The translations under genes and the position numbers were made by a program. Below are positions 1 to 64,000 of a DNA stretch of 64,000 nucleotides, in pieces. Source of the stretch: Bryoerythrophyllum caledonicum (taxonomy: Eukaryota > Streptophyta > Bryopsida > Pottiales > Pottiaceae); NCBI GenBank assembly GCA_963971425.1, contig OZ020523.1:11838867-11902866 (forward strand). Direction: 5' to 3'. Position 1 is the first letter of the stretch. Each line of letters begins with the position of its first letter. The notes beneath the pieces are model-generated. The model made no database searches, was not told the origin of the DNA, and was given only the letters and a program-made list of their open reading frames with translations.

Positions 1-2050
1 AGATAGTTAGTAAATAGATTGAAGAAAATATAAAAAATCAATTTGGTTTGTCTTTTTTAAGTTAGTTATAGACTTCAGATCATATGGGACCAAAATGTTT
101 AATACTAAATCTTTAGAGAAAGTTTTAGGCTCGATAGATTTAGAATTTGGACTAAGATTTTCTTGTAAAGATAAAACAAAGCATGGAAAAGGATAATGTA
201 AAGGATAGAATGACAAGGATAAAGGGATGTGGCAAGACATAAGGAATAAGGTAGTGAAGGAGGTGGCAAAAGATGGCAAGATGCGTCAAGGGATGGGGAA
301 GGATGGCAAATGGATGAATGTCGTCTTTCCATTGGCCATTCGTCTTGTCCAATTAGATGTCAAAGGTTGTCCAAGGCTACTTTAGAATTTTGGAAAACTT
401 TGAGCAAAACATTTAAAGAGAAAAAACTTATGTTGCAAAGCTTAGGTTATGGGCTACATTTCGGCATAGAAAACATAGGACTTGGAGTTGGAGTGAAGGA
501 ATTACAAGCAATTATAGTTAGAATGTGATTTGGAGATCCACTGCCACTCTTTATTTTTATTTTTTTATTTTTTATTTTTTTCCTCATATAAAATGAAGTG
601 CCTATTTTCTCAAATAGGGACTTAAGATTTCTACAACAACAAGGTAAAAAAAGAAACCTAAACAACTACTACTAAAATGAACACTACTAAGTATATTATT
701 TTAGTTGATGAAAACTTTGACTAGCTAGTTTAGTTTTAAGTGGTGATTTAGACTTTTGTCTCGAAGATCTTTCTAGGGCATTCTTTCTAGGTTTTTCCGG
801 CACAACTTGGTAGTTTTGAGGCCCAATTTTATGACCACTTTAACACTAATTAACTAGTTAAGCATTCAACAACTTTCACTAATTATTATACAACCTACTT
901 CTACGTAATACTAACTACTTTGCCGTTTATTTAAGACTAAAAATCACAGTTTAACTAATTTTTTTGGTAGGGGCAACCAAGTGGAAGTTTAAGACTCCCA
1001 CACATGCAACTAACGTGAGTAGGCCCATAACCTATTGAGATTCTAAAGAAATAAAGAAATGATTGTACAAGCAAATGAATTACACAAGTTATTACAAACA
1101 ATGCTTGGAGTGAGATATGGCCTTTTTTCGAAGGCCGTTACTTATAGTACCAATTGATAACAACCTTTGCCAATACATATGAGACTACTTAAAGTTCGTA
1201 TCACCTCTCTCCATTTTCTCACCTTTACTTTCCCTTCTAAATCTACCTCAACTATTTACCATATCATAATAACAATGAGCAATTCAAATCTCTAACACAT
1301 GCGTGCCAATCATCCTTCTCTTTGAGAGAGGGAATTTTTCCGTCTTCCTAATTTTAGTCAATTGCGAGTGATTTCTGCTGAAAAGGCACCACCTGAGAAC
1401 ATCGACATGTCCTACAAATTCAAAATTGGAAGTCACGCGGGAAGTTGTGATTGGTCCATACTATACAACAAGTATGAACTGTACAAATTGAGTACAACAA
1501 GGAACACAGAAGAATCTCTACGGATTTTGAAAAAACCTTGGCAAAATGCGGAGTAAAATCTCTGTTGTACGAAATCATAAAGAAGATTTGCATTTTTGTC
1601 AAAAAAAATTTGTTGGCCCCTGTGCATTAATAGTCCTTGTATCTAGTAGAAAAAAAATAGAAAATCAAATTAAACTCATGTTTTCGGACTTTCCAAGAAT
1701 ATCAAATTTCTTATATTTCTGGTCAATTGGCTATCAATTTATCTAATCAAATAGTGGGATATAATAGCCAAAGGATAGAGGATCATACATAGCTCTTTAA
1801 AACATGAAAATGCTATCTTTATGTTCACAAAATGAGTACAAACACGTGAACCCTGACTTAGGACTATACAAACATTTTATGTTTGTATTCATTTTAAGTT
1901 TTTTTTATGCAATCAATATTTTGGTTCTTAACCTTCAATATATGCAAGATGTAGGACTATATCTATTAGTTTTTCTTCAAAAATATAAAATAATCTAGTT
2001 TGAAATTGAATCCAAACTTCTACACTGCCCTGAATTGTGCAACGAAAAGA
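1..2050. other. AT-rich spacer without a recognisable gene
   Basis: No open frame here resembles a known family, and all are short and low in complexity. The stretch has T-rich runs around 541-580 and no clear repeat. The decayed retroelement begins near 2090, so this spacer may include its lost 3' end, but I see no LTR or integrase remains. Confidence 0.5.
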
Positions 2051-2089
2051 AAATCGTACAAGCGTAGTGTGCGATCACCCTCCACCATC

Positions 2090-2936
2090 GATAGTAACTC
2101 GTGATTAATTAGATTGCAAATCTAGAGTACTACATACTCTAGCGTGGCCCACCACATCAAACAACTCCTTTGGCGTAGGCATGGGATACCCGTCTAACTT
2201 GGTCTTGCGATTTATTGGCCTATAATTTCCACACATCCGCTTCTCCGTCCACCCGCCAAAGATATCATTTTTTGATAGCATAAGTGTGACACAAGCGTAC
2301 TCGCTGTTGGAGAGCTCAATCAAACTGGCGGCCCACAACTCCTGACAACGAGTCTAAACCCCAACTTTCTCTAAAAGACTAAGTTTGTACGGTCGTTGAA
2401 AGATTGGATGGTTGTCCTCCAATTAAATGTGAATGGGCTTGCCTCTATAGCCCTCCAAATCATGGAGACCAAAGGCAAAGCAGCTATGATATAAGCGTAT
2501 AAACGCTCGTACCCTCCATGCCTTGGCACTAGTAAGATGTGGCCCCAAATCCAAAGGCCAGTAATCAAACTCCGTGGCTTCCTTCTCCACTGTAGAAGAC
2601 TCACTGCGTATCTTCACGGCCGATGGTTGCTACTTAATAGCAGAGAAGGCATTCATGCCCTCAGACTCTTCACTCACAAGATCCACAAAAAATCTTGTGT
2701 TCTGATGATAAAACCGGGAATAGATATCTCGGGCATCATCTCAACCGAAGTCTTTGGACATGGCTGCAAAGACACGATGAATATTAAGCTCTTCAGCTAC
2801 GTGCCTCTTCAAATGAAAGAGAAGCTCCGCCTCTACGATTTCTATGAGATGCGGTACCGCTGCCCTCTGACCATCATAGTCTACCCTCAACACACGTCGA
2901 TGGTCACGCAAACGACATTGAGTGTCGAAATAGAGG
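2090..2936 (-). pseudogene. Reverse transcriptase N-terminal fragment of the minus-strand DNMT retroelement
   Basis: On the minus strand, 2338 to about 2092 encodes the start of a Ty3/gypsy reverse transcriptase. Visible are the fingers motif MCGNYRPINRKT, then GYPMPTP, then VGHARVCSTLDLQS, which matches the usual step into LDLRSGYHQI. The sequence then stops matching, and the palm with YVDD is absent, so the copy is truncated at its 3' side. Upstream (2338-2936) the frame is broken by several stops but continues as likely linker between DNMT and RT. Element A separates this piece from the DNMT at 6827. The fragment still has about 29 residues that are deleted from the RT of the plus-strand copy at 20.9 kb, so the two copies complement each other as alignment references. 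Confidence 0.8.
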
Positions 2937-3476
2937 TGTGGAATTCCGTTCCCACATGGTGCCGGAAGTTAACCTTAAATTCTGGCCAAAACAAAAAAAA
3001 TTAGATAATTACTTATGATAGTTTGTGCTAGGATAGCCAATAGTCTTCAGGTAAGAATAAAGCCGGAGGGACCTGACTGCGAACCCTAATTAAGCCTAAA
3101 GCTGCTAAAAATAAAGGAAGAGTAGTTACCGGAATTCTAGGGTAGTCAGTTATCCGGAACCGTCAGACGGAAAGGTCACCATCAATTGTCATCATGAGTC
3201 GTACTAACGGCCAGACTACTTAAGGCTGGGGTTTGGGGGGAAAACTCTTTCTTTCATTCTTCGCGTGTTAAGGCTCCGCCCAACGATTTCTCTCATACCT
3301 TCTTCCTCTCTCTCTCTCTCTTGCGGTTTGTCTAACTGCTGGCCGTTAGGGTTTGGAGCTTAGACGGTTAGAACGGACGTGCGTCCGTTAGGGAGAGTTT
3401 TTGGTGAGGTTGGTGCGTGCAGGGACAACATTGAGGGACTGTGAGGGAATAGGCACGCCTCATGAAGTCGGTACCT

Positions 3477-5523
3477 ATGGCGAAGAAGAAAAAGATGGAT
3501 AGGGATGGGCGCGGCCAGAGAGTCGAAGAGCAAGCAGTTGTGCTCCCACCGTTGGCCCGCTTCTTCCGGACATTTCCGAAGATATGGACGAGTGTAACTT
3601 ACTAAAGTCGAGCATGAAGACAATGGGCTGCGAGGGTTTGCTCGAAGTCCCCTGGGCATGCGGGAGGAGGTATATGTCCGGGAACTCATAGGCACCCCGG
3701 ACGAGAAGTACGAGGGGTTGATGAGAGCCCATCCGGAAAATTGGAGAGTCCCGGAATGGTCCCAGGCGTACGATTTCCGGGGCGGCCGCACCAAGGTGAT
3801 GGAACGGCGGGACGAGTTCTTGACAGCCGAATTTGCGAGCCCGGCGGACCCGAAGGACGGCTACAACATGCAGGACCTTCGGCACCTGGACGCCCAGCTC
3901 GTGCTAGGGTTTTTAAACCCTATGTTTCATCCGGAAAAGCCGAAACGGGTGGTGGCGAAATGGGCCTGCACCTTCCTTGGAGTGCTCCGGGAGAAGATAG
4001 TCGTGGACTGGGGTACGCTCATGACGGAGCTGATCAACCGTCTCGTAGCCAATCTCCAGAAGGTGAAAAAATCAGCAACATCTTTGGCCTGATATGTGGT
4101 GCACCTCTATGCTCACCACCAGCAGTTGACTCAGGAGGAAATCCGGAAGTACAACGAAGTCCTCAACTTCCAACAGTACGGAAGTGACGAGTCGGAAGAG
4201 GAAGGATCCAAAGAGGAGGAGCCCGCATCGGAAGCAGCCACCACAAGTACTCCTGAGGTCCGGAAGGCTCCAAAGAGACCTCGGGGGAAGGAGCCTGAGA
4301 CGGAAAGTCCGGGCATCCGCAGCTCCTCTGCTTCGTCCGGAGAAGACGAGTCCGGACTCTCGGCGGAGACCAGCCGGAAGAGAAGGAAGATCTACAAGGA
4401 CGATTCCAAGGGACAGCTCAAATTGATGAACGAGCTCACCCGGGCTATTGGTTGGAGAGTTGGGCTCCTTAAGGAGACCAATTACATCATCACCACCAAC
4501 GTGGAGCAAATGTTCCGGAGCGTGGACGTCGATCGGCTGGAGGATGCCATCAATAGGGTGGAGGAACTCCGGAACCGGGAGACGGACTCGAAGGCGCTAC
4601 GCCTTCAGATCTCCACCATGTACCAGGCCAGTACGGAGATGGAGAGGAAAATGAAGCATTACCTCGCTGAAGCAACCCTGGCAGTGACGACCCAGAAGCT
4701 AGCTAAGGCGAAGGCCCTTGCTTCCGAAGCGGCCCAAACGGAGGTCCGGGCAGCCCTGCAATTTCTGGTCGACGTGATCAACCGGAGCCGGCTCTTCACC
4801 GAACTGGTGGAGAAAAAGGAGAAGGTCACCAGAGCCAACATCATCCGGATTCTCTTGGACCAAGCGGAGAAGATGGGTCAGACCTGGGAACATATAAAGA
4901 TGTTGGTCGACAACGTCACCGTGGAGCTTCCGGAAGACCCACCAGTACCCGGGCCGGACAACACCACGACACCAACACGGACCGCAGCCCCACAGGAACC
5001 TCCGGCCAAGTCAACACCAACTTCGGGCACCTCGGCAAATCCAGAGTTTCTCGACACTCCGTCATCTCGGACACCAACGGAAGGTATCTTGCCTCCCAAT
5101 CCGAGTACGAGTGAGATCCTGAAGACCCTGCCAGATCTTTTGTCGCCGCCCAACATGCGACTGCAAGACACTTCGGCGGAAGGTGACCCATCGGCACAAC
5201 CTAAGTTCGTGTCTCGGAGGTTGGCGCCCGGACCGAGGAGCCCATCCGGAAGCTACAGAGACCTGGTCCAGTAGACCAGGTCAGCTTCCGCGACGAAAAT
5301 GCCAACACCTCCTGTCTCGGAAGGATCACCGGAACAGCCCCCTCCACCACCGGACGCCAGGTCTCCGGTGGTTGTTGTCCCTCCAAGAGCCGGACTGTCG
5401 ACCCGGAAGACCAACCTTTCGCCTGCAACGTCAAAGAAGGCGAAGGGCAAGTCGCGCGTTCCGGTGGAAATCTCCCCCTCCCGCCGGAGTGGGAGAAATT
5501 GGGGCCCAAGTGCTCCGACTTAG
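3477..5523 (+). pseudogene. Decayed gag-like ORF of element A
   Basis: The start at 3477 matches the position of the start in the sister copy in element B. A one-base deletion near 3565 shifts the frame. In-frame stops lie at 4090-4092 (TGA) and 5272-5274 (TAG), and the frame ends at 5521-5523. The encoded protein would be about 680 residues. Its parts are a conserved N-terminal segment with DLRHLDAQLVLGFLNP and a tryptophan-rich stretch, then an acidic Glu/Ser region, basic patches that could be nuclear localisation signals, a predicted-looking helical or coiled-coil segment (about 4430-4920), and a Pro/Thr/Ser-rich tail ending in a basic SRRSGRN motif. There is no CCHC knuckle, protease or polymerase motif. 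I do not recognise the family. A gag-like structural protein of a non-autonomous element is a guess. Confidence 0.65.
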
Positions 5524-6826
5524 GTTAGTTAGGCTTTAGACTCCCTTTGCTTATTTTCGGGGTTTAGATTCTGGATCAGCTGCGATTAACGATAGGGCCC
5601 CAAGTGCACCCGGTTGCTGACGGAATCGACTGCCCATTTTTGTAGTTAGAATAGGAATTCCGGAGACGGAACTGTTCCGTGATTTGTGGATCTGAGATCC
5701 GATCTGGAACTTTTCCGGATTTCTCGGATCTTTTAAATAAGATCTAGCGGGCTTCCTATAGATGGCTAGAAGGAAGGCTAAGTTTAGAAGGACTCAGTTA
5801 GTACTTAGAGGTGAGGTTTTGGCAAAAACCCTTTATCTTGTCTTTCTCACTTGGTTAATATACACACACCTCTTTGCAATAGATTTGCTCTCTAGTACTT
5901 TGTGAGTGTGGTGTATGCTTTGTGAGTAGCAGATTCATTCTTGAGGGAGAAGTTGTGTCAACATCCTTCCGGAGTGTTGTGAGGGTTAGTTTGGATAGAG
6001 AAATACCGGTCAAGATCCGTGTCGGGAGATCGCCTGGGAGAGCTGGAGGGCTATTGCAAAGGTGTGCCTGGTAGACTCCAGGGTTCGGAAGTAGCCAAGA
6101 GGGGAGGAGACGAACTGCAGAGGTGTTCCTGGTAGTCTCTAGGAAACGGAGTAATCCGTGTTAACCTGAATTCCGGTCAAAGCCGGAGTTTTCCCCCAAG
6201 ATAGGAAAAAGCCCGATATGTAGGTCTAGACGGAGTACTTTGACGAGACATCTCCATCGTCCCCGGAGGATCACAAGTTCACTCACCGGAATGTTGTTGT
6301 AGTCCGGACTTAGCTCTGTGTGACCGCGTCCGGAAGGCCTGCCGGACGTTGTGAGAGTGTAAGTTTAGCAACAACAATCAACTTATCCAGTTAGTAGAGT
6401 AGGAGAGTGGTGTTTGGTCACTATAAGTTCCGGACAGTGGGGGTCTAGCCACTTTAAATCACAAGGTAGTGAAAAATCCAGCCACTTACACAAAACAGGA
6501 TCAGTGGACTCCGGCCACTTGTTTAAAAACTCCAGGAGACACTCTGAGGAAGAATAGAGACAAATCAAACTACCCTCCCGACTTCCGGAAATTTCTTTCT
6601 GGAAATCGTTGTACATAATCCGGACTCTGGAAGGATCCGGACCTACCCTACTAAAGTTAAGAAGATAGCTAACTCGTCAATGATTGTTGTGGTAAGTTAA
6701 GTTAGTATGAGCATTTGGAAAAGAACATTAGGTCTCTGTGGGAACGAAACCGGAGCGGTTACTTTGGAAGCACTTAGTGACGATTGGGTGCATTCCGGAG
6801 GGATACTGTCTCTACGAACTGCAACA
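5524..6826 (+). other. Non-coding 3' part of element A
   Basis: No ORF is conserved with element B here. The stretch holds GCGATTAACGATAGGGC (5581-5597), a motif also found after the pol stop of the plus-strand DNMT retroelement. It also has two near-repeats around 6050-6150 (AGGTGT.CCTGGTAG.CTC), many CCGG sites, and short CAGTGG/CCACTT inverted words near 6440-6530. Confidence 0.5.
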
Positions 6827-6831
6827 AGAGG

Positions 6832-7802
6832 CTACAAACCCAAACAAGAGTGTTGAGGTCAACGACTTGACCCAAGAAGTAATGATGCTGGCCCTCAGAG
6901 AGATCCGGTGCGGCGGTGGTGATTGTCAAAAAGCCCATCCCCCACTCTCTCTTATCGGCAATAGGCTCCTCGTAAGTTTGGGAAGTAGAATCTTGAACCA
7001 TGCATGTACTGCGTGTTCTAAAGGCAAAGAACTCCAAGTAGCACATCAATGTGGGAAATGTCCTCTGGGTGAAGCCTGCGCGATTCACCACGGCCAATGG
7101 TGGCTTATCATTCTTGGTGACCTCTGTAGAAACGTGGTGATCATTGAAGATATCATCAACCCTATGGCTTGTGGGCCATCGCACCTGAGCCAATACAGAA
7201 GTGAGAGTCGCCAAAGAAGCCAGGTAGGTCCAAATCCAACGTGGCCAATGGACATATGAGCCGAATGCGGCGACATCTACAAAAGTGGGAGGACCAAGAA
7301 GGTGATGGATGTATGCACCATCCTCACGCACTTTTGTCCAAGTATCTCTCAATGGAGGTACATTCTCAAAAATGTATGCTGGTGGCGTCAATTGGTGGAT
7401 AATCTACCACTGGATGAGCCTAAGCAAGTCCGCAAAGAGACTTGACTCTGGATCATCTAAGTCGCGCCCACTACACGCCCGTGAATGGCCTTGACAAGGC
7501 CATCTGGAAATCACCAAGTCCAAGTGACCTAACTGACGTAGATCATCCTCATTTATCAACGTCATATCACGTGGCAGTTTTCCAATACACCCATAGATAG
7601 CAGAAGATGGTAACTGCTCAGGATTCAATGCCAGAAAACGTTCAATGTGATGGTGAGTTGCACGGTTGGCTACAAAGCCACTATCCACGTGAATGTATTG
7701 GCGTGCCTTGAGTCCAACCTTTAATACAACCGCCAGCCCGGTATCAATACCAGCAAATAGCTCCACAAGGGTAATACCATCATTTATTGGTCGCCAATGG
7801 CC
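6832..7802 (-). pseudogene. C5-cytosine DNA methyltransferase domain, retroelement-borne, one in-frame stop
   Basis: On the minus strand one frame of about 322 codons runs with a single TAG (7404-7406). The methyltransferase motifs appear in the family order: motif I ELFAGIDTGL (cofactor binding), a VDSG acid position, motif IV WPCQG (catalytic Cys, codon at 7496-7494), motif VI FENVPP, motif VIII-like VAAFGSYVHWPRWIW, and motifs IX-X with KREWGMGF and LGQVVDLNTLVW. The spacing, with LVISRWPCQ and FENV, resembles DNMT3/DRM-like de novo enzymes more than DNMT1. Known members transfer a methyl group from S-adenosylmethionine to cytosine C5. Oddities are the stop, the Arg before WPCQ where Gly is usual, and Trp-Pro-Arg in motif VIII. 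It lies downstream of a retropepsin and upstream of RT, as in the plus-strand copy. Identity as a DNMT is firm; activity is unlikely. Confidence 0.85.
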
Positions 7803-8194
7803 ACTAATCAGTGCAAGCTAACAACTAAGTGGAAGAGTCCACTGAGAGTTGTAGAGCATCAAGAGCGTCCACAATCTTCTAACTGCAACAAGTGAGCTCC
7901 AACCTGAGTCTTCTATGGTGGAAGTAGATCTTTGCAATGACGTGCAGGGATCTGTGGTGGTCCGTGCTTCTGTGATTTGGCTACCTCGGACATAAATGCA
8001 TATGTCACCTCCAAAAATGTCAAACCACATGGCAAATCAGATGTGAACACACTGCACCCAAACATTGCATCCGGCGTAGAAGCCACAACCCTGGCTTCGA
8101 AGGCAATCAGAATGAGCTCTTTTTTGCCATCACTAATAGACCACCCTAGCCTAATCTAGGCGTCTTCCATCCAGTTATTCACCCCAAAATTGAG

Positions 8195-8480
8195 TCAATA
8201 AAGTGCTTGCTGACCCACCAAAATGTTGTAATTGGTGGCACTAATGACAACGCAGTGAAGAGATACATGGGAGTACAATGGATAAAATCCTATGCCGAAC
8301 ATCAACTGTAGTGGATGTTGAGTGTACCCCATGGACTTCTCTTTGCCCCCAACCAATGTAGCAATCATAAATTTGCAAGGCTCAAGGTCCGAAGCACCTA
8401 GACACAAATCATAGGCTAGTCGCTTGCCAATCATCATTGGCTGAGCTCCGGAGTCGAACATAACACGCACATGGTAGCTC
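8195..8480 (-). pseudogene. Retroviral-type aspartic protease of the minus-strand DNMT retroelement
   Basis: The minus-strand frame encodes RVMFDSGAQPMMIG, a retropepsin active site with Asp-Ser-Gly. It continues with a hydrophobic stretch and ends with YNILVGQQALY, the usual end of retroelement proteases before the next domain. The homologous plus-strand copy has the same context (RVLLDSKAQPLMLG) but with Lys in place of the active-site Gly. The domain would cleave the polyprotein. It is not in the same frame as the DNMT at 7.8 kb, which shows frame decay between them (about 7800-8195). Confidence 0.8.
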
Positions 8481-9049
8481 GAGTGGGATTGCTGTCCGTA
8501 CGGCCAACCACCATGACTCCATTGTCATTCACCAAACGTACCACCTCTGGATGCACACTGCGTTGCTCCTGTGCAGCTTGGGCTGCAACTTAAAACAAAT
8601 AAGTCACCCCATAGATCAATGACTAGTCCTTAGAGGACTACTTAGTTAGTGTGGACAGTGGAAGTAGCATTGGCCTCAATTTTCAAACATGGAAATAGCC
8701 TCTGCCACCAAGTTGGCCCGATTTGCCACAAAATACTCCTCGGTGGGTGGAGCCGTCACTGCTTCTCAAACCTCTAGCGATGGCATAGGCCCCTTGCCCT
8801 CCAACATACTACCCGCCAAGTGGAATACACTGGATGGTTGAAAATCCGGTGTCAGAAAGTCCACATCGACAAACACCAACAATTGCAAGACCTTGTACGC
8901 CAAGGTGTGTACGGCATCTTCACGACTAAAAGAAACCGATGGGACCATAGGCTGTTGGGTCTTGGTCGACTAAGCTAGTATGAAAACCTGTCTCAAAGGG
9001 TGTAGGGACAAGTCACAAGCCTATGTTTGCTACCTAGTGCCAATGTAGG
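8481..9049 (-). other. Pre-protease linker of the minus-strand retroelement
   Basis: The position corresponds to the gag-protease linker of the plus-strand element (about 18500-18850). Minus-strand frames here are short (for example 8948-8766) and show no zinc knuckle. I see no domain. Confidence 0.4.
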
Positions 9050-9593
9050 AGTGGGACTCCGTTCCCACATGGTGCCGGAAGTTAACCTTAAAATCCGGCC
9101 AAAACAAAAAAATTAGTTATGTAGTTACGATAGTTCGTGTTAGAATGCAGCCTAGAGTATTGATGTAAGAATAAAGTGGGACGGGCCTCACTGCAAATCC
9201 TAATTAAGCCTAAAGCTGTTAAAAACGGAGCCGGAGCAGTTACCGGAATTCCGGGGCAGTCAGTTATCCGGAACCGTCAGCCGGAGTTGTCACCATCAAC
9301 TGTCATCATGATGCCGTACTAACGGCCAGACTACTTAAGGTTGGGGTTCGGGGGGAAAATTATTTCTTTTTCATTTCTTCCTCGCGAGCTGAGGTTCCGC
9401 TCTAGCACTTTCTCTCTCTCTCTTTCTCTCTCTCTCTCTTACGGTTTGTCTATCTGCTGGCCGTTAGGGTTTGGAGTTTAGACGGTTAGAACGGACATGC
9501 GTCCGTTAGGGAGAGTTTTGGTGAGGACGGTGCGTGCAGAAACAACATCGAGAGAAAGTAAGGAATTAGGTCAACTCGATCAAGACGGTCTCC

Positions 9594-11642
9594 ATGGACA
9601 TGAAGAAGCGAACTGAAAGAGATTGGCGTGGCCGGAGCGACGAAGAGGCGGTAGTTGCGCTCCCACCTTTGGCCCGCGTTCTTCCAGACATTCCAGAAGA
9701 CATGGACGAGTATAACCTACTGAAGTCGAGCCTGAAGACAACGGGATGCGAGGGTTTGCTCGAAGTTCCTTGGGGCATCCGAGAGGAGGTCTACATCTGG
9801 GAACTTGTAGGCACCCCGGACGAGAAGTACGAGGGGTTGATGAGAGCCCATACGGAAGTCTGGGGAGTCCTAGAATGGTCCCAAGCGTACGACTTCCGGG
9901 GCAGCTGCACCAAGGTGGTGGAACGGCGGGACGAGTTCCTGACGGACGAGTTTGCGGGACCGGCGCACCCGAAGGACGGCTACAACCTGCAAGACCTTCG
10001 GCACCTGGACGCCCAGCTCGTGCTAGGGTTTTTAAACCCTATCTTCCATCCGGAGAAGCCAAAAAGGGTGGTGGCAAAATGGGCCTGCACCTTTCTTGGA
10101 GCGCTCCGGGAGAAGATAGTCGTGGACTGGGGTACGCTCATGACGGAGCTGATCAACCGCCTCGTAGCCAATCTCCAGAAGGTGAAGAAATCGTCAACAC
10201 CTCTGGACTCATATGTGGTGCACCTCTACTGTCACCACCAGCAGCTAACTCTTGCGGAGGTCATGAAGTACGACGAGGTCCTCAACTTGCAGAAGTACGG
10301 AGGTGACGAGTCGGAAGAGGAAGAATCCGGAGATGAAGAGCCTGTGCCGGAAGCAGCCCCCACAGGCACTCCTAAAGGCCAAAAGGCTCCGAAGAGACCT
10401 CGGGGTAAGGAGCCCAAGACGGAGAGTCCGGGCATCCGCAGCTCCTCCGCGTTGTCCGGAGAAGACGAGTCCAGACCTGCAGCAGGGACCAGCCGGAAGA
10501 AGAGGAAGGTTGACTGGGACGACTCCAAGGGTCAACTCAAGCTAATGGATGAGCTCACACGCGATATTGGCTGGAGAGTTGGGCTCCTTAAGGAGACCAT
10601 ATACATCATCACCACCAGCGTAGAGCAAATGTTGCGGAGTCTGGACGTCGACTGGCTGGAGGACGCCATCAACAGGGTGGAGGAACTCCGGAGCCGGGAG
10701 ATGGAAACAAAGGCGTTGCACATCCAAATTTCCTCCATGTACAAAGCCAGCACGGAAATGGAGTAGAAGGTGAAGCAGTACCTCGCAGAGGCAGCTCTGG
10801 CGGTAACGGCCTAGAAACTGGCTGAGGCAAAGGCCAATGCTTCCGCAGCTGCCGTGATAGAGGTCAGGGCGGCCCTGGAATCTTCGGTGGACGTAGTCAA
10901 CCGCAGCCGGCTCTTCACCGAACTGGTGGAGAAGAAGGAGAAGGTCACCAGGGCCAGTATCATCCGGTTCCTCCTAGATCAAGCGGATAAGATGGGGCAG
11001 ACCTGGGAGCAGATCAAGCTGCTCGTTGACAACATCACGGAGGAGCTTCCGGAAGATCCAGGAGCACCTCGAACGGAAGGCACCCCGACTCCAATAGGAA
11101 CCACGGGCCCTCCGGAACCACCGACCAAGACCACTCCAGCTCCGGGCACCTCAGTGAATCCGGAGTCTCTTGACACTCCGTCACCTCGGACACCGACGGA
11201 GGGTATTGTACCTCCCAATCCGAGTACGAGTGAGATCTTAAAGAAGCTTCCAGATCTACTGTCGCCACCCAACATGCGTCTGCTTGATCCTTCGGCGGAA
11301 GGCGACCTCCGGGCTCCACCAAGGTCCGTGTCCCGGAGATTGGCGTCCGGACCAAGGAGTTCGTCTGGAAGCTACAGAGACTTGGTCTTGGAGACCAGGT
11401 CAACTTCCGCGACGGAACTACCAGCAACTCTGGTTCCGGAGGGATCACCGGAACAGCCCCCTCCACCGCCAAACGCAAGAACTTTGGTGGCTGCTGTTCC
11501 TCCAGCGACCGGACCATCGACTCGGAAGACCAACCTTTCGCCTGCAACGTCAAAGAAGGCGAAGGGCAAGCAACGCGTTCCGGTGGAGATCTCCCCCTCC
11601 CGCAGGAGTGGGAGAAATCGGGGCCCAGGTGCTCCGACTTAG
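9594..11642 (+). pseudogene. Decayed gag-like ORF of element B, two nonsense codons
   Basis: The ATG at 9594 opens a frame that runs 683 codons to TAG at 11640-11642. It is broken only by TAG at 10764-10766 and at 10812-10814. It is the better preserved of the two copies. It encodes the conserved N-terminal segment (DMDEYNLLKSS, LVLGFLNPIFHPEKPKR, FLGALREKIVVDWGTLMTEL), an acidic stretch (DESEEEESGDEEP), basic patches (KRPRGKEPK and SRKKRKVDWDD, the latter like a monopartite nuclear localisation signal), a helical segment with VVNRSRLFTELVEKKEKV, and a Pro/Thr-rich tail. No enzymatic motif is visible. The function is unknown. Conservation of frame between copies shows that it was once selected as a protein. 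Confidence 0.7.
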
Positions 11643-12975
11643 GTTAGTTAGGCTTTGTAATTTTTTTTGGGTTTAGATTCCGGATCAACAGCGATTAACG
11701 ATGGGGCCCCAAGTGCATCCGGTTGTTGACGGAATCGATTGCCTGTTTTTGTAGGTAGAATAGGAATTCCGGAGACGGAACTGTTCCATGATTTTTGGAT
11801 CTGAGATCCGATCTAGAACTTTTCCGGATTTCTCGGATCTTTTAGATAAGATCTAGCGGACTTCCCGTTGAGGGCTAGGAGGAAAGTTAAGTTTAGAAGG
11901 AACTTAGTTAGTACTTAGTAGTGAGGTTTTGGGCAAAAACCTTTCATCTTGTTCTTCTCGCCTGGAAATATACGTTACCTTGTCTACTAGACTTAGTATC
12001 TTGTGCTTGTGGTGTGACGTGTAGAACTTGTGAGCGACAGATCCATTCTTGTGTGTGTGTTTGTATGAGTGGTTCTTCCGGAATAGTGTAACTCAGTTGT
12101 TTTGCCGGAGGGGGAAACTATCTAGGTTAGTGTCAAGAGATCGCCTGGGAGAGCTGGAGAGAGCTATTGCAGTGGTGTTCTTGGAAGTCTCCAGAGTCCG
12201 GAAGTAGCCAGGAGGGGAAGAGATGAACTGCAGAGGTGTTCCTGGTAATCTCTAGTTCAAGGAAGAATCCGTATTAAACTGAATTCCGGCCAATACCGGA
12301 GTTCTCCCCTAAGATAGGAGAAAGCCTGATACCAAGATCTAGACGGAATACCCATAGCAAATTGTGAGCCAATGTTCCGGAGAATTGCAATCGTATCCTC
12401 CGGAATGTCGTTGTAGTCCGGACTTGACTTTGTGTGATCGCATCTGGAAGGCCTTCTGGGTGTCGTGAGAGTCTAAGTCTAGCAGCAGCAATCAAATCAC
12501 CAGTTAGCAGTGTAGGAAGAGTAGTGTTCGGTCACTACAAGTTCCGGATGGTGGGTGCCTAGCCACTTTAAGTCACAGGACAGTGGGAAATCCAGCCACT
12601 TTAAGTCACAGGGCAGTGAGAAATCTAGCCACTTATACAAAACACGATCAGTGGACTCCGGCCATTCGCTTAAAAACTCCAGGAGACTCTTTGAGGAGGA
12701 ACAATGACAAATCAAACTACCCTGTAGATTTCCGGAAACTACTTTCCGGAAACCATTGTACATAATCCGGACTCCGGAAGGATCTGGATCTACCCTACGT
12801 AAATGAAGAATATAGCTAACTTACAAACGACTTGTTGTGATAAGCTTAGTACTTCGGAATATTTGGAAAAGAACATTAGGTCTTTGTGGGAACAAAACCG
12901 GAGCGGTTACTCTGGAAAGTACTTAGTGACGATTGGGTGCATTCCGGAGGGATACTGTCTCTATAAACTGCAACA
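11643..12975 (+). other. Non-coding 3' part of element B
   Basis: The stretch aligns with 5524-6826. It contains the GCGATTAACGATGGGGC motif (11690-11706), many CCGG sites and the terminal ACTGCAACA. It holds no ORF conserved between copies. Confidence 0.5.
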
Positions 12976-12980
12976 GTAGG

Positions 12981-13768
12981 TTTGATTTTGGAATTCTCCT
13001 AATTGAATGTAATTGCTCATTTCAATGGCAATATAAGAATCCAAAAAAATTAGAGTTCCGGCTCATGGTTTGGCAAGTAGAAGTATATCTTTCATTACTA
13101 CATACCTTCACAGGTATTTCAAATCAGACAAATATTCTTTTTTTGAGATTTTCACAAGGCAAAATACTTCAAATTTTTTGGAAGATATTCATATCATAAT
13201 GTGCTCCTATATTATAATTGAAAATTCTAGATCCAAAACTTTATTTGACTTTTAATTGTAAAAAAATTGTTATTTTTTCAAGAAGCCTAAATAAGAAATA
13301 AATGTTAATTCTTTCTCCAAATTCTTATCCAACCTTCTTTAGTATACAAAAATCTATCTTAATATAGAAAGTGTTGTCAAAAAACTTTTTTTTTCTATTA
13401 TTTTCTTTAAAACCTAGTTTTTGGTGCATTGATTCAACATATATACTGCGTAGTATATTTGGTATATTTTCAATCTCTGCAGTATGCAATATACTCATCT
13501 CAAGAAAGGATTGAGCCACCTATAAAACAACATGTGTTATGACAACACAAAGTCCAAAAATCAGCACTTTTTTCTAGATATTTGTTGTTCACCTAACATT
13601 TTATTGGCCATGATTTCTTCACATCTAATCAATGGACGGTTGACATTCAACAACAATTTAATAAAGGGCTCCAAAATAAATATACTACGGAGTATATGTT
13701 TTTTGTCCAAAAGTGAGTAACCTTAGTAGACTTCTACCCTACTTGTGAGAACGACAACAAAAGTGGTC
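12981..13768. other. AT-rich spacer between element B and the plus-strand retroelement
   Basis: Only short frames occur and none resembles a known protein. The words TACTGCGTAGTATAT (13445-13459) and TACTACGGAGTATAT (13682-13696) are near-inverted and could be ends of a small decayed MITE, which I could not confirm. Confidence 0.35.
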
Positions 13769-14141
13769 TGTCAGGTTAGGCGCGTTGGAGGGTTTGTGGA
13801 GGTTGATTTATGCGTTATAAACCAACTAGGAGGTTAAGCGGCCCAAGAAAGACCTAGATTCTAGCTCTAGTTATTTATTAGAGTTAGTATTAGAGTCTTT
13901 TGACTTTTAGGGCCTTGGTGGTGTCTTTTGACACCTCATTTGGGACTTGAAGTCCAAATGACCTCCACGTGTTGTTGAAGGAGACTCATCTTTCTCAAGT
14001 TGAGTCTCCCACGTGATGGAGTGAGAGAGTGCGTGCGTGCATGCACTTCTTTAGCTTCATTGTTATTATGCGACCATTCTGTAAGAATGGCATTGGCTTG
14101 ACTATGTGTAATTTATGAGTATTTTCTACTTGATTATTACT
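13769..14141 (+). repeat. Probable 5' LTR (truncated) of the plus-strand retroelement
   Basis: The segment matches 23978-24350 at what looks like well over 90% identity by eye, starting at TGTCAGGTT and ending near CTACTTG.TTATTA. The right copy continues for about 230 bp more to a GACA end, and the left copy does not, so the left LTR is probably truncated by what follows. A stem-like CACGTG word and a GTGCGTGCGTGC microsatellite lie inside. Confidence 0.6.
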
Positions 14142-14719
14142 TGAGAAAGATCACCACTTTGATATGAGTGTAGTTTTAGTGGATTTTTAACATTTAAAAC
14201 CTTCAAAATCTTGTGTTTGAGGTGTTTTTGAGCAATGTTTTAGTGCTTAAATTTTTGTTGCAAAAGCTCAAGCATACTTAGAAGAGAATGGATGAATGTT
14301 GGAGATAAGGTTAAAGGAGGGGTGGTGGAGAGTGACTTTCCACTACATGCGGATGAAGATCCGTTGACTTGGCGTCGCATCCAAGGATGAAAGAGTAGAT
14401 CCACTTTTGTAGGAGCCTACTGACGTTGAGGAAGGTGGATGTTGAGAGGCTGCTGTGGATTCGACTTGGCGACGTAGGGAGCTTGCTGGAGGCTGCGTGC
14501 GAGCGCGTGAGGTCGAGAGATGGAGGCTGCGAGAAGGGGAGAGTTTCATTTCGGCGATGGAAGAGGAGGATGCTTGTATTTAGTGCAACTCTGAACCACG
14601 TCGTCGTTCGTTCCGTACTCGTCGGTGCTGACGGGATTCGTGTCGCACTAAGTGTGGTCGTCGGACGGGTGTCTTGACGGCAAGTGTCAGGATCCGAAGG
14701 CGAAGGTGACCGTGGAGGC

Positions 14720-14943
14720 AACTCCGAGGTCATGATCCCCTCGATGACAAAGTTGCATTGGTCCAGGGCGTCCGCGGCGGACGTAAAGGGGCTGAACGCC
14801 ATCAGCTTTTCCACCTTCCCGAACCGGGTCACGTCCGTGACGGACTCCTGAATCGCCTCCGCATTCGGCCCGATTTCGTCAAGCCCCATCGTCTCAAATA
14901 ACGCATACCCGGGCGTAGACTCATAGAGCAAGTGTTACGTCAT
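14720..14943 (-). pseudogene. NOP56: NOP56 N-terminal gene fragment inside the retroelement
   Basis: On the minus strand, from an ATG at 14943-14941, the frame reads an N-terminus typical of NOP56, the box C/D snoRNP core protein. Visible are LLYESTPGYALFE, then GLDEIGPNAEAIQESVTD, RFGKVEKLMAFSPFTSA, DALDQCNF and EGIMTSEL. The third codon is TAA (14937-14935), so this copy cannot make the protein. Similarity ends near 14720. The piece is GC-rich, unlike its surroundings, and antisense to the retroelement. It is therefore a captured or nested gene fragment rather than an active gene. The frame continues to 14311 as Ser/Pro-rich sequence that does not match NOP56 and may be retained intron. Confidence 0.8.
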
Positions 14944-15339
14944 TGTTTCGGCTGTGTTCGGCGGTGGAGAGTGCAACGAAGAATTTTAGTTTTGGAAGGA
15001 GTGAATTTGTCTATGGTTCTGTGAGTTGGGCTGTATGTGCAGGCGTAGGGTGTGTGTGCAAACGCAGGCTTTGTGTGCAGAAGCGGGAGTTGCGGTATGC
15101 ACAAAGACGCGATTGACAGGAATGTCAGCAACTGGGAGTGCATTGGTTTCAGGGTGCCACGGCTGATGCACGTTTGAATTGGGGTGTTGGAGCCGTCTTT
15201 TGAACCAACCGCTGAGAGGCGCTGAGGGGAGTGATTTTGTGAGTTGAGGGTTGATAGTACGGTGTAGACGCGAGGAGTGTGTAGACACGGAGGGAGATTC
15301 GGCGTTCACAGACAGGGCGCAGACACAGTCTGCGCGGTA

Positions 15340-15665
15340 CCCTACCCGGGCTATGGTACTTATACCCGGACTCTGCTACCCTATCCGGCTGCTGCTATTC
15401 ACACTTGACTGCTGCTGCTGATACCCGGTTCGGATACTTATACCCGTTACTGATACTGTATTCGGTAGTGGCTGCTGCTACCCGCCTGGTTGCTGATACC
15501 CAAGTTTGCGTATTATATCCGGATTCACGCCTTGTACCCGGATTTGCGTCTGATACTCGGTTTTGTATGCTAATACCCGATTTAGGTCTTGATGCCCGGG
15601 TTGTGTCCTACATACCCAATTGTGCTGCTGATACCCGCTGGACACTGATATCCGCTAGGCGCTTA
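15340..15665 (+). repeat. Degenerate tandem array of a GATACCCG-type word
   Basis: About twenty imperfect copies of words such as CTGATACCCG, CTTATACCCG and GCTACCCG follow each other at 10-25-bp spacing. Related words in inverse orientation (CGGGTATC) occur at 46.5 kb and 48.4 kb. The array lies in the 5' untranslated part of the plus-strand retroelement. No role is known. Confidence 0.6.
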
Positions 15666-15725
15666 TACATGCTTGTGCCAATATTTGGTTCTTTTGCCAA
15701 TATATGGTTCTTGTACTAATGCCTT

Positions 15726-16047
15726 GTTCACACTGGAACTTTCGGATTATATAGAGATCCAGTTATTATGTTACCTCGTTCACACTGCAGTTTCGTGGGA
15801 TTCGCGGAACCGGTTAGTTGTGATACATGTTTACACTGCGAAGATCGGGTTCGGGTTATTTTGTGAACTAGTTGCTGAATTTTTTTGTTCACACTGTGGA
15901 TGTGAGATATCTTAGAACTAGCTATTGCCCGACCCTGTTCACACTGCAGGTTTGGGCTTTGAGAACCGATTATTTCGTAGTCCCGTTCACACTGGGGTTT
16001 CTTCAAATGCACGGAACTAGTTATATTTCAAGCCTTTTCACACTGCC
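15726..16047 (+). repeat. Periodic GTTCACACTG array upstream of gag
   Basis: The word GTTCACACTG, or a one-base variant, starts at 15726, 15778, 15829, 15887, 15937, 15985 and about 16037, a period of 48-58 bp. Between the words a weaker GAACTAGTTATT-type block recurs, so the array is a diverged tandem repeat of about 52 bp. It lies directly before the gag start and could be a promoter, enhancer or packaging array of the element. That role is inference. Confidence 0.7.
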
Positions 16048-16099
16048 GATGAGGTTTGGCGAAGAATGGATGTCTTTCATTTGGGAAGGATGATATCTT

Positions 16100-16729
16100 A
16101 TGTGCATCCATGAAACTTTGATTCGTTCTATTTTCATCCAAAAATGGATGAATATTAAAAATATCATTCAACAAGGATTCATTCATGGTTTAAAGGTGCT
16201 TCAAGGATATTTGGGACTTAAATTATGGACCATGGAGGGTAGAGGTAAGTCTAAGAAACCTGAGAAGGCTAGTGGGCCAAAGGTGGAAATTAATGAGGAA
16301 GTGTTGGACATCTTGATCACTTGCTCGCAGAGCCCACAAGTGAAGGGTTCTCCCTCCGCAGCAAGCGATAGCCACAGGAACTTTGAGCTCTCTCCCATAG
16401 CTAGATCTCGTACAGGGCCCCAGAACTTGCGTAAACCAAGCACGAAAGTATTGAGCACGGAATCGGTGAAGTATTGGACTTTATTTGGCGGGATGCAGAA
16501 GATCCGCTCACTTCGGATGAAGGAGGGAATTCCAGCACCTTTGTGCTGCGCTCGTGGGAATGTTAGAGTTGAGGACTTGGTGATTGAAGGTAAGGCCATG
16601 GTTCTGCAAAATTCTGGATCAAGGTATGGTGTAGATGTAGAGGACTTCTCTTCAGGCATCCAACTACCAACCTTCTCCCTTATTTTCACCGAGTTTGAGA
16701 GCGAAGGGTTCTTATTCCACACTATGTGA
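16100..16729 (+). pseudogene. Gag N-terminal part of the plus-strand retroelement
   Basis: The frame is open from 16100 to a TGA at 16727-16729. A plausible start is the ATG at 16232, before MEGRGKSKKPEKASG. The protein is basic then Ser-rich with no recognised domain. Beyond the stop the same frame still encodes Trp-rich sequence (QWEVNTWQERATSVWDTL), so the stop looks like decay. Further gag pieces lie at 16960-17226 and 17262-17567. The family role would be the structural particle protein. Confidence 0.5.
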
Positions 16730-17526
16730 CAGTGGGAGGTTAACACGTGGCAAGAGCGTGCCACTAGTGTGTGGGATACTCTTACTTTAGAGTTGTTGGA
16801 TTGGGAAGTGACACCTACGATCTATGCTCCAGAGATGAGAGGAATCCATGAAGTTTGGCGATTGTTTGAGTAAATCACCAAACTAGCAATCTGGATAACC
16901 GGAAAGGTCCCGGGTTCAGACGGAGAAACACCCCCTTTTCAGTAGATGCTAGTGAGAGGGTGTTGACAGAAAATTGTGTTCAAGCAGAAGAGGCAGAGGA
17001 GAGTGCTTTGCCATTGATAGAAGAAGAGGAATTTTTTGAAAACTCAAAGGTGAGTGTTCAAGTCCCAATTTTATCCACAAAGCCTAACCAATCATACTTT
17101 CATTGGAAGGAGATGGCTTCATCATATGGAGGCGGAGAAAGAGGGATACAAAGATTTTCGGGTGCCACAGGAACCATCGAAGTTGATGACTTGAAGAGGG
17201 AGTTCACCATGTGGTCTGAACTCTAGAAGTCCCGTAATCATAACTTCAATCCGTACATGGTGTGGAGAGCATTATTTCGGTGTCTGGAGGGAGCCCCACC
17301 GGCGGACTACGGAGAGTTCGAGGAGGCTCATTTCTCAAAATTATGGCCTGGAGAGATTTTTACGCACCTAACTATGTGGACGTATTCGGTAGAGCACCTA
17401 GGGTGACATCACCACTTTTGTCCAAGGGGAAGATGGAGGAAGGCACAAGTACGATGGAGGATATGATGCATCCAGAAGGACTGGTAAATCACCCACCTCC
17501 ATTCAATCCCACTGTGGGGTTGCTTT

Positions 17527-18501
17527 GTGCAACTCCACAGAGACTATCAAGGACAGAAGGCGGATAAGATGAAGGCCCTTCGTTCCTTCACTCGTGGAGG
17601 TGGCGAGTCTTTGAGAGAGGCTCATGCGAGATTTAGAAGACTAATCTCAGCCACTCACGGAGTTACAGAGCAACAGGCAGTGCAACACTGGTATAATATC
17701 CTGGACAAGGTGTTGAAGACCTTGGTTCGCAATGAAGCATTGCGATTGGGAGTATCAATTACACTACGGTTTGTTTTTGAAACCTCGGAGCAGATTGAGA
17801 TAAATTTACTGGAAGAGAAGGCAGCCATGGGGTTTTTCAAACGTGAAGAGAAGGTCCCGAAGAAAGTTATGGTGGCCAAGGTGGCTATCCCTTTGTTTAC
17901 TGTAGACACTGGTGCCTTGTGCTTCAAATGTACGAAGCCAAGACATCTGAGGAAGGATTGCTGGGAAGATAAGACTTCCACACCTCAGACTGAAGGTTTT
18001 TGCTGTGGTTGTGGTGCCAAGGGGCATGCAGAGGCCAGCTGCTGGAAGCTTCATCCAGAGTTGAAGCCTACATGGAGCAAGGGAGCCAAAGGAGGAGGCA
18101 AGGAGAAAGAGTCCAAGGCCACTGGAGGGGAAAAGAAAAGCTGGAAAGCCAAGTTCGCAGAGTTGGAGGCCAAAATGGAAGCAATGAGTGCCAACACTAT
18201 TGTGATAGGTAGCAACCCTCAGGTTACTTCCAGTTTCCATGCTGGGGGCGGTTTCAGTTCTGTGGATGATGAATTTGGAGACATTATGTTAAGTGGCATG
18301 GCACTTGCCATCAGGGATGACACACAAGAGGCCTACGCCCTCACACGGAGTCATACTCTAATTTTCAAGGATGTTCCACGTGGAGCTAGTCCAATTCTAG
18401 ATCCTCACCATGGAAAGAATAATCGACAAGCAAGGTTGCCTCAATCCTTCACATTGGAAGAGATGGTGCCCACGTCGTCATGGTGTCTCCATCACAACTA
18501 G
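17527..18501 (+). pseudogene. Gag C-terminal part with two CCHC zinc knuckles
   Basis: The frame contains a capsid-like helical segment (SLREAHARFRRLISATHGVT and following). Two nucleocapsid knuckles follow: CFKCTKPRHLRKDC (C-x2-C-x4-H-x4-C) and CGCGAKGHAEASC-type, preceded by another Cys to give the same spacing. Then comes a Lys/Gly-rich linker. Zinc knuckles of this type bind element RNA. The homologous minus-strand gag at 25.5-24.8 kb has a similar layout. Gag is in a frame one step off the pol frame that starts at 18636. Confidence 0.75.
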
Positions 18502-18635
18502 TGACGACATCCACAGAAGCCTCACCACGAGCTGGAGGACTCACAAGAGGTTTTGGAGCATTTATGGAGGCAACAACTTCTGTGTAGGAAGCTTGTTTAT
18601 TTTCTGCTAAGATGTTGTTATAAGATGGCTATAGT

Positions 18636-19202
18636 GTGGCAGAGGTTTTTAAGACTGTAGCCTCAATGTGTGAGTTGGACAACTCCACGGGTGTTAATGT
18701 GTTGAAGACGGAGATAATTAATGCTGAAGAGAGCCAGAGTGACAACCTGGAGGGGCTGCTTTTAACAACCATGCGTGTGAAAACAATGGCCGCCAGACCT
18801 GCGATTGAGAGATCATCCATTACTCCTGGTGTGGTAGTGGTTGACAATTCTCAAGGCATTTTCCAATTCGTTGGGCCTAAGGGGAAGGTTTTTGTACCTC
18901 GACGTGTGCTTCTGGATTCAAAAGCTCAACCTTTGATGCTGGGAGCGTCCGCTATTGAAGGGTTGGATTTGACTGGGGATACTTTAGAGAAGTGTCCCTG
19001 GACCATTAGCACATCCATGTGGGGTACAGAGCACGCTACAGGGATCACAAGGGCTAAGTTGGTGTTACAACTCAATTAAAGTGATGTGGCGGATGCTAGT
19101 TCTATGAAGGTGAAGGCAATAGTCACGGAGGCCATGTCATATGATGTCTTGGTACGTTCGGCGGTGCTATTCCCAATGGGATTCACCTTGGATTTCTGGG
19201 AG
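18636..19202 (+). pseudogene. Aspartic protease domain with mutated active site
   Basis: The pol frame encodes RVLLDSKAQPLMLG at about 18903-18944. The Asp-Ser-Gly triad of retropepsins is Asp-Ser-Lys here, which should kill activity. The homologous DSGAQP in the minus-strand copy (8.4 kb) supports the assignment. A stop (19077-19079) falls inside the domain. The end, YDVLVRSAVLFPMGF, matches YNILVGQQALY of the other copy. The frame is shared with the DNMT, RT and integrase. Confidence 0.75.
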
Positions 19203-19607
19203 GAGTCAGCAAGCTATAAACTAGGATGGCAAGCAGGAGAGGGACGGAAGACTCAGCTGCCAGCTGAATTTGTTCAAGTTCTTACTGGTAACTTTGTTGA
19301 TGTGCTTGTCTTCTCTAGATGTATGAATGTGAAACCTTCATGGTTTCAAGCAGGTTTTCAAGATCCTTCTATTGTTAATCACATTTCAGAGAAGGTGGAT
19401 GTCTACATGGGCAACACAAGTGGTGGAGAGGAAGAAGGATATCAACTAGGGATTGAGGCGGCGTGGAGCAACACCACTCAATTGAGAGAGGCCGCGGAGT
19501 AAGTAGTGGAAGAAGCATGACAACATTCTATGCTACCACAGATGCAATAGGAGCCTGGATTTGACCGAGTCCTAGGGCCTCCATTAGATACTGCTACCAT
19601 CCATTCG
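19203..19607 (+). other. Protease-DNMT linker of the plus-strand pol
   Basis: The pol frame continues through 19500 with Trp- and Val-rich sequence and no recognised domain, then a stop (19500-19502) and about 100 bases of open frame to the methyltransferase. The length is comparable to the minus-strand linker at 7.8-8.2 kb. Confidence 0.4.
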
Positions 19608-20545
19608 AAGGCACCAACGGATGGCATCTTGTTGTTAGAGCTATTTGTAGGAATTGGCACAGGATTGGCAGCTATTTTATAAGCTGGGATCAAAGTTAAG
19701 CGCTACATTTATGTGGATGTGGATGAAGCAGCAAAGCATGTGGCCAAACGTCACACACGGAGACTGAAGACACAATTTTTAGAATTGTTGGCCACTAGTG
19801 CCATCAAAACTTTCTTCTCTACAGTTGTGGGCGATATTTCCTTGCCATCAGACGATGACATTCACCGTATGGGTCATGTGGACCTTGTCATTGTAGGATG
19901 GCCTTGCCAACGCATGTCTATGGCAGGAAATCAGAATGGGTTAAAAGGCTTCCGTTCTTCCAGGCTCTTTCACATGATTTGAGTGCTTCGGTTGCTTCAG
20001 ACTTCTCAGAGGCAACCGCCTAGTTTTATTGTAGAGAACGTGCCGATGGTGAGCAGTTCGAGGTCCAGGATACTCGAGAGTATGCATAGAATCCATCTGA
20101 CTTTGGGTTTGCCAGTACTAATTGATGCGGCTGTAGTAGGATCAAGAGCACATCGACCACGCTTGTGGTGGACAAATCTGGCACTAGCAGAGTTGCTACA
20201 GTCCGCGGTGGGTTGCATTAAACGTCCAGATGTGTATGTGAGTGATATTTTGGATCCTCACAGGACACCACGGCGTGTGTATCACGATGACCGGACACCA
20301 TTAGCGGTGGTTAACCACAAGGGAGAACCACGTAAGGCCTTGCCCACGTTCGTTAGCTTTGCACAGTCTTATGCTTTCAAGGATAATGGACCTAGACTTG
20401 TATGGGATTCATTGTCGTAGGAGATGGTAAAGCCCAATGCAGATGAAAGGGAGAGATTGATTTGGAGGATCTTGTGGAGAAGATCTTCTTGGAAGAACAC
20501 ACAGTTTTTCACATGGAAGAAATTGACAAACTTGATCAATTAGAA
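19608..20545 (+). pseudogene. C5-cytosine DNA methyltransferase domain embedded in retroelement pol
   Basis: In the pol frame the methyltransferase motifs occur in order: motif I LELFVGIGTGLAA (19638 on), an acidic YVDVDEA, GDISLPSDDDI, motif IV VDLVIVGWPCQRMSMAG (catalytic Cys codon 19905-19907), SRLFHMI, motif VI FIVENVPM, and motif VIII IDAAVVGSRAHRPRLWWTNL. Then comes a target-recognition-like part with TPLAVVNHKGEPRKALPTF. The pattern LFxGIxTG, GD(I/V), GRLF-like and IDA(x)xVSAxHRxRxxW is that of DNMT3-type de novo enzymes. Stops at 19680-19682 (TAA), 19980-19982 (TGA) and 20418-20420 (TAG) interrupt it. The third sits where the other copy has Gln. The region after it is poorly preserved before the RT. 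Assignment to the DNMT family is firm, and the DNMT3-like subtype is inferred from motifs. Confidence 0.88.
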
Positions 20546-20621
20546 GGACTTAAGAGCGTTATTGTGGAGGAAGGAGAGGAGTCTCCTTCACATGAGATTC
20601 AATAGCAACCAAGGGTGAAAG

Positions 20622-20793
20622 AGTTAATAAGCACTTTTTGTCGGTTAAGTTAATAAGCACTTTTTGTCGGTTAAGTTAATAAGCACTTTTTGTCGGTTAA
20701 GTTAATAAGCACTTTTTGTCGGTTAAGTTAATAAGCACTTTTTGTCAGTTAATAATTCAAGTTTCGTCGGTTAAGTTAATAAGCACTTTTTGT
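20622..20793 (+). repeat. 26-bp tandem repeat between DNMT and RT
   Basis: The 26-base unit GTTAATAAGCACTTTTTGTC + GGTTAA is repeated at 20622, 20648, 20674, 20700 and 20726, nearly perfectly, followed by a diverged copy and a partial one to 20793. It replaces coding sequence expected upstream of the RT, so it is a later expansion in a dead copy. Confidence 0.85.
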
Positions 20794-20810
20794 CTCTTCA
20801 ATACTCCCAA

Positions 20811-21400
20811 TTGATGGCTGCAGTGTTGGTGAAATTGGCTCCACCAGATTGTGAGTATACATCAGCAACGGTTTTACCATCGAAGAAGGACATTTATGAT
20901 AATTGGATTGAGGCCATTGGCCATGCCAAAGTATTTAGTACGTTAGATTTACGCTCTAGATACCACCAGATTGGATTGAGAGATGAAGACAAGGAGATAA
21001 CTACGTTTTGGGGCATTGACAGAGATGGGAAGGACCGGTTGTTTCAATGGAAGTTTTTTCCGTTTGGATTGAAGAATGCTCCAGCAGAATTTCAAAGGGT
21101 TATGGACAGAGTATTCTCGGGGTTCGATTTCGTGAGATGCTATGTTGATGACATCATTCTCTTTAGCAAGAGTCGAAAGCAACATAGACCACAGTTGATG
21201 GAGGTTTTTGCTAGATTGAGGCTTTATGGATTAAAGTTGCACCCTGGTAAGTGCAAATTCTACTTTGATCACATTGAGTACTTAGGCCACATGATTTATC
21301 CAAGTAAATTAGGTGTGGTAGCTAGCAAAGTGGAAGTAGTGATGTCTATTCCTAGACCACGAGATGTTAGTAGGTTGAGAGCATTTCTGAGGTTGTGTAA
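20811..21400 (+). pseudogene. Reverse transcriptase domain with internal deletion
   Basis: The pol frame runs VLPSKKDIYDNW, then directly IEAIGHAKVFSTLDLRSRYHQIGL. The minus-strand relative has about 29 extra residues between these points (TEKRMCGNYRPINRKT and following), so this copy has lost part of the fingers. Downstream are FFPFGLKNAPAEFQRVMDRVF, the catalytic YVDD (21141-21152), HPGKCKF and YLGHMI, all in Ty3/gypsy order. The thumb and connection follow (ITMLTRNDQPWMW). The domain copies element RNA into DNA; this copy cannot be active. Confidence 0.85.
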
Positions 21401-21559
21401 CTATTATAGAAAATTTGTCAAAACTTTCAATGCTATTGCCAAGCTAATAACCATGTTGACAAGGAATGATCAACCTTGGATGTGGGGAGATGAGGAAGAG
21501 GGGACCTTTCAACAATTGAAAGATCGTTTGGCATCAACACCAATACTTTGGAGGCCTAT

Positions 21560-21935
21560 TGCAGGAAGGACGTACCAGCTACACACAGATTGGAGCTCGT
21601 TGGGGATTGGTGCTGTATTGACGCAAATGGATGAAAATGGCAAGGAATTTGTGATTGCATATGCCATCCGGTCCAACAACAACGCTGAGGCTTAGTACAG
21701 CTCGTATGAAGGGGAATGTTTGATTGCAATATGGGCAATTGCTCATTTTCGGTGTTATCTTTATGGAAATGAATTTCTGTTAGTTATAGATCATCATCGT
21801 TTGAAATGGTTGATGGAGTCTGACAAATTGACAGGGAAATTAGCACGGTGGACCTTGATGTTGATGGAGTATGACTTCAAGGTGGTTCATAGGGCAGATT
21901 TGGTAAATATGGATGTTGATGGCCTTAGCCGCAAT
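21560..21935 (+). pseudogene. RNase H domain of the plus-strand pol
   Basis: Downstream of RT in the same frame lie LHTDWSSLGIGAVLTQ, then a TAG (21693-21695), then YSSYEGECLIAIWAI and LLVIDHHRLKWL, with GKLARW and DGLSRNP at the end. These match Ty3/gypsy RNase H with its acidic residues. The stop splits the domain. Confidence 0.8.
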
Positions 21936-22149
21936 CCAATTCCAAACCAAGACGATGATACAGGTGCTAGGTGGCATATTAAGGGTGAAACCGACCCGTT
22001 GCCAGGTTGGTATTGTTCGGTCTTTCCGGGGATATTGGCATTGAATGGAGACACCATCGCGGAAGCTACTGTGGCCACAGTGGATGAGGATGGAGGTGAA
22101 GAGTTTGGGGGCGCCAAAGATATCCATGAAGATACGAATGTGATGTAGT

Positions 22150-23095
22150 TTTTGAACGATGGAGACACGGTGGCTTCATGGTCTCATAAGAAGAGAGATC
22201 GAATTCTACAACGAGCTAAGAGGTTTGTGTGGGAGAGGACTCACCATCTGAGATTGTGGCCAGATGGTACTAAGAGGGTAGTACCAGCTCCAATAGAAAG
22301 AGTGAAACTGATTAAGGATACACATGAGGACCTTGGATACTTTGGAGTGCGGAGGACTTATAGTCTACTTCAGATTCACTATTGGTGGCGTAGAATGCAA
22401 TCCCAAGTGCAAGCTTTGGTGGCCCGGTGCATGGTGTGTGACCGGGTACGAGGGTCATTTAGCGCTCCAATGCCTCACTTACAACATTTGCCAATTATGG
22501 GCTTAGGATATAGATGGAGTTTGGATTTTACAGGTCCATTGCCAGTGACACCTCGACACAACAAGTATGTCTTGGTAATCATCGAACATTTCTCGAAATG
22601 CATAGAGTTAATGGCATTGTCTGATAAGTTCAGTGAAGGGGCCATTTATTTGTTTCTTGACCGTGTTTTGAGTCGCTTTGGAGCTCCAGCAAAGGTACTC
22701 ACAGACCAAGGTAGAGAATTCTTGGGTGAATTTCAGACGTTGTATGAGCAGGCGATGATTGATCATCGCACTACTTCGAGGGATCACCCCGAAGCAGATG
22801 GATTGGTAGAGCGCATGGTGCAAACCGTCAAGAGGGGGCTCCGGAAGTACAGCTTGAAGAAAGGACATCACCAGGATTGGGATTTGCAGCTACCGTAGAT
22901 TATAGATAGCAATGGGCTATCAGTTCAGCAAACAAGCGTCCTTGGCGTCTTTTTCACCTTACTATCAATTGTTTGGAAGGCACCCGGTTTTACCAAAGGC
23001 CATTCGAGCAGATGCTGACACCGTGTTGGCTAACATGGACAATCTAGACACGTGGGCTCAAGTGTGTGAGCAACGTGCAGAGTTGTTCAAAGGGT
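22150..23095 (+). pseudogene. Integrase of the plus-strand retroelement
   Basis: The frame gives a zinc-binding N-terminus with THEDLGYFGVRRT and CMVCDR; the second His of the usual GHxG is Tyr here. The DDE core follows: WSLDFTGPLP (first Asp), VLTDQGREFLGEF (second Asp), and HPEADGLVERM (Glu). A TAG at 22896-22898 interrupts it, and frames shift at about 22905 and 23093. The C-terminal part (YQLFGRHPVLP, then MPMALENLSIAHHRDM) is typical of Ty3/gypsy. The domain inserts element DNA and gives the 5-bp type of target duplication. Confidence 0.85.
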
Positions 23096-23189
23096 GATGC
23101 CTATGGCATTGGAGAACCTCTCCATTGCTCATCATCGGGATATGTTGCACTATGCTACAATACGGGGAGGTGGTTATCGACCGTAGGTG

Positions 23190-23569
23190 TGGCGTTTGGA
23201 GACTATGTGTATTTGCAGCAAGCACTGCCCACCACCTTGGATGTGACAACAGGAAGGATATTCTTGAGAGTTCGTGATGTGAAAGACATAGGGGTGTTAG
23301 TGTTGGAAGGTCGTGATGGCAAGATGTGGAAGGATCACACACTCAATTGTGCGCCTTGCCATTTATCACACATTGATGGGACAATACACCCTGGTCTCTC
23401 TTATATCTCTGCTGGATTATGTTGTCGGTTGTGTGGTAGTGCCAAACGGGCAGCCACAATAGTTATTTGTGACTTATGTTTTACGGGGTGGCATTTAGAA
23501 TGCTTAACCCTACCTCTTTTGGAGGTACCAGTAGATCAATGGTCTTGTCGTGACTCTTTAGCACGTTGA
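23190..23569 (+). pseudogene. Integrase C-terminus with PHD-like zinc finger
   Basis: The frame encodes GDYVYLQQALP (an SH3-like integrase tail), then CRLCGSAKRAATIVICDLCF, GWHLECLTLP and DQWSC before a TGA at 23567-23569. The spacing C-x2-C-x9-or-more-C-x2-C-x4-H-x2-C is that of a PHD finger. The final C-x2-C is C-x2-S, so the last ligand is missing or mutated. PHD fingers read histone tails; here it occupies the place of the chromodomain in chromoviruses, which suggests a role in targeting insertion. That role is inference. Confidence 0.7.
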
Positions 23570-23607
23570 GGGTCTGAGTAGACAAAGTCTAGCATTAAAA
23601 ATATGTT

Positions 23608-23639
23608 AGAGGCGATTAACGATGGGGCTCTACTTGCAC
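23608..23639 (+). promoter_or_regulatory. Post-pol motif shared with elements A and B
   Basis: GCGATTAACGATGGGGC and the following CTTGCACCCGG lie about 40 bases after the pol stop. Elements A (5581) and B (11690) have the same words at about 60 bases after their ORF stops. No other similarity was seen between the families. The function is unknown; priming, packaging or 3' processing are possible. Confidence 0.5.
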
Positions 23640-23977
23640 CCGGCCTACCCTTTGTTTATTGAGTCTTTTAGCGTCTTTTCATGTGGACCACATTGATTCT
23701 ATGGTCTGAGAGGTTTTCATTGACGATTATGATTCAGTTTATATATAAACTATGTGGTTCGCCGGTGTGAAAGGGGCTTCAGCACAGGCGAAGGGGACGA
23801 GTAAAGGACTTGTAGACCACGAGGATTGCTGATAGTGTGTGAGTGTGCATTGTTTTGTTATTTTTTAGAGGTAACGGTGGTGGTTATGTCACTATTATCC
23901 TCAAGTTGTCTCTGACTGTGCGCTCTCACCTGATTAGCACGATGTTATCTTGGCACAATGCGGTTGTGCACGACAAG

Positions 23978-24583
23978 TGTCAGGTTTGGCGTGTTGGAGG
24001 GTTTGTGGAGGTTGATTTATGCGTTATAAACCAACTAGAAGGTTAAGCGGCCCAAGGAAGACCTAGACTCTAGCTCTAGTTATTTATTAGAGTTAGTATT
24101 AGAGTCTTTTGACTTTTAGGGCCTTGGTGGTGTCTTTTGACACCTCATTTGGGACTTGAAGTCCAAATGACCTCCACGTGTTGTTGAAGGAGACTCATCT
24201 TTCTCAAGTTGAGTCTCCCACGTGATGGAGTGAGAGAGTGCGTGCGTGCGTGCACTTCTTTAGCTTCAATTTTATTGTACGACCATTCTGTAAGAATGGC
24301 ATTGGCTTGACTATGTGTAGTGTATGAATATTTTCTACTTGTTTATTAGTAAAGGGGTACTTGTAGACCGCTTACTACTTCTTGGTGTACGAGGTTATGG
24401 GTCATTTATTTCTTTTCCCTTAGTCTGGATTGTTGATAGTGTGTAAGTGTGTATTGTTTTGTTGTTTTATAGAGGTAACCGTGGTGGTTATGTCACCGTT
24501 ACCCTCGAGTTGTCTCTGACTGTGCGCTCTCACCTGATTAGCACAATGTTATCTTGGCACAATGCGGTTGTACACGACAAGTC
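23978..24583 (+). repeat. Probable 3' LTR of the plus-strand retroelement
   Basis: The segment starts TGTCAGG and ends ACACGACA, giving TGTC...GACA inverted ends. Its first 370 bp match 13769-14141. Its last part (about 24355-24583) matches 23800-23977, which directly precedes it, so the end of one LTR abuts the start of the next with only AG between. This is a tandem-LTR arrangement. Confidence 0.55.
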
Positions 24584-26330
24584 ACATCCGCGATGCTAAA
24601 AGAAAAAGGTAGCCGGGACTGATCAATGTGGTCTGGCAAATCTCCATGACGTAAATGCCCGCTACTACCCAATACAATAAAAGAGGGTGCCATTGCCTGT
24701 GTGGTAGTCTAAGCACAAGTGGAAATTGCTACCATAATCTCCTTTGAAGCGCCATAGAACTAGCGGTCTAGGGCCAAAGATAAGCCCCGACCCCTTATCA
24801 AAGGCTATGTATTTGCTACTTGCCCCAAATAGGCCATTACGCTCATCTGCTTCTTTAGCTTTGCCAATTTGACGTGAAGTATCTTCACCACATGCGATCC
24901 AGCAGCTAAATATCCTAGGCGCTTCTCCAGATGAAGAGCAAAGCTACTCTCATCACTATGGCCAAATTTGCTATAGTGAGAGCATGTCACGGGCTTCTTC
25001 CCCTTGCCCTCTGTCTTTATTACTATAGGCTTCTCCGCCTCGATCTTAGGCTTGGCCTTCATCGTGCATACCCCCTTCTTCTTGGAGCAGTTGGGGTCCT
25101 CCTTGGTGTGACAAGCCTCCGTACAAGCCCAACAATGCACAACCTTTTTAGGTTGTGCGTCCGCCAAGCTACCAGTAGTTGTAGCAAGCTTCTTCGACTT
25201 CAGAGCCTCCAGCATAGAAGTGATGAGGGCCGTAGCTTCCTTTACACTAATGGCCTTCATTAGGCCCTCCACCTCGGCAAATGCATGAGCCAATGTTTCA
25301 TTACTCTTGTACTTGAATGGGAGGTGCCAATTGATGGCCTTTTGTACCTTCTTCTCTAATTTCGGCTGGAAGATCTGCACCAACTGACGCTCTGTGAAAA
25401 CACCACTAGACTTTGCAGACAACCGTGCGACGAGGACGTACATCGTACAGGGGATATCCTCCTTTTTTTTTGGCAGCAATCAAGGTTGGTCTACATCTGA
25501 TCACGCCAAAATCCCCCATACTCCACCTCCAGATGCGCCATGAACTGCGCTAGAGGATCGAAGGCTAGCGGATTGTCAACCGACATCAATGCCGCACGTG
25601 TGGCTTCAGCCAAACGTGACATGGCCCTCATGCCAAACCGTTTGCCTACAATAGCAACGCCCTCGCCTCTGGAATCTTCACTAAAAATTCTCTTCCACGG
25701 CTCCACCTTGGGCTGCTCTGCCGTAGTTGGGATTTGGGCAACCGTACTCTCCTAGAGCACAGTCACCAATTCCACAGGTTGGCACTAGTACTCCTCAACC
25801 GGACGTAATTTTGTCGGGTGCTATGTGGTCCTCCTCCAGTACATATGAAGTGCCTCCAACTCCATAAGCTGAGGCAATAGCTCGAATGCATATCAATCGA
25901 TAAACAACGGCGTCCGTTGGCACTTCTCATCCATCTTGTTCTAGAATCACAGCGGCCAATTGGGCAAGGAGATGCCCTCAGCTCATCTTGAGAACTTGTC
26001 TCGCACGACATGATGGTGATCGTCTTCCATGTCGTCAAACGTGTCCACACCTTAAATCCGAAGCCTACGGTCGGTATCCAACATCAAAATAGACCCAAAA
26101 GCTTCGCCGATATCCGACCATGGCCCAAAGACTCTGGTGGAAGCACTCTCCGGGTGGTCTGGTGAGGGAGAGCAGTGGTACCGACTCTTGGTAATGATCA
26201 TAAACAGAAACCACCCCTGGAACTATTCGTAGGTACCATCTAAAGGGTGAGGGTACAATTGAGCAACGTGCACTTATAAAACCACCAAATCTGTGTGGTT
26301 CACCGGTCATCACCTCCACCTAGCATAGGT
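24584..26330 (-). mobile_element. Gag region of the old minus-strand DNMT retroelement
   Basis: Minus-strand frames from about 26320 to 24590 align in order with gag of the plus-strand element. It is the 5' part of the older element, cut from its protease and DNMT parts (9.0-6.8 kb) by the 13.77-24.58 kb insertion and element B. No LTR was recognised at its 5' side near 26.3-26.5 kb. Confidence 0.65.
24805..25710 (-). pseudogene. Gag with zinc knuckles, minus-strand retroelement
   Basis: The frames 25706-25491 and 25479-24805 encode MEPWKRIFSEDSRG, then a helical capsid-like stretch (NETLAHAFAEVEGLMKAI), then CWACTEACHTKEDPNC (a C-x2-C-x3-H-type knuckle) and CSHYSKFGHSDESS (a second knuckle with the last Cys lost). 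The same order and spacing occur in the plus-strand gag at 17.5-18.1 kb. A Lys-rich linker separates the knuckles. The role is RNA packaging; the copy is frameshifted and lacks its last ligand. Confidence 0.7.
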
Positions 26331-27837
26331 CCAACCACCACCCCCCACATAAAAAGGTCTTGCCGTCCATCAACCCAACTTTACTCTTGCAGTATCCTAT
26401 CACAAACTAATACAACAAGAAACGGGGCTTACCAAAAAACTCCAGCAACAAGCTTGCAATAAGGGGAGGTACCGCACAAGAATCCAAAAATCAAAATCAG
26501 ATCCTCTCTCCAAACAATATAAAAACAGGATTGACAAAAAAGGACAGAGCCACTGGCACCCGCCTGTAGTGAATGCCTCAAATTGCAATACCTACAATGC
26601 AAAGAGAAACACGCAAAAGTGTTTCTTTAAGTCAAATTCTAAAGAGGTAATGGGATTTCTATGGTTGCGATGTTCACAAATACAAGTCCTCCCAACAAAA
26701 AATCAATACCTTAGGTTACAAACGAGCCAAAACACCAATCCAACATTTATTATGATTAAGCGCAAAAATTCCTAAGTAAAGGCGCAAATTTCACTCAAAA
26801 CCGTGTTAAATTGCCCTAGATATATACCTCCAAAGTTTGACTATAAATTTTTAATTTTTTTTTAATTTCATAACAATCCACAAAAATGTGGTTTTGGAAA
26901 GAAAAAATTCACTAAGATTTTTCCTTTCCACTAGGTAGAAACCTCCATGGGAAGATCAAATTTGCAATCGGAATTCAAAAATAATAAGTATTTTGGAAGA
27001 TATTAATTCACGGTCAAATAACTTCTACACAAATATAGATTCATCCACCGTGGATGAAATCTGTGCACAATGGATGAAACCACAAAAATGGATAAAATCA
27101 GTCGCGGATGTAAAATTTCCATGGATGAAATCCTGCAAGGATGAAATCGCTCAAACATGCTACAGGTGACCTTGCTTCAAACCTTGCAATCCTCGCAACT
27201 TCTTCCAAAATTGTCCAAATCACACTTAGTTTATTGCGTTGCTATTGTCCAATTGCGCTCTATGCCATCGATCCAAATACCCACAATTTTTTCCACATTT
27301 TCTAGCTCAATGAAAAGAGATCTAGTAGTAGGAAATGGAGGGTCTTTGTCAATTGAAAGTGTTGTGTATCACAAGAGTAGTCAAGCGTGACGCATACCAC
27401 AATGGATGAATCAACGAGTGTGGTGTGAAATTGAAAACATTGAGATTTTACTAATGACTTAAACTGCCACATACAAGCAACTCTCAACCACTACTCTCCA
27501 CTCTCATTCACAAAGCTTGATTTGACAAAAACGTCAAGCCAAGGATGTGTGTAGCGTTATACGCACATACATACAACCCTAAATGAATGAGAAACATCTA
27601 TGAGATGAATGTGGTGCACTGCCCACACGTTCCTAAACCTGTAGATTAGCAACAAACTAATCTACACTAAAATCCTACAATACAGAGAGATCTTCAACGC
27701 TATGTTCCGTGACAATATGTATATTTATACTAATATATTATATTCGTATCATATTAAAAAAATTATCATAAATGTATATTAAATATAATATAAGTAAACA
27801 ATATATTGTACTATGTAACACAATGTCAATATATATG
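26331..27837. other. AT-rich spacer
   Basis: No gene is recognised. The stretch around 27040-27150 repeats GGATGAAAT-type words (about six times), probably a decayed minisatellite. Confidence 0.4.
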
Positions 27838-28739
27838 GTAACTAGGGTTGGTACTCGTCGTCCCGACGGGAACAACGGAGGGTGGTGTGTTAAATTTACA
27901 TTTGTATGTTTTGTGATTTAAAACCTATAAGCTCAAATCGAATATAAATCGTATCAAGTACATTCCCCGTTGTCATCAACTGACCGGGACAATCCCAAAT
28001 TAAATAAACATATGTAAATGCAAAAATAAAATTTACCCATTTTATATGCATTATGTACTATATATACCTACTATTCTCTTTATACCCATTATTTATTTCA
28101 TATACGTGTTATTGTCTTTAGATAACTATCATTTATTTTATGTATCCGAGGTAGTATATTGTGTAGTTTCAATGTGTTGGAAATTATGGTTTTAATTTTC
28201 TATTTTTGATACATAATACAATTTTAAAATTCAATAAGCCAAATTTGAATAAAAGGACACTATAAAGGATTCCTCCAAAGGGCACTATAAAGGATTCCTC
28301 CAAAGGCCACATGTGGAGGATTCTTTCAAAGTTCACATTCAATTCAAAATGCACATTTGATTCAAATGGCAATTCCAAAGGTCACGTGACCGGGAGCCGT
28401 GGGCGGACAGACGCCTATTATATACTACTAACATATTCAAAATCTAAATATCATTATATATATTACTTAGTATATTAGTATACTACATTGTAGAGTTTTA
28501 GTTTATAAGAATAAACATAATAGCATATTATATAAGATGGTAAATATAGATATATAATATAGTTACTAGGGTTGATACCCGTCGTCCCGATGGGAAGAAC
28601 GGAGGATGGTGTGTTAAATATACGTTTGTATGTTTTGTATTTTATCCCCCGTTGTCATCAACTGGCCGGGGCAATCCCAAGTTAAATAAACATATGTAAA
28701 TGCAAAAATCAAATTTACCCATTATATATGCATTATGTA

Positions 28740-28771
<32 letters not shown>

Positions 28772-29158
28772 GTTATTCACTTTAAATACCCAATATTTAT
28801 TTCATATACGTGTTATTGTCTTTAGGTAACTACCATTTATTTTATGTACCCGAGGTAGTATATTGTATAGTTTCAATATGTTGGAAATTATGGTTTTATT
28901 TTTCTATTTTTGATACATAATACAATTTTAAAACTCAATAAGCCAAATTTGAATAAAAGGGCACTATAAAGGATTCCTCCAAAGGGCACTATAAAAGATT
29001 CCTCCACAGGGCACTATAAAGGATTCCTCCAAAGGGCACATATGGAGGATTCTTTCAAAGTTCACATTCAATTCAAAGGGCACATTTGATTCAAATGGCA
29101 AATCCAAAGGTCACGTGACCGGGAGCGGCGGACAGACAGACTGTCGCCTATTATATAA
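27838..29158 (+). repeat. Tandem duplication of a 0.59-kb non-coding unit
   Basis: The unit starts with ACTAGGGTTG.TAC(T/C)CGTCGTCCCGA at about 27840 and again at about 28564. It ends with GGTCACGTGACCGGGAG and CGCCTATTATATA at about 28425 and 29155. Copies are separated by about 130 bp of AT-rich DNA. Inside each are short repeats GGCACTATAAAGGATTCCTCCAAA (two in the first copy, three in the second). The second copy has an (AT)n run at about 28743-28769. No ORF is conserved. Confidence 0.75.
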
Positions 29159-29159
29159 G

Positions 29160-31640
29160 TAGATATTATATAAGTTATATTATACTGTAACTATATATAT
29201 GTACCATGAATACCTCCCATAAAGACCCTTGCAATGATTCCTCCAGGATTCTACATTCTTTCTACAAACCTTTTCATCTTTCTTGTTCAAGACCTTTTTA
29301 GTTTTGGGCAGAGATTGTTAGACATGATTGCAACCTCTAAGCGGCCATGGCCATCCACTAGTTGGCGGGAGGAGTGCATACATGCTTGTTTGATTGTTGG
29401 TAGCCCTTTCTTTTTGTTAGTTGAAATGCATAGGAGTGAAACAAGAAGTAGATATTTTATTATTTTCTCCCATTTTTTTACCATCAAATAGAAGAATCCA
29501 TGATCCATTTATCTATCATTTGGATTTCACATTTCATAACCATTATTTTAAAATTGGCATGCTTATAAATGGGCTTGTTTTATATCATTTTTCTCATACC
29601 CTAAACCCCTCTAATATTTGTGATTTTTGGCATGCATTGACCTAACATAAGCTTGAACATAGGTAGGTAAAATTTAGGCCATGCACAATGAGAAATTCTC
29701 ATAGTATTTGCAGTCATATACAATGACCATTTAGAGTACAAGAAGGGTAGAAAAAAAATCATATCACATTCTTCAAATGCACACATCTTACAATTCGTCT
29801 TTTGATTATCTTCTAGATGATCTTATTTGAATTATCATGATTGTGGAAAAATGTTGTTCGGAAAAATCAAATATCTAAATAAAAACCAAACTTATGTTTA
29901 TTAAAGATTCTCTATTCCATTTATATTGAAAGACAAACACAACCATATACTGTTAACCATGGATTTATCCTATCCTTGTCAAAAGAGAGGAGAACCTCGG
30001 TGACTATTTGTTCACCAGAACCAAAAGTCAAGAAATCTAAATTCTAGGGATATTTTAATTAAATTTTTTAATTTTAAAAACCAATTTTTTTATTTTTTAA
30101 AAAGGGATTTTTGATAATAAATTGAACTTTATATATCTTAGGCTAAAAAGTCGTTCTTTGAACCTATCTAATAATGCATGAAATACTGCAAAATCAAAAC
30201 TCAATTTTTTTTTAGAACTTTGGCAACTTTGCGTAAGGTTGGATGACTTGTAACCACCAACTTAAGCTTGATGAACTATTTATAGCGTTTGTATACGTGG
30301 TAAGAATTTTTTGGGGAATTCAAAATAGGATTTCATGAATATTGCAATTGTCGTGACCATTTATTTCTTCATATTGAAATTGCTACAAATTTTCAAAGTG
30401 GATAGTAAGTTGTGACCCATTCTCGACATACAAAACTCTCTACTTCCACAGTAAGTTGTGCTAATGACCACTTGTGCAAGAGACTAAAAACCGAGAGCTT
30501 TGAACCAATTATAAACTGAGACCCAATCATAACTGACTTCCTAAAGTTTCGGAAATGGAGTGGGCGGCTGGTGGTTTGTTGGTTCTGGGGTTGGTGGTGG
30601 TGATAGGTCATCCAACCTTACACCCATAGCCTCGCGCTTTCACGTCTTTCTAACGTTGATATCATGAGAAAATTTCCTTTATAAAATAACATTGAGAAGT
30701 TACACAATTATATAAACTAGTTAATTAACACAAAATGGATTAGAATGTCAACCGATCTTGAAAATCAAATTTTTTTAAGGTTCATACATGACAGATAGTG
30801 GTTGAATTGGTATATCACCTAATCATGCTTCACTTTTAATAGCTCTTGATATAGATATTATAAAAATACAACTTGATGAAAAGTGGTCTACTATAGCATT
30901 AATGGGTGGTTTTGCTAAGATAGCTTATTATCAAACAACACGATTAATAAAATGAAGCAGAAAAATCTAATCACTCCTCCAAAAATTCAATAAAATCTCT
31001 AAATAAATTTCCTAAATCAATGAAATAAAGTTTATTTAACAAAGATTTTCTTAAAAATAAATAATTTTTTATTGAATCATAATAGAACAAAAGAATGTTT
31101 TTAAATTTATAATAATATTTAAAGAAAGAAAGAATAAAGAACACCTAAAATCAAAATTTAAATGAGACTGGTAGAGACATCAAAAAGATCAAACAACTCT
31201 TTCTACTATTAGTTTTCAAAAATAAAATTTCTATCACAAGCCAAAGTATAGTAAAAATAGAAGTATAAAGCTTAAAGTAATAATTAAAGGAAAAGCAAAA
31301 GAAGGTTTAAGGTTTAAAGTAAAAGTAAAAGTATAAAGTAACGTACGTATTAAGTATAAAGTAAAAGTATGGAAACGTTGTCTTTACAGTGACCGAGGCT
31401 CCGCGCTCTCCACGCCACCAAAGCCTCACCATTGCCCCCACAAACTACGACACATTGTATGCAGTGTTCTAGAATTCACTTTTCTGTGGGAAACGCCACA
31501 CATCCTGATTCCTCTTTTTACAATCCACCTTGAATTGTGACGAGGTTTGGGAACTAGGGTTTGCTGGATGGGTCCAATTCCCTTTAGAACAACACCACTC
31601 GTCTGAAGTCGGTGCTGGTTTCTGTTGTTGCAATCCACTT
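29160..31640. other. AT-rich spacer upstream of CHMP1
   Basis: No recognisable gene is present. At 31280-31370 there is a run of AAAGTAAAAGTATAAAG-type words. At 31516-31660 a 30-bp stretch (CAATCCACCTTGAATTGTGA) occurs twice in the probable 5' leader of CHMP1. Confidence 0.4.
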
Positions 31641-31644
31641 TGAA

Positions 31645-31695
31645 TTGTGATTTGGGTTGAGAGAGAGAGAAGAGAGAGGGAGAGAGAGGGAGACG
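31645..31695 (+). promoter_or_regulatory. GA-rich 5' leader of CHMP1
   Basis: A homopurine GAGAGA tract of about 45 bases ends directly before the CHMP1 start codon. GA tracts are common in plant promoters and leaders, where GAGA-binding factors can act. No TATA box was assigned. Confidence 0.45.
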
Positions 31696-31697
31696 AG

Positions 31698-32318
31698 ATG
31701 GGGGGAGGGGCGCAGGAGAAGTTGCTGGATCAGATATTCCAGCTCAAGTTCACGTCCAAGTCGCTGGTGCGGGAGGCGAAGAAGTGCGAGAAGGAGGAGA
31801 AGGCGGAGAAGCTTAAGGTGAAGAGGGCCATGGAGAAGAACAACATGGACGGGGCGCGGATCTACGCGCAGAACGCCATCCGCAAGCACAACGAGCATCT
31901 GAATTATCTCCGCCTCTCCTCGCGCCTGGACGCGGTGGTGGCGCAGCTCAACACGCAGAGCAAGATGCAGACCATCTCCAAGTCGATGGGGAGTATCGTG
32001 AAGGCGCTCGACAGCTCCCTGGCTGTGGGCAACATGGAGAAGATCTCCCAGACCATGGACCAGTTCGAGAAGACGTTTGTTAACATGGAGGTGCAGTCGG
32101 AGTTCATTGAGACGGCCATGGCGGGGAGTACCAGCTTGTCCACGCCGGAGGACGAGGTCAACTCGCTCATCAACCAGGTCGCGGATGACTACGGTCTCGA
32201 GGTCTCCGTTGGGCTGCCGCAAGCGGGTGCGACGTCTGTGCCTGTGAAGGAGTCCACTACCGAAAGCGCGGAGGACGACTTGAGCCGCAGATTGGCCGAG
32301 CTTCGTAACAGGAGCTAG
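31698..32318 (+). CDS. CHMP1: CHMP1-type ESCRT-III protein
   Basis: An intronless ORF of 206 codons encodes a charged multivesicular body protein of the CHMP1/Did2 group. Known members assemble late in ESCRT-III on endosomes and recruit the Vps4 ATPase, sorting membrane proteins into the vacuolar pathway. In the sequence, a basic N-terminal helix region ([31 protein letters not shown]) is followed by helical Snf7-domain sequence ([46 protein letters not shown]). The acidic C-terminus ends in [14 protein letters not shown], an MIM1 motif that binds the MIT domain. Length fits plant CHMP1 (about 203). The start at 31698 is chosen over the in-frame upstream ATG at 31647 because the intervening residues are only translated GA repeat. 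The CDS is GC-rich compared with its flanks. No break was seen, so it should be functional. Confidence 0.95.
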
Positions 32319-32960
32319 TTGGTCTCCATAACCCTAAATCCTGTACCTGATGGAATTCTGCAATCTCTAGGGTTTGTACATAAAGCTAGTTCCTTAGGTT
32401 TAGCAGTTGGAATTGTAGCTCTGGAGATCACAAGTATAATGAGACAGAACTTACATACTCTTTGGCTGTTCAGCGATCATGTTGAACATGGAATAAGTGG
32501 AGTTTCTTCGGTTGGTCTTCTGTGAGCTCTCAGAAAACTGATGCTCCTTCGGATGTGACTTTTGTGTACACATGTTCTCATAGCTTTCATATCATGATGC
32601 CCTTGGTAACTAACTCTGTACTTTCTTGGGAGTTCTTGAGTGATGAATACTATTGTGGGTTGTAACAGGTGGTGTCTTGTTGGGAACGTCAGTGTTATAT
32701 GCAGGTAGGCTCAGATTATGGACAGACACAGTGAGGTTTTCGGGGATGGGTTTCGAGGTCCAGCTCTTGAGTTGAAAGCTCTTGCCTGTTTTTATTCGTC
32801 TCTGTAAATGTCATGGAGCTTTGCTGTAAATGTCATGGAGCTTTCGATTGCGTATTCTTGTGTCGTTGGTCTTGGAGGTTGAGACATCATCGGCCAGACC
32901 TTAGCAGAACTAGAATTTAGAATTAGGAATTTGATATTTTTTCCTCACATACTTGATTAG
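32319..32960 (+). other. 3' flank of CHMP1
   Basis: This is the probable 3' UTR and spacer. A 22-bp unit CTGTAAATGTCATGGAGCTT is repeated twice at about 32804-32845. No polyadenylation signal could be fixed. Confidence 0.35.
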
Positions 32961-33326
32961 ATGGACCTGCAGACCCGATCAGCTGGTATCCTTCCGCTCT
33001 CAATCCGTCAAACGGCGTTAGCTCTCCAGTTTTTGATCTTCACGTCCTACATGTTCCTCAATACTGCTCAGTTTTTATGGCACAGAAACCACTTCTTTCA
33101 CGTTCTCACCCTGCGTAGGTCAGCCTCAAGTGCCAGGCTTGTTTCTTTCTTAAGCCTGCTCTTGTTTGTTTTATCAGCAGCATTGGTTCTTAAATTGTTT
33201 CACATCATAACGTGGGCCTCAAAGAATCAACCTTCACCAACAACCTCTCCACCTTCCCAATTGATAGAGTTCCTACCTGATTGTGTCCTTCAAACCTTGC
33301 CTCTCGTGCACTGCCTACGAATCTGA
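32961..33326 (+). CDS. Unrecognised hydrophobic ORF
   Basis: An ORF of 121 codons has two hydrophobic stretches (about residues 20-35 and 60-85) that could span membranes, then a Ser/Pro tail. I do not recognise it, and AT-rich DNA easily yields such sequence. It may be chance or an exon. Confidence 0.2.
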   Translation: MDLQTRSAGILPLSIRQTALALQFLIFTSYMFLNTAQFLWHRNHFFHVLTLRRSASSARLVSFLSLLLFVLSAALVLKLFHIITWASKNQPSPTTSPPSQLIEFLPDCVLQTLPLVHCLRI

Positions 33327-33597
33327 AGGGTCTCTCCCCACTCTTCTGATATTCAACTTTTCTCCTTGCAAAATCCTGTCCATACTTTACATATGCTGCT
33401 GTCCGAACTGACAAATTATGCAACAAATGCCTGGCACGAAATGGACACCTATTGAAAAGAAGTGGCGACGAACGAAAAGGTAAACGGAAAGGGCATAGCA
33501 GTTCAAAAACCACAAAAGCATCCACCAAGACAACGGAGGGGAACGAACATCACCCTGACAAGAAGCGAAACCATCCTACACAATCCTACAGACCGCC

Positions 33598-34596
33598 ATG
33601 GCGACGGTTGTTGCATCCGGAACATACCTCTCTTTACCTCCTCAACTTCCGCCTCTCAATGCTCGTGCTTGCATTGGAAATTGCTATCGCACGATTCCCT
33701 GGTCTCGAAGGAGGACGAGAGAAATTGGGCTCTGCTCTTTAAGGGCTGCGTCCAAATCATTACGAAGGTAAGAAATCTTTCGCTCGTGCTACCTTTACTT
33801 AAAAATATCACTTTGAGCTTCGAACCTAATTTGGTAGCGGCTCCGGCACTGCAGTATCAACATCAGTTAACTCCTCTTTGGAAGTCGAGTTCATTCTTGA
33901 TTGCAGTGACGTCTGTTTGATAGCACATCGATAGAAGGACTTCAGTAACAGTTGCTCGTCGTCAGCGCAGGAGAACAACGCGAGCAAATGGAGGAGTTAT
34001 GGAAGGCGACGTGGTGGAATATCCTCTGCCGGAGAACGTAAAACTAGGTGGTCGCTACGGCGACAGCAGCTACGGGCTTGGAGCTGTGCACGAGCTTGTT
34101 TCGGATGATTCTTCTTCGAGCCTCGTGTGCCACATCGAGCCCCTTGTCATGGTCTTTCCTCATCACCCTCATGAAGAAGGAATTTTAGGGTTAGGGTTGG
34201 AAGGTTCTTACAAGTGTGGATTCTGCATCTGCGCACATCAATCTGACTGTTGTTGTTGTTGGTTGCGGGGTTGCTGAAAAGAACGATCCGCCGAGAGCTA
34301 CCTGGATTGTCGATGAGCGTCAAGACATCGTTGTGGCTCCATTGTCCGAGGTAGAGCTAGCTCGTCTTCAACTCTGTCCCTGTCAGCTGGCAGACTCAGA
34401 TGGTGTGCTGACTGAATCATTTTCGGCGCTTCTGCAGGTTCGGCCAGTGCAGGCGTGGCTTTCGATGCGAATGGTCGATGACAGAATTTCCAATCCCCAT
34501 GGCGAGCATGCGGAACATCTGTGGCTGGTGGAAGAGCCCCTTTCTGCAAGCGCCGGATCTCCAATGTACGATGAAGCGCCTTCCAATCAAGACTGA
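33598..34596 (+). pseudogene. Possible relic of a plastid-targeted protein gene
   Basis: From ATG 33598, 58 codons read MATVVASGTYLSLPPQ... with many Ser, Arg and Leu, ending IGLCSLRAASKSLRR before a GT donor (33776). This is the composition of a chloroplast transit peptide. After a possible intron to about 33973, a frame around 33975-34210 encodes GDVVEYPLPENVKLGGRYGD, and a shifted frame has INLTVVVVGCG, like the first strand of a dinucleotide-binding fold. I could not join these into a known protein. Lycopene epsilon-cyclase has a loosely similar transit-peptide end and a VVIGCG strand, but the downstream sequence does not fit. A broken gene is the best reading. Confidence 0.3.
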
Positions 34597-34694
34597 GCAG
34601 TAAGTTAGTCTCCGTTCTTTGACGTGTATCGGTTTACAGGCGTTATTAAGTTAGGCAGTATTGAGTTAGACAGGTTGTACTCTACGATGTTCAG

Positions 34695-34778
34695 GCTCCA
34701 CTTGCACACGAACCGTAAGAGCGCTCCACTTGCACACGAACCGTAAGAGCGCTCCACTTGCACACGAACTGTAAGAGC
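34695..34778 (+). repeat. Three perfect-to-near-perfect 28-bp tandem repeats
   Basis: The unit begins GCTCCACTTGCACACGAACC and ends GTAAGAGC. It starts at 34695, 34723 and 34751, with one base change in the third copy. It lies just downstream of the SKI2 stop on its 3' side. Confidence 0.9.
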
Positions 34779-34903
34779 GCTCGTCATGTGATTGCCAGGA
34801 AATGAATGCATTGAGAATAACTAAGAAATAAGATTACGGAGGAGAGTGTACAAAACCAATTCATAAATATCGATGATGGGAAAGTAATACAATTTTTGGC
34901 TTG

Positions 34904-37900
34904 TTACACAACTGGAACACCTGTGACATACAGGCTAGCTGCGAACACAATATCACGTTTGATGGCATTTGATGCCTGCTCCATCTTTTCAAAGAGGGTT
35001 GAATCACCGATAAGCCGAGCTGCATTTCTAAACTCCCGACATGTCTCATCAAGCCTCACAATTGTACGTACAATAGAGCCTTCCGGTACATTTGTGATCT
35101 CACAGATGTCAGCAAAAGGCGTTCCCTGTTACAGCATCAGTTTTATAACCAGCGTCAGATTAAGAACGCCGTGACAATTGATTGAACTGACACAAAAATG
35201 ATCAACAACGAATTCTTCCTTGCCCAAGAAGTCAGCAAGATGTATATCAAAGTACAAATAAATAAAATGGACTGCAAAAAACGTGCAAAAAGGTACTGTG
35301 ATGTTGGATAGAAAATAAGTCCAATTTGAGGAGATTTTATGAAATGATTTCGAGCTACTTCCGGGACAGAGAAACGAGTACGCACCTTAGCCCATTCATA
35401 AACAACTTCCATAAGACCAAACTTTAAGTTGCCCATTGCATAGTCTTCCGGATCAAGTGACAAATCGAAGCTCTTTTGAACGTTTCCAAGCCTGATAGCT
35501 GTTTTATAGAGCCTGTCAATCAACCAGATAGTTAGGCGACTCAGGTCAAGGTACACTCATGGCTGAATAATTGTGCGGTGCGATGTATACTTAATGCAAC
35601 GATATCATGTACCCTTAGCTCTAACAACTCCAACGAAACCAAGTCCATGAGAATTCTAGATACAAATTCACAAAGGAACTGTACTATCTCTACCGTCAAT
35701 CGAGCAAGTGCTCTGAATATTAGCAAGCCTCAACATGTACAGCAGTATCGTTACAGGTAGTAAGTTAGGGTAAATACCTGTCTTTTGCCTGTTCCAGGCG
35801 CTCTGTCAGCACAGGCTCACTAGTATCCTTCTGCTGGAAGACCAAAGAGGAGAGAAGTGCAACAGCCTCTGCAGGGGTTAAATCACCCAATTGGTTATCG
35901 AAAAGACACTCCGTAGCGATTAGCTCGTCACAGCTATTAAGTTCACAGGCCACCCGTCCCTTCAGCTGAACAACAAGTTCAGCGTCTATGCACCCCACTT
36001 CCTGCAACACCTCTATCTGCACGCCAGCCAATGAAGCACGTTCAACCTCAAAACAATTTCAAACACTCAGTAATTTGGAACCACTACATCAAATCACGAA
36101 TTGAACAATACAGCTTGGTCCCATTTTAATAGGCGCACTTCAATCTGTAAAGTTTTCATGATTGCGCATCCAGCTGATACATCTTTTAACAATTTCAGAT
36201 CGTAGGAACATCACTCATATCAGAAGTTAAATACACCATATCCGGATAATTAAAAAATTAAAAAATCAACAAACAATAATGATAAGCAGCAAGAATTAGT
36301 TCAACAAATTCAATACGCCCTCGATTACTTCCACACAATACGTCTTACCCTTTTTCCAAAGTCAGGCATTTGCTGGAGTGCTGCATCAGAAAGCTCGTAT
36401 TTCAGCTCTTTAACTCGCTCTTTCAATATGTGCTGGTTCTTCACAAGAGTATAGTGTTCTTGAAGCTTAGGACATTTATGGCACTTGTTCTGTGCCATGA
36501 CTTCAAGCAAGGCCTGCTGCTTCATATATGCCTCCACTACATCAAAATCAGTAAACTTCAAATCTGCCACATTTAAGAACAAAAACCTTACATTAGCGTC
36601 ACATTAAGTTATCCTCAGTAAGTCTGTTGGAGCTCTCCAGCAATGCAACAGAACGGCACAGAACATCTTGAAGCAAAAGACTCAGTTGTTTACACTCAAA
36701 ACCTTCAAACGAACCAGAGATACCAAGCGTAACTTATGATAGCTAGTAGCGCGTTCTCTGGAAGTTTTCTTCTTTGGAACAGCTAATAAATAGTTAAAAA
36801 ATGTAAGGCCGTACAATCTACAACATAGCTCATGAGGTTCCTTCATAATTACCTTTCAAAAGATCAAGTGCAGGAGGATCCTGCCCAGGATATTCCTGTT
36901 CAAGTTGAAGTAGCTCCTTAACAGTTGATGTGTATGCAGCAGGAGAGTTATCCTCCAACAGCCGAGAAGAATCAACACGTAATTTTGCTTTACATAAGCT
37001 AAGGAATCCTTGATTGTCGACTTCCATGACCACATACCCTAAACCCGCAGCTGTACCATAATGAGGCAGGGTGATTTTCATAACTCCAGTTCCTTTGCGA
37101 GACCCAACACCCATAAAGAAATCATCATTGTTGTCTTTCCCTTTTTTGCTGATGAAGTATCCTTCTTGTGCAAGCTCATTGGTGGCTTTAGCAACAACTG
37201 ATTTGGCAGGATTTCCTCTTTCGGCAGGAAGAGGAGCCCTATGAAGAGCTAGCACAATAGGAGATTTGGTGTTCCCTGTGCCCGCTCGCACTACTACCCC
37301 CAAGGTAGGTACTGGCACCTGCAACAAGGCATCCGTTTTGAGTGCAGAAAAGTCTAGAATCGGTGTGTAGAAAGGAATCAAACAAGACATTATACCTGCT
37401 AGGGAGGTGCCCCAATAAGTGAAGACACAAAAGCAAAGAACACCAGCCCATCCAGTTGAACGAACTTACAACAGAGTTGCGAACGAGCACCACTCGCCCT
37501 GCCACAAGTGCTTGTTGTCCTCCCCTGGACTGCATCACAGCCTCTTGAGTTTTGTCCCTTAACTTGTCATACTCTAAAGAAACCTTGAAGTAGTCCTCTA
37601 TAGACGGCTCGCCAAGTATACAACTGCAAAAATGTGGTAAATCTTTACGCAAATGTTCATAATGACCTAAATACAGGTTGATATTTTGTAACAATCGCTA
37701 ACATGATATGCAACAAATCAGCATGGAAGACAAGGCCGAAAGTGATCCTTACTCGATTTGAACGTTCATCTTTGAAAGGGCACCTTCTCGTTCTAAAAGC
37801 TGTTGTTGCTGCTCAGGAAGAGCACGTTGAGCATGAAATTCAGCAAAACTTCGTTTGAGCATATCCTCCACCTACGAGTTCAAGATGGAAAATATAATAT

Positions 37901-40900
37901 CCCGAGGATACAGACTCGTCAAAATAAATCTAGACTAATAATCAATGAATATGCCTGAAAATTTGGAAACGGCAACGGGTCAATCCTGCTACAATCTGAG
38001 TCACCACAAACCAATTAAAATTGTGCTAATGGTAGAGCAATCCATGAGTACTAGATGGCACACCAAAAAATCATCTCTAATTACGCAAATACACATCCAG
38101 TGCATGAGGTTAATGCATCGCAGCGCTTTTGATCCCACAATCAGTGGGCCTGTCCTCAAAGAAGCAGCAAGATATAACCAAAACTAACCAGGAAATGCCC
38201 TATCTAAGGGTCTCTAAAAAAAGAAGTTTCTAAAGACATGTTATTGTATCTAGGATCTGCTGTAAAGCATACCGTCAAAGGAAAAGCTGACCCCAATAGC
38301 ACAACCGATAAGTTGACTTACCTTAAGGTCCTCAACTCGAAGTAAGTTGAGTATCATGCTATATGTAAGGCGAAATTGAGATTCCAGTTTGGTTGGCTTT
38401 CCAGTAAGCAAGCGCTTCAAATCTCCCTCTTCTGGAATATCATCCCAGCACATTATCACAACCGTACCCACCTAAAAATCCAAAGCGGTAATCAGTATGT
38501 TAGGATCGATTTAAACTGAGTTGGACATACCCCTTCAACTTTAAAGAGTCCGTGGAACAACAATCTACAATAATGATACACTCCTGTTACATGAAACACA
38601 TAGAAATGAATAAAAAACAGTGAAATTTTCCCTTTTAATTGCAACTGGCCACAGCAGGTAATGCAATACACTGTTTCGCACTGTAAGTACTGAAACCCAC
38701 TAAAAGAAAAGTTTCAGTAACTGAATATGATACGTGCAGAAATCAGACGGAAATGCAGAAGAAGACCTTATCGAGACCACGTCGACCAGCCCGCCCTGCC
38801 ATTTGTGTATACTCGCCAGGTAGAATTTGCCGGAATGTCTTTCCATCATGCTTCCGCAGACCGTGAAAGGCTACCTGCAGATATTTCACGCAATATTGGA
38901 GGCGTCAAGATGATACTATTGGACCATGACATAGCATGCACATTACTCTCGATAGTCACCTCCTATTTACTAAAAATAAAGACCCAGTATGCACTAGGCA
39001 TAATGCACAGCGAGCAATCAAATGTGTGATTAAAAACGATCTCAAATTCTAGGTAATACGCCTATTACTGGATACACATATGCTGATCAAAACAAGCACG
39101 AAAAGCTATCAAGAAATGAAGTTATGCGCACCGTCCTAGCTGGAGCGTTCACACCCATAGCAAACGTCTCTGTAGAAAACAAGACCTGCAGATTGACAAG
39201 AACAACACATGAGGAGCTTTCGGTAGCCTCCGTTGCAGTAAGTGACTCAGAGTAGGTGTAAAACTAAAATGAGCTATGGTTTTGAGAGTAGACCTTGATG
39301 ACACCACGACAGAAAAGCATTTCCACCACCTCTTTCACTATAGGTAGCAAACCAGCATGATGTACACCAATACCCCGCTTTAGCAGCTCTTGCACACGCA
39401 CCACCTGAATAGCAGAAAATTTGTCAATCTAAAAACAATACCAGTATACGCTACTCCAGAGAACTACTCGAGAGAATAACCTCAAAATCCTCATATTTAC
39501 GTACTGAGGTCCAAGCGAGAAAATTCAACCAAAATACGAGACAGTATTAATTCTTACTTGCGGTAGTCGTCGATCAGATCCCTTCAATCTCGAGAAAGCC
39601 TTCTGACAGAACATGTATATCTCACTCTTTTCACTCTGTATTGTAAGATCGATTGAACTTAGACTATCAGCAGATTGATCACATCTGTTCTTTGAGAAAC
39701 AGAATACCACCACCTGCCAAAAATCACCTATGTAAGGTACGATATCACAAGGTAGTTTACAAATCGATGCAACGCATTTTGGAAAACTTGTGCCATTGAA
39801 AGCTACGCATGGGTAAGCTGAGCAGATTACTAGCAGAGAGAAACGAGATTGGATACACATTGAAAGGTGAAAGATCGACATACAGGGAGTAACCCCTTCT
39901 TATTGAGGTTGTTGATAAGTGTATACCACTGTGAGGTTTCTGACCTCCAAGCAGTGCCACCTCCACGCATCGCAACATCTATTGCACCCTGGGCAATTTG
40001 TTTTGAAGTAGGTCCCTTCCGGCCTCCCCCCTTTTGGTTGTCACCTCCCCTCCCTGCCATACCTACACCGCGACCAGGAGGTCCTCCGCCACGTCCTTGG
40101 GTGCCTCCTCCACGACCCTGACCAGAACTTCCTACCCCAGAACCTGCAGAGAGCTTGGTTGTCTTTGCAAGAAGTGCTTTCTGGGCCTCTTTGATACCTT
40201 CTGGTAAAAATGTTGATTGCTCACAGATTTTATACAGTTCCCCTCCATAATATATGCAGTGCTCCAGTGGTACTGGTCTCTGCATAGTTCTGAAACAGCA
40301 AAAACAAACATCGTTATGAGACGGTAACTGAATAAAACATAACAATCGTTTCTACAAGCTTTCGCTAGTAGCCACCCAAAGAGTGCTACTCTAATGACAA
40401 GGATCAGTTTCCTTGTTGTAATCGCTCACAAGCATTCCAAATATAACAGAAAGCCCTTACCCTGTAACGTATATCTTTTTCTTCTTCGTCCTGCCTATCC
40501 AATCTGCAAACTCAAACGTGTTTGGTACCTACCATTAAGAAATCAAAACGTGTAGTCAGTCACAGTTCTCCAACAATTGTGAGAACTCTCTAACTCTCTT
40601 AAAACTTTAATGATATCTATAATATAATTCTACCATCATATTTGAAATAGACAGACGTTCAAGAAACTCGACAGCAGCCTGCAGTTGGCAGTGGCACTTC
40701 TTCGCTTGGGACAGATATTCACTACGACTCTGCGTGTGTTCTATTGCCAATCCTTGAGATACAAGAATGAGCTAGCACAAAATTTCAGATACTGTACTGA
40801 TAGCTGGCTTTCAAATGAATACACTGGGCCAGGTTAAATAACCATTCCAAAAAGAGTTATGATGCAAAGAGTCTCCTTACTGGAACGTTCAGGAGAACTT

Positions 40901-42994
40901 ACGGTGGCAGACAGCAGCACCAAGTTAACATGAGGCGGCAACATAATTATCACCTCCTCCCACACCACACCCCTCTCCACATCATTTACATAATGAACCT
41001 CATCAAAAATCACCTGCAGCGAATAAAAGGCCTAAGGTAAGTATTTCATCCTGCCATGTAATGCTTGATCCCGGCCGACACCCACATGAAAGAGTTTCTG
41101 TCGAATGAAACATAACCAGGGAAGAAAATGTCGATATCGATTTTTAACCGGTCCTCGATTGGAGATCTTTCTAAAAGAAATTACAGGGACAGAACAGTGA
41201 TGTATACTAATACACGTGAGTGTTTTTTCAGATTATAATAAGATAACCATCAACTCTCAGATTGACTATTTTCCTGTGATCAAGGTTAGTCAACTTGAAT
41301 GAAAAAGCTTTTTCAGCAAGTATCTGCTCCCAAAGAGGATGCGAATCTGAAAGGGTGGTAACAGAGCGTACCCACTCAATATCTCGAATAATATCGGCAC
41401 CCTTGTACAACATAGACCGCAAAATTTCTGTCGTCATGATGAGGCAGGACGCCTCCGGCCGCAAGCTGACATCACCAGTCAGCAGGCCGACATCAAATTT
41501 TCCACCAAAATCTCGAAACTTCTGGTTGCTGATGGTCTTTATGGGAGAGGTGTATACTGCTCGTGTACATTGCTATTATCATGTAACCAAACCAAACCAA
41601 TTCATCAATATATGTTTCAGTGAACCCAAAATCACCTACAAGTCCTCAAATACGCAAAAATGTAAAGCATTTATAAAACTTCACAACTGATAAAAAGTAC
41701 TCACTTTAGCAGCCAACGCAAATGCATATTCAGCGACAACAGTCTTCCCAGCAGAAGTATGTGCTGCTACAAATACTGACTCGTTTCTTTCCAGATGATA
41801 TATTGCCTGCAAATCCACACAAGAATAAAAGTTCAGACAAGAGATAATTGAGGGAAAACCATGCAGCAATAAGAGATAAAAGAAGCAAGAGGCGAGGAGA
41901 TTCACGAGCACAGTCCATAATTTTAACTAGAAATGAACAAAGAAGACTATGCGTTCATTTCAGACGGTTTTCCAGTATCCAGGGCTGAGTACAAATGGAG
42001 AATAAACTACAACTCGATATACCTCTTTCTGAAATGTATCCAGCTTAAACGGAAAAGAGAGAGCCAGGTCTGGCACAAGTTCTTCAAAACGCTGAGAAAT
42101 GTTTGGAACAGGTTCCATGACTGCCCACACCTGCACATCAGAAATGGAAATCTACAGTTAGCAAGCCCCCATTGCCTGGGTCACGTCATCGATGTCACAT
42201 ACACAACAAGAGCAGCTCCATATTTCAATACAACGAGCACATAAAGAGCATAATAACTCTACTAGGACCAGTTCAAGACGGCACAAAAATAATCGTTTTC
42301 TGGCAGGGCCTGTAGAGAGGACCGCATTGTGAAGGGACAGTGTTGGAGACAATAGCCACTCTAAAAACAATTCACAAGTTAAAAAAACTTGTTTTTAAAA
42401 CAATAAATGGAACCATCAACAGTTAGCATGAAATATGCCTCAAGTGACCCTAACTTCTCTACGTCGAGCGTTTAACATATTTCATATCTTCAAATTACAT
42501 CGTCAATAGCCGCAGAATATTACTTACGCAGAGAAAATGATAACGAGGTTTCGTGTTCTGTGAAAATAGTGAAGATGCAAACATGTGTACCTCTCTATTT
42601 GCAGGCTTCTTTATGCTGGCCTTCGCAGATTGTATTACATCTTTGGGGTCTCCCAATACTTCGTCTAACACTGCCTCTTGATCCCGCATAGAATGATGAA
42701 TAGTCTCAGATTGTACATCGAGAAATACTGCACTTGCTTCCTTGTCAATTTCATGCACTGGCACAACGAATAGCATCTCATTAACAAGGCTCCCAAATTT
42801 TAGCTCAGATCTTCAAATTATAGATAACAAACTGCATGCAACCTGAACGATACCGGAATCAGTGTTGAAACAGCTGGACCAATGGTGTTTTCTGAATCTA
42901 GCCTCCATAAAAAAACCGACTCTTTTGAAAACATAAACTCATCAACTTTGAAAGAGTACTGTAATTACACAAACAAGCAAACAAACAAACAAAC

Positions 42995-43034
<40 letters not shown>

Positions 43035-45200
43035 CAACAACCAAAAACTAGCATATCTTTTAGTTAGAGGAAATATATATAAAATTTGATATGAAGCGAT
43101 AGATATGTGATGATGGAACCTTCTTCTTCTTTGTCGCTTTCTGCTGGAATCTCATTCTGCTCCCAATTCTTCTTGAACAGGTCATCAAAGCACGAGACTC
43201 CTCCATCCTACAAAAATACATTTCATACTCTCCTTCTCAGCTCATAGACAGTGAACATGTGATGAATCCAGTAAGATTGAATATGATCCTCAACGTCAAT
43301 GTGACACATGAATTTCAATACCCTATGAAAACTTGAAAAACACATGAAAACTTGGGAGATAAAATAGAGCATCAGGAATAAAAAAGTTACAAAATCGCAG
43401 AAAGACTTGCATGATTTAAAACAGAGCCCTCTTGCGCTTCCGCAGATCTTGATATCACATCCCAGTCCTGTAGCTCAAGATATGGCTGCACACCGAAACA
43501 TGAAAAATCAATCACAGTTGCCCAAAAGAGATTATTAGAAAACGTGCATTACATGTCCACGGAATCAACACAACCCAGATGGACAGTCGACAACAAAAAT
43601 GAAGTACATGAACTGAAGGCAGTTACATAAAAAGACCTTTTTAATGATTCGTATACTACAACAAACAAACATATATTCTCCTTATATTATCATTCACAAG
43701 CAAGAAATCCGTGAAGAAATCCCCCGAAAATGCATGATGTTCTTTCCTGTACGTGAAGTAGAGAAGGTGACGCATGTCCTCCATTTATGCAGAGATCTTT
43801 TGAGAGAATCAGATCGCTAACCTCTGGCAATCCAAAATCAATACCATGCTTGAGACCTGGAGCAACTTTTTGTAGTGGACCACCATGAAATACTTCTCGT
43901 AGCCAATCCCCATTCAATGCTCCAAAAGGGACAGTCTTGCCGGAACTTTGAGGAAGATCGAAGCCGCCTGGTCGAAAGGGATGGTTACTGGTGCTACCTC
44001 TCACAAAGTCCTCAGGATGCCCTGGTTTCCGTAGAACCGATGAAGAATTTTGTGAGTTGAATTTTGCGTGCTCTGTTTCCACCTGGAAAAAATTAAAGTA
44101 CCAAGTCAAAAACAAAACAGGAGCAAAACAAATACATATATAATACATCCACTAAAATCTCAAGTTTTACGAATCCTCAAACGCGCGCAACAACCATACC
44201 GTATGTACATACTTGACAACGTAGAAAGCTACAACATACAGATGACCGACTACACAGCACAGTTAATAGAAACGTTAAAACCGTTTAACACCGCTAAGTG
44301 TAGTTTCTGAAGCTCTTGTATACATTGCATCTAACATAACTCAAAAAGACATGAGAAATACGAACTTGTTCAAAATCTGGTATCCAATCCTCGACTCCAA
44401 TTTCACGTGTACCATCGTTCTTTACACGTCTGTAAGGTGGCTCCCAGACTGGGGCGACTGCCAGACGTGGCAACGATGGCTGTAGCTCCAAAGTACCTAT
44501 AGCAAGAATCCACTTAAGACTTTCACGCAGAGAATTATGCTGCAACGATGTGCGAACATAGTCGAAACCACTTGTGCAACTACAAAGATAAGATACGCTA
44601 ATCTAGAGAAGAAAACAGCAAGAAAACTACATGCCATCACTGGTCAACGATATTGAACACACCTTCACCAAACCAGTCGAAGTCCCACTGCTTTCCACAA
44701 AGTCCGACATCACTAGCCGCTTCATCTAGGCAGGGAGTAAGATATTCATCTTCGACTTTCCTTAACGCACTTTCTCGTGTCTCAACTGGAAAAGGAGAGG
44801 GCTGCGAAAGAAAGAATAAATTGCAATACATCAAGAAAAGTAGGCAATCTTCAGTAGCACGACTGCACTAAAGAGGCACGTATTGCGTTGTCGGTTCAAT
44901 CGAAGATCCGTTGATTTAAGTTCCAGATTATTTGTCTTACGCACTGATCGAGGCACTGATCAGTTAAGTCTAAAACAATAAATATCAAAATATAACTACA
45001 GAAAAAGCGCAACAATTCGTACAGCTTGATCCTCAGCACTACAAAAGAGTGAAACGATTCAGAATGTCTCTTACAAGCACAAGGTCCGGGAGATTGCTCA
45101 ACGGTGAGTCGCGACAGACCGGCGGCAACTTCACCACGCCAAGATTCCCGCCATAGCCTGTCAGTGAAAGCTTAAATGGAACATCGCCTCCTACATCCAT
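34904..45200 (-). CDS. SKI2: SKI2-type DExH RNA helicase, 25 exons, complete
   Basis: The gene encodes the helicase of the cytoplasmic Ski complex, which unwinds mRNA for 3'-5' decay by the exosome. Exons (minus strand): 45200-45075, 44801-44663, 44496-44366, 44082-43822, 43485-43411, 43207-43120, 42757-42591, 42130-42023, 41806-41705, 41572-41372, 41013-40903, 40528-40461, 40289-39884, 39713-39558, 39404-39294, 39185-39132, 38874-38767, 38471-38322, 37871-37753, 37623-37470, 37318-36853, 36563-36349, 36016-35778, 35512-35386, 35125-34904. They join in frame to 1367 residues; Arabidopsis SKI2 has about 1350. Visible motifs are AHTSAGKT (Walker A, exon 9), [12 protein letters not shown] (Ia), DEVH (II) and LSAT (III, exon 11), [11 protein letters not shown] (exon 14), [12 protein letters not shown] (V, exon 16), [12 protein letters not shown] (VI, exon 17), and a DSHCT-type C-terminus (exons 22-25) ending [10 protein letters not shown]. 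An in-frame TGA lies upstream of the start. Exon 13 carries an RGG-rich insert. Splice sites are read by eye; exon 2/3 and 6/7 joints are the least certain. Confidence 0.93.
42970..43034 (+). repeat. (AAAC)n and (TAA)n microsatellites in SKI2 intron 6
   Basis: A run of AAAC units (42970-42994) is followed by about thirteen TAA units (to 43034). The tract lies inside the intron between exons 6 and 7 and does not touch splice sites. Confidence 0.95.
43208..43410 (-). other. Probable GC-AG intron of SKI2
   Basis: Exon 5 ends CAT before GCAAGT, the preferred form of a GC donor, and the next exon starts after TTGTAG. Phase 0 on both sides keeps the frame. A GT donor two bases later would shift the frame. 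Confidence 0.65.
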
Positions 45201-46803
45201 ACGCCGTCAATCAACTGTCAGAATCTATTCAGTTCTCTGCATCCCCTCAACGAACTCTTCTAATCCAAAACTAAATAACCTCGTATTCAGCTCAGTCATA
45301 TTAAAACTAAAACCAATTCGAAATCCATCTCCCAAAGACCTAAAATGTCCTTCAACAGATGAGAAAAAAGACATGAGTAAACTGTTTCGATTTAGACCAT
45401 CTCTTGATTAACATCTCCTAATGCAACGCATATAAACCTATTTTCCACCTAAAATCAAGTCAATCCATCTTCGGACAGCTTCTTCAATATAGAAACGAGA
45501 ATTTTTTTCCACAGCACACCTAACTCCAAATTCAGTTCAACTAAAACTTCTCTGCACCAGAATGACATTGAAATCCACCTCCTGAAGTCACTTCTTCAAT
45601 ACAGCTCCGCAAAACATGAGAGAATCATTTCGCAAAGCAACAACTAGCTGAGAACAACGAGCTCTGACCTCAACGGACATAAATTCAACTCATACAACCA
45701 CAAATTCAGCTCAAATAAAACCTACATTCCACCTAACACCAAACCAAACGTACTGACACGCAGAAACTCCTCCAGAACATCCAGGTCGTGCAAAGAAATG
45801 AGAGGAAAAAATCCGCCAAAGCAACACCTAGCTAAGAAAAAGCTCTACGCACATGATCGCAAATAACTCAACTTGATGCCTTGAAATAAGTTTCGAACTA
45901 ATCTTGATGCTAAACATCACAAGTAACTTACGGAGTATCTTGTAAACCTTGATAAGTTTCACAGGTGAATTAATTACAGAGTATAATATATTAAGCTGAT
46001 TTGTAAATTACAGAGTATTAGGATCAAACATGAATCACTCTTATTGAATAAATTAGGCAGAGAATAATATATTATTCTCTGTGTAAGTAATAGATATTAG
46101 GTTTAACAGAGTATTAGGATCAAACACAATATTATATAATTCATTAGACAAATTCATCTTCATTAAACCTACTCCGCACCATCTCTCCTATACAAAGACA
46201 TGAAGAGATATTCCGTGAAGGAGAGAGATACCGAGATGAGGCGCCATGGCGATCAAGACCACAGAAGCGCAAGCATTGGCAGAACCTCGCTCGCTAGGGT
46301 TTCACCAACGCCAAACTCCCGCTTCACTTGTCTCCCTGCATTCGCAAACTCCACGCGCTCGAACTCCCGCACTCCGATTCTAAGCAATCACCTTCAATCC
46401 AGCACCAATATCGTCATCGAAACAGTACGAAACTAGAGCAAAATGCATTAGGCTCCGTTCACCGAAGTGTAGATGAACACACGTAGACTGCGACTGACTG
46501 CGACGGGTGTCCATATGAGACGGGTACTACGCGGGTATCATTATGGAGGGGGTACTGAAGGGTATCATTATGGAGGGGGTACTGAAGGGTATCAGTATGC
46601 GGCGGGTACACAGGCATCGGAGTGTATGACCCAGCTTAGCACCAGAAAAGTGTTAAGATAGGGCTATAGACTCTAAGGAAACCAAAATGTAAGAGAGAGA
46701 GCAAATAACACACATATATTTGAAATATATATATAGCTTTAGAGAAGTGTCTTCAACATTAGGAGAGTTGCCTTTCATACTTTCCTCCCACCATAGAAGG
46801 TGG
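45201..46803. other. Upstream region of SKI2
   Basis: No gene is supported. An acceptor-like TTCTGACAG lies 14 bases before the SKI2 start, and GC-rich sequence at 46220-46380 could be a 5' UTR exon on the minus strand; both are guesses. The stretch ACAGAGTATTAGGATCAAACA occurs twice (about 46012 and 46109). At 46500-46610 a GGGTATCATTATGGAGGGGGTACTGAA-type unit is repeated two to three times. Confidence 0.4.
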
Positions 46804-49156
46804 AGTTAACTTAAACATGCAATTAAGCAATTATGCACTTAGCCAAGTGCATTGATTGGTGGTCAATAATGGCAAATTTTTGGTCAATTTTTTTTTAAAA
46901 TAAAAAATTAGCAAGATTATAGTATCATTTTTGTAGTGAATTTACATGTCTCTTGCATTCAACATTGGCTTCTTCACATGCACATAATTGACATATTTTC
47001 TCGGTTTTAGTATGAAAAAGACACTTTGAATGTTGTCATATATGATTGTACAAGTGAGTTTGCTATACAAAACTTACTCAATTTTTATTTGAGACGAATG
47101 ATAAGGCAATATGTACATTTGACAATGTTGTTTCTTGTTTAACGAGTTAATCATGGATTTGTCCATTGCAACTTGAACCAAATAGTTGGAAGGAATTTAA
47201 AAAATTGCTTTACCATTTGCCGAGTACAGTGTGGATTAGAGTAGTTTGAGCTTCTACACTAACTGTACATTTTACATGCAATCATCACTTGCTTGAAGAC
47301 AAATACGCAATCAAAATTTGACATGCATGTGCCTGATGTAAATTACTGCAGGTGATCCGCATCAATAATGAATCCACACAATACACACTATCTCGGATGT
47401 ACAGTATGTTTGAATGATGGATGACTTTCATCGACCCTGGGGTTTGGAGGGGGGGTGCGCCCGCACACCCCTAGCGCAAGCTGACTGCCATGAAATGATG
47501 AGCTGGAAATCTACCGTGGAGTCAAACCACAGGTATGTGCGCTGCTCGCAGTTGTCTTGCCCATTGTTTATTAACCATTCCCCCTCTACCTGAGCGCGAG
47601 CCCACAAACCTCCATGCTAAAACTTCCTGTGACTATGTTTCTCTAAAAAAATAAAAAAAAAACCCTGCTTTTTCAACCAAATGCAACTTGACCTGAGCTT
47701 TTGTACTGGTTTTGAAAACAAGAGTGCAAGGTTTTGAAAACAAGAGAGTGAGGTTAGACTCTACTATCACACTGAACACTCGGCAGAGCTAGGAAGAGAG
47801 CTAGTGGAGCGCCTGAGAGGAAGGGCAACGAAGATGGTGAAGATGGCAAACCTCGTTCAAAGAGGGGCTACTGTTGCGCTGCATCAGAAGTGAATGGTAA
47901 AATTAGCAACGCTCCAGGATATTTGCTACGTACTGGCCACGTATAGGTCAGGCATCCTCCCATCCAATCGCCCACATGCTGCAAATCCAATTGCAATCAT
48001 CTAATTTTGTCGCCCTTCGTCTCCCCACATTGCCTCAATTCAGATGTTGTTGTAACATAAGATGTGAGCAGTAGACACAAGCGATGGTGAGACTGAGAGA
48101 GTGCGAGAACTAGGATGACGATGAAACCGCACCTGGAACACTTGTACGAGGAAGAAGAAGAGTTTGAATGATGGCGAAGAGGCGGCGCGTGTTGTACCAG
48201 ATGAGGTTACTGCGCGAGGAGGGTTGCTGAGCTGCGGCGGTGGCTGCGAGAAGAGAGCTTGAAAAGAGAGCAGAGAGGGTTTCTGCTGCGGCGTGGCTGC
48301 GAGAAGAGAGCAAAGAGGGTTTCTGCTACGGCGCGCCTGCGCGAGGAGGGTGGGCAAGGAGGGCGACGACGACGACGTTTAGGGTTGGGCGGGTACGGGA
48401 TGGAGGGTATCGGCGGCGGGTATCGCCCACGGGCAATCCTTCAAGAAGCAGCTGCCCGAAATATTATACTTCCAAAGAGCTTGCTCTAGGGGTGTGCGGG
48501 CGCACACCCCCCCCAAACCCCAGAGTTGATGAAAGTCATCCATCATTCAAATATACTGTACATCCGAGATAGTGTGTATTGTGTGGATTCATTATTGATG
48601 CGGACAACCTGCACTAATTTACATCAAGCACATGCATGTCAAATTTTGATTGCGTATTTGTCTTCAAGCAAGTGACGATTGCTTGTGTACAGCAACTGAT
48701 TTTGCTTGCTAATTTACAGTTAGTGTAGAAGCTCAAACTATTGTGGTCCACATCGTACTCTGTAAATGGTCAAGCAATTTTTGTCTCTCCCAACAATGAG
48801 TTTTCAATAATGGAGTTAGTTGAGATTTTTGATATCAAATTAGACAAAGGAGACTATATTGATTACTTGCCCAAAAATAATGAAAGCACAAATAAATGGC
48901 CAAATGTGTCAAATGTTTCCTTAAAAATAGAAAAAAATAATTCAACAATCTCTAATATTCAATGGCAAATTAATTATGTTTTAGCATTTACAAGGTCCAA
49001 AGCTTCAATTCTTCATATGGAATTTTTTTGAAAACAAACTTTTGAAAAAATGTGTTGATTTGGCATTTTTGTGTGCTATGGCCGCCACCATAGACAAGTG
49101 CACTTTTTGAACTACAAGGGCAAAATTGCTTAATTGCATGTTCTTAGAGTTAACAC
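46804..49156. mobile_element. Long-arm inverted-repeat (foldback-like) element
   Basis: The left arm, 46804 to about 47475, matches the inverse of about 48485 to 49156. Inner parts are very alike (left CACACTATCTCGGATGTACA and TGACTTTCATC; right the inverse at 48530-48600), and the innermost end is a GC-rich GGTGTGCGGGCGCACACC stretch. The outer ends share GTTAACT and ACATGCAATTAAGCAATT. The middle of the arms is diverged. The 1-kb centre has no recognisable gene, only GA-rich near-repeats (GGCTGCGAGAAGAGAGC at 48240 and 48293) and CGGGTATC words. A non-autonomous DNA transposon (Mutator-like or foldback) is likely. A target duplication could not be fixed because GTTAAC is itself palindromic. 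Confidence 0.7.
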
Positions 49157-51112
49157 AAGCTCATTTTACTTTGAGCGGATATAGAAACATAAGCTCCTTT
49201 TGCCTTCTCCGGATATAGAAACTACACATCGTTTCTAAGTTGACTCGGACTAACTGCTAGTTAACTGTTGGTTAACATGCAGTAGCCGGGTGTGATCACC
49301 TAGTTGACCTTTTACTTTAACAAAAAGCGCACGCCCCCGCCAAGTAACTCCAGCGTATTATTTAGATATTGGATGAGTATCACCTTGGTATATTACATAG
49401 ACTTGATTCTTAACCCTTTAACAACAAAGAAACCATAGTCTGGTTGATGAGATCAGTTTTTGGTGAGCCACGGCTGATTGAATCATAGGATTGATTTGCA
49501 GTTGCCTGAGTGGTTGTGCACTATGCTTTCCTCCATCTAATCCATCTTTCTAATCTCCAATCAGTTGAGGCAATAACAAACTACAACCATTTTTGTGAGA
49601 AAGGTAAATAGTGAAATCTATTTTCCATGTAGATTCTGCTGTGCGGAATCTATTAAATCTTAAGAATTTTCAACTAACACCTTTCATTTGGGGGTGATTA
49701 CAAAATTTGAACCTTTTGATAATCATGTTCAAATACGACACCATATATAGAGAATACTATGGCCACCAGTGGCACCTTGCGACATTTAAATTTTAACCCT
49801 CGAAGGAGCCAAAACATTTTTTGGAAACTAGAAATTTTGAAGTAGGTTTGTTGAGAATTGATGAAGAATTGTAGAATTAGAAATTCAAGAATATTCCCAA
49901 CGTAGGTGGTTTGTCAAGCGAGATTTCATGATGTGGTGCCTAGACACAACACAAAAGCCAAGTCTGAATTGAACTCAGAACAAGATACAAGGCTCCTGGT
50001 TTAGACCTCAGTACCAAGTTTGTGGTATTCAGACAACAACAATTAATTTCCACAAAAGGAAGCGCACCACATCAAGATCTCACATTGCACATGATCGTGT
50101 TTTGACGCGTCTTTATTCAAAAACTCGCCCATGCGGCCTGAAATACTCAACAGTGCTCAATAGTACTCCAAATACTTAACACGGTGTATGATTCTTTCGA
50201 AATACGGATTCACAAAACAATATACCAAAATGAGCCTTTGAATCTTCTTCACATGTGAGATCACATTATTTTTCACAAAAGTTGACAATTAGATCTTTGA
50301 TGCAACACTTTACACCAAAAAAAGTATTCAAATAATTATAAGCGAAACGTCAAGAAAATGCAATGCAAAAGTAGAGGGGAAGCCATATATTCCTTGGCAC
50401 CATAAAGAGTTAAGGGTTGATGTAGACTTGGACTTTGGTTGGGATTGACTTTGCTAGAAGTTGAGACAATTTGAAGGCTACACCAAAAATTTGAATTAGT
50501 GTGCATTTACTTTCTATTTACTTGAGGTTATACAATGCTACTCACATAAAAAATTTATCTGAGGCATGTGTACAATTCTATAACATTATTTCTATCTCCA
50601 AATACTTAAGGTGAATAGATCTCTTTTCATACCTCAAATAAATAAAAAGTAAAGCCGCACTAGGGCAAAATGTGTACGTATAAGTTTCTATTTGTGCACA
50701 ATTCCTGTGCGGACCAATTAAAAGTCATATAGTCAGTATCAACGAGGTGTTGGGCCCACTTGTAAAAGATGTTGGAGACTAAGTTGAACCCAATCTCAAG
50801 ATTAGACAAGTATTTGGATATTTGCATGTTTCTGTCTGTGCGGTCGTTGTTGGCCGTTTGAATCTCTCTGATTTCTATGTTTGCATACTTTTAGACAATA
50901 AGCTCCCTCAGGCATGATTTTGGACTTGACTTGTTTCTTGTGCTTTTGATTTGGCATGCTGAATGAGCATCGACAAGATTTGGTGCAAAGAATTTCTTAC
51001 ATGGAGATACCAAATACCATCTTAAAGCGGTCAACAAATGGGGGAGATTAACGGTTGATACTTTAGACGGGAGAAGTTAGGAGGGAATGTTGAGATTGGA
51101 TAGGATTGTGCA
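49157..51112. other. Spacer without recognisable genes
   Basis: Only short frames in AT-rich DNA. GGATATAGAAAC occurs twice (about 49178 and 49211). No domain or structural RNA was recognised. Confidence 0.4.
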
Positions 51113-51120
51113 GTGTAGAC

Positions 51121-51625
51121 CAGGGTAGTCATAACGGACAGGTTGAGGTGATCAGACGGGACAACCGGACGAGCGGTCCGAACGGCACGGACGGACGGTT
51201 CAGACGGATTGCCCGAACTGCGCCCAATAATTTTTTGCAAGTAAGAAATTCTTACTGTGATCGTCACGTCACATACGGACGTGTCCCGCCACCGTGGCAC
51301 TAAGGCGGGGACGTCTCCGCCCCTGCCCTTTGGAGGGGGGGACGTCTCCACCTGTACCATTTAGGGGCGGTGACGTCTCCACCTCTAGCATTTAGGGGCG
51401 GACACGTCCTTGTGGCCAATATATTATTTTATGTAGTCAACTATTCATTTTTTAGTTTAAATCCTGCGTGGCATCACTTTAGTTCATACGTGGCTGCTAC
51501 GTCGCCTGTTTTTACCTTGCCGGTAAGTCAACCCTATATTGACTGTATCGGACGGGCGAGAGCTTTATCGGACGGGCGAATCGGACGGACGGACGAGCTG
51601 GACGTCTGTCCAGTATGACAATCTG
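51121..51625. mobile_element. hAT-type non-autonomous element, 505 bp, 8-bp target duplication
   Basis: The flanks are identical 8-mers GTGTAGAC (51113-51120 and 51626-51633). The ends are CAGGGTAGTCATAACGGACA and, inverted, CAGATTGTCATACTGGACAG, which agree at most positions. An 8-bp duplication and CAGGG-type ends are marks of the hAT superfamily. The inside is made of CGGACGG-type words at both sides and three to four copies of GGACGTCTCCACC near 51310-51390. No transposase is encoded. Confidence 0.85.
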
Positions 51626-52398
51626 GTGTAGACCAGAGGAACAAGATTGTGTAGAGAGCTGCCGCATGTTGAAGGCTCAAGATTGTCTGGTAGCAGAAAT
51701 CAAGAAATTTGATGACCTTAGTAAGAGGCCTTTTTCATGCCCCGAGTGAGTCCATCTGCTCTAAAAGGGATCTCAATTGCTGAGTTTTATCGAGGAATAT
51801 TGAGACAAGTTTTAGATCCTCTTCCTTACAATCTTGAGGACGATCTACCTAAACCTAAGTCACATTATCAAAGGACGTCAACGTTCAACAAATAGGAGTT
51901 TCAAAGAAACTACACCACAGTCCTCCCGGTGGATTCACAGCAGTTGCCAGCGCGACCTTCTTGCGTATACAAAAGAACATGCAATCGCATTTGGAAGGTT
52001 TGGCATCAATCCAGCCGACGACTACAGTTGTTCCCACACTGCCAAATGATACTGTAGATAGAACCATTATTGAGGTCCCCTGCCTACGACTCTTCGATAC
52101 ATGCGGCCAACCTCTCAACCATAGTTTTGTGATACATTAATTAAGTAGCACCTTGTCGTGAAGGAAGTCAGTAGATATTGTAAAAAGATAGAAAAATAGG
52201 AAAGTGAATGGTTAGGGCCGAAGGTGAAGACATGACTAGCAGATTAATCCTCAATTGCGCAGTCATACTTCACCAAACGGCATTCTTATCTTAGAGGATC
52301 TTTACTACATCATGTCACTAGCTCAGGGCTTAAGAGCGTCCACTAGCTGGATTTCCTGCTGATTCCAACACTCCCATGTTCACGCGTGAGCTAGCTGC

Positions 52399-52476
52399 TC
52401 TGACAAGCCAAGGATTCGAACCCGGACCGACGAGGTGCAATGAAATACTCAGCCAACCAAACTGAGCCGCGGTCGA
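52399..52476 (-). ncRNA. tRNA-like sequence, probable SINE head or tRNA relic
   Basis: On the minus strand, GGCTCAGTTTGGTTGGCTGAGT resembles a tRNA D-arm with an A box, and GGTTCGAATCC about 35 bases on matches the B box and T-loop. The anticodon arm and acceptor stem do not pair well, so it is not an intact tRNA. Pol III promoter boxes of this kind head many plant SINEs. The body would extend to lower coordinates; no poly(A) or simple tail was confirmed. Confidence 0.5.
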
Positions 52477-52499
52477 TGATAGTACGTAGGCTCTAATGA

Positions 52500-54700
52500 T
52501 ATTTAAGCCATTATCTAACTCTTCTAAGATCAAAAAACCTAAACAGAGAGCTATGATATTTTAGTTTGTAGTAAAGGTAAGAAGTGTTTGTGTTTGGAGT
52601 CAAGTTAGAGGGAAGAAAATAGAGGCGGCTATTTGTAGACATTGTAGATAAGAGATAAGAGGGAACCTAAGCTTATGTGGAAAGATATGGGCAAGGATTG
52701 GAGGTAAATTGACTTACGTGACAAAGGTTTGGTCTAAAGAGGAGGCTTGAATGCGTGGGTTGATGTTAGTCCTTGACTTTCTTGCCCTTCTCCGACACTC
52801 GAATTCTTCTCTAAAAACTACAAATACCGTTTGGGTTTCTGGTTGTAGCATTGCGAGTTTTTGGAATTTGATTGTTAATTTTAAAGTGTTGTTTTTCTTG
52901 TTGTTAGCTTTTCAATGAGGTATCACATGCTCCAATCGGAGTTGTAGTGAAGCCGTGGTGCGGGTTTGAATAAAGAGGGGTTTAGAAATTATGGCAGTAA
53001 TGTATAGTCAACTCCCTTTATAACAACCTTGTTGGTTCTGCCTATTATATATAGAGGCTGTAATATTGAATGGATGTTGTGATGAGAAGGGTGGGGAAGG
53101 CTGTTAAATGATATTGTTGAATGAATGATTCTATCAAAGTATGGCATCAAAGGATGATGGTGCAAGTAATCTCTGTAGGATGCACACCAGTCAAGGGGTT
53201 GGTCAGACACATGTAGAACTAAAAAAAACTGAGTATTTAGTTCAAGCAATTAGTGTACATCAAGGCAGTTGATGGGCATGTAACCTCAATAGTGAATAGC
53301 ATGTAACTAAACTTCATCACTGATGGCAACTCTCATGGGAATCCACAATAACAAATTTATCTTACCAATAGGGACTATTCCTTGATAATGACCAATTCTG
53401 ACATGCCTTAGATTGAATGGATGTTATGTGGGGTGACAATTTGGTTTGATGGAAGTTGCTGTAATAGCAAATGGGTGTTGTAGAGAGCAACTAAATATTC
53501 TAGGCCCACGCCGCCTATTATAATGAATTTGTTGTTATATCAGATGCTTATATAAAGAGAGCCCACTGTACAAAGACTTTGAAGGAGTGGTGTTCCGCCG
53601 CCCGCAATCATGTGAATTTGATAGTAAGATTTAAAGGGTAGTATTGTAATTACCTTAGGAAGCTTATGTCAAAATCTTAGATGGATTAGGACTTTAATCT
53701 AAAAGTTATGAGGTGAATCGTAACCGGGATTTTGAGAGGAATTCAAAGGCAGAAGTTGGTATAAGGAATCTAAACGATAGGGGTGATTGGAGTGGTTTTT
53801 CCTTTTGTTATTTTGTGAGGGTGTTTTATGTCATATAAGTGATATGTGAGCGGAATTTGAGGTTCTAATTCGTTATAAGATAGGAATAATAAAGAGAGAA
53901 ATCAAAAGGGGGTTCAATATTCTCGGCAATAAACTTTGAGGTTGTGATTTTCTTCCAATAACGGATTTGTAGTAATGAAATTTGGTAGATAGCATCTCAG
54001 AAAGATAATGAAGGTTGTGTCAAAATTTTAGAACCATAAAGCCTTTAAAGTAGAAGTTATAGGGGAATTTGTGTTCGGATTTTTAGGGGCAGAGTTTGGT
54101 ATTGAAACCTTTGAGTTTTTTAATATCATAGGAAAGGATTAGGGAATATGACATGTATGGGAGTCTTTTAGATGCTTATTTAAGCTAAGTACATGAAAAA
54201 AAACCTTGTATTTGACTACCTAAATGCAAAAAAATCCTTGTGTTTCCTAAAACAAATTTCTCTCAATACGACAACGTACTACTTCCACCTGCATCAAATT
54301 ACAAGAGCACCATCCATGTTTGGCAAGATGCCAATACTCTTTTCTTAGCTTTCAGACTCAATGAAAGCATCTTCCTTCAAGATTTGGTCCAAAAACCTTC
54401 TAATCATATTAGGCACAACTGACTTACCACGCGCAACTGATTGAGATGCCAATCACAAGGATCAAAAGACTTTTGGTCCTCACGACATTCTATTAGCCTT
54501 GCTAGAAGAGAGCAACAAATTTCACGTATTGGCATGGCAAAGAACAAAGGTAGGATTTGTGGGATGAGGGGCCTCTTTGTTTGAAAAATAGTACGCCACC
54601 CTCAATGTGCACCTATTGAAGTCGCCGTGGAATCAAGCGTTGATTCTTCTAGAGACCCCTTGTATATAGCAAGTGCCTAGCCGCCTAGTTTTCTTGTTGT
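52500..54700. other. Spacer without recognisable genes
   Basis: Frames are short and AT-rich. Nothing resembles a known domain. Confidence 0.4.
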
Positions 54701-54714
54701 TCTGACCTCACACA

Positions 54715-57257
54715 ATGGAAAGCCGTGAGCAGAGACCATGGAAGTTGACAACACCAAGGGCACATATTGTTTTGTCCATGGAACTACCAAGCTTTAGTGG
54801 TTGGTTTGCAACCTCAAAGGGATTTAGGGAGCTCAATTCATCCGTTCAAGAGGTCAAAAATGCTTCAATTGCACGTGGTTTAGGAGGAGAATCCCGCACC
54901 ACCTCCATCCATAGACACTCTCGGGTAACACCTACCCTAGATGTCCCTGACCGAGGTAGCAAATCTCTTGTTCGACGACGTACTTCAACATATTAGGCTT
55001 AAAATGGACATGGTCTCTGCCTTCAAAGCTTCGGGAGCATGGCATACGCGCATATCAAGGCCATACTCCAGCACACGTGAGACAACCCCTACTCCCACCT
55101 ACACATCCTTCACTTATCAACTGGAAATCCTGATGCCAACAATTGTACCAATACGGACAAGGATCAATAACCATGGCAAGTTAGGACAACTCTCGACAAT
55201 ATCCTTTGGCATATGCCATCTAGGGAAGGACATTATGGCTTTATGCGACTTCAATACAATCGCTGAGGCAATAGAAAACACCACCAAACTACCAATCTAT
55301 ATAGTTTTGGGCCTGTCTCCAAGAGAGACCTTCTTGAGCCCCCTTCACTTCCTTAATGGTATCAAGTGGGAGCACATACAACAATTTGCAAAGAAGTTAT
55401 TTGTGTCATTTGATCAACACGACGCGGTTTGGAATTTCCTCAGGACCACAAAGTACAAGCATGGCAACAACTTTGATTTACACTTCTTTGGGTTCATTGA
55501 ACATGCCAATTTGGCCGCAATATCAAATGGCAAATTTATATAGTATGTCATGGCACGGATCCACTTCATCCATTCCCTTCCACCACTTTGCAAACGGCGA
55601 CCTCACGCTAAGATACCTCAAGCTGTGCCTCCAATTTTCTAAGCATTGTGAGGCGGCACTAGCATCTAAGCCCAAACCAACAACTCTGTTTGCTCTTTCT
55701 AGTTATGAAAATCTTAAGATTACTTGTCTTGTCGTGCTCGAGCATGAGTTGTGCGCATTGAGTAGACACGACACGATCCCAGAGGCCACCTCAGCCCATC
55801 CCTCAAACATACCATCTTATTGATTACAAATCAAGTGCAATTCCTTCATAAGGTGATGCAGTTCACATATAGTTGCATCCTAGAGATGCATCCAAAATGG
55901 AGGCAAGAGGTCCACTTATCAATGGTAGATACACACGTGTTGTATTTGCAACACCATGGGAATAATGCCATGAATTGATCTCTTGGATCAATCATGCTCG
56001 AGAGTCTTCCTAGCTAGCGTAAGCGCTTGGAGGCACAGATGGGCCAAAAACTAAATAACACATCCATTGTGCCTAGGATGTGGCACTTGCAGCCACCTAA
56101 CTCTGCACTCATCTTATTTATATTTTTCCAACTCAACTGCATGACGCCATCTAAGAAGCTCGTGGTTATTAGACCGTCGGTGGTTAACGACTCTATCAAA
56201 GGGTGTGGATTGCCATTGTATCTTGGACACCAACTGCAACCACTTCGCAATCCTCCAATCACTAGTAGAATTGCTCAACTTGAAAATTCAATCGGCCAAT
56301 GTTTAAGTTTCAATTGCAGACAACAAGTCATACAAACCACTAGGCATATTGTCCATCACTATCACTGTGACTGACGTTTCTGCAATGGTGAAAGCCATTG
56401 TTTCTAAGGTATTCGCCCATGACCACCACCTTCCTATCATTGCTAGTCTATATTTGGTCCCAATTCCACCCCATATGTACCCCATTTCCACCCATTCATT
56501 CTTTGTCAACTCCAAATTAAGGCTTATTATTGGTCAAGACCTCTAACTTCTCGTCGGTGCTAATAGGAGGTGCCTAGTGGCAGAAATAGGCTAAACATGG
56601 CTGACCACTTTAAAAATTCATAACTACTTCACATCTCATTAGAAAAAAATAAAATCACTTGGGTTGAGATTGTAATTCTACAGGCTATCAGTTAAAAAAT
56701 TGTATTGTTATTTGGATTCTCCTTATATGCACATTGCTTAAACTGTCGGCCATGGGGGTATACCTAACATATTAAGACAAAGTTCTCCTTGGGCTTGACT
56801 GGATGGCAAAGACAAATTGTGTGCTAGATATTGCATGCCGTTGAAAGACGATCTCACCGGTTGGACATTCAGCCCAAACGGTAGCGCTCTCGTATGTCAT
56901 ACTTCTCCTATGAACACCAGTTCTAGACGTCCTAGCGCATACTCCAGCGGCGGTTACATCACCCCCGTATGCAATGGGCAGACTTTCTACTGTCGCACTC
57001 AAGGACAATAAGTTATACACATGGTCCTCGCTGCGTGCAGGAAAAGCCGCTACTCCGCCCAAACTGACCCACCTGAACGTGTGCCTACTCCGAGCTATCA
57101 ACGACTTCGTGGTCCCGCATTCATGCAATGTCTCCAAGACTCCATGCCTACTCCAAGCTATCAACGACTTCGTGGTCCGGCGTTCATGCAATGTCTATAT
57201 TCCACCAACGTGGTCACGGCATGCCCAGATGATCACTTCTTGCAACTAGATGCCTAG
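54715..57257 (+). pseudogene. Decayed coding cluster of unknown family
   Basis: Plus-strand frames at 54715-54996, 54941-55543, 55527-55823 and 56027-56374 follow each other with small overlaps and frame changes. They look like one former coding region of more than 500 codons. The longest (200 codons) encodes CHLGKDIMALCDFNTIAEAI, GIKWEHIQQFAKKLFVSFD and HGNNFDLHFFGFIEHANL. I do not recognise a domain; a retroelement or host gene relic is possible. At 57082 and 57145 a 63-bp unit encoding CLLxAINDFVV is tandemly doubled. Confidence 0.35.
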
Positions 57258-57259
57258 CG

Positions 57260-58455
57260 TAGTCTCTCGCAGCAATCGCAAGAATTGACTGCCTACCAAG
57301 ATTCACCACAAACAACACTGGTAGGATAAAATGCACAACCATAGTTGAAATAGGGTTAACATCCTAATCTTTGGACTAGAAAAGGAGCTGCAACATGGAT
57401 CCTTCTCTCTTGTGAGCACAAGGTACATTATGGGGAAAGTGATAATCTCAACGTCAATGTCTGCACAATGCACTACGCACATTAACTTAATCCTTTAAGG
57501 TCAATGAGCTTTTTAGCGTGTGAGAGTCTACAAGTGTTCTAGATGTAAAGTTAACTTGCGTATTGTCTTAGCTAATATTAGGTAGTCTTACATGCACAAG
57601 TATATTGTATATTAGATACACTTGTATGTTGGGCCATTATTAACCTCTAAAGGCCCAATGTCTCCTCGGGGGACATATTGAGTTTGGGTAAAGACCGTAA
57701 GGTCCCACGATCTCAAATTTAGGCATAAATTATGGAGATTTTTTTTTGAATGGGCAACGTTTTATAAGCTTCCCGTAGTCATAGTTTTTGTAGAAATCCA
57801 ACCTACGTTTCAAAAGCTACAAGTTATTTTCAATGATATATACAAATAGTGCAGCGCTTTAGTGTGACATATAACAAATAGGGTAAATTTAACTAATACT
57901 AAATTTTATAGGAATTCAAGATTTTGTCCATTTAAAAAAAAATGAAATCCTCTTGGAAAGAAAATGGAGATCTTTGCATTTATTGCACCGTTTTTTGAAT
58001 TTCAAAACTATGAGAAGAATATGATGTATGTTAATCTTGAAGTGTATTGTTGATTCTCAGTACATAGTTGCATTGCAGGATTTTTAAGGACATCTTCTAC
58101 CCCTCTTATACTTCTAAAATATGGTGCATATGTGCCTATCATTATCCTTGTCAAGTTAAAATTAGAAATTCACTGACTGTAGTGCAAAAAGTTGCCATAG
58201 AAGGTGATTGAAGTTTGTTGAAGGTGTTTAGTATGACCTAAAGAAGAGCTTATGTCTCACTTCAAAGGCTCATATCTTTCAATCTGTGTGGTCAATCTCA
58301 ACAAAAAAATTACCACACACATTGGTACAATCCTAGTACATGTTCTTACAGTCAAACATGTAAAAACTGTGTTTATTTGCATTTTATATCGAAACTGGCA
58401 GTTTTCAGTGAGTTTGGGTGCTAGAACGTTGCAGGCCTTTAGGGGTTAAGTTACT
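57260..58455. other. Spacer without recognisable genes
   Basis: AT-rich DNA with short frames. No repeat or structural RNA was recognised. Confidence 0.4.
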
Positions 58456-59413
58456 TACCCTATTGTCCAAGTTTAGTAAATTATTTGATGATCTACGACA
58501 CATGAACTTGCAGAAGTTCATCAGTGTAAAAAACCACCATGAAGTAGGGGTTTTGTGATCTGATTCTCTCTCCAAGTGGGGGCACTATCCACTCACAGGT
58601 TCGTATAATTGTCAAGAAAACTACACTACAGATCAAATTTAGTGTATGTCATAGTAGGGTATTTATAAATCCAATAACTTTTTACTCTTGTTGAATATTT
58701 TTACTATGAGCACAACTATCTACACTACTCAAAGAGGTGGATCATTATAGACATAGTTGGTAAAAATATTCATCAAGAGTAAAAAGTTATAGCATTTATA
58801 AATCAATTAGTGTGACATACACTAAATGTGATCTTTAGTGTAGTACACTGATGTCGGAGATGAATAAAAGGGTCACACTTATGCTGCTTGCACAAAATGA
58901 TCGAATCATGTCGATGAGGAAATCAAAGATGATCTTCAAGACGAAATCGGATTCTACCAACTCCTTGTCGGAGTGTGAGCAGCTTCCGCGACTATCCATG
59001 AACTTACTCCGAGTCGTTTCTAGCGACATACTGCAATTTTCAAACCTTTGTAGATCATCACCCTATTGTTCAAGTTTTGTGAATTATTCAAAGATCTACA
59101 TTAACGCATGAACTTGCAGTGTGACAAACCACCATTTCTCTCTCCAAGTGGGGCACTGTCCACTCACAGCTTCGTATAGTTGTGAAGAAAACGAGTACGT
59201 TCCTGTCGGAGATCAGATATAGAGTCAAACCTATGCTACTTGCACAAAACGAGTCATGTCGATGAGGAGATCAAACATGATCTTCGAGACGAAGTCGAAT
59301 TCCACCAACTCCAAGCTGTAGGAGTGTGAGCAGCTTTCGCGACTATCCGTGATATTATTCCGAGTCATTTCTAGCGACATACTGCAATTTTCAAACCCTT
59401 GTGGGTCATTCGG
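58456..59413 (+). repeat. Tandem duplication, one copy with a MITE
   Basis: The first copy (about 58456-59060) and the second (about 59061-59413) share ATGAACTTGCAG, CTCTCTCCAAGTGGGG, CACTCACAG.TTCGTATA, TGTCGATGAGGA and AGCGACATACTGCAATTTTC in the same order. The first is longer by about 230 bp because of the MITE at 58621-58843. The second therefore gives the empty site. Differences between copies are spread evenly, so the duplication is not recent. Confidence 0.8.
58621..58843. mobile_element. 223-bp MITE with about 90-bp terminal inverted repeats
   Basis: The left end CTACACTACAGATCAAATTT and the inverted right end CTACACTAAAGATCACATTT begin arms of about 90 bases, ending with ACTTTTTACTCTTGTTGAAT and its inverse match. 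The flanks read TA on both sides if the ends are taken as CACTA, which would suit a Tc1/mariner-type TA target. A CACTA family member is not excluded. No coding capacity. Confidence 0.85.
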
Positions 59414-59639
59414 CAGAGGAAAACGCAGCTAGTTTCTCATCCGACATCCGCAAGAACCCTGTGGCCCACTTGGCTAGCTTCGAGCAGAAGCCTACGACCT
59501 CGACATGCATATACAATCACGCAACACACGCAAAGAACTTAAGACTTTGCCATGAACGATGTCTAAAGCCTGGCCCTATAATGTTTTATCTTATTTAAGA
59601 GATTAGTGCATTATCTTTTTGGACTGGTACAAACTTTTG

Positions 59640-60360
59640 GTGTTTCAGATGGGAGAGGTTTTCATGTCATCCATCCAAGCGTCTCCGGTAGAAAGGCGTA
59701 ACTTACCGGTGTGTCCCGGAGTAAGTTTTGATAAGGTCCGACACTCTGTTAGAACTTGTAGATATCCAAGGGGCATGCACAATAAGATACCATATTTCCT
59801 TAAGAGCTGAATGTACTTGCTCCAACCTCGATTGTGCGACGTGCAGCTCACTACATTATCTTGCAATGCCTGCTGGCATTCGACCACATTAGCCTGCAAA
59901 GTTTGCACTTCCGCTGTCTCTTCCGTCAAGCAGCTTTGAAATTGGAGGCCTCCCCTTGCTGCCAAGAATAGATTCCGCCTCTGAATATTAGCGTCAGCTT
60001 ATAAGAGAAGTTCCGTTCTCCCCCAGTGTCTATGTATAATCTGAAATAACCAACATGAAAATAAACAACTTCCCTTTCTTCTCATTGATCGTGTCACGAA
60101 AAAAGAAGTTGTGGGGACAAGAAGAATTCTCAAGGAAAAGCACATCATGCAATACACCACATTCATGAACCCCTCCAAAAATCACGAGTCGCTGATCAGC
60201 TTCCACCATTGTGTGCATAGATCTTCCATGAGCGGTCGTGTACATTCTACCATCTGTACATGGGCCTTGTTTTGAAGATTCCACTATCAACCATACATGG
60301 CTCTCTGAGTCAACATCATAGCAAGAGCACGGCATTCCAGTTTCAAGTGTACATGAACAA
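59640..60360 (-). pseudogene. Kelch-repeat protein fragment
   Basis: On the minus strand 60335 to about 60130 reads HGRSMHTMVEADQRLVIFGG and then VLHDVLFLEN, one kelch blade (paired aromatic-Gly pattern RLVxFGG, then LxDVxxL). After an apparent intron a frame (59990-59830) encodes RRNLFLAARGGLQFQSC and a helix-prone EVQTLQANVVECQQALQDNV. Plant kelch proteins with C-terminal coiled coils exist, but only one blade is here and nothing kelch-like lies upstream, so it is a partial or broken gene. Confidence 0.5.
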
Positions 60361-60399
60361 GGAAATTCCTTCCGATGGAAAGGTACAACAGGAATAAAA

Positions 60400-61450
60400 T
60401 TTCCTCTTTATTATAGGTGAGTGCACTACTCGCATATCTGCACAACTTGGTCGTTCAGTTCGTCATCACGGTGTTGTTAGTTGTTAGTGGCACTCGATTT
60501 CTGGACAATCAAGAACGTGAGTGGGAGGGAGGTTGCTGGCGGAACTGCTGCGGGGAACTGGGAAAGGCGAAGGCTGGAGCTGCGGTGGCCAGGCGGCGTC
60601 GGCCTTCGGAGACGGTTTTCCGGCTTCGCGTCGGCCTTCGGCGTCGGCCTTCCGAGCGTGTTAGGTTCTGCGAGACGGGGAGTTCTGGGAACGGGGGGTG
60701 GGGAACGTCTGCGGGTGGGGGAACGACCTCCGGCCATTCATCCCAGGGGTACTCCTATTTATTTAAATTAAGCCACTTTCATCCGACGAGTTCCGGGTTA
60801 CAGCAAGATCTTGCAGGGCTTGGCCCTCTTGAGAGGCACCCTCTTGAACCAGTTACAGGCCAGAAACCGAAAATAGAATAGTGGGCTTGAAAGATTCCTT
60901 GATGTTACAGTGCAGGAGAGGAGGAGGATGTACCCCCTGCCCGAGAGAACAGAACGTCCGTCCGTCCTTCCTCAGGTTTTCTCAACTTGTGTCTGCCCCG
61001 CCTTTTGTGGTGCGCTCGAAAAGTACATTAAGGCCACGGCTGCAGCCCGGAGTCACAAGGTCATCGTTCTCCTCTTCTTGTCCGAACTTCTGGAGGTTGC
61101 CTGGTTGCCTCCGCGACACGCCTCGGCGCTCACCCCTCACCCTCTCCTTCATATGCTGCAGTCGATCGAATCAAGCCCGGTCCCCTCCAGTTACGTGATC
61201 TACTACTTCTCCACCTTCCACCGGCGGCCGAAGATACGACACAGTCCAAGTGCCGCCCCTAGGACGCCGCAGTTTGGCTCGAAGCTCTCACTCCTTCCGT
61301 TATCTTCTCCCTAGGAGTCCCTCACAAGTGTGTACAAGCTGTTTCGTACTACATAGTGTGTTAGAAGTTGCACTAAGGGTTTCCAGGTGGGTATGGAATT
61401 ACTGCAGTCACCCGAGTTTTGTGCACGTTGCGTGTGTTGATGTTCTCTGA
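60400..61450 (+). other. GC-rich region with unconvincing ORFs
   Basis: Overlapping frames of 86-154 codons exist, but their Arg/Pro/Ser-rich sequence follows from GC-rich repeats such as CGTCGGCCTTCGG (three near-copies, 60597-60655). No domain is recognised. It may be a promoter-proximal or 5' UTR region of a gene. Confidence 0.3.
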
Positions 61451-61537
61451 GGTCTTAGTTAGTGAGTTCTAGAAGTGTGTACAGTGTCTTAGTCCTTGTT
61501 GGAGAAGTTCTAGAAACAATCTATTCTCCGGGATGAT

Positions 61538-61675
61538 ATGAGAATTTCGTGCCAAGCTGTGTGCAACCAAGGGGTCGTCACTTTTTTAAGGGATACGAAT
61601 TGCAACGGAGCGACGCCGGAGAACAAGTGGGTCACCCTCACCATGTTCGAGACTCGTTTCCCTGCCCTACTCTGA
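61538..61675 (+). CDS. Small unrecognised ORF
   Basis: A 45-codon frame begins MRISCQAVCNQGVVTFLRDT and contains three Cys and a Trp. It is short and without a known match. It could be an exon or chance. Confidence 0.15.
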   Translation: MRISCQAVCNQGVVTFLRDTNCNGATPENKWVTLTMFETRFPALL

Positions 61676-61699
61676 AATGTTGTGATTTCTTGTGTGTGT

Positions 61700-64000
61700 T
61701 CCCCGTTTGTGCCTTTCTGACGTCCAGGATGTTATTCTCCCATGGCCTGACTGATTGTGTTGTGAATGCGGGATGACACGTACGCCGTAGAGCTTCCAGT
61801 TTTGAAGGGTTTTGTTTGTGAGGCTATGATCCAGCGTGTGTTTGTCATTCGGCAGATATTGGATGGACTTTGCACCTATGGACGCAGGAGGAACCCAGTT
61901 TCCGAACTTCAGATCAATGAAACCGAGCCTTGTGACTGCAGAAAGTCGACTACGTCAACTGGTTCTTTCTGCAGCGGCCGTTATTGTAGGCTTTTTATTT
62001 TATTTTTTATATTTTATTTTTTTATGTTAGTCGATCTTAATTCTTGTAGATAATCATTGAAGAATGATATATGCCCTTCGGCATTTCATGTAAGACCGGT
62101 TGGTAAACCATGAAAATAAACACTATTGCTGACGCCATGAGATTATGAAATCGCAGTTACGTGTAGCTGCTCCTCATTGTCATCTCAAGCATGTTGCTAA
62201 AGTATATGCAGCATGGATTCCTACTCATTACAACCTTTCATGTAAAGTTTCCTTTATTATGGTTTGGAACGAATGCACCCCATGTTGCCTCCGATCTACT
62301 TAGCTACACAGTCTATACCAACTACCTTCTTATCCGCAAGCAACCAGATGACCCTTAGGCCTCCAGTATTGTCTTATTCTCAAGCTGCCTCCATGAGCTG
62401 CAACTGTGTTAGGCAAAGACCACGTCCATTACAAGTTGCATCTGTCACTGGACAGAACACACATTTACTACTGCACCAACTTCTGTGTGGCATGTCGACT
62501 CGTTAATTCATACATCCACTTATTAAAACAATTCTTGTCTTATTAGAAGTTGGAATTGAGCATTGCTGTCTGCGATCAGCCTGTGAGGGTGTGAGTACTT
62601 CTTTCCAGATAGATCTGACTTCCTTTTAATGTATCATTTTCACAAATCTTATACCAGGGAAGCAGTCGCCATGCTACAGAAATAGTAGCATGATCTGAGG
62701 CTTTGATGGCGTGACTCGAATTTCGTGGTCGAACGTGTCCAAGTAATCCGGCAGAAAAACAAGCTTAGCATCGGTTTTCCTGCAGATTTCTGGGAGACGT
62801 ACAGGAGACTATTCAAGGGGAGAACTTTCAAATATGGTTAGGATGCAGCGATCCCCATAGCCACAGTCCAATCAAAAGTTTCAAAAGTTGAAACATGTTG
62901 TTGAGATGCGTCAAAGGTCAAATACGATGCGATATAATTACCATTCAGATCGAGCTTTAGCAATCTGCTCAAAATGAAGGAGCATATGTCGGCACAGTTG
63001 CTTAGGTCAACCTTTCCGGATGCCTACCCAGCCATAGCCACAACGAAAGATAGCCAGAGTTGTCGCCTGAAAAAGTGATGGGCTGAAGAACCAGAAGTCA
63101 GCAGTTCAGCAAATTAACGACTCATTTTTATTCCGCATACACAACACTTATTCCAGATCAACTGACAAGTTATTCATGATGATCCCTCTGAAGGACTGCA
63201 CCGATATTCCATTTCTTTGTTACATGAGTTCACAGGGATTATATTATTCTTCTGGAGGAGAAGAGCGATGCATGTGAACTTGCACGAAGGACGTACTCTA
63301 AATATGGTCTAGTAGCATGACATGCCGAGCTCTGTCAATCAAACGTCCATCCGTTTCTTTCTAGTGGGTGGCGTACATACTGACAGACGTCGCTCAGACA
63401 TTGAGAATAACAGCTTGCTGCATTGAACTCCTTAGAGATCAAAACGAAGACATGTCACTTTGTTGTGGGCTCTAGAGATTTGAAATCCGGGTGATACCTT
63501 AATTTCAAGCTCGGGGACTAATAATCAATATCTAATAGATGACACCTGGATTTACCAGGCAATATACCTTAATTACGTAAGCCATTTTTGTATCTGGCGA
63601 TAGGTAGGAATGACATGCTAGAGCTTCCATAGGCATGCAACAAGTGCTGAAGAAAGGAGTACGTTTTTCGCAATTTTTCATCCTGAAGACGGTGCTAAAT
63701 ATTGGCTGAGAGCTGCATGGTTAGCATTGATGTTGGTAAGCAGCATTGTTGCAGAAACACAAGTAATTCCTAAGCTAGCCACACAAACCTGGTACTACTT
63801 TAGCTTCAGCTCAATCGCAGAATTTTCTCGCAGCCAACTGACAAACACAATATTGAGAATTTTTGCAGCATTTCAGACTTTGTCGAAGAACACTCTCCAA
63901 TGTGCATAGATTTCACAGATTTCCTTGAAGCCCAAGTTTAATGAAAGGCGCCGGCTCGATGACTTTGCACAATATCTTGGACAGCTGCAGGTGACTGCAG
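61700..64000. other. Right-end region without a supported gene
   Basis: Frames stay under about 95 codons and none is recognised. A T-rich run (61990-62030) is present. The region could be introns or UTR of a gene that continues past the window. Confidence 0.35.

Follow-up and report, generated by a model that had tools for sequence, protein, structure and literature searches.

DNMT3-carrying Ty3 elements were described from Klebsormidium in 2018 (PMC5890265; this and the other papers are cited here for parts of their text). KnitGypsy-Dnmt3 of the alga Klebsormidium nitens has an LTR Gypsy domain set and an intronless, non-rearranged Dnmt3-type methyltransferase, which lies inside the Pol polyprotein ORF. 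Its repeats are described as DIRS-like, and it is under purifying selection (Ka/Ks under 0.2). SymbioDIRS-Dnmt3 of the dinoflagellate Symbiodinium combines a retroelement-borne DNMT3 with a tyrosine recombinase and A-coding-B-A-B repeats, and de novo CG activity was demonstrated for it in yeast (PMC5890265). DNMT3 has also been placed in retrotransposons of streptophytes and dinoflagellates, named as LTR Copia and DIRS (PMC12344493), and a review states that methylase-coding transposons are absent from land plants, such as tracheophytes (PMC6338049). In its cited parts, PMC5890265 names no land-plant element where it treats land plants and bryophytes, and mentions no PHD finger, target duplications or priming site for the Klebsormidium Gypsy element. 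The words PHD and Marchantia are absent from its main text, in which the sole mention of a TSD concerns a LINE element. The main text of a plant LTR survey (PMC6317226) contains no methyltransferase, PHD or Marchantia. We found no earlier report of a bryophyte methyltransferase retroelement in the open literature, subscription papers and supplements apart.

Here, we analyzed a 64,000-nucleotide stretch of a moss genome (the window). The initial annotation had pointed to retrotransposon-borne DNMTs from dinoflagellates and a charophyte, a precedent that is correct (PMC5890265); the host here is a moss. Overall, the locus is probably best explained as a dead copy of an abundant moss Ty3/gypsy element with a Gag-level methyltransferase, readthrough, self-priming, circle integration and, more tentatively, cDNA methylation. 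The moss element is like KnitGypsy-Dnmt3 in its domain set, in its methyltransferase, in purifying selection and in its repeats, which are likewise A-coding-B-A-B, with three copies that are A-coding-B only. However, its methyltransferase lies ahead of a UAG-CARYYA stop, in the gag-protease ORF. Because this UAG stands between methyltransferase and reverse transcriptase (RT), we regard the moss element as a variant beside the KnitGypsy-Dnmt3 family and not as a member of it. With SymbioDIRS-Dnmt3 it shares the borne DNMT3 and the repeat order, but its integrase is of the rve type and its insertions are flanked by target duplications of 4 bp. Self-priming is known for the Tf1/sushi group of Ty3 elements and predicted for most Tcn1 elements, and Tcn1 occurs in mosses (PMC6317226, PMC2864245). 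Those elements carry a chromodomain, whereas the moss element has a methyltransferase and a PHD finger, and its repeats are permuted.

The methyltransferase and the element that carries it

The window contains a decayed Ty3/gypsy-type element (Table 1). The initial annotation had proposed a C5 methyltransferase with motifs I, IV, VI and VIII in the interval between protease and RT, and this was borne out. The Pfam profile DNA_methylase (PF00145) significantly matched the stop-free piece at positions 19683-19979 (29.4 bits, cut-off 22) and the frame at 19554-20417, with X at two stop codons (46.5 bits). Motifs I (FVGIGTG), IV (WPCQ), VI (ENV) and VIII (RPRLWW) are present. Compared with an intact copy, approximately 119 residues, covering motifs IX-X, are missing, and homology picks up at 20456 in another frame. 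The window copy is dead, given the two stops in the methyltransferase, the loss of motifs IX-X, the frameshifts and the 26-bp array that replaces the start of the RT. The unit copies of this array are nearly identical.

Table 1. Features of the methyltransferase-carrying element in the window
Feature	Position	Strand	Remarks
Whole Ty3/gypsy-type element, decayed copy	13769..24579	+	Ends TGTC...GACA; termini set by comparison with intact copies
Repeat A1, 5' terminal	13769..14138	+	
ATCTTTCTCAAGT, site of 13 nt that can pair with the sequence right behind A1	13988..14000	+	
ACTTGAGAAAGAT, putative primer binding site	14139..14151	+	Complement of 13988-14000
gag with CCHC knuckles	16855..18480	+	
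Protease region	18774..19223	+	By alignment to intact copy L009
DNMT3-type C5 methyltransferase, motifs I-VIII	19596..20462	+	Two in-frame stops, motifs IX-X deleted; by Pfam and alignment to intact copy
Putative leaky stop separating methyltransferase and RT: UAG in frame, with CAACCA (CARYYA) behind it	20603..20605	+	
26-bp tandem array in place of the N-terminal part of RT	20622..20750	+	
RT, RNase H, integrase (H2C2 and rve)	20775..23198	+	
C-terminal part of integrase and PHD finger	23198..23566	+	PHD is PF00628
Repeat B1	23800..23975	+	Purine-rich tract (GAAGGGGACG) just ahead
Repeat A2	23978..24347	+	
Repeat B2, outer end	24348..24579	+	

The window element aligned with intact copy L009 in two long matches (88.8% and 91.4% identical). 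Its A1 and A2 repeats show 14 differences over 370 sites, and its flanks, GGTC (13765-13768) and AGTC (24580-24583), agree in three of four bases. An older, decayed family 3 element lies in pieces on the reverse strand at 2108-8951 and 24586-26213, with its methyltransferase at 6822-7799. The family 1 element described above appears to have inserted into it, one methylase element within another. An Rfam search of the window returned nothing at gathering scores.

The domain order is gag with CCHC knuckles, protease, methyltransferase, RT, RNase H, integrase with H2C2 and rve core, and a C-terminal PHD finger. The place of the protease in this order comes from alignment and from a weak Pfam match in an intact copy only (Asp_protease_2 in L009, 19.0 bits against a cut-off of 24.3). 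The order protease-RT-RNase H-integrase with an rve core is that of Ty3/gypsy (Metaviridae), the nearest solved RT structure is that of Ty3 (E 6.9e-96), and the integrase is conserved (Ka/Ks 0.023). The view that the methyltransferase is built into a Ty3/gypsy pol stood as to the domain order but not as to the reading frame, since in intact copies the domain lies upstream of the UAG, in the gag-protease ORF. Likewise, the domain list first given was correct as far as it went but overlooked the PHD finger. The listed relatives of this finger include KDM5A/B, PHF12, CHD4, PHF21A and UHRF1, several of which recognize the H3 tail in its unmodified form.

The methyltransferase of intact copies has the motif order I-IV-VI-VIII-IX-X with catalytic residues in place, no motif rearrangement and no introns; the catalytic residues are the same in all 10 diverse elements compared. 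In sequence and predicted fold it is closest to the DNA enzymes DNMT3A/3B, and its relatives are also predicted to fold like DNMT3A/B. A tRNA C38 methyltransferase (DNMT2 type) barely matched the domain (E 0.00098). Judged from its sequence, the domain is a genuine DNMT3-type methyltransferase borne by a Ty3/gypsy element. It is evidently under purifying selection, with a Ka/Ks of 0.045-0.049 between families; values of up to 1.26 in some close pairs come from a handful of changes.

Plant cellular DNMT3 proteins (Physcomitrella PpDNMT3a/b) share the type of catalytic domain and the canonical motif order with the element, but they carry DUF3444 (PMC6453930). Neither DUF3444 nor ADD was matched in the element proteins in a profile search of an intact copy, and no cellular plant DNMT3 appeared by name among the best 120 of 263 protein matches listed. 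In a tree of 166 columns that included one fragment of DNMT3A, three of DRM and two from bacteria, the element domains formed their own group beside DNMT3A plus DRM (support 89/94). A recent bacterial origin was rejected on this tree. An origin from DRM was rejected as well: the motif order of the element is canonical, whereas that of the host DRM-like exon is rearranged. In this host gene (L027; exon on contig C3), motif X precedes motif I, and the nearest relative is DRM2. The 50 fold-comparison entries listed contained no DRM chain, which is no evidence against kinship with DRM.

Copies in the moss genome and relatives elsewhere

The genome assembly (437 Mb, 894 contigs) was searched with a single methyltransferase domain. 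There were 2143 candidate places, 118 of which were scored, and all 118 matched at 87-100% identity. The copy number is therefore at least 118, and a chance or single-copy insertion was rejected. Twenty loci, picked mostly for long frames, were retrieved and comprised 19 element copies and the host DRM-like gene. In 12 of the 19 copies, ORF1 is closed and encodes gag, CCHC, protease and methyltransferase in 1332-1371 aa; 10 of these 12 have their next long frame right behind the stop, in the same frame. A full-length ORF1 together with a full-length ORF2 of 1041-1047 aa, encoding RT, RNase H, integrase and PHD, was present in six copies (L009, L010, L011, L017, L020 and L023). Thus, the element is present in the host genome as several intact copies that share one domain order, as opposed to a single stray insertion.

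Three families (f1 to f3) are prominent among the copies. In the domain, f1 and f2 are 89% identical, and f3 is 49-54% identical to f1. The domain is identical in L009 and L010, which lie on separate chromosome-size contigs, and A1 equals A2 without difference in L009, L010 and L017, indicating that the element moved recently. By these sequence comparisons, several elements are intact and young.

Other observations concern the assembly itself. A chromosome-size moss contig carries an uninterrupted bacterial-type C5 methyltransferase of 370 aa, nearest to HhaI (L001, G000:C14:16014858-16018817), which by reading adjoins a transposase-like ORF. It represents either a transfer or foreign DNA within the assembly. 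Two full-length plastid-type matK sequences are also present. One (L030) is 92-93% identical to matK of Cinclidotus and Barbula, both of which are Pottiaceae. For the other (L029, G000:C821), Bartramia is the nearest among named matches, at 79%. Plastid insertions on C14, C3 and C9 are 90-97% identical to L030 versus 72-79% to L029. A Bartramia-like host was rejected, as the insertions on these three chromosome-size contigs fit L030 better. By its plastid sequence the host moss thus stands closest to Pottiaceae, and the second matK probably came from another moss that was co-sampled.

A protein search returned 72 relatives of the methyltransferase, including 14 named Marchantia polymorpha (45-56% identity), some of which contain RT or RNase H within the same protein. 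Further named relatives were one from Sphagnum fallax with an rve domain, three from Closterium and one from Scenedesmus (36% query cover). Among the other relatives, many often share the PHD finger. One relative (P0044) came from a transcript record. In a second search, Calypogeia fissa and Sphagnum troendelagicum were represented among the best 120 of 263 matches by matches the size of the domain. By name, no match from K. nitens was present among the 72 relatives or among the best 120 of 263. When viral contigs were scanned with the methyltransferase alignment, 23 stretches matched and none was confirmed. A 'DNA cytosine methyltransferase' assigned to a Candidatus Obscuribacterales metagenome bin (P0201) is 55% identical to the element domain; it is probably retroelement DNA misbinned as bacterial.

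Trees of RT and methyltransferase were compared for 30 elements that have both. They had 19 of 27 splits in common, and RT and methyltransferase distances correlated at 0.85, a value matched in none of 2000 permutations. In both trees, f1 and f2 of the moss join two Marchantia elements and not f3 (support 97 and 89). These data fit a single old capture followed by joint descent of the methyltransferase with the RT.

Junction stop, repeats and priming

The position of the UAG between methyltransferase and RT in intact copies assigns the methyltransferase to the gag-protease ORF. In an unselected alignment, UAG followed by CARYYA was found in 22 of the 23 copies alignable across the junction (26 copy loci examined); a separate motif count preselects CARYYA and covers fewer loci. 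The sequence behind the stop is CAACCA in f1 and f2, CAATCA in f3 and CAGTCA in L028. In L014, CAG replaces UAG, the junction stretch is deleted in L013 and L024, and L002 ends before the junction. One frame continues past the stop position in L013, L014 and L024. Throughout the window, 6 of 1780 UAGs on both strands have CARYYA next to them.

In tobamoviruses, type I readthrough has the consensus CARYYA (PMC5382211). The stop context of the element is the same as in tobamovirus replicase readthrough, but the element's stop would split gag-protease-methyltransferase from RT. Located upstream of UAG-CARYYA, the methyltransferase would be expected at the level of Gag. Most ribosomes would halt at the UAG, and the enzyme would be produced and packaged with Gag; occasional readthrough would yield RT-integrase-PHD. 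Many relatives elsewhere have methyltransferase and RT in one stop-free protein, so the stop is not lineage-wide.

The repeats of the copies are arranged as A1-coding-B1-A2-B2. Both ends were inspected in 14 copies, and perfect 4-bp target duplications were found in 11. The other three were not judgeable: no 5' end was located for L011 and L016 in the piece retrieved, and the 3' end of L022 continues into A-B units. The duplications of the A-B-A-B copies are CCTC (L009), TAGT (L010), AAAT (L012), TCCG (L013), AGGA (L017), GGCA (L018), AGCA (L019) and GTGC (L020). Those of the A-coding-B insertions, which have no A2-B2, are CCGT (L014), AACT (L015) and AGCT (L023; 5' pieces L049, L047 and L048, respectively). 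These three copies are without any terminal repeats and thus possibly dead on arrival. In L022/L050 (G000:C9:22316590-22327300), the copy is followed by further tandem A-B units with GC junctions.

The arrangement A-coding-B-A-B is the DIRS layout (PMC5890265), and the outer ends differ, with A at the 5' end and B at the 3' end, in place of the identical outer LTRs of Ty3/gypsy. It is nevertheless extremely unlikely that the element is a true DIRS type moved by a tyrosine recombinase, with the Ty3 integrase irrelevant: the element has a conserved rve integrase with H2C2, neither ORF of L009 gave a Pfam match to tyrosine recombinase (PF00589) at E 0.01, and 11 copies have perfect 4-bp target duplications. 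DIRS insertion is not known to leave a target duplication.

We favor integration by the Ty3-type integrase from a circle. The inner B-A junction reads GACA-GC-TGTC and is palindromic in all 13 copy loci in which it was found; the window has AG between the repeats. The purine-rich tract directly ahead of B1 indicates that the real LTR is probably B-GC-A and that the inserted form is permuted. The cDNA bearing B-A as its real LTR would become circular; the integrase would then cut it at the palindrome of B-GC-A, which would account for the TG..CA ends and the duplication of 4 bp. With staggered cuts in the palindrome, a one-LTR circle would give A-coding-B and a two-LTR circle A-coding-B-A-B, each with CA ends. 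One result speaks against this model. Either junction of a two-junction circle would be expected to be cut, but the other form was seen in none of the eight A-B-A-B copies with both ends located.

Directly behind A1, f1, f2 and the window have ACTTGAGAAAGAT, and f3 has ACTTGACAAAGAC; over its 13 nt this stretch is perfectly complementary to a site within A. Two positions are changed in the f3 sequence, and both are compensated in the A site. Tests on the window and on a single copy from every family, four in all, gave no complementarity of this length in any of 2000 shuffles each. The A site lies within a predicted hairpin (z of -4.2, -2.5 and -4.0 for a single copy of f1, f2 and f3, respectively). 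This hairpin (around L036:1059-1071, for example) is predicted to be stable, and its shape is kept between families despite different letters in f3. The 13-nt complementarity right behind A suggests self-priming: the first strand would be primed by the element's own RNA, in the way of Tf1. Because the 13-nt site is inside the predicted hairpin, the transcript may begin elsewhere than at this site. A tRNA 3'-end primer was rejected, since TGG is absent directly behind A1.

Possible role of the enzyme

As the most likely role, we tentatively propose de novo methylation, by the packaged enzyme, of the double-stranded cDNA of the element itself. New copies would then be already marked on entry, and the PHD finger would steer or hold the integration complex on chromatin. 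A pre-marked, soon quiet copy would be cheaper for the host and would not be seen as naked foreign DNA. The CpG observed/expected ratio, determined for one copy each, was 0.55 in f1, 0.75 in f2 and 0.82 in f3, compared with 0.69-0.72 in other window sequence. The value of f1 is low, but those of f2 and f3 are not below the window, and cDNA methylation is thus neither supported nor excluded by CpG content.

The place of the methyltransferase in frame with Gag and its CCHC knuckles, upstream of the stop, is where RNA-packaging functions sit. The enzyme could work on the genomic RNA in particles, or serve as an RNA-binding factor, and not act on cDNA; DNMT2 and DNMT6, likewise C5 enzymes, have been linked to RNA modification (PMC12344493). 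The closeness to DNMT3A/3B and the marginal match to the tRNA enzyme argue against this, and we consider it unlikely.

The high copy number, together with the Gag-level expression we infer, would mean much enzyme, and the same element encodes a PHD finger related to histone readers. Accordingly, the enzyme might act on the host in trans, methylating genes or chromatin and thereby disturbing silencing or preparing integration sites. This also appears improbable: the stop separates the PHD finger from the methyltransferase, and the host methylome of Klebsormidium resembles that of land plants despite its DNMT3 elements (PMC5890265).

That the methyltransferase is a structural spacer or a passenger without catalysis would agree with the inactive window copy and with the Klebsormidium element, whose domain gave no activity in a yeast assay from which the authors drew no firm conclusion (PMC5890265). 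We regard this as very unlikely in view of the invariant catalytic residues, the low Ka/Ks between families and the descent shared with RT. Methylation of the element's own cDNA is retained as our proposal, although the same yeast assay, the sole one we found in print for a DNMT3 from a Ty3 element, counts against it too.

As far as our searches show, four features are new. These are (i) land plants as hosts, with high copy number in a moss and presence also in Marchantia and Sphagnum, (ii) a methyltransferase upstream of a putative leaky stop of the tobamovirus type, UAG-CARYYA, (iii) A-coding-B-A-B repeats with perfect 4-bp target duplications and a palindromic B-A junction, and (iv) the 13-nt complementarity behind A, suggestive of self-priming. 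It is conceivable, though speculative, that the elements represent a green-plant lineage, from algae to mosses and liverworts, with a DNMT3-type enzyme. In its bryophyte branch, the enzyme, encoded ahead of a leaky stop like that of plant viruses, would be a Gag-level particle component that methylates the element's own cDNA, and self-primed, circular cDNA would be integrated by the Ty3-type integrase via a palindromic LTR junction. Such a lineage would stand between Ty3 and DIRS; we found no description of it.

Why a transposon bears an enzyme that hosts use for transposon silencing was asked in PMC5890265, with the Ty3 case coming from one alga. A high-copy, young and intact system in a moss, with relatives in the laboratory plant Marchantia, makes this question testable. 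With the enzyme encoded ahead of a putative leaky stop, a stoichiometry and packaging of the enzyme can be predicted. The combination of a Ty3 integrase, DIRS-like repeats, putative self-priming and a palindromic circle-type junction would amount to a natural experiment in the rearrangement of the LTR replication cycle.
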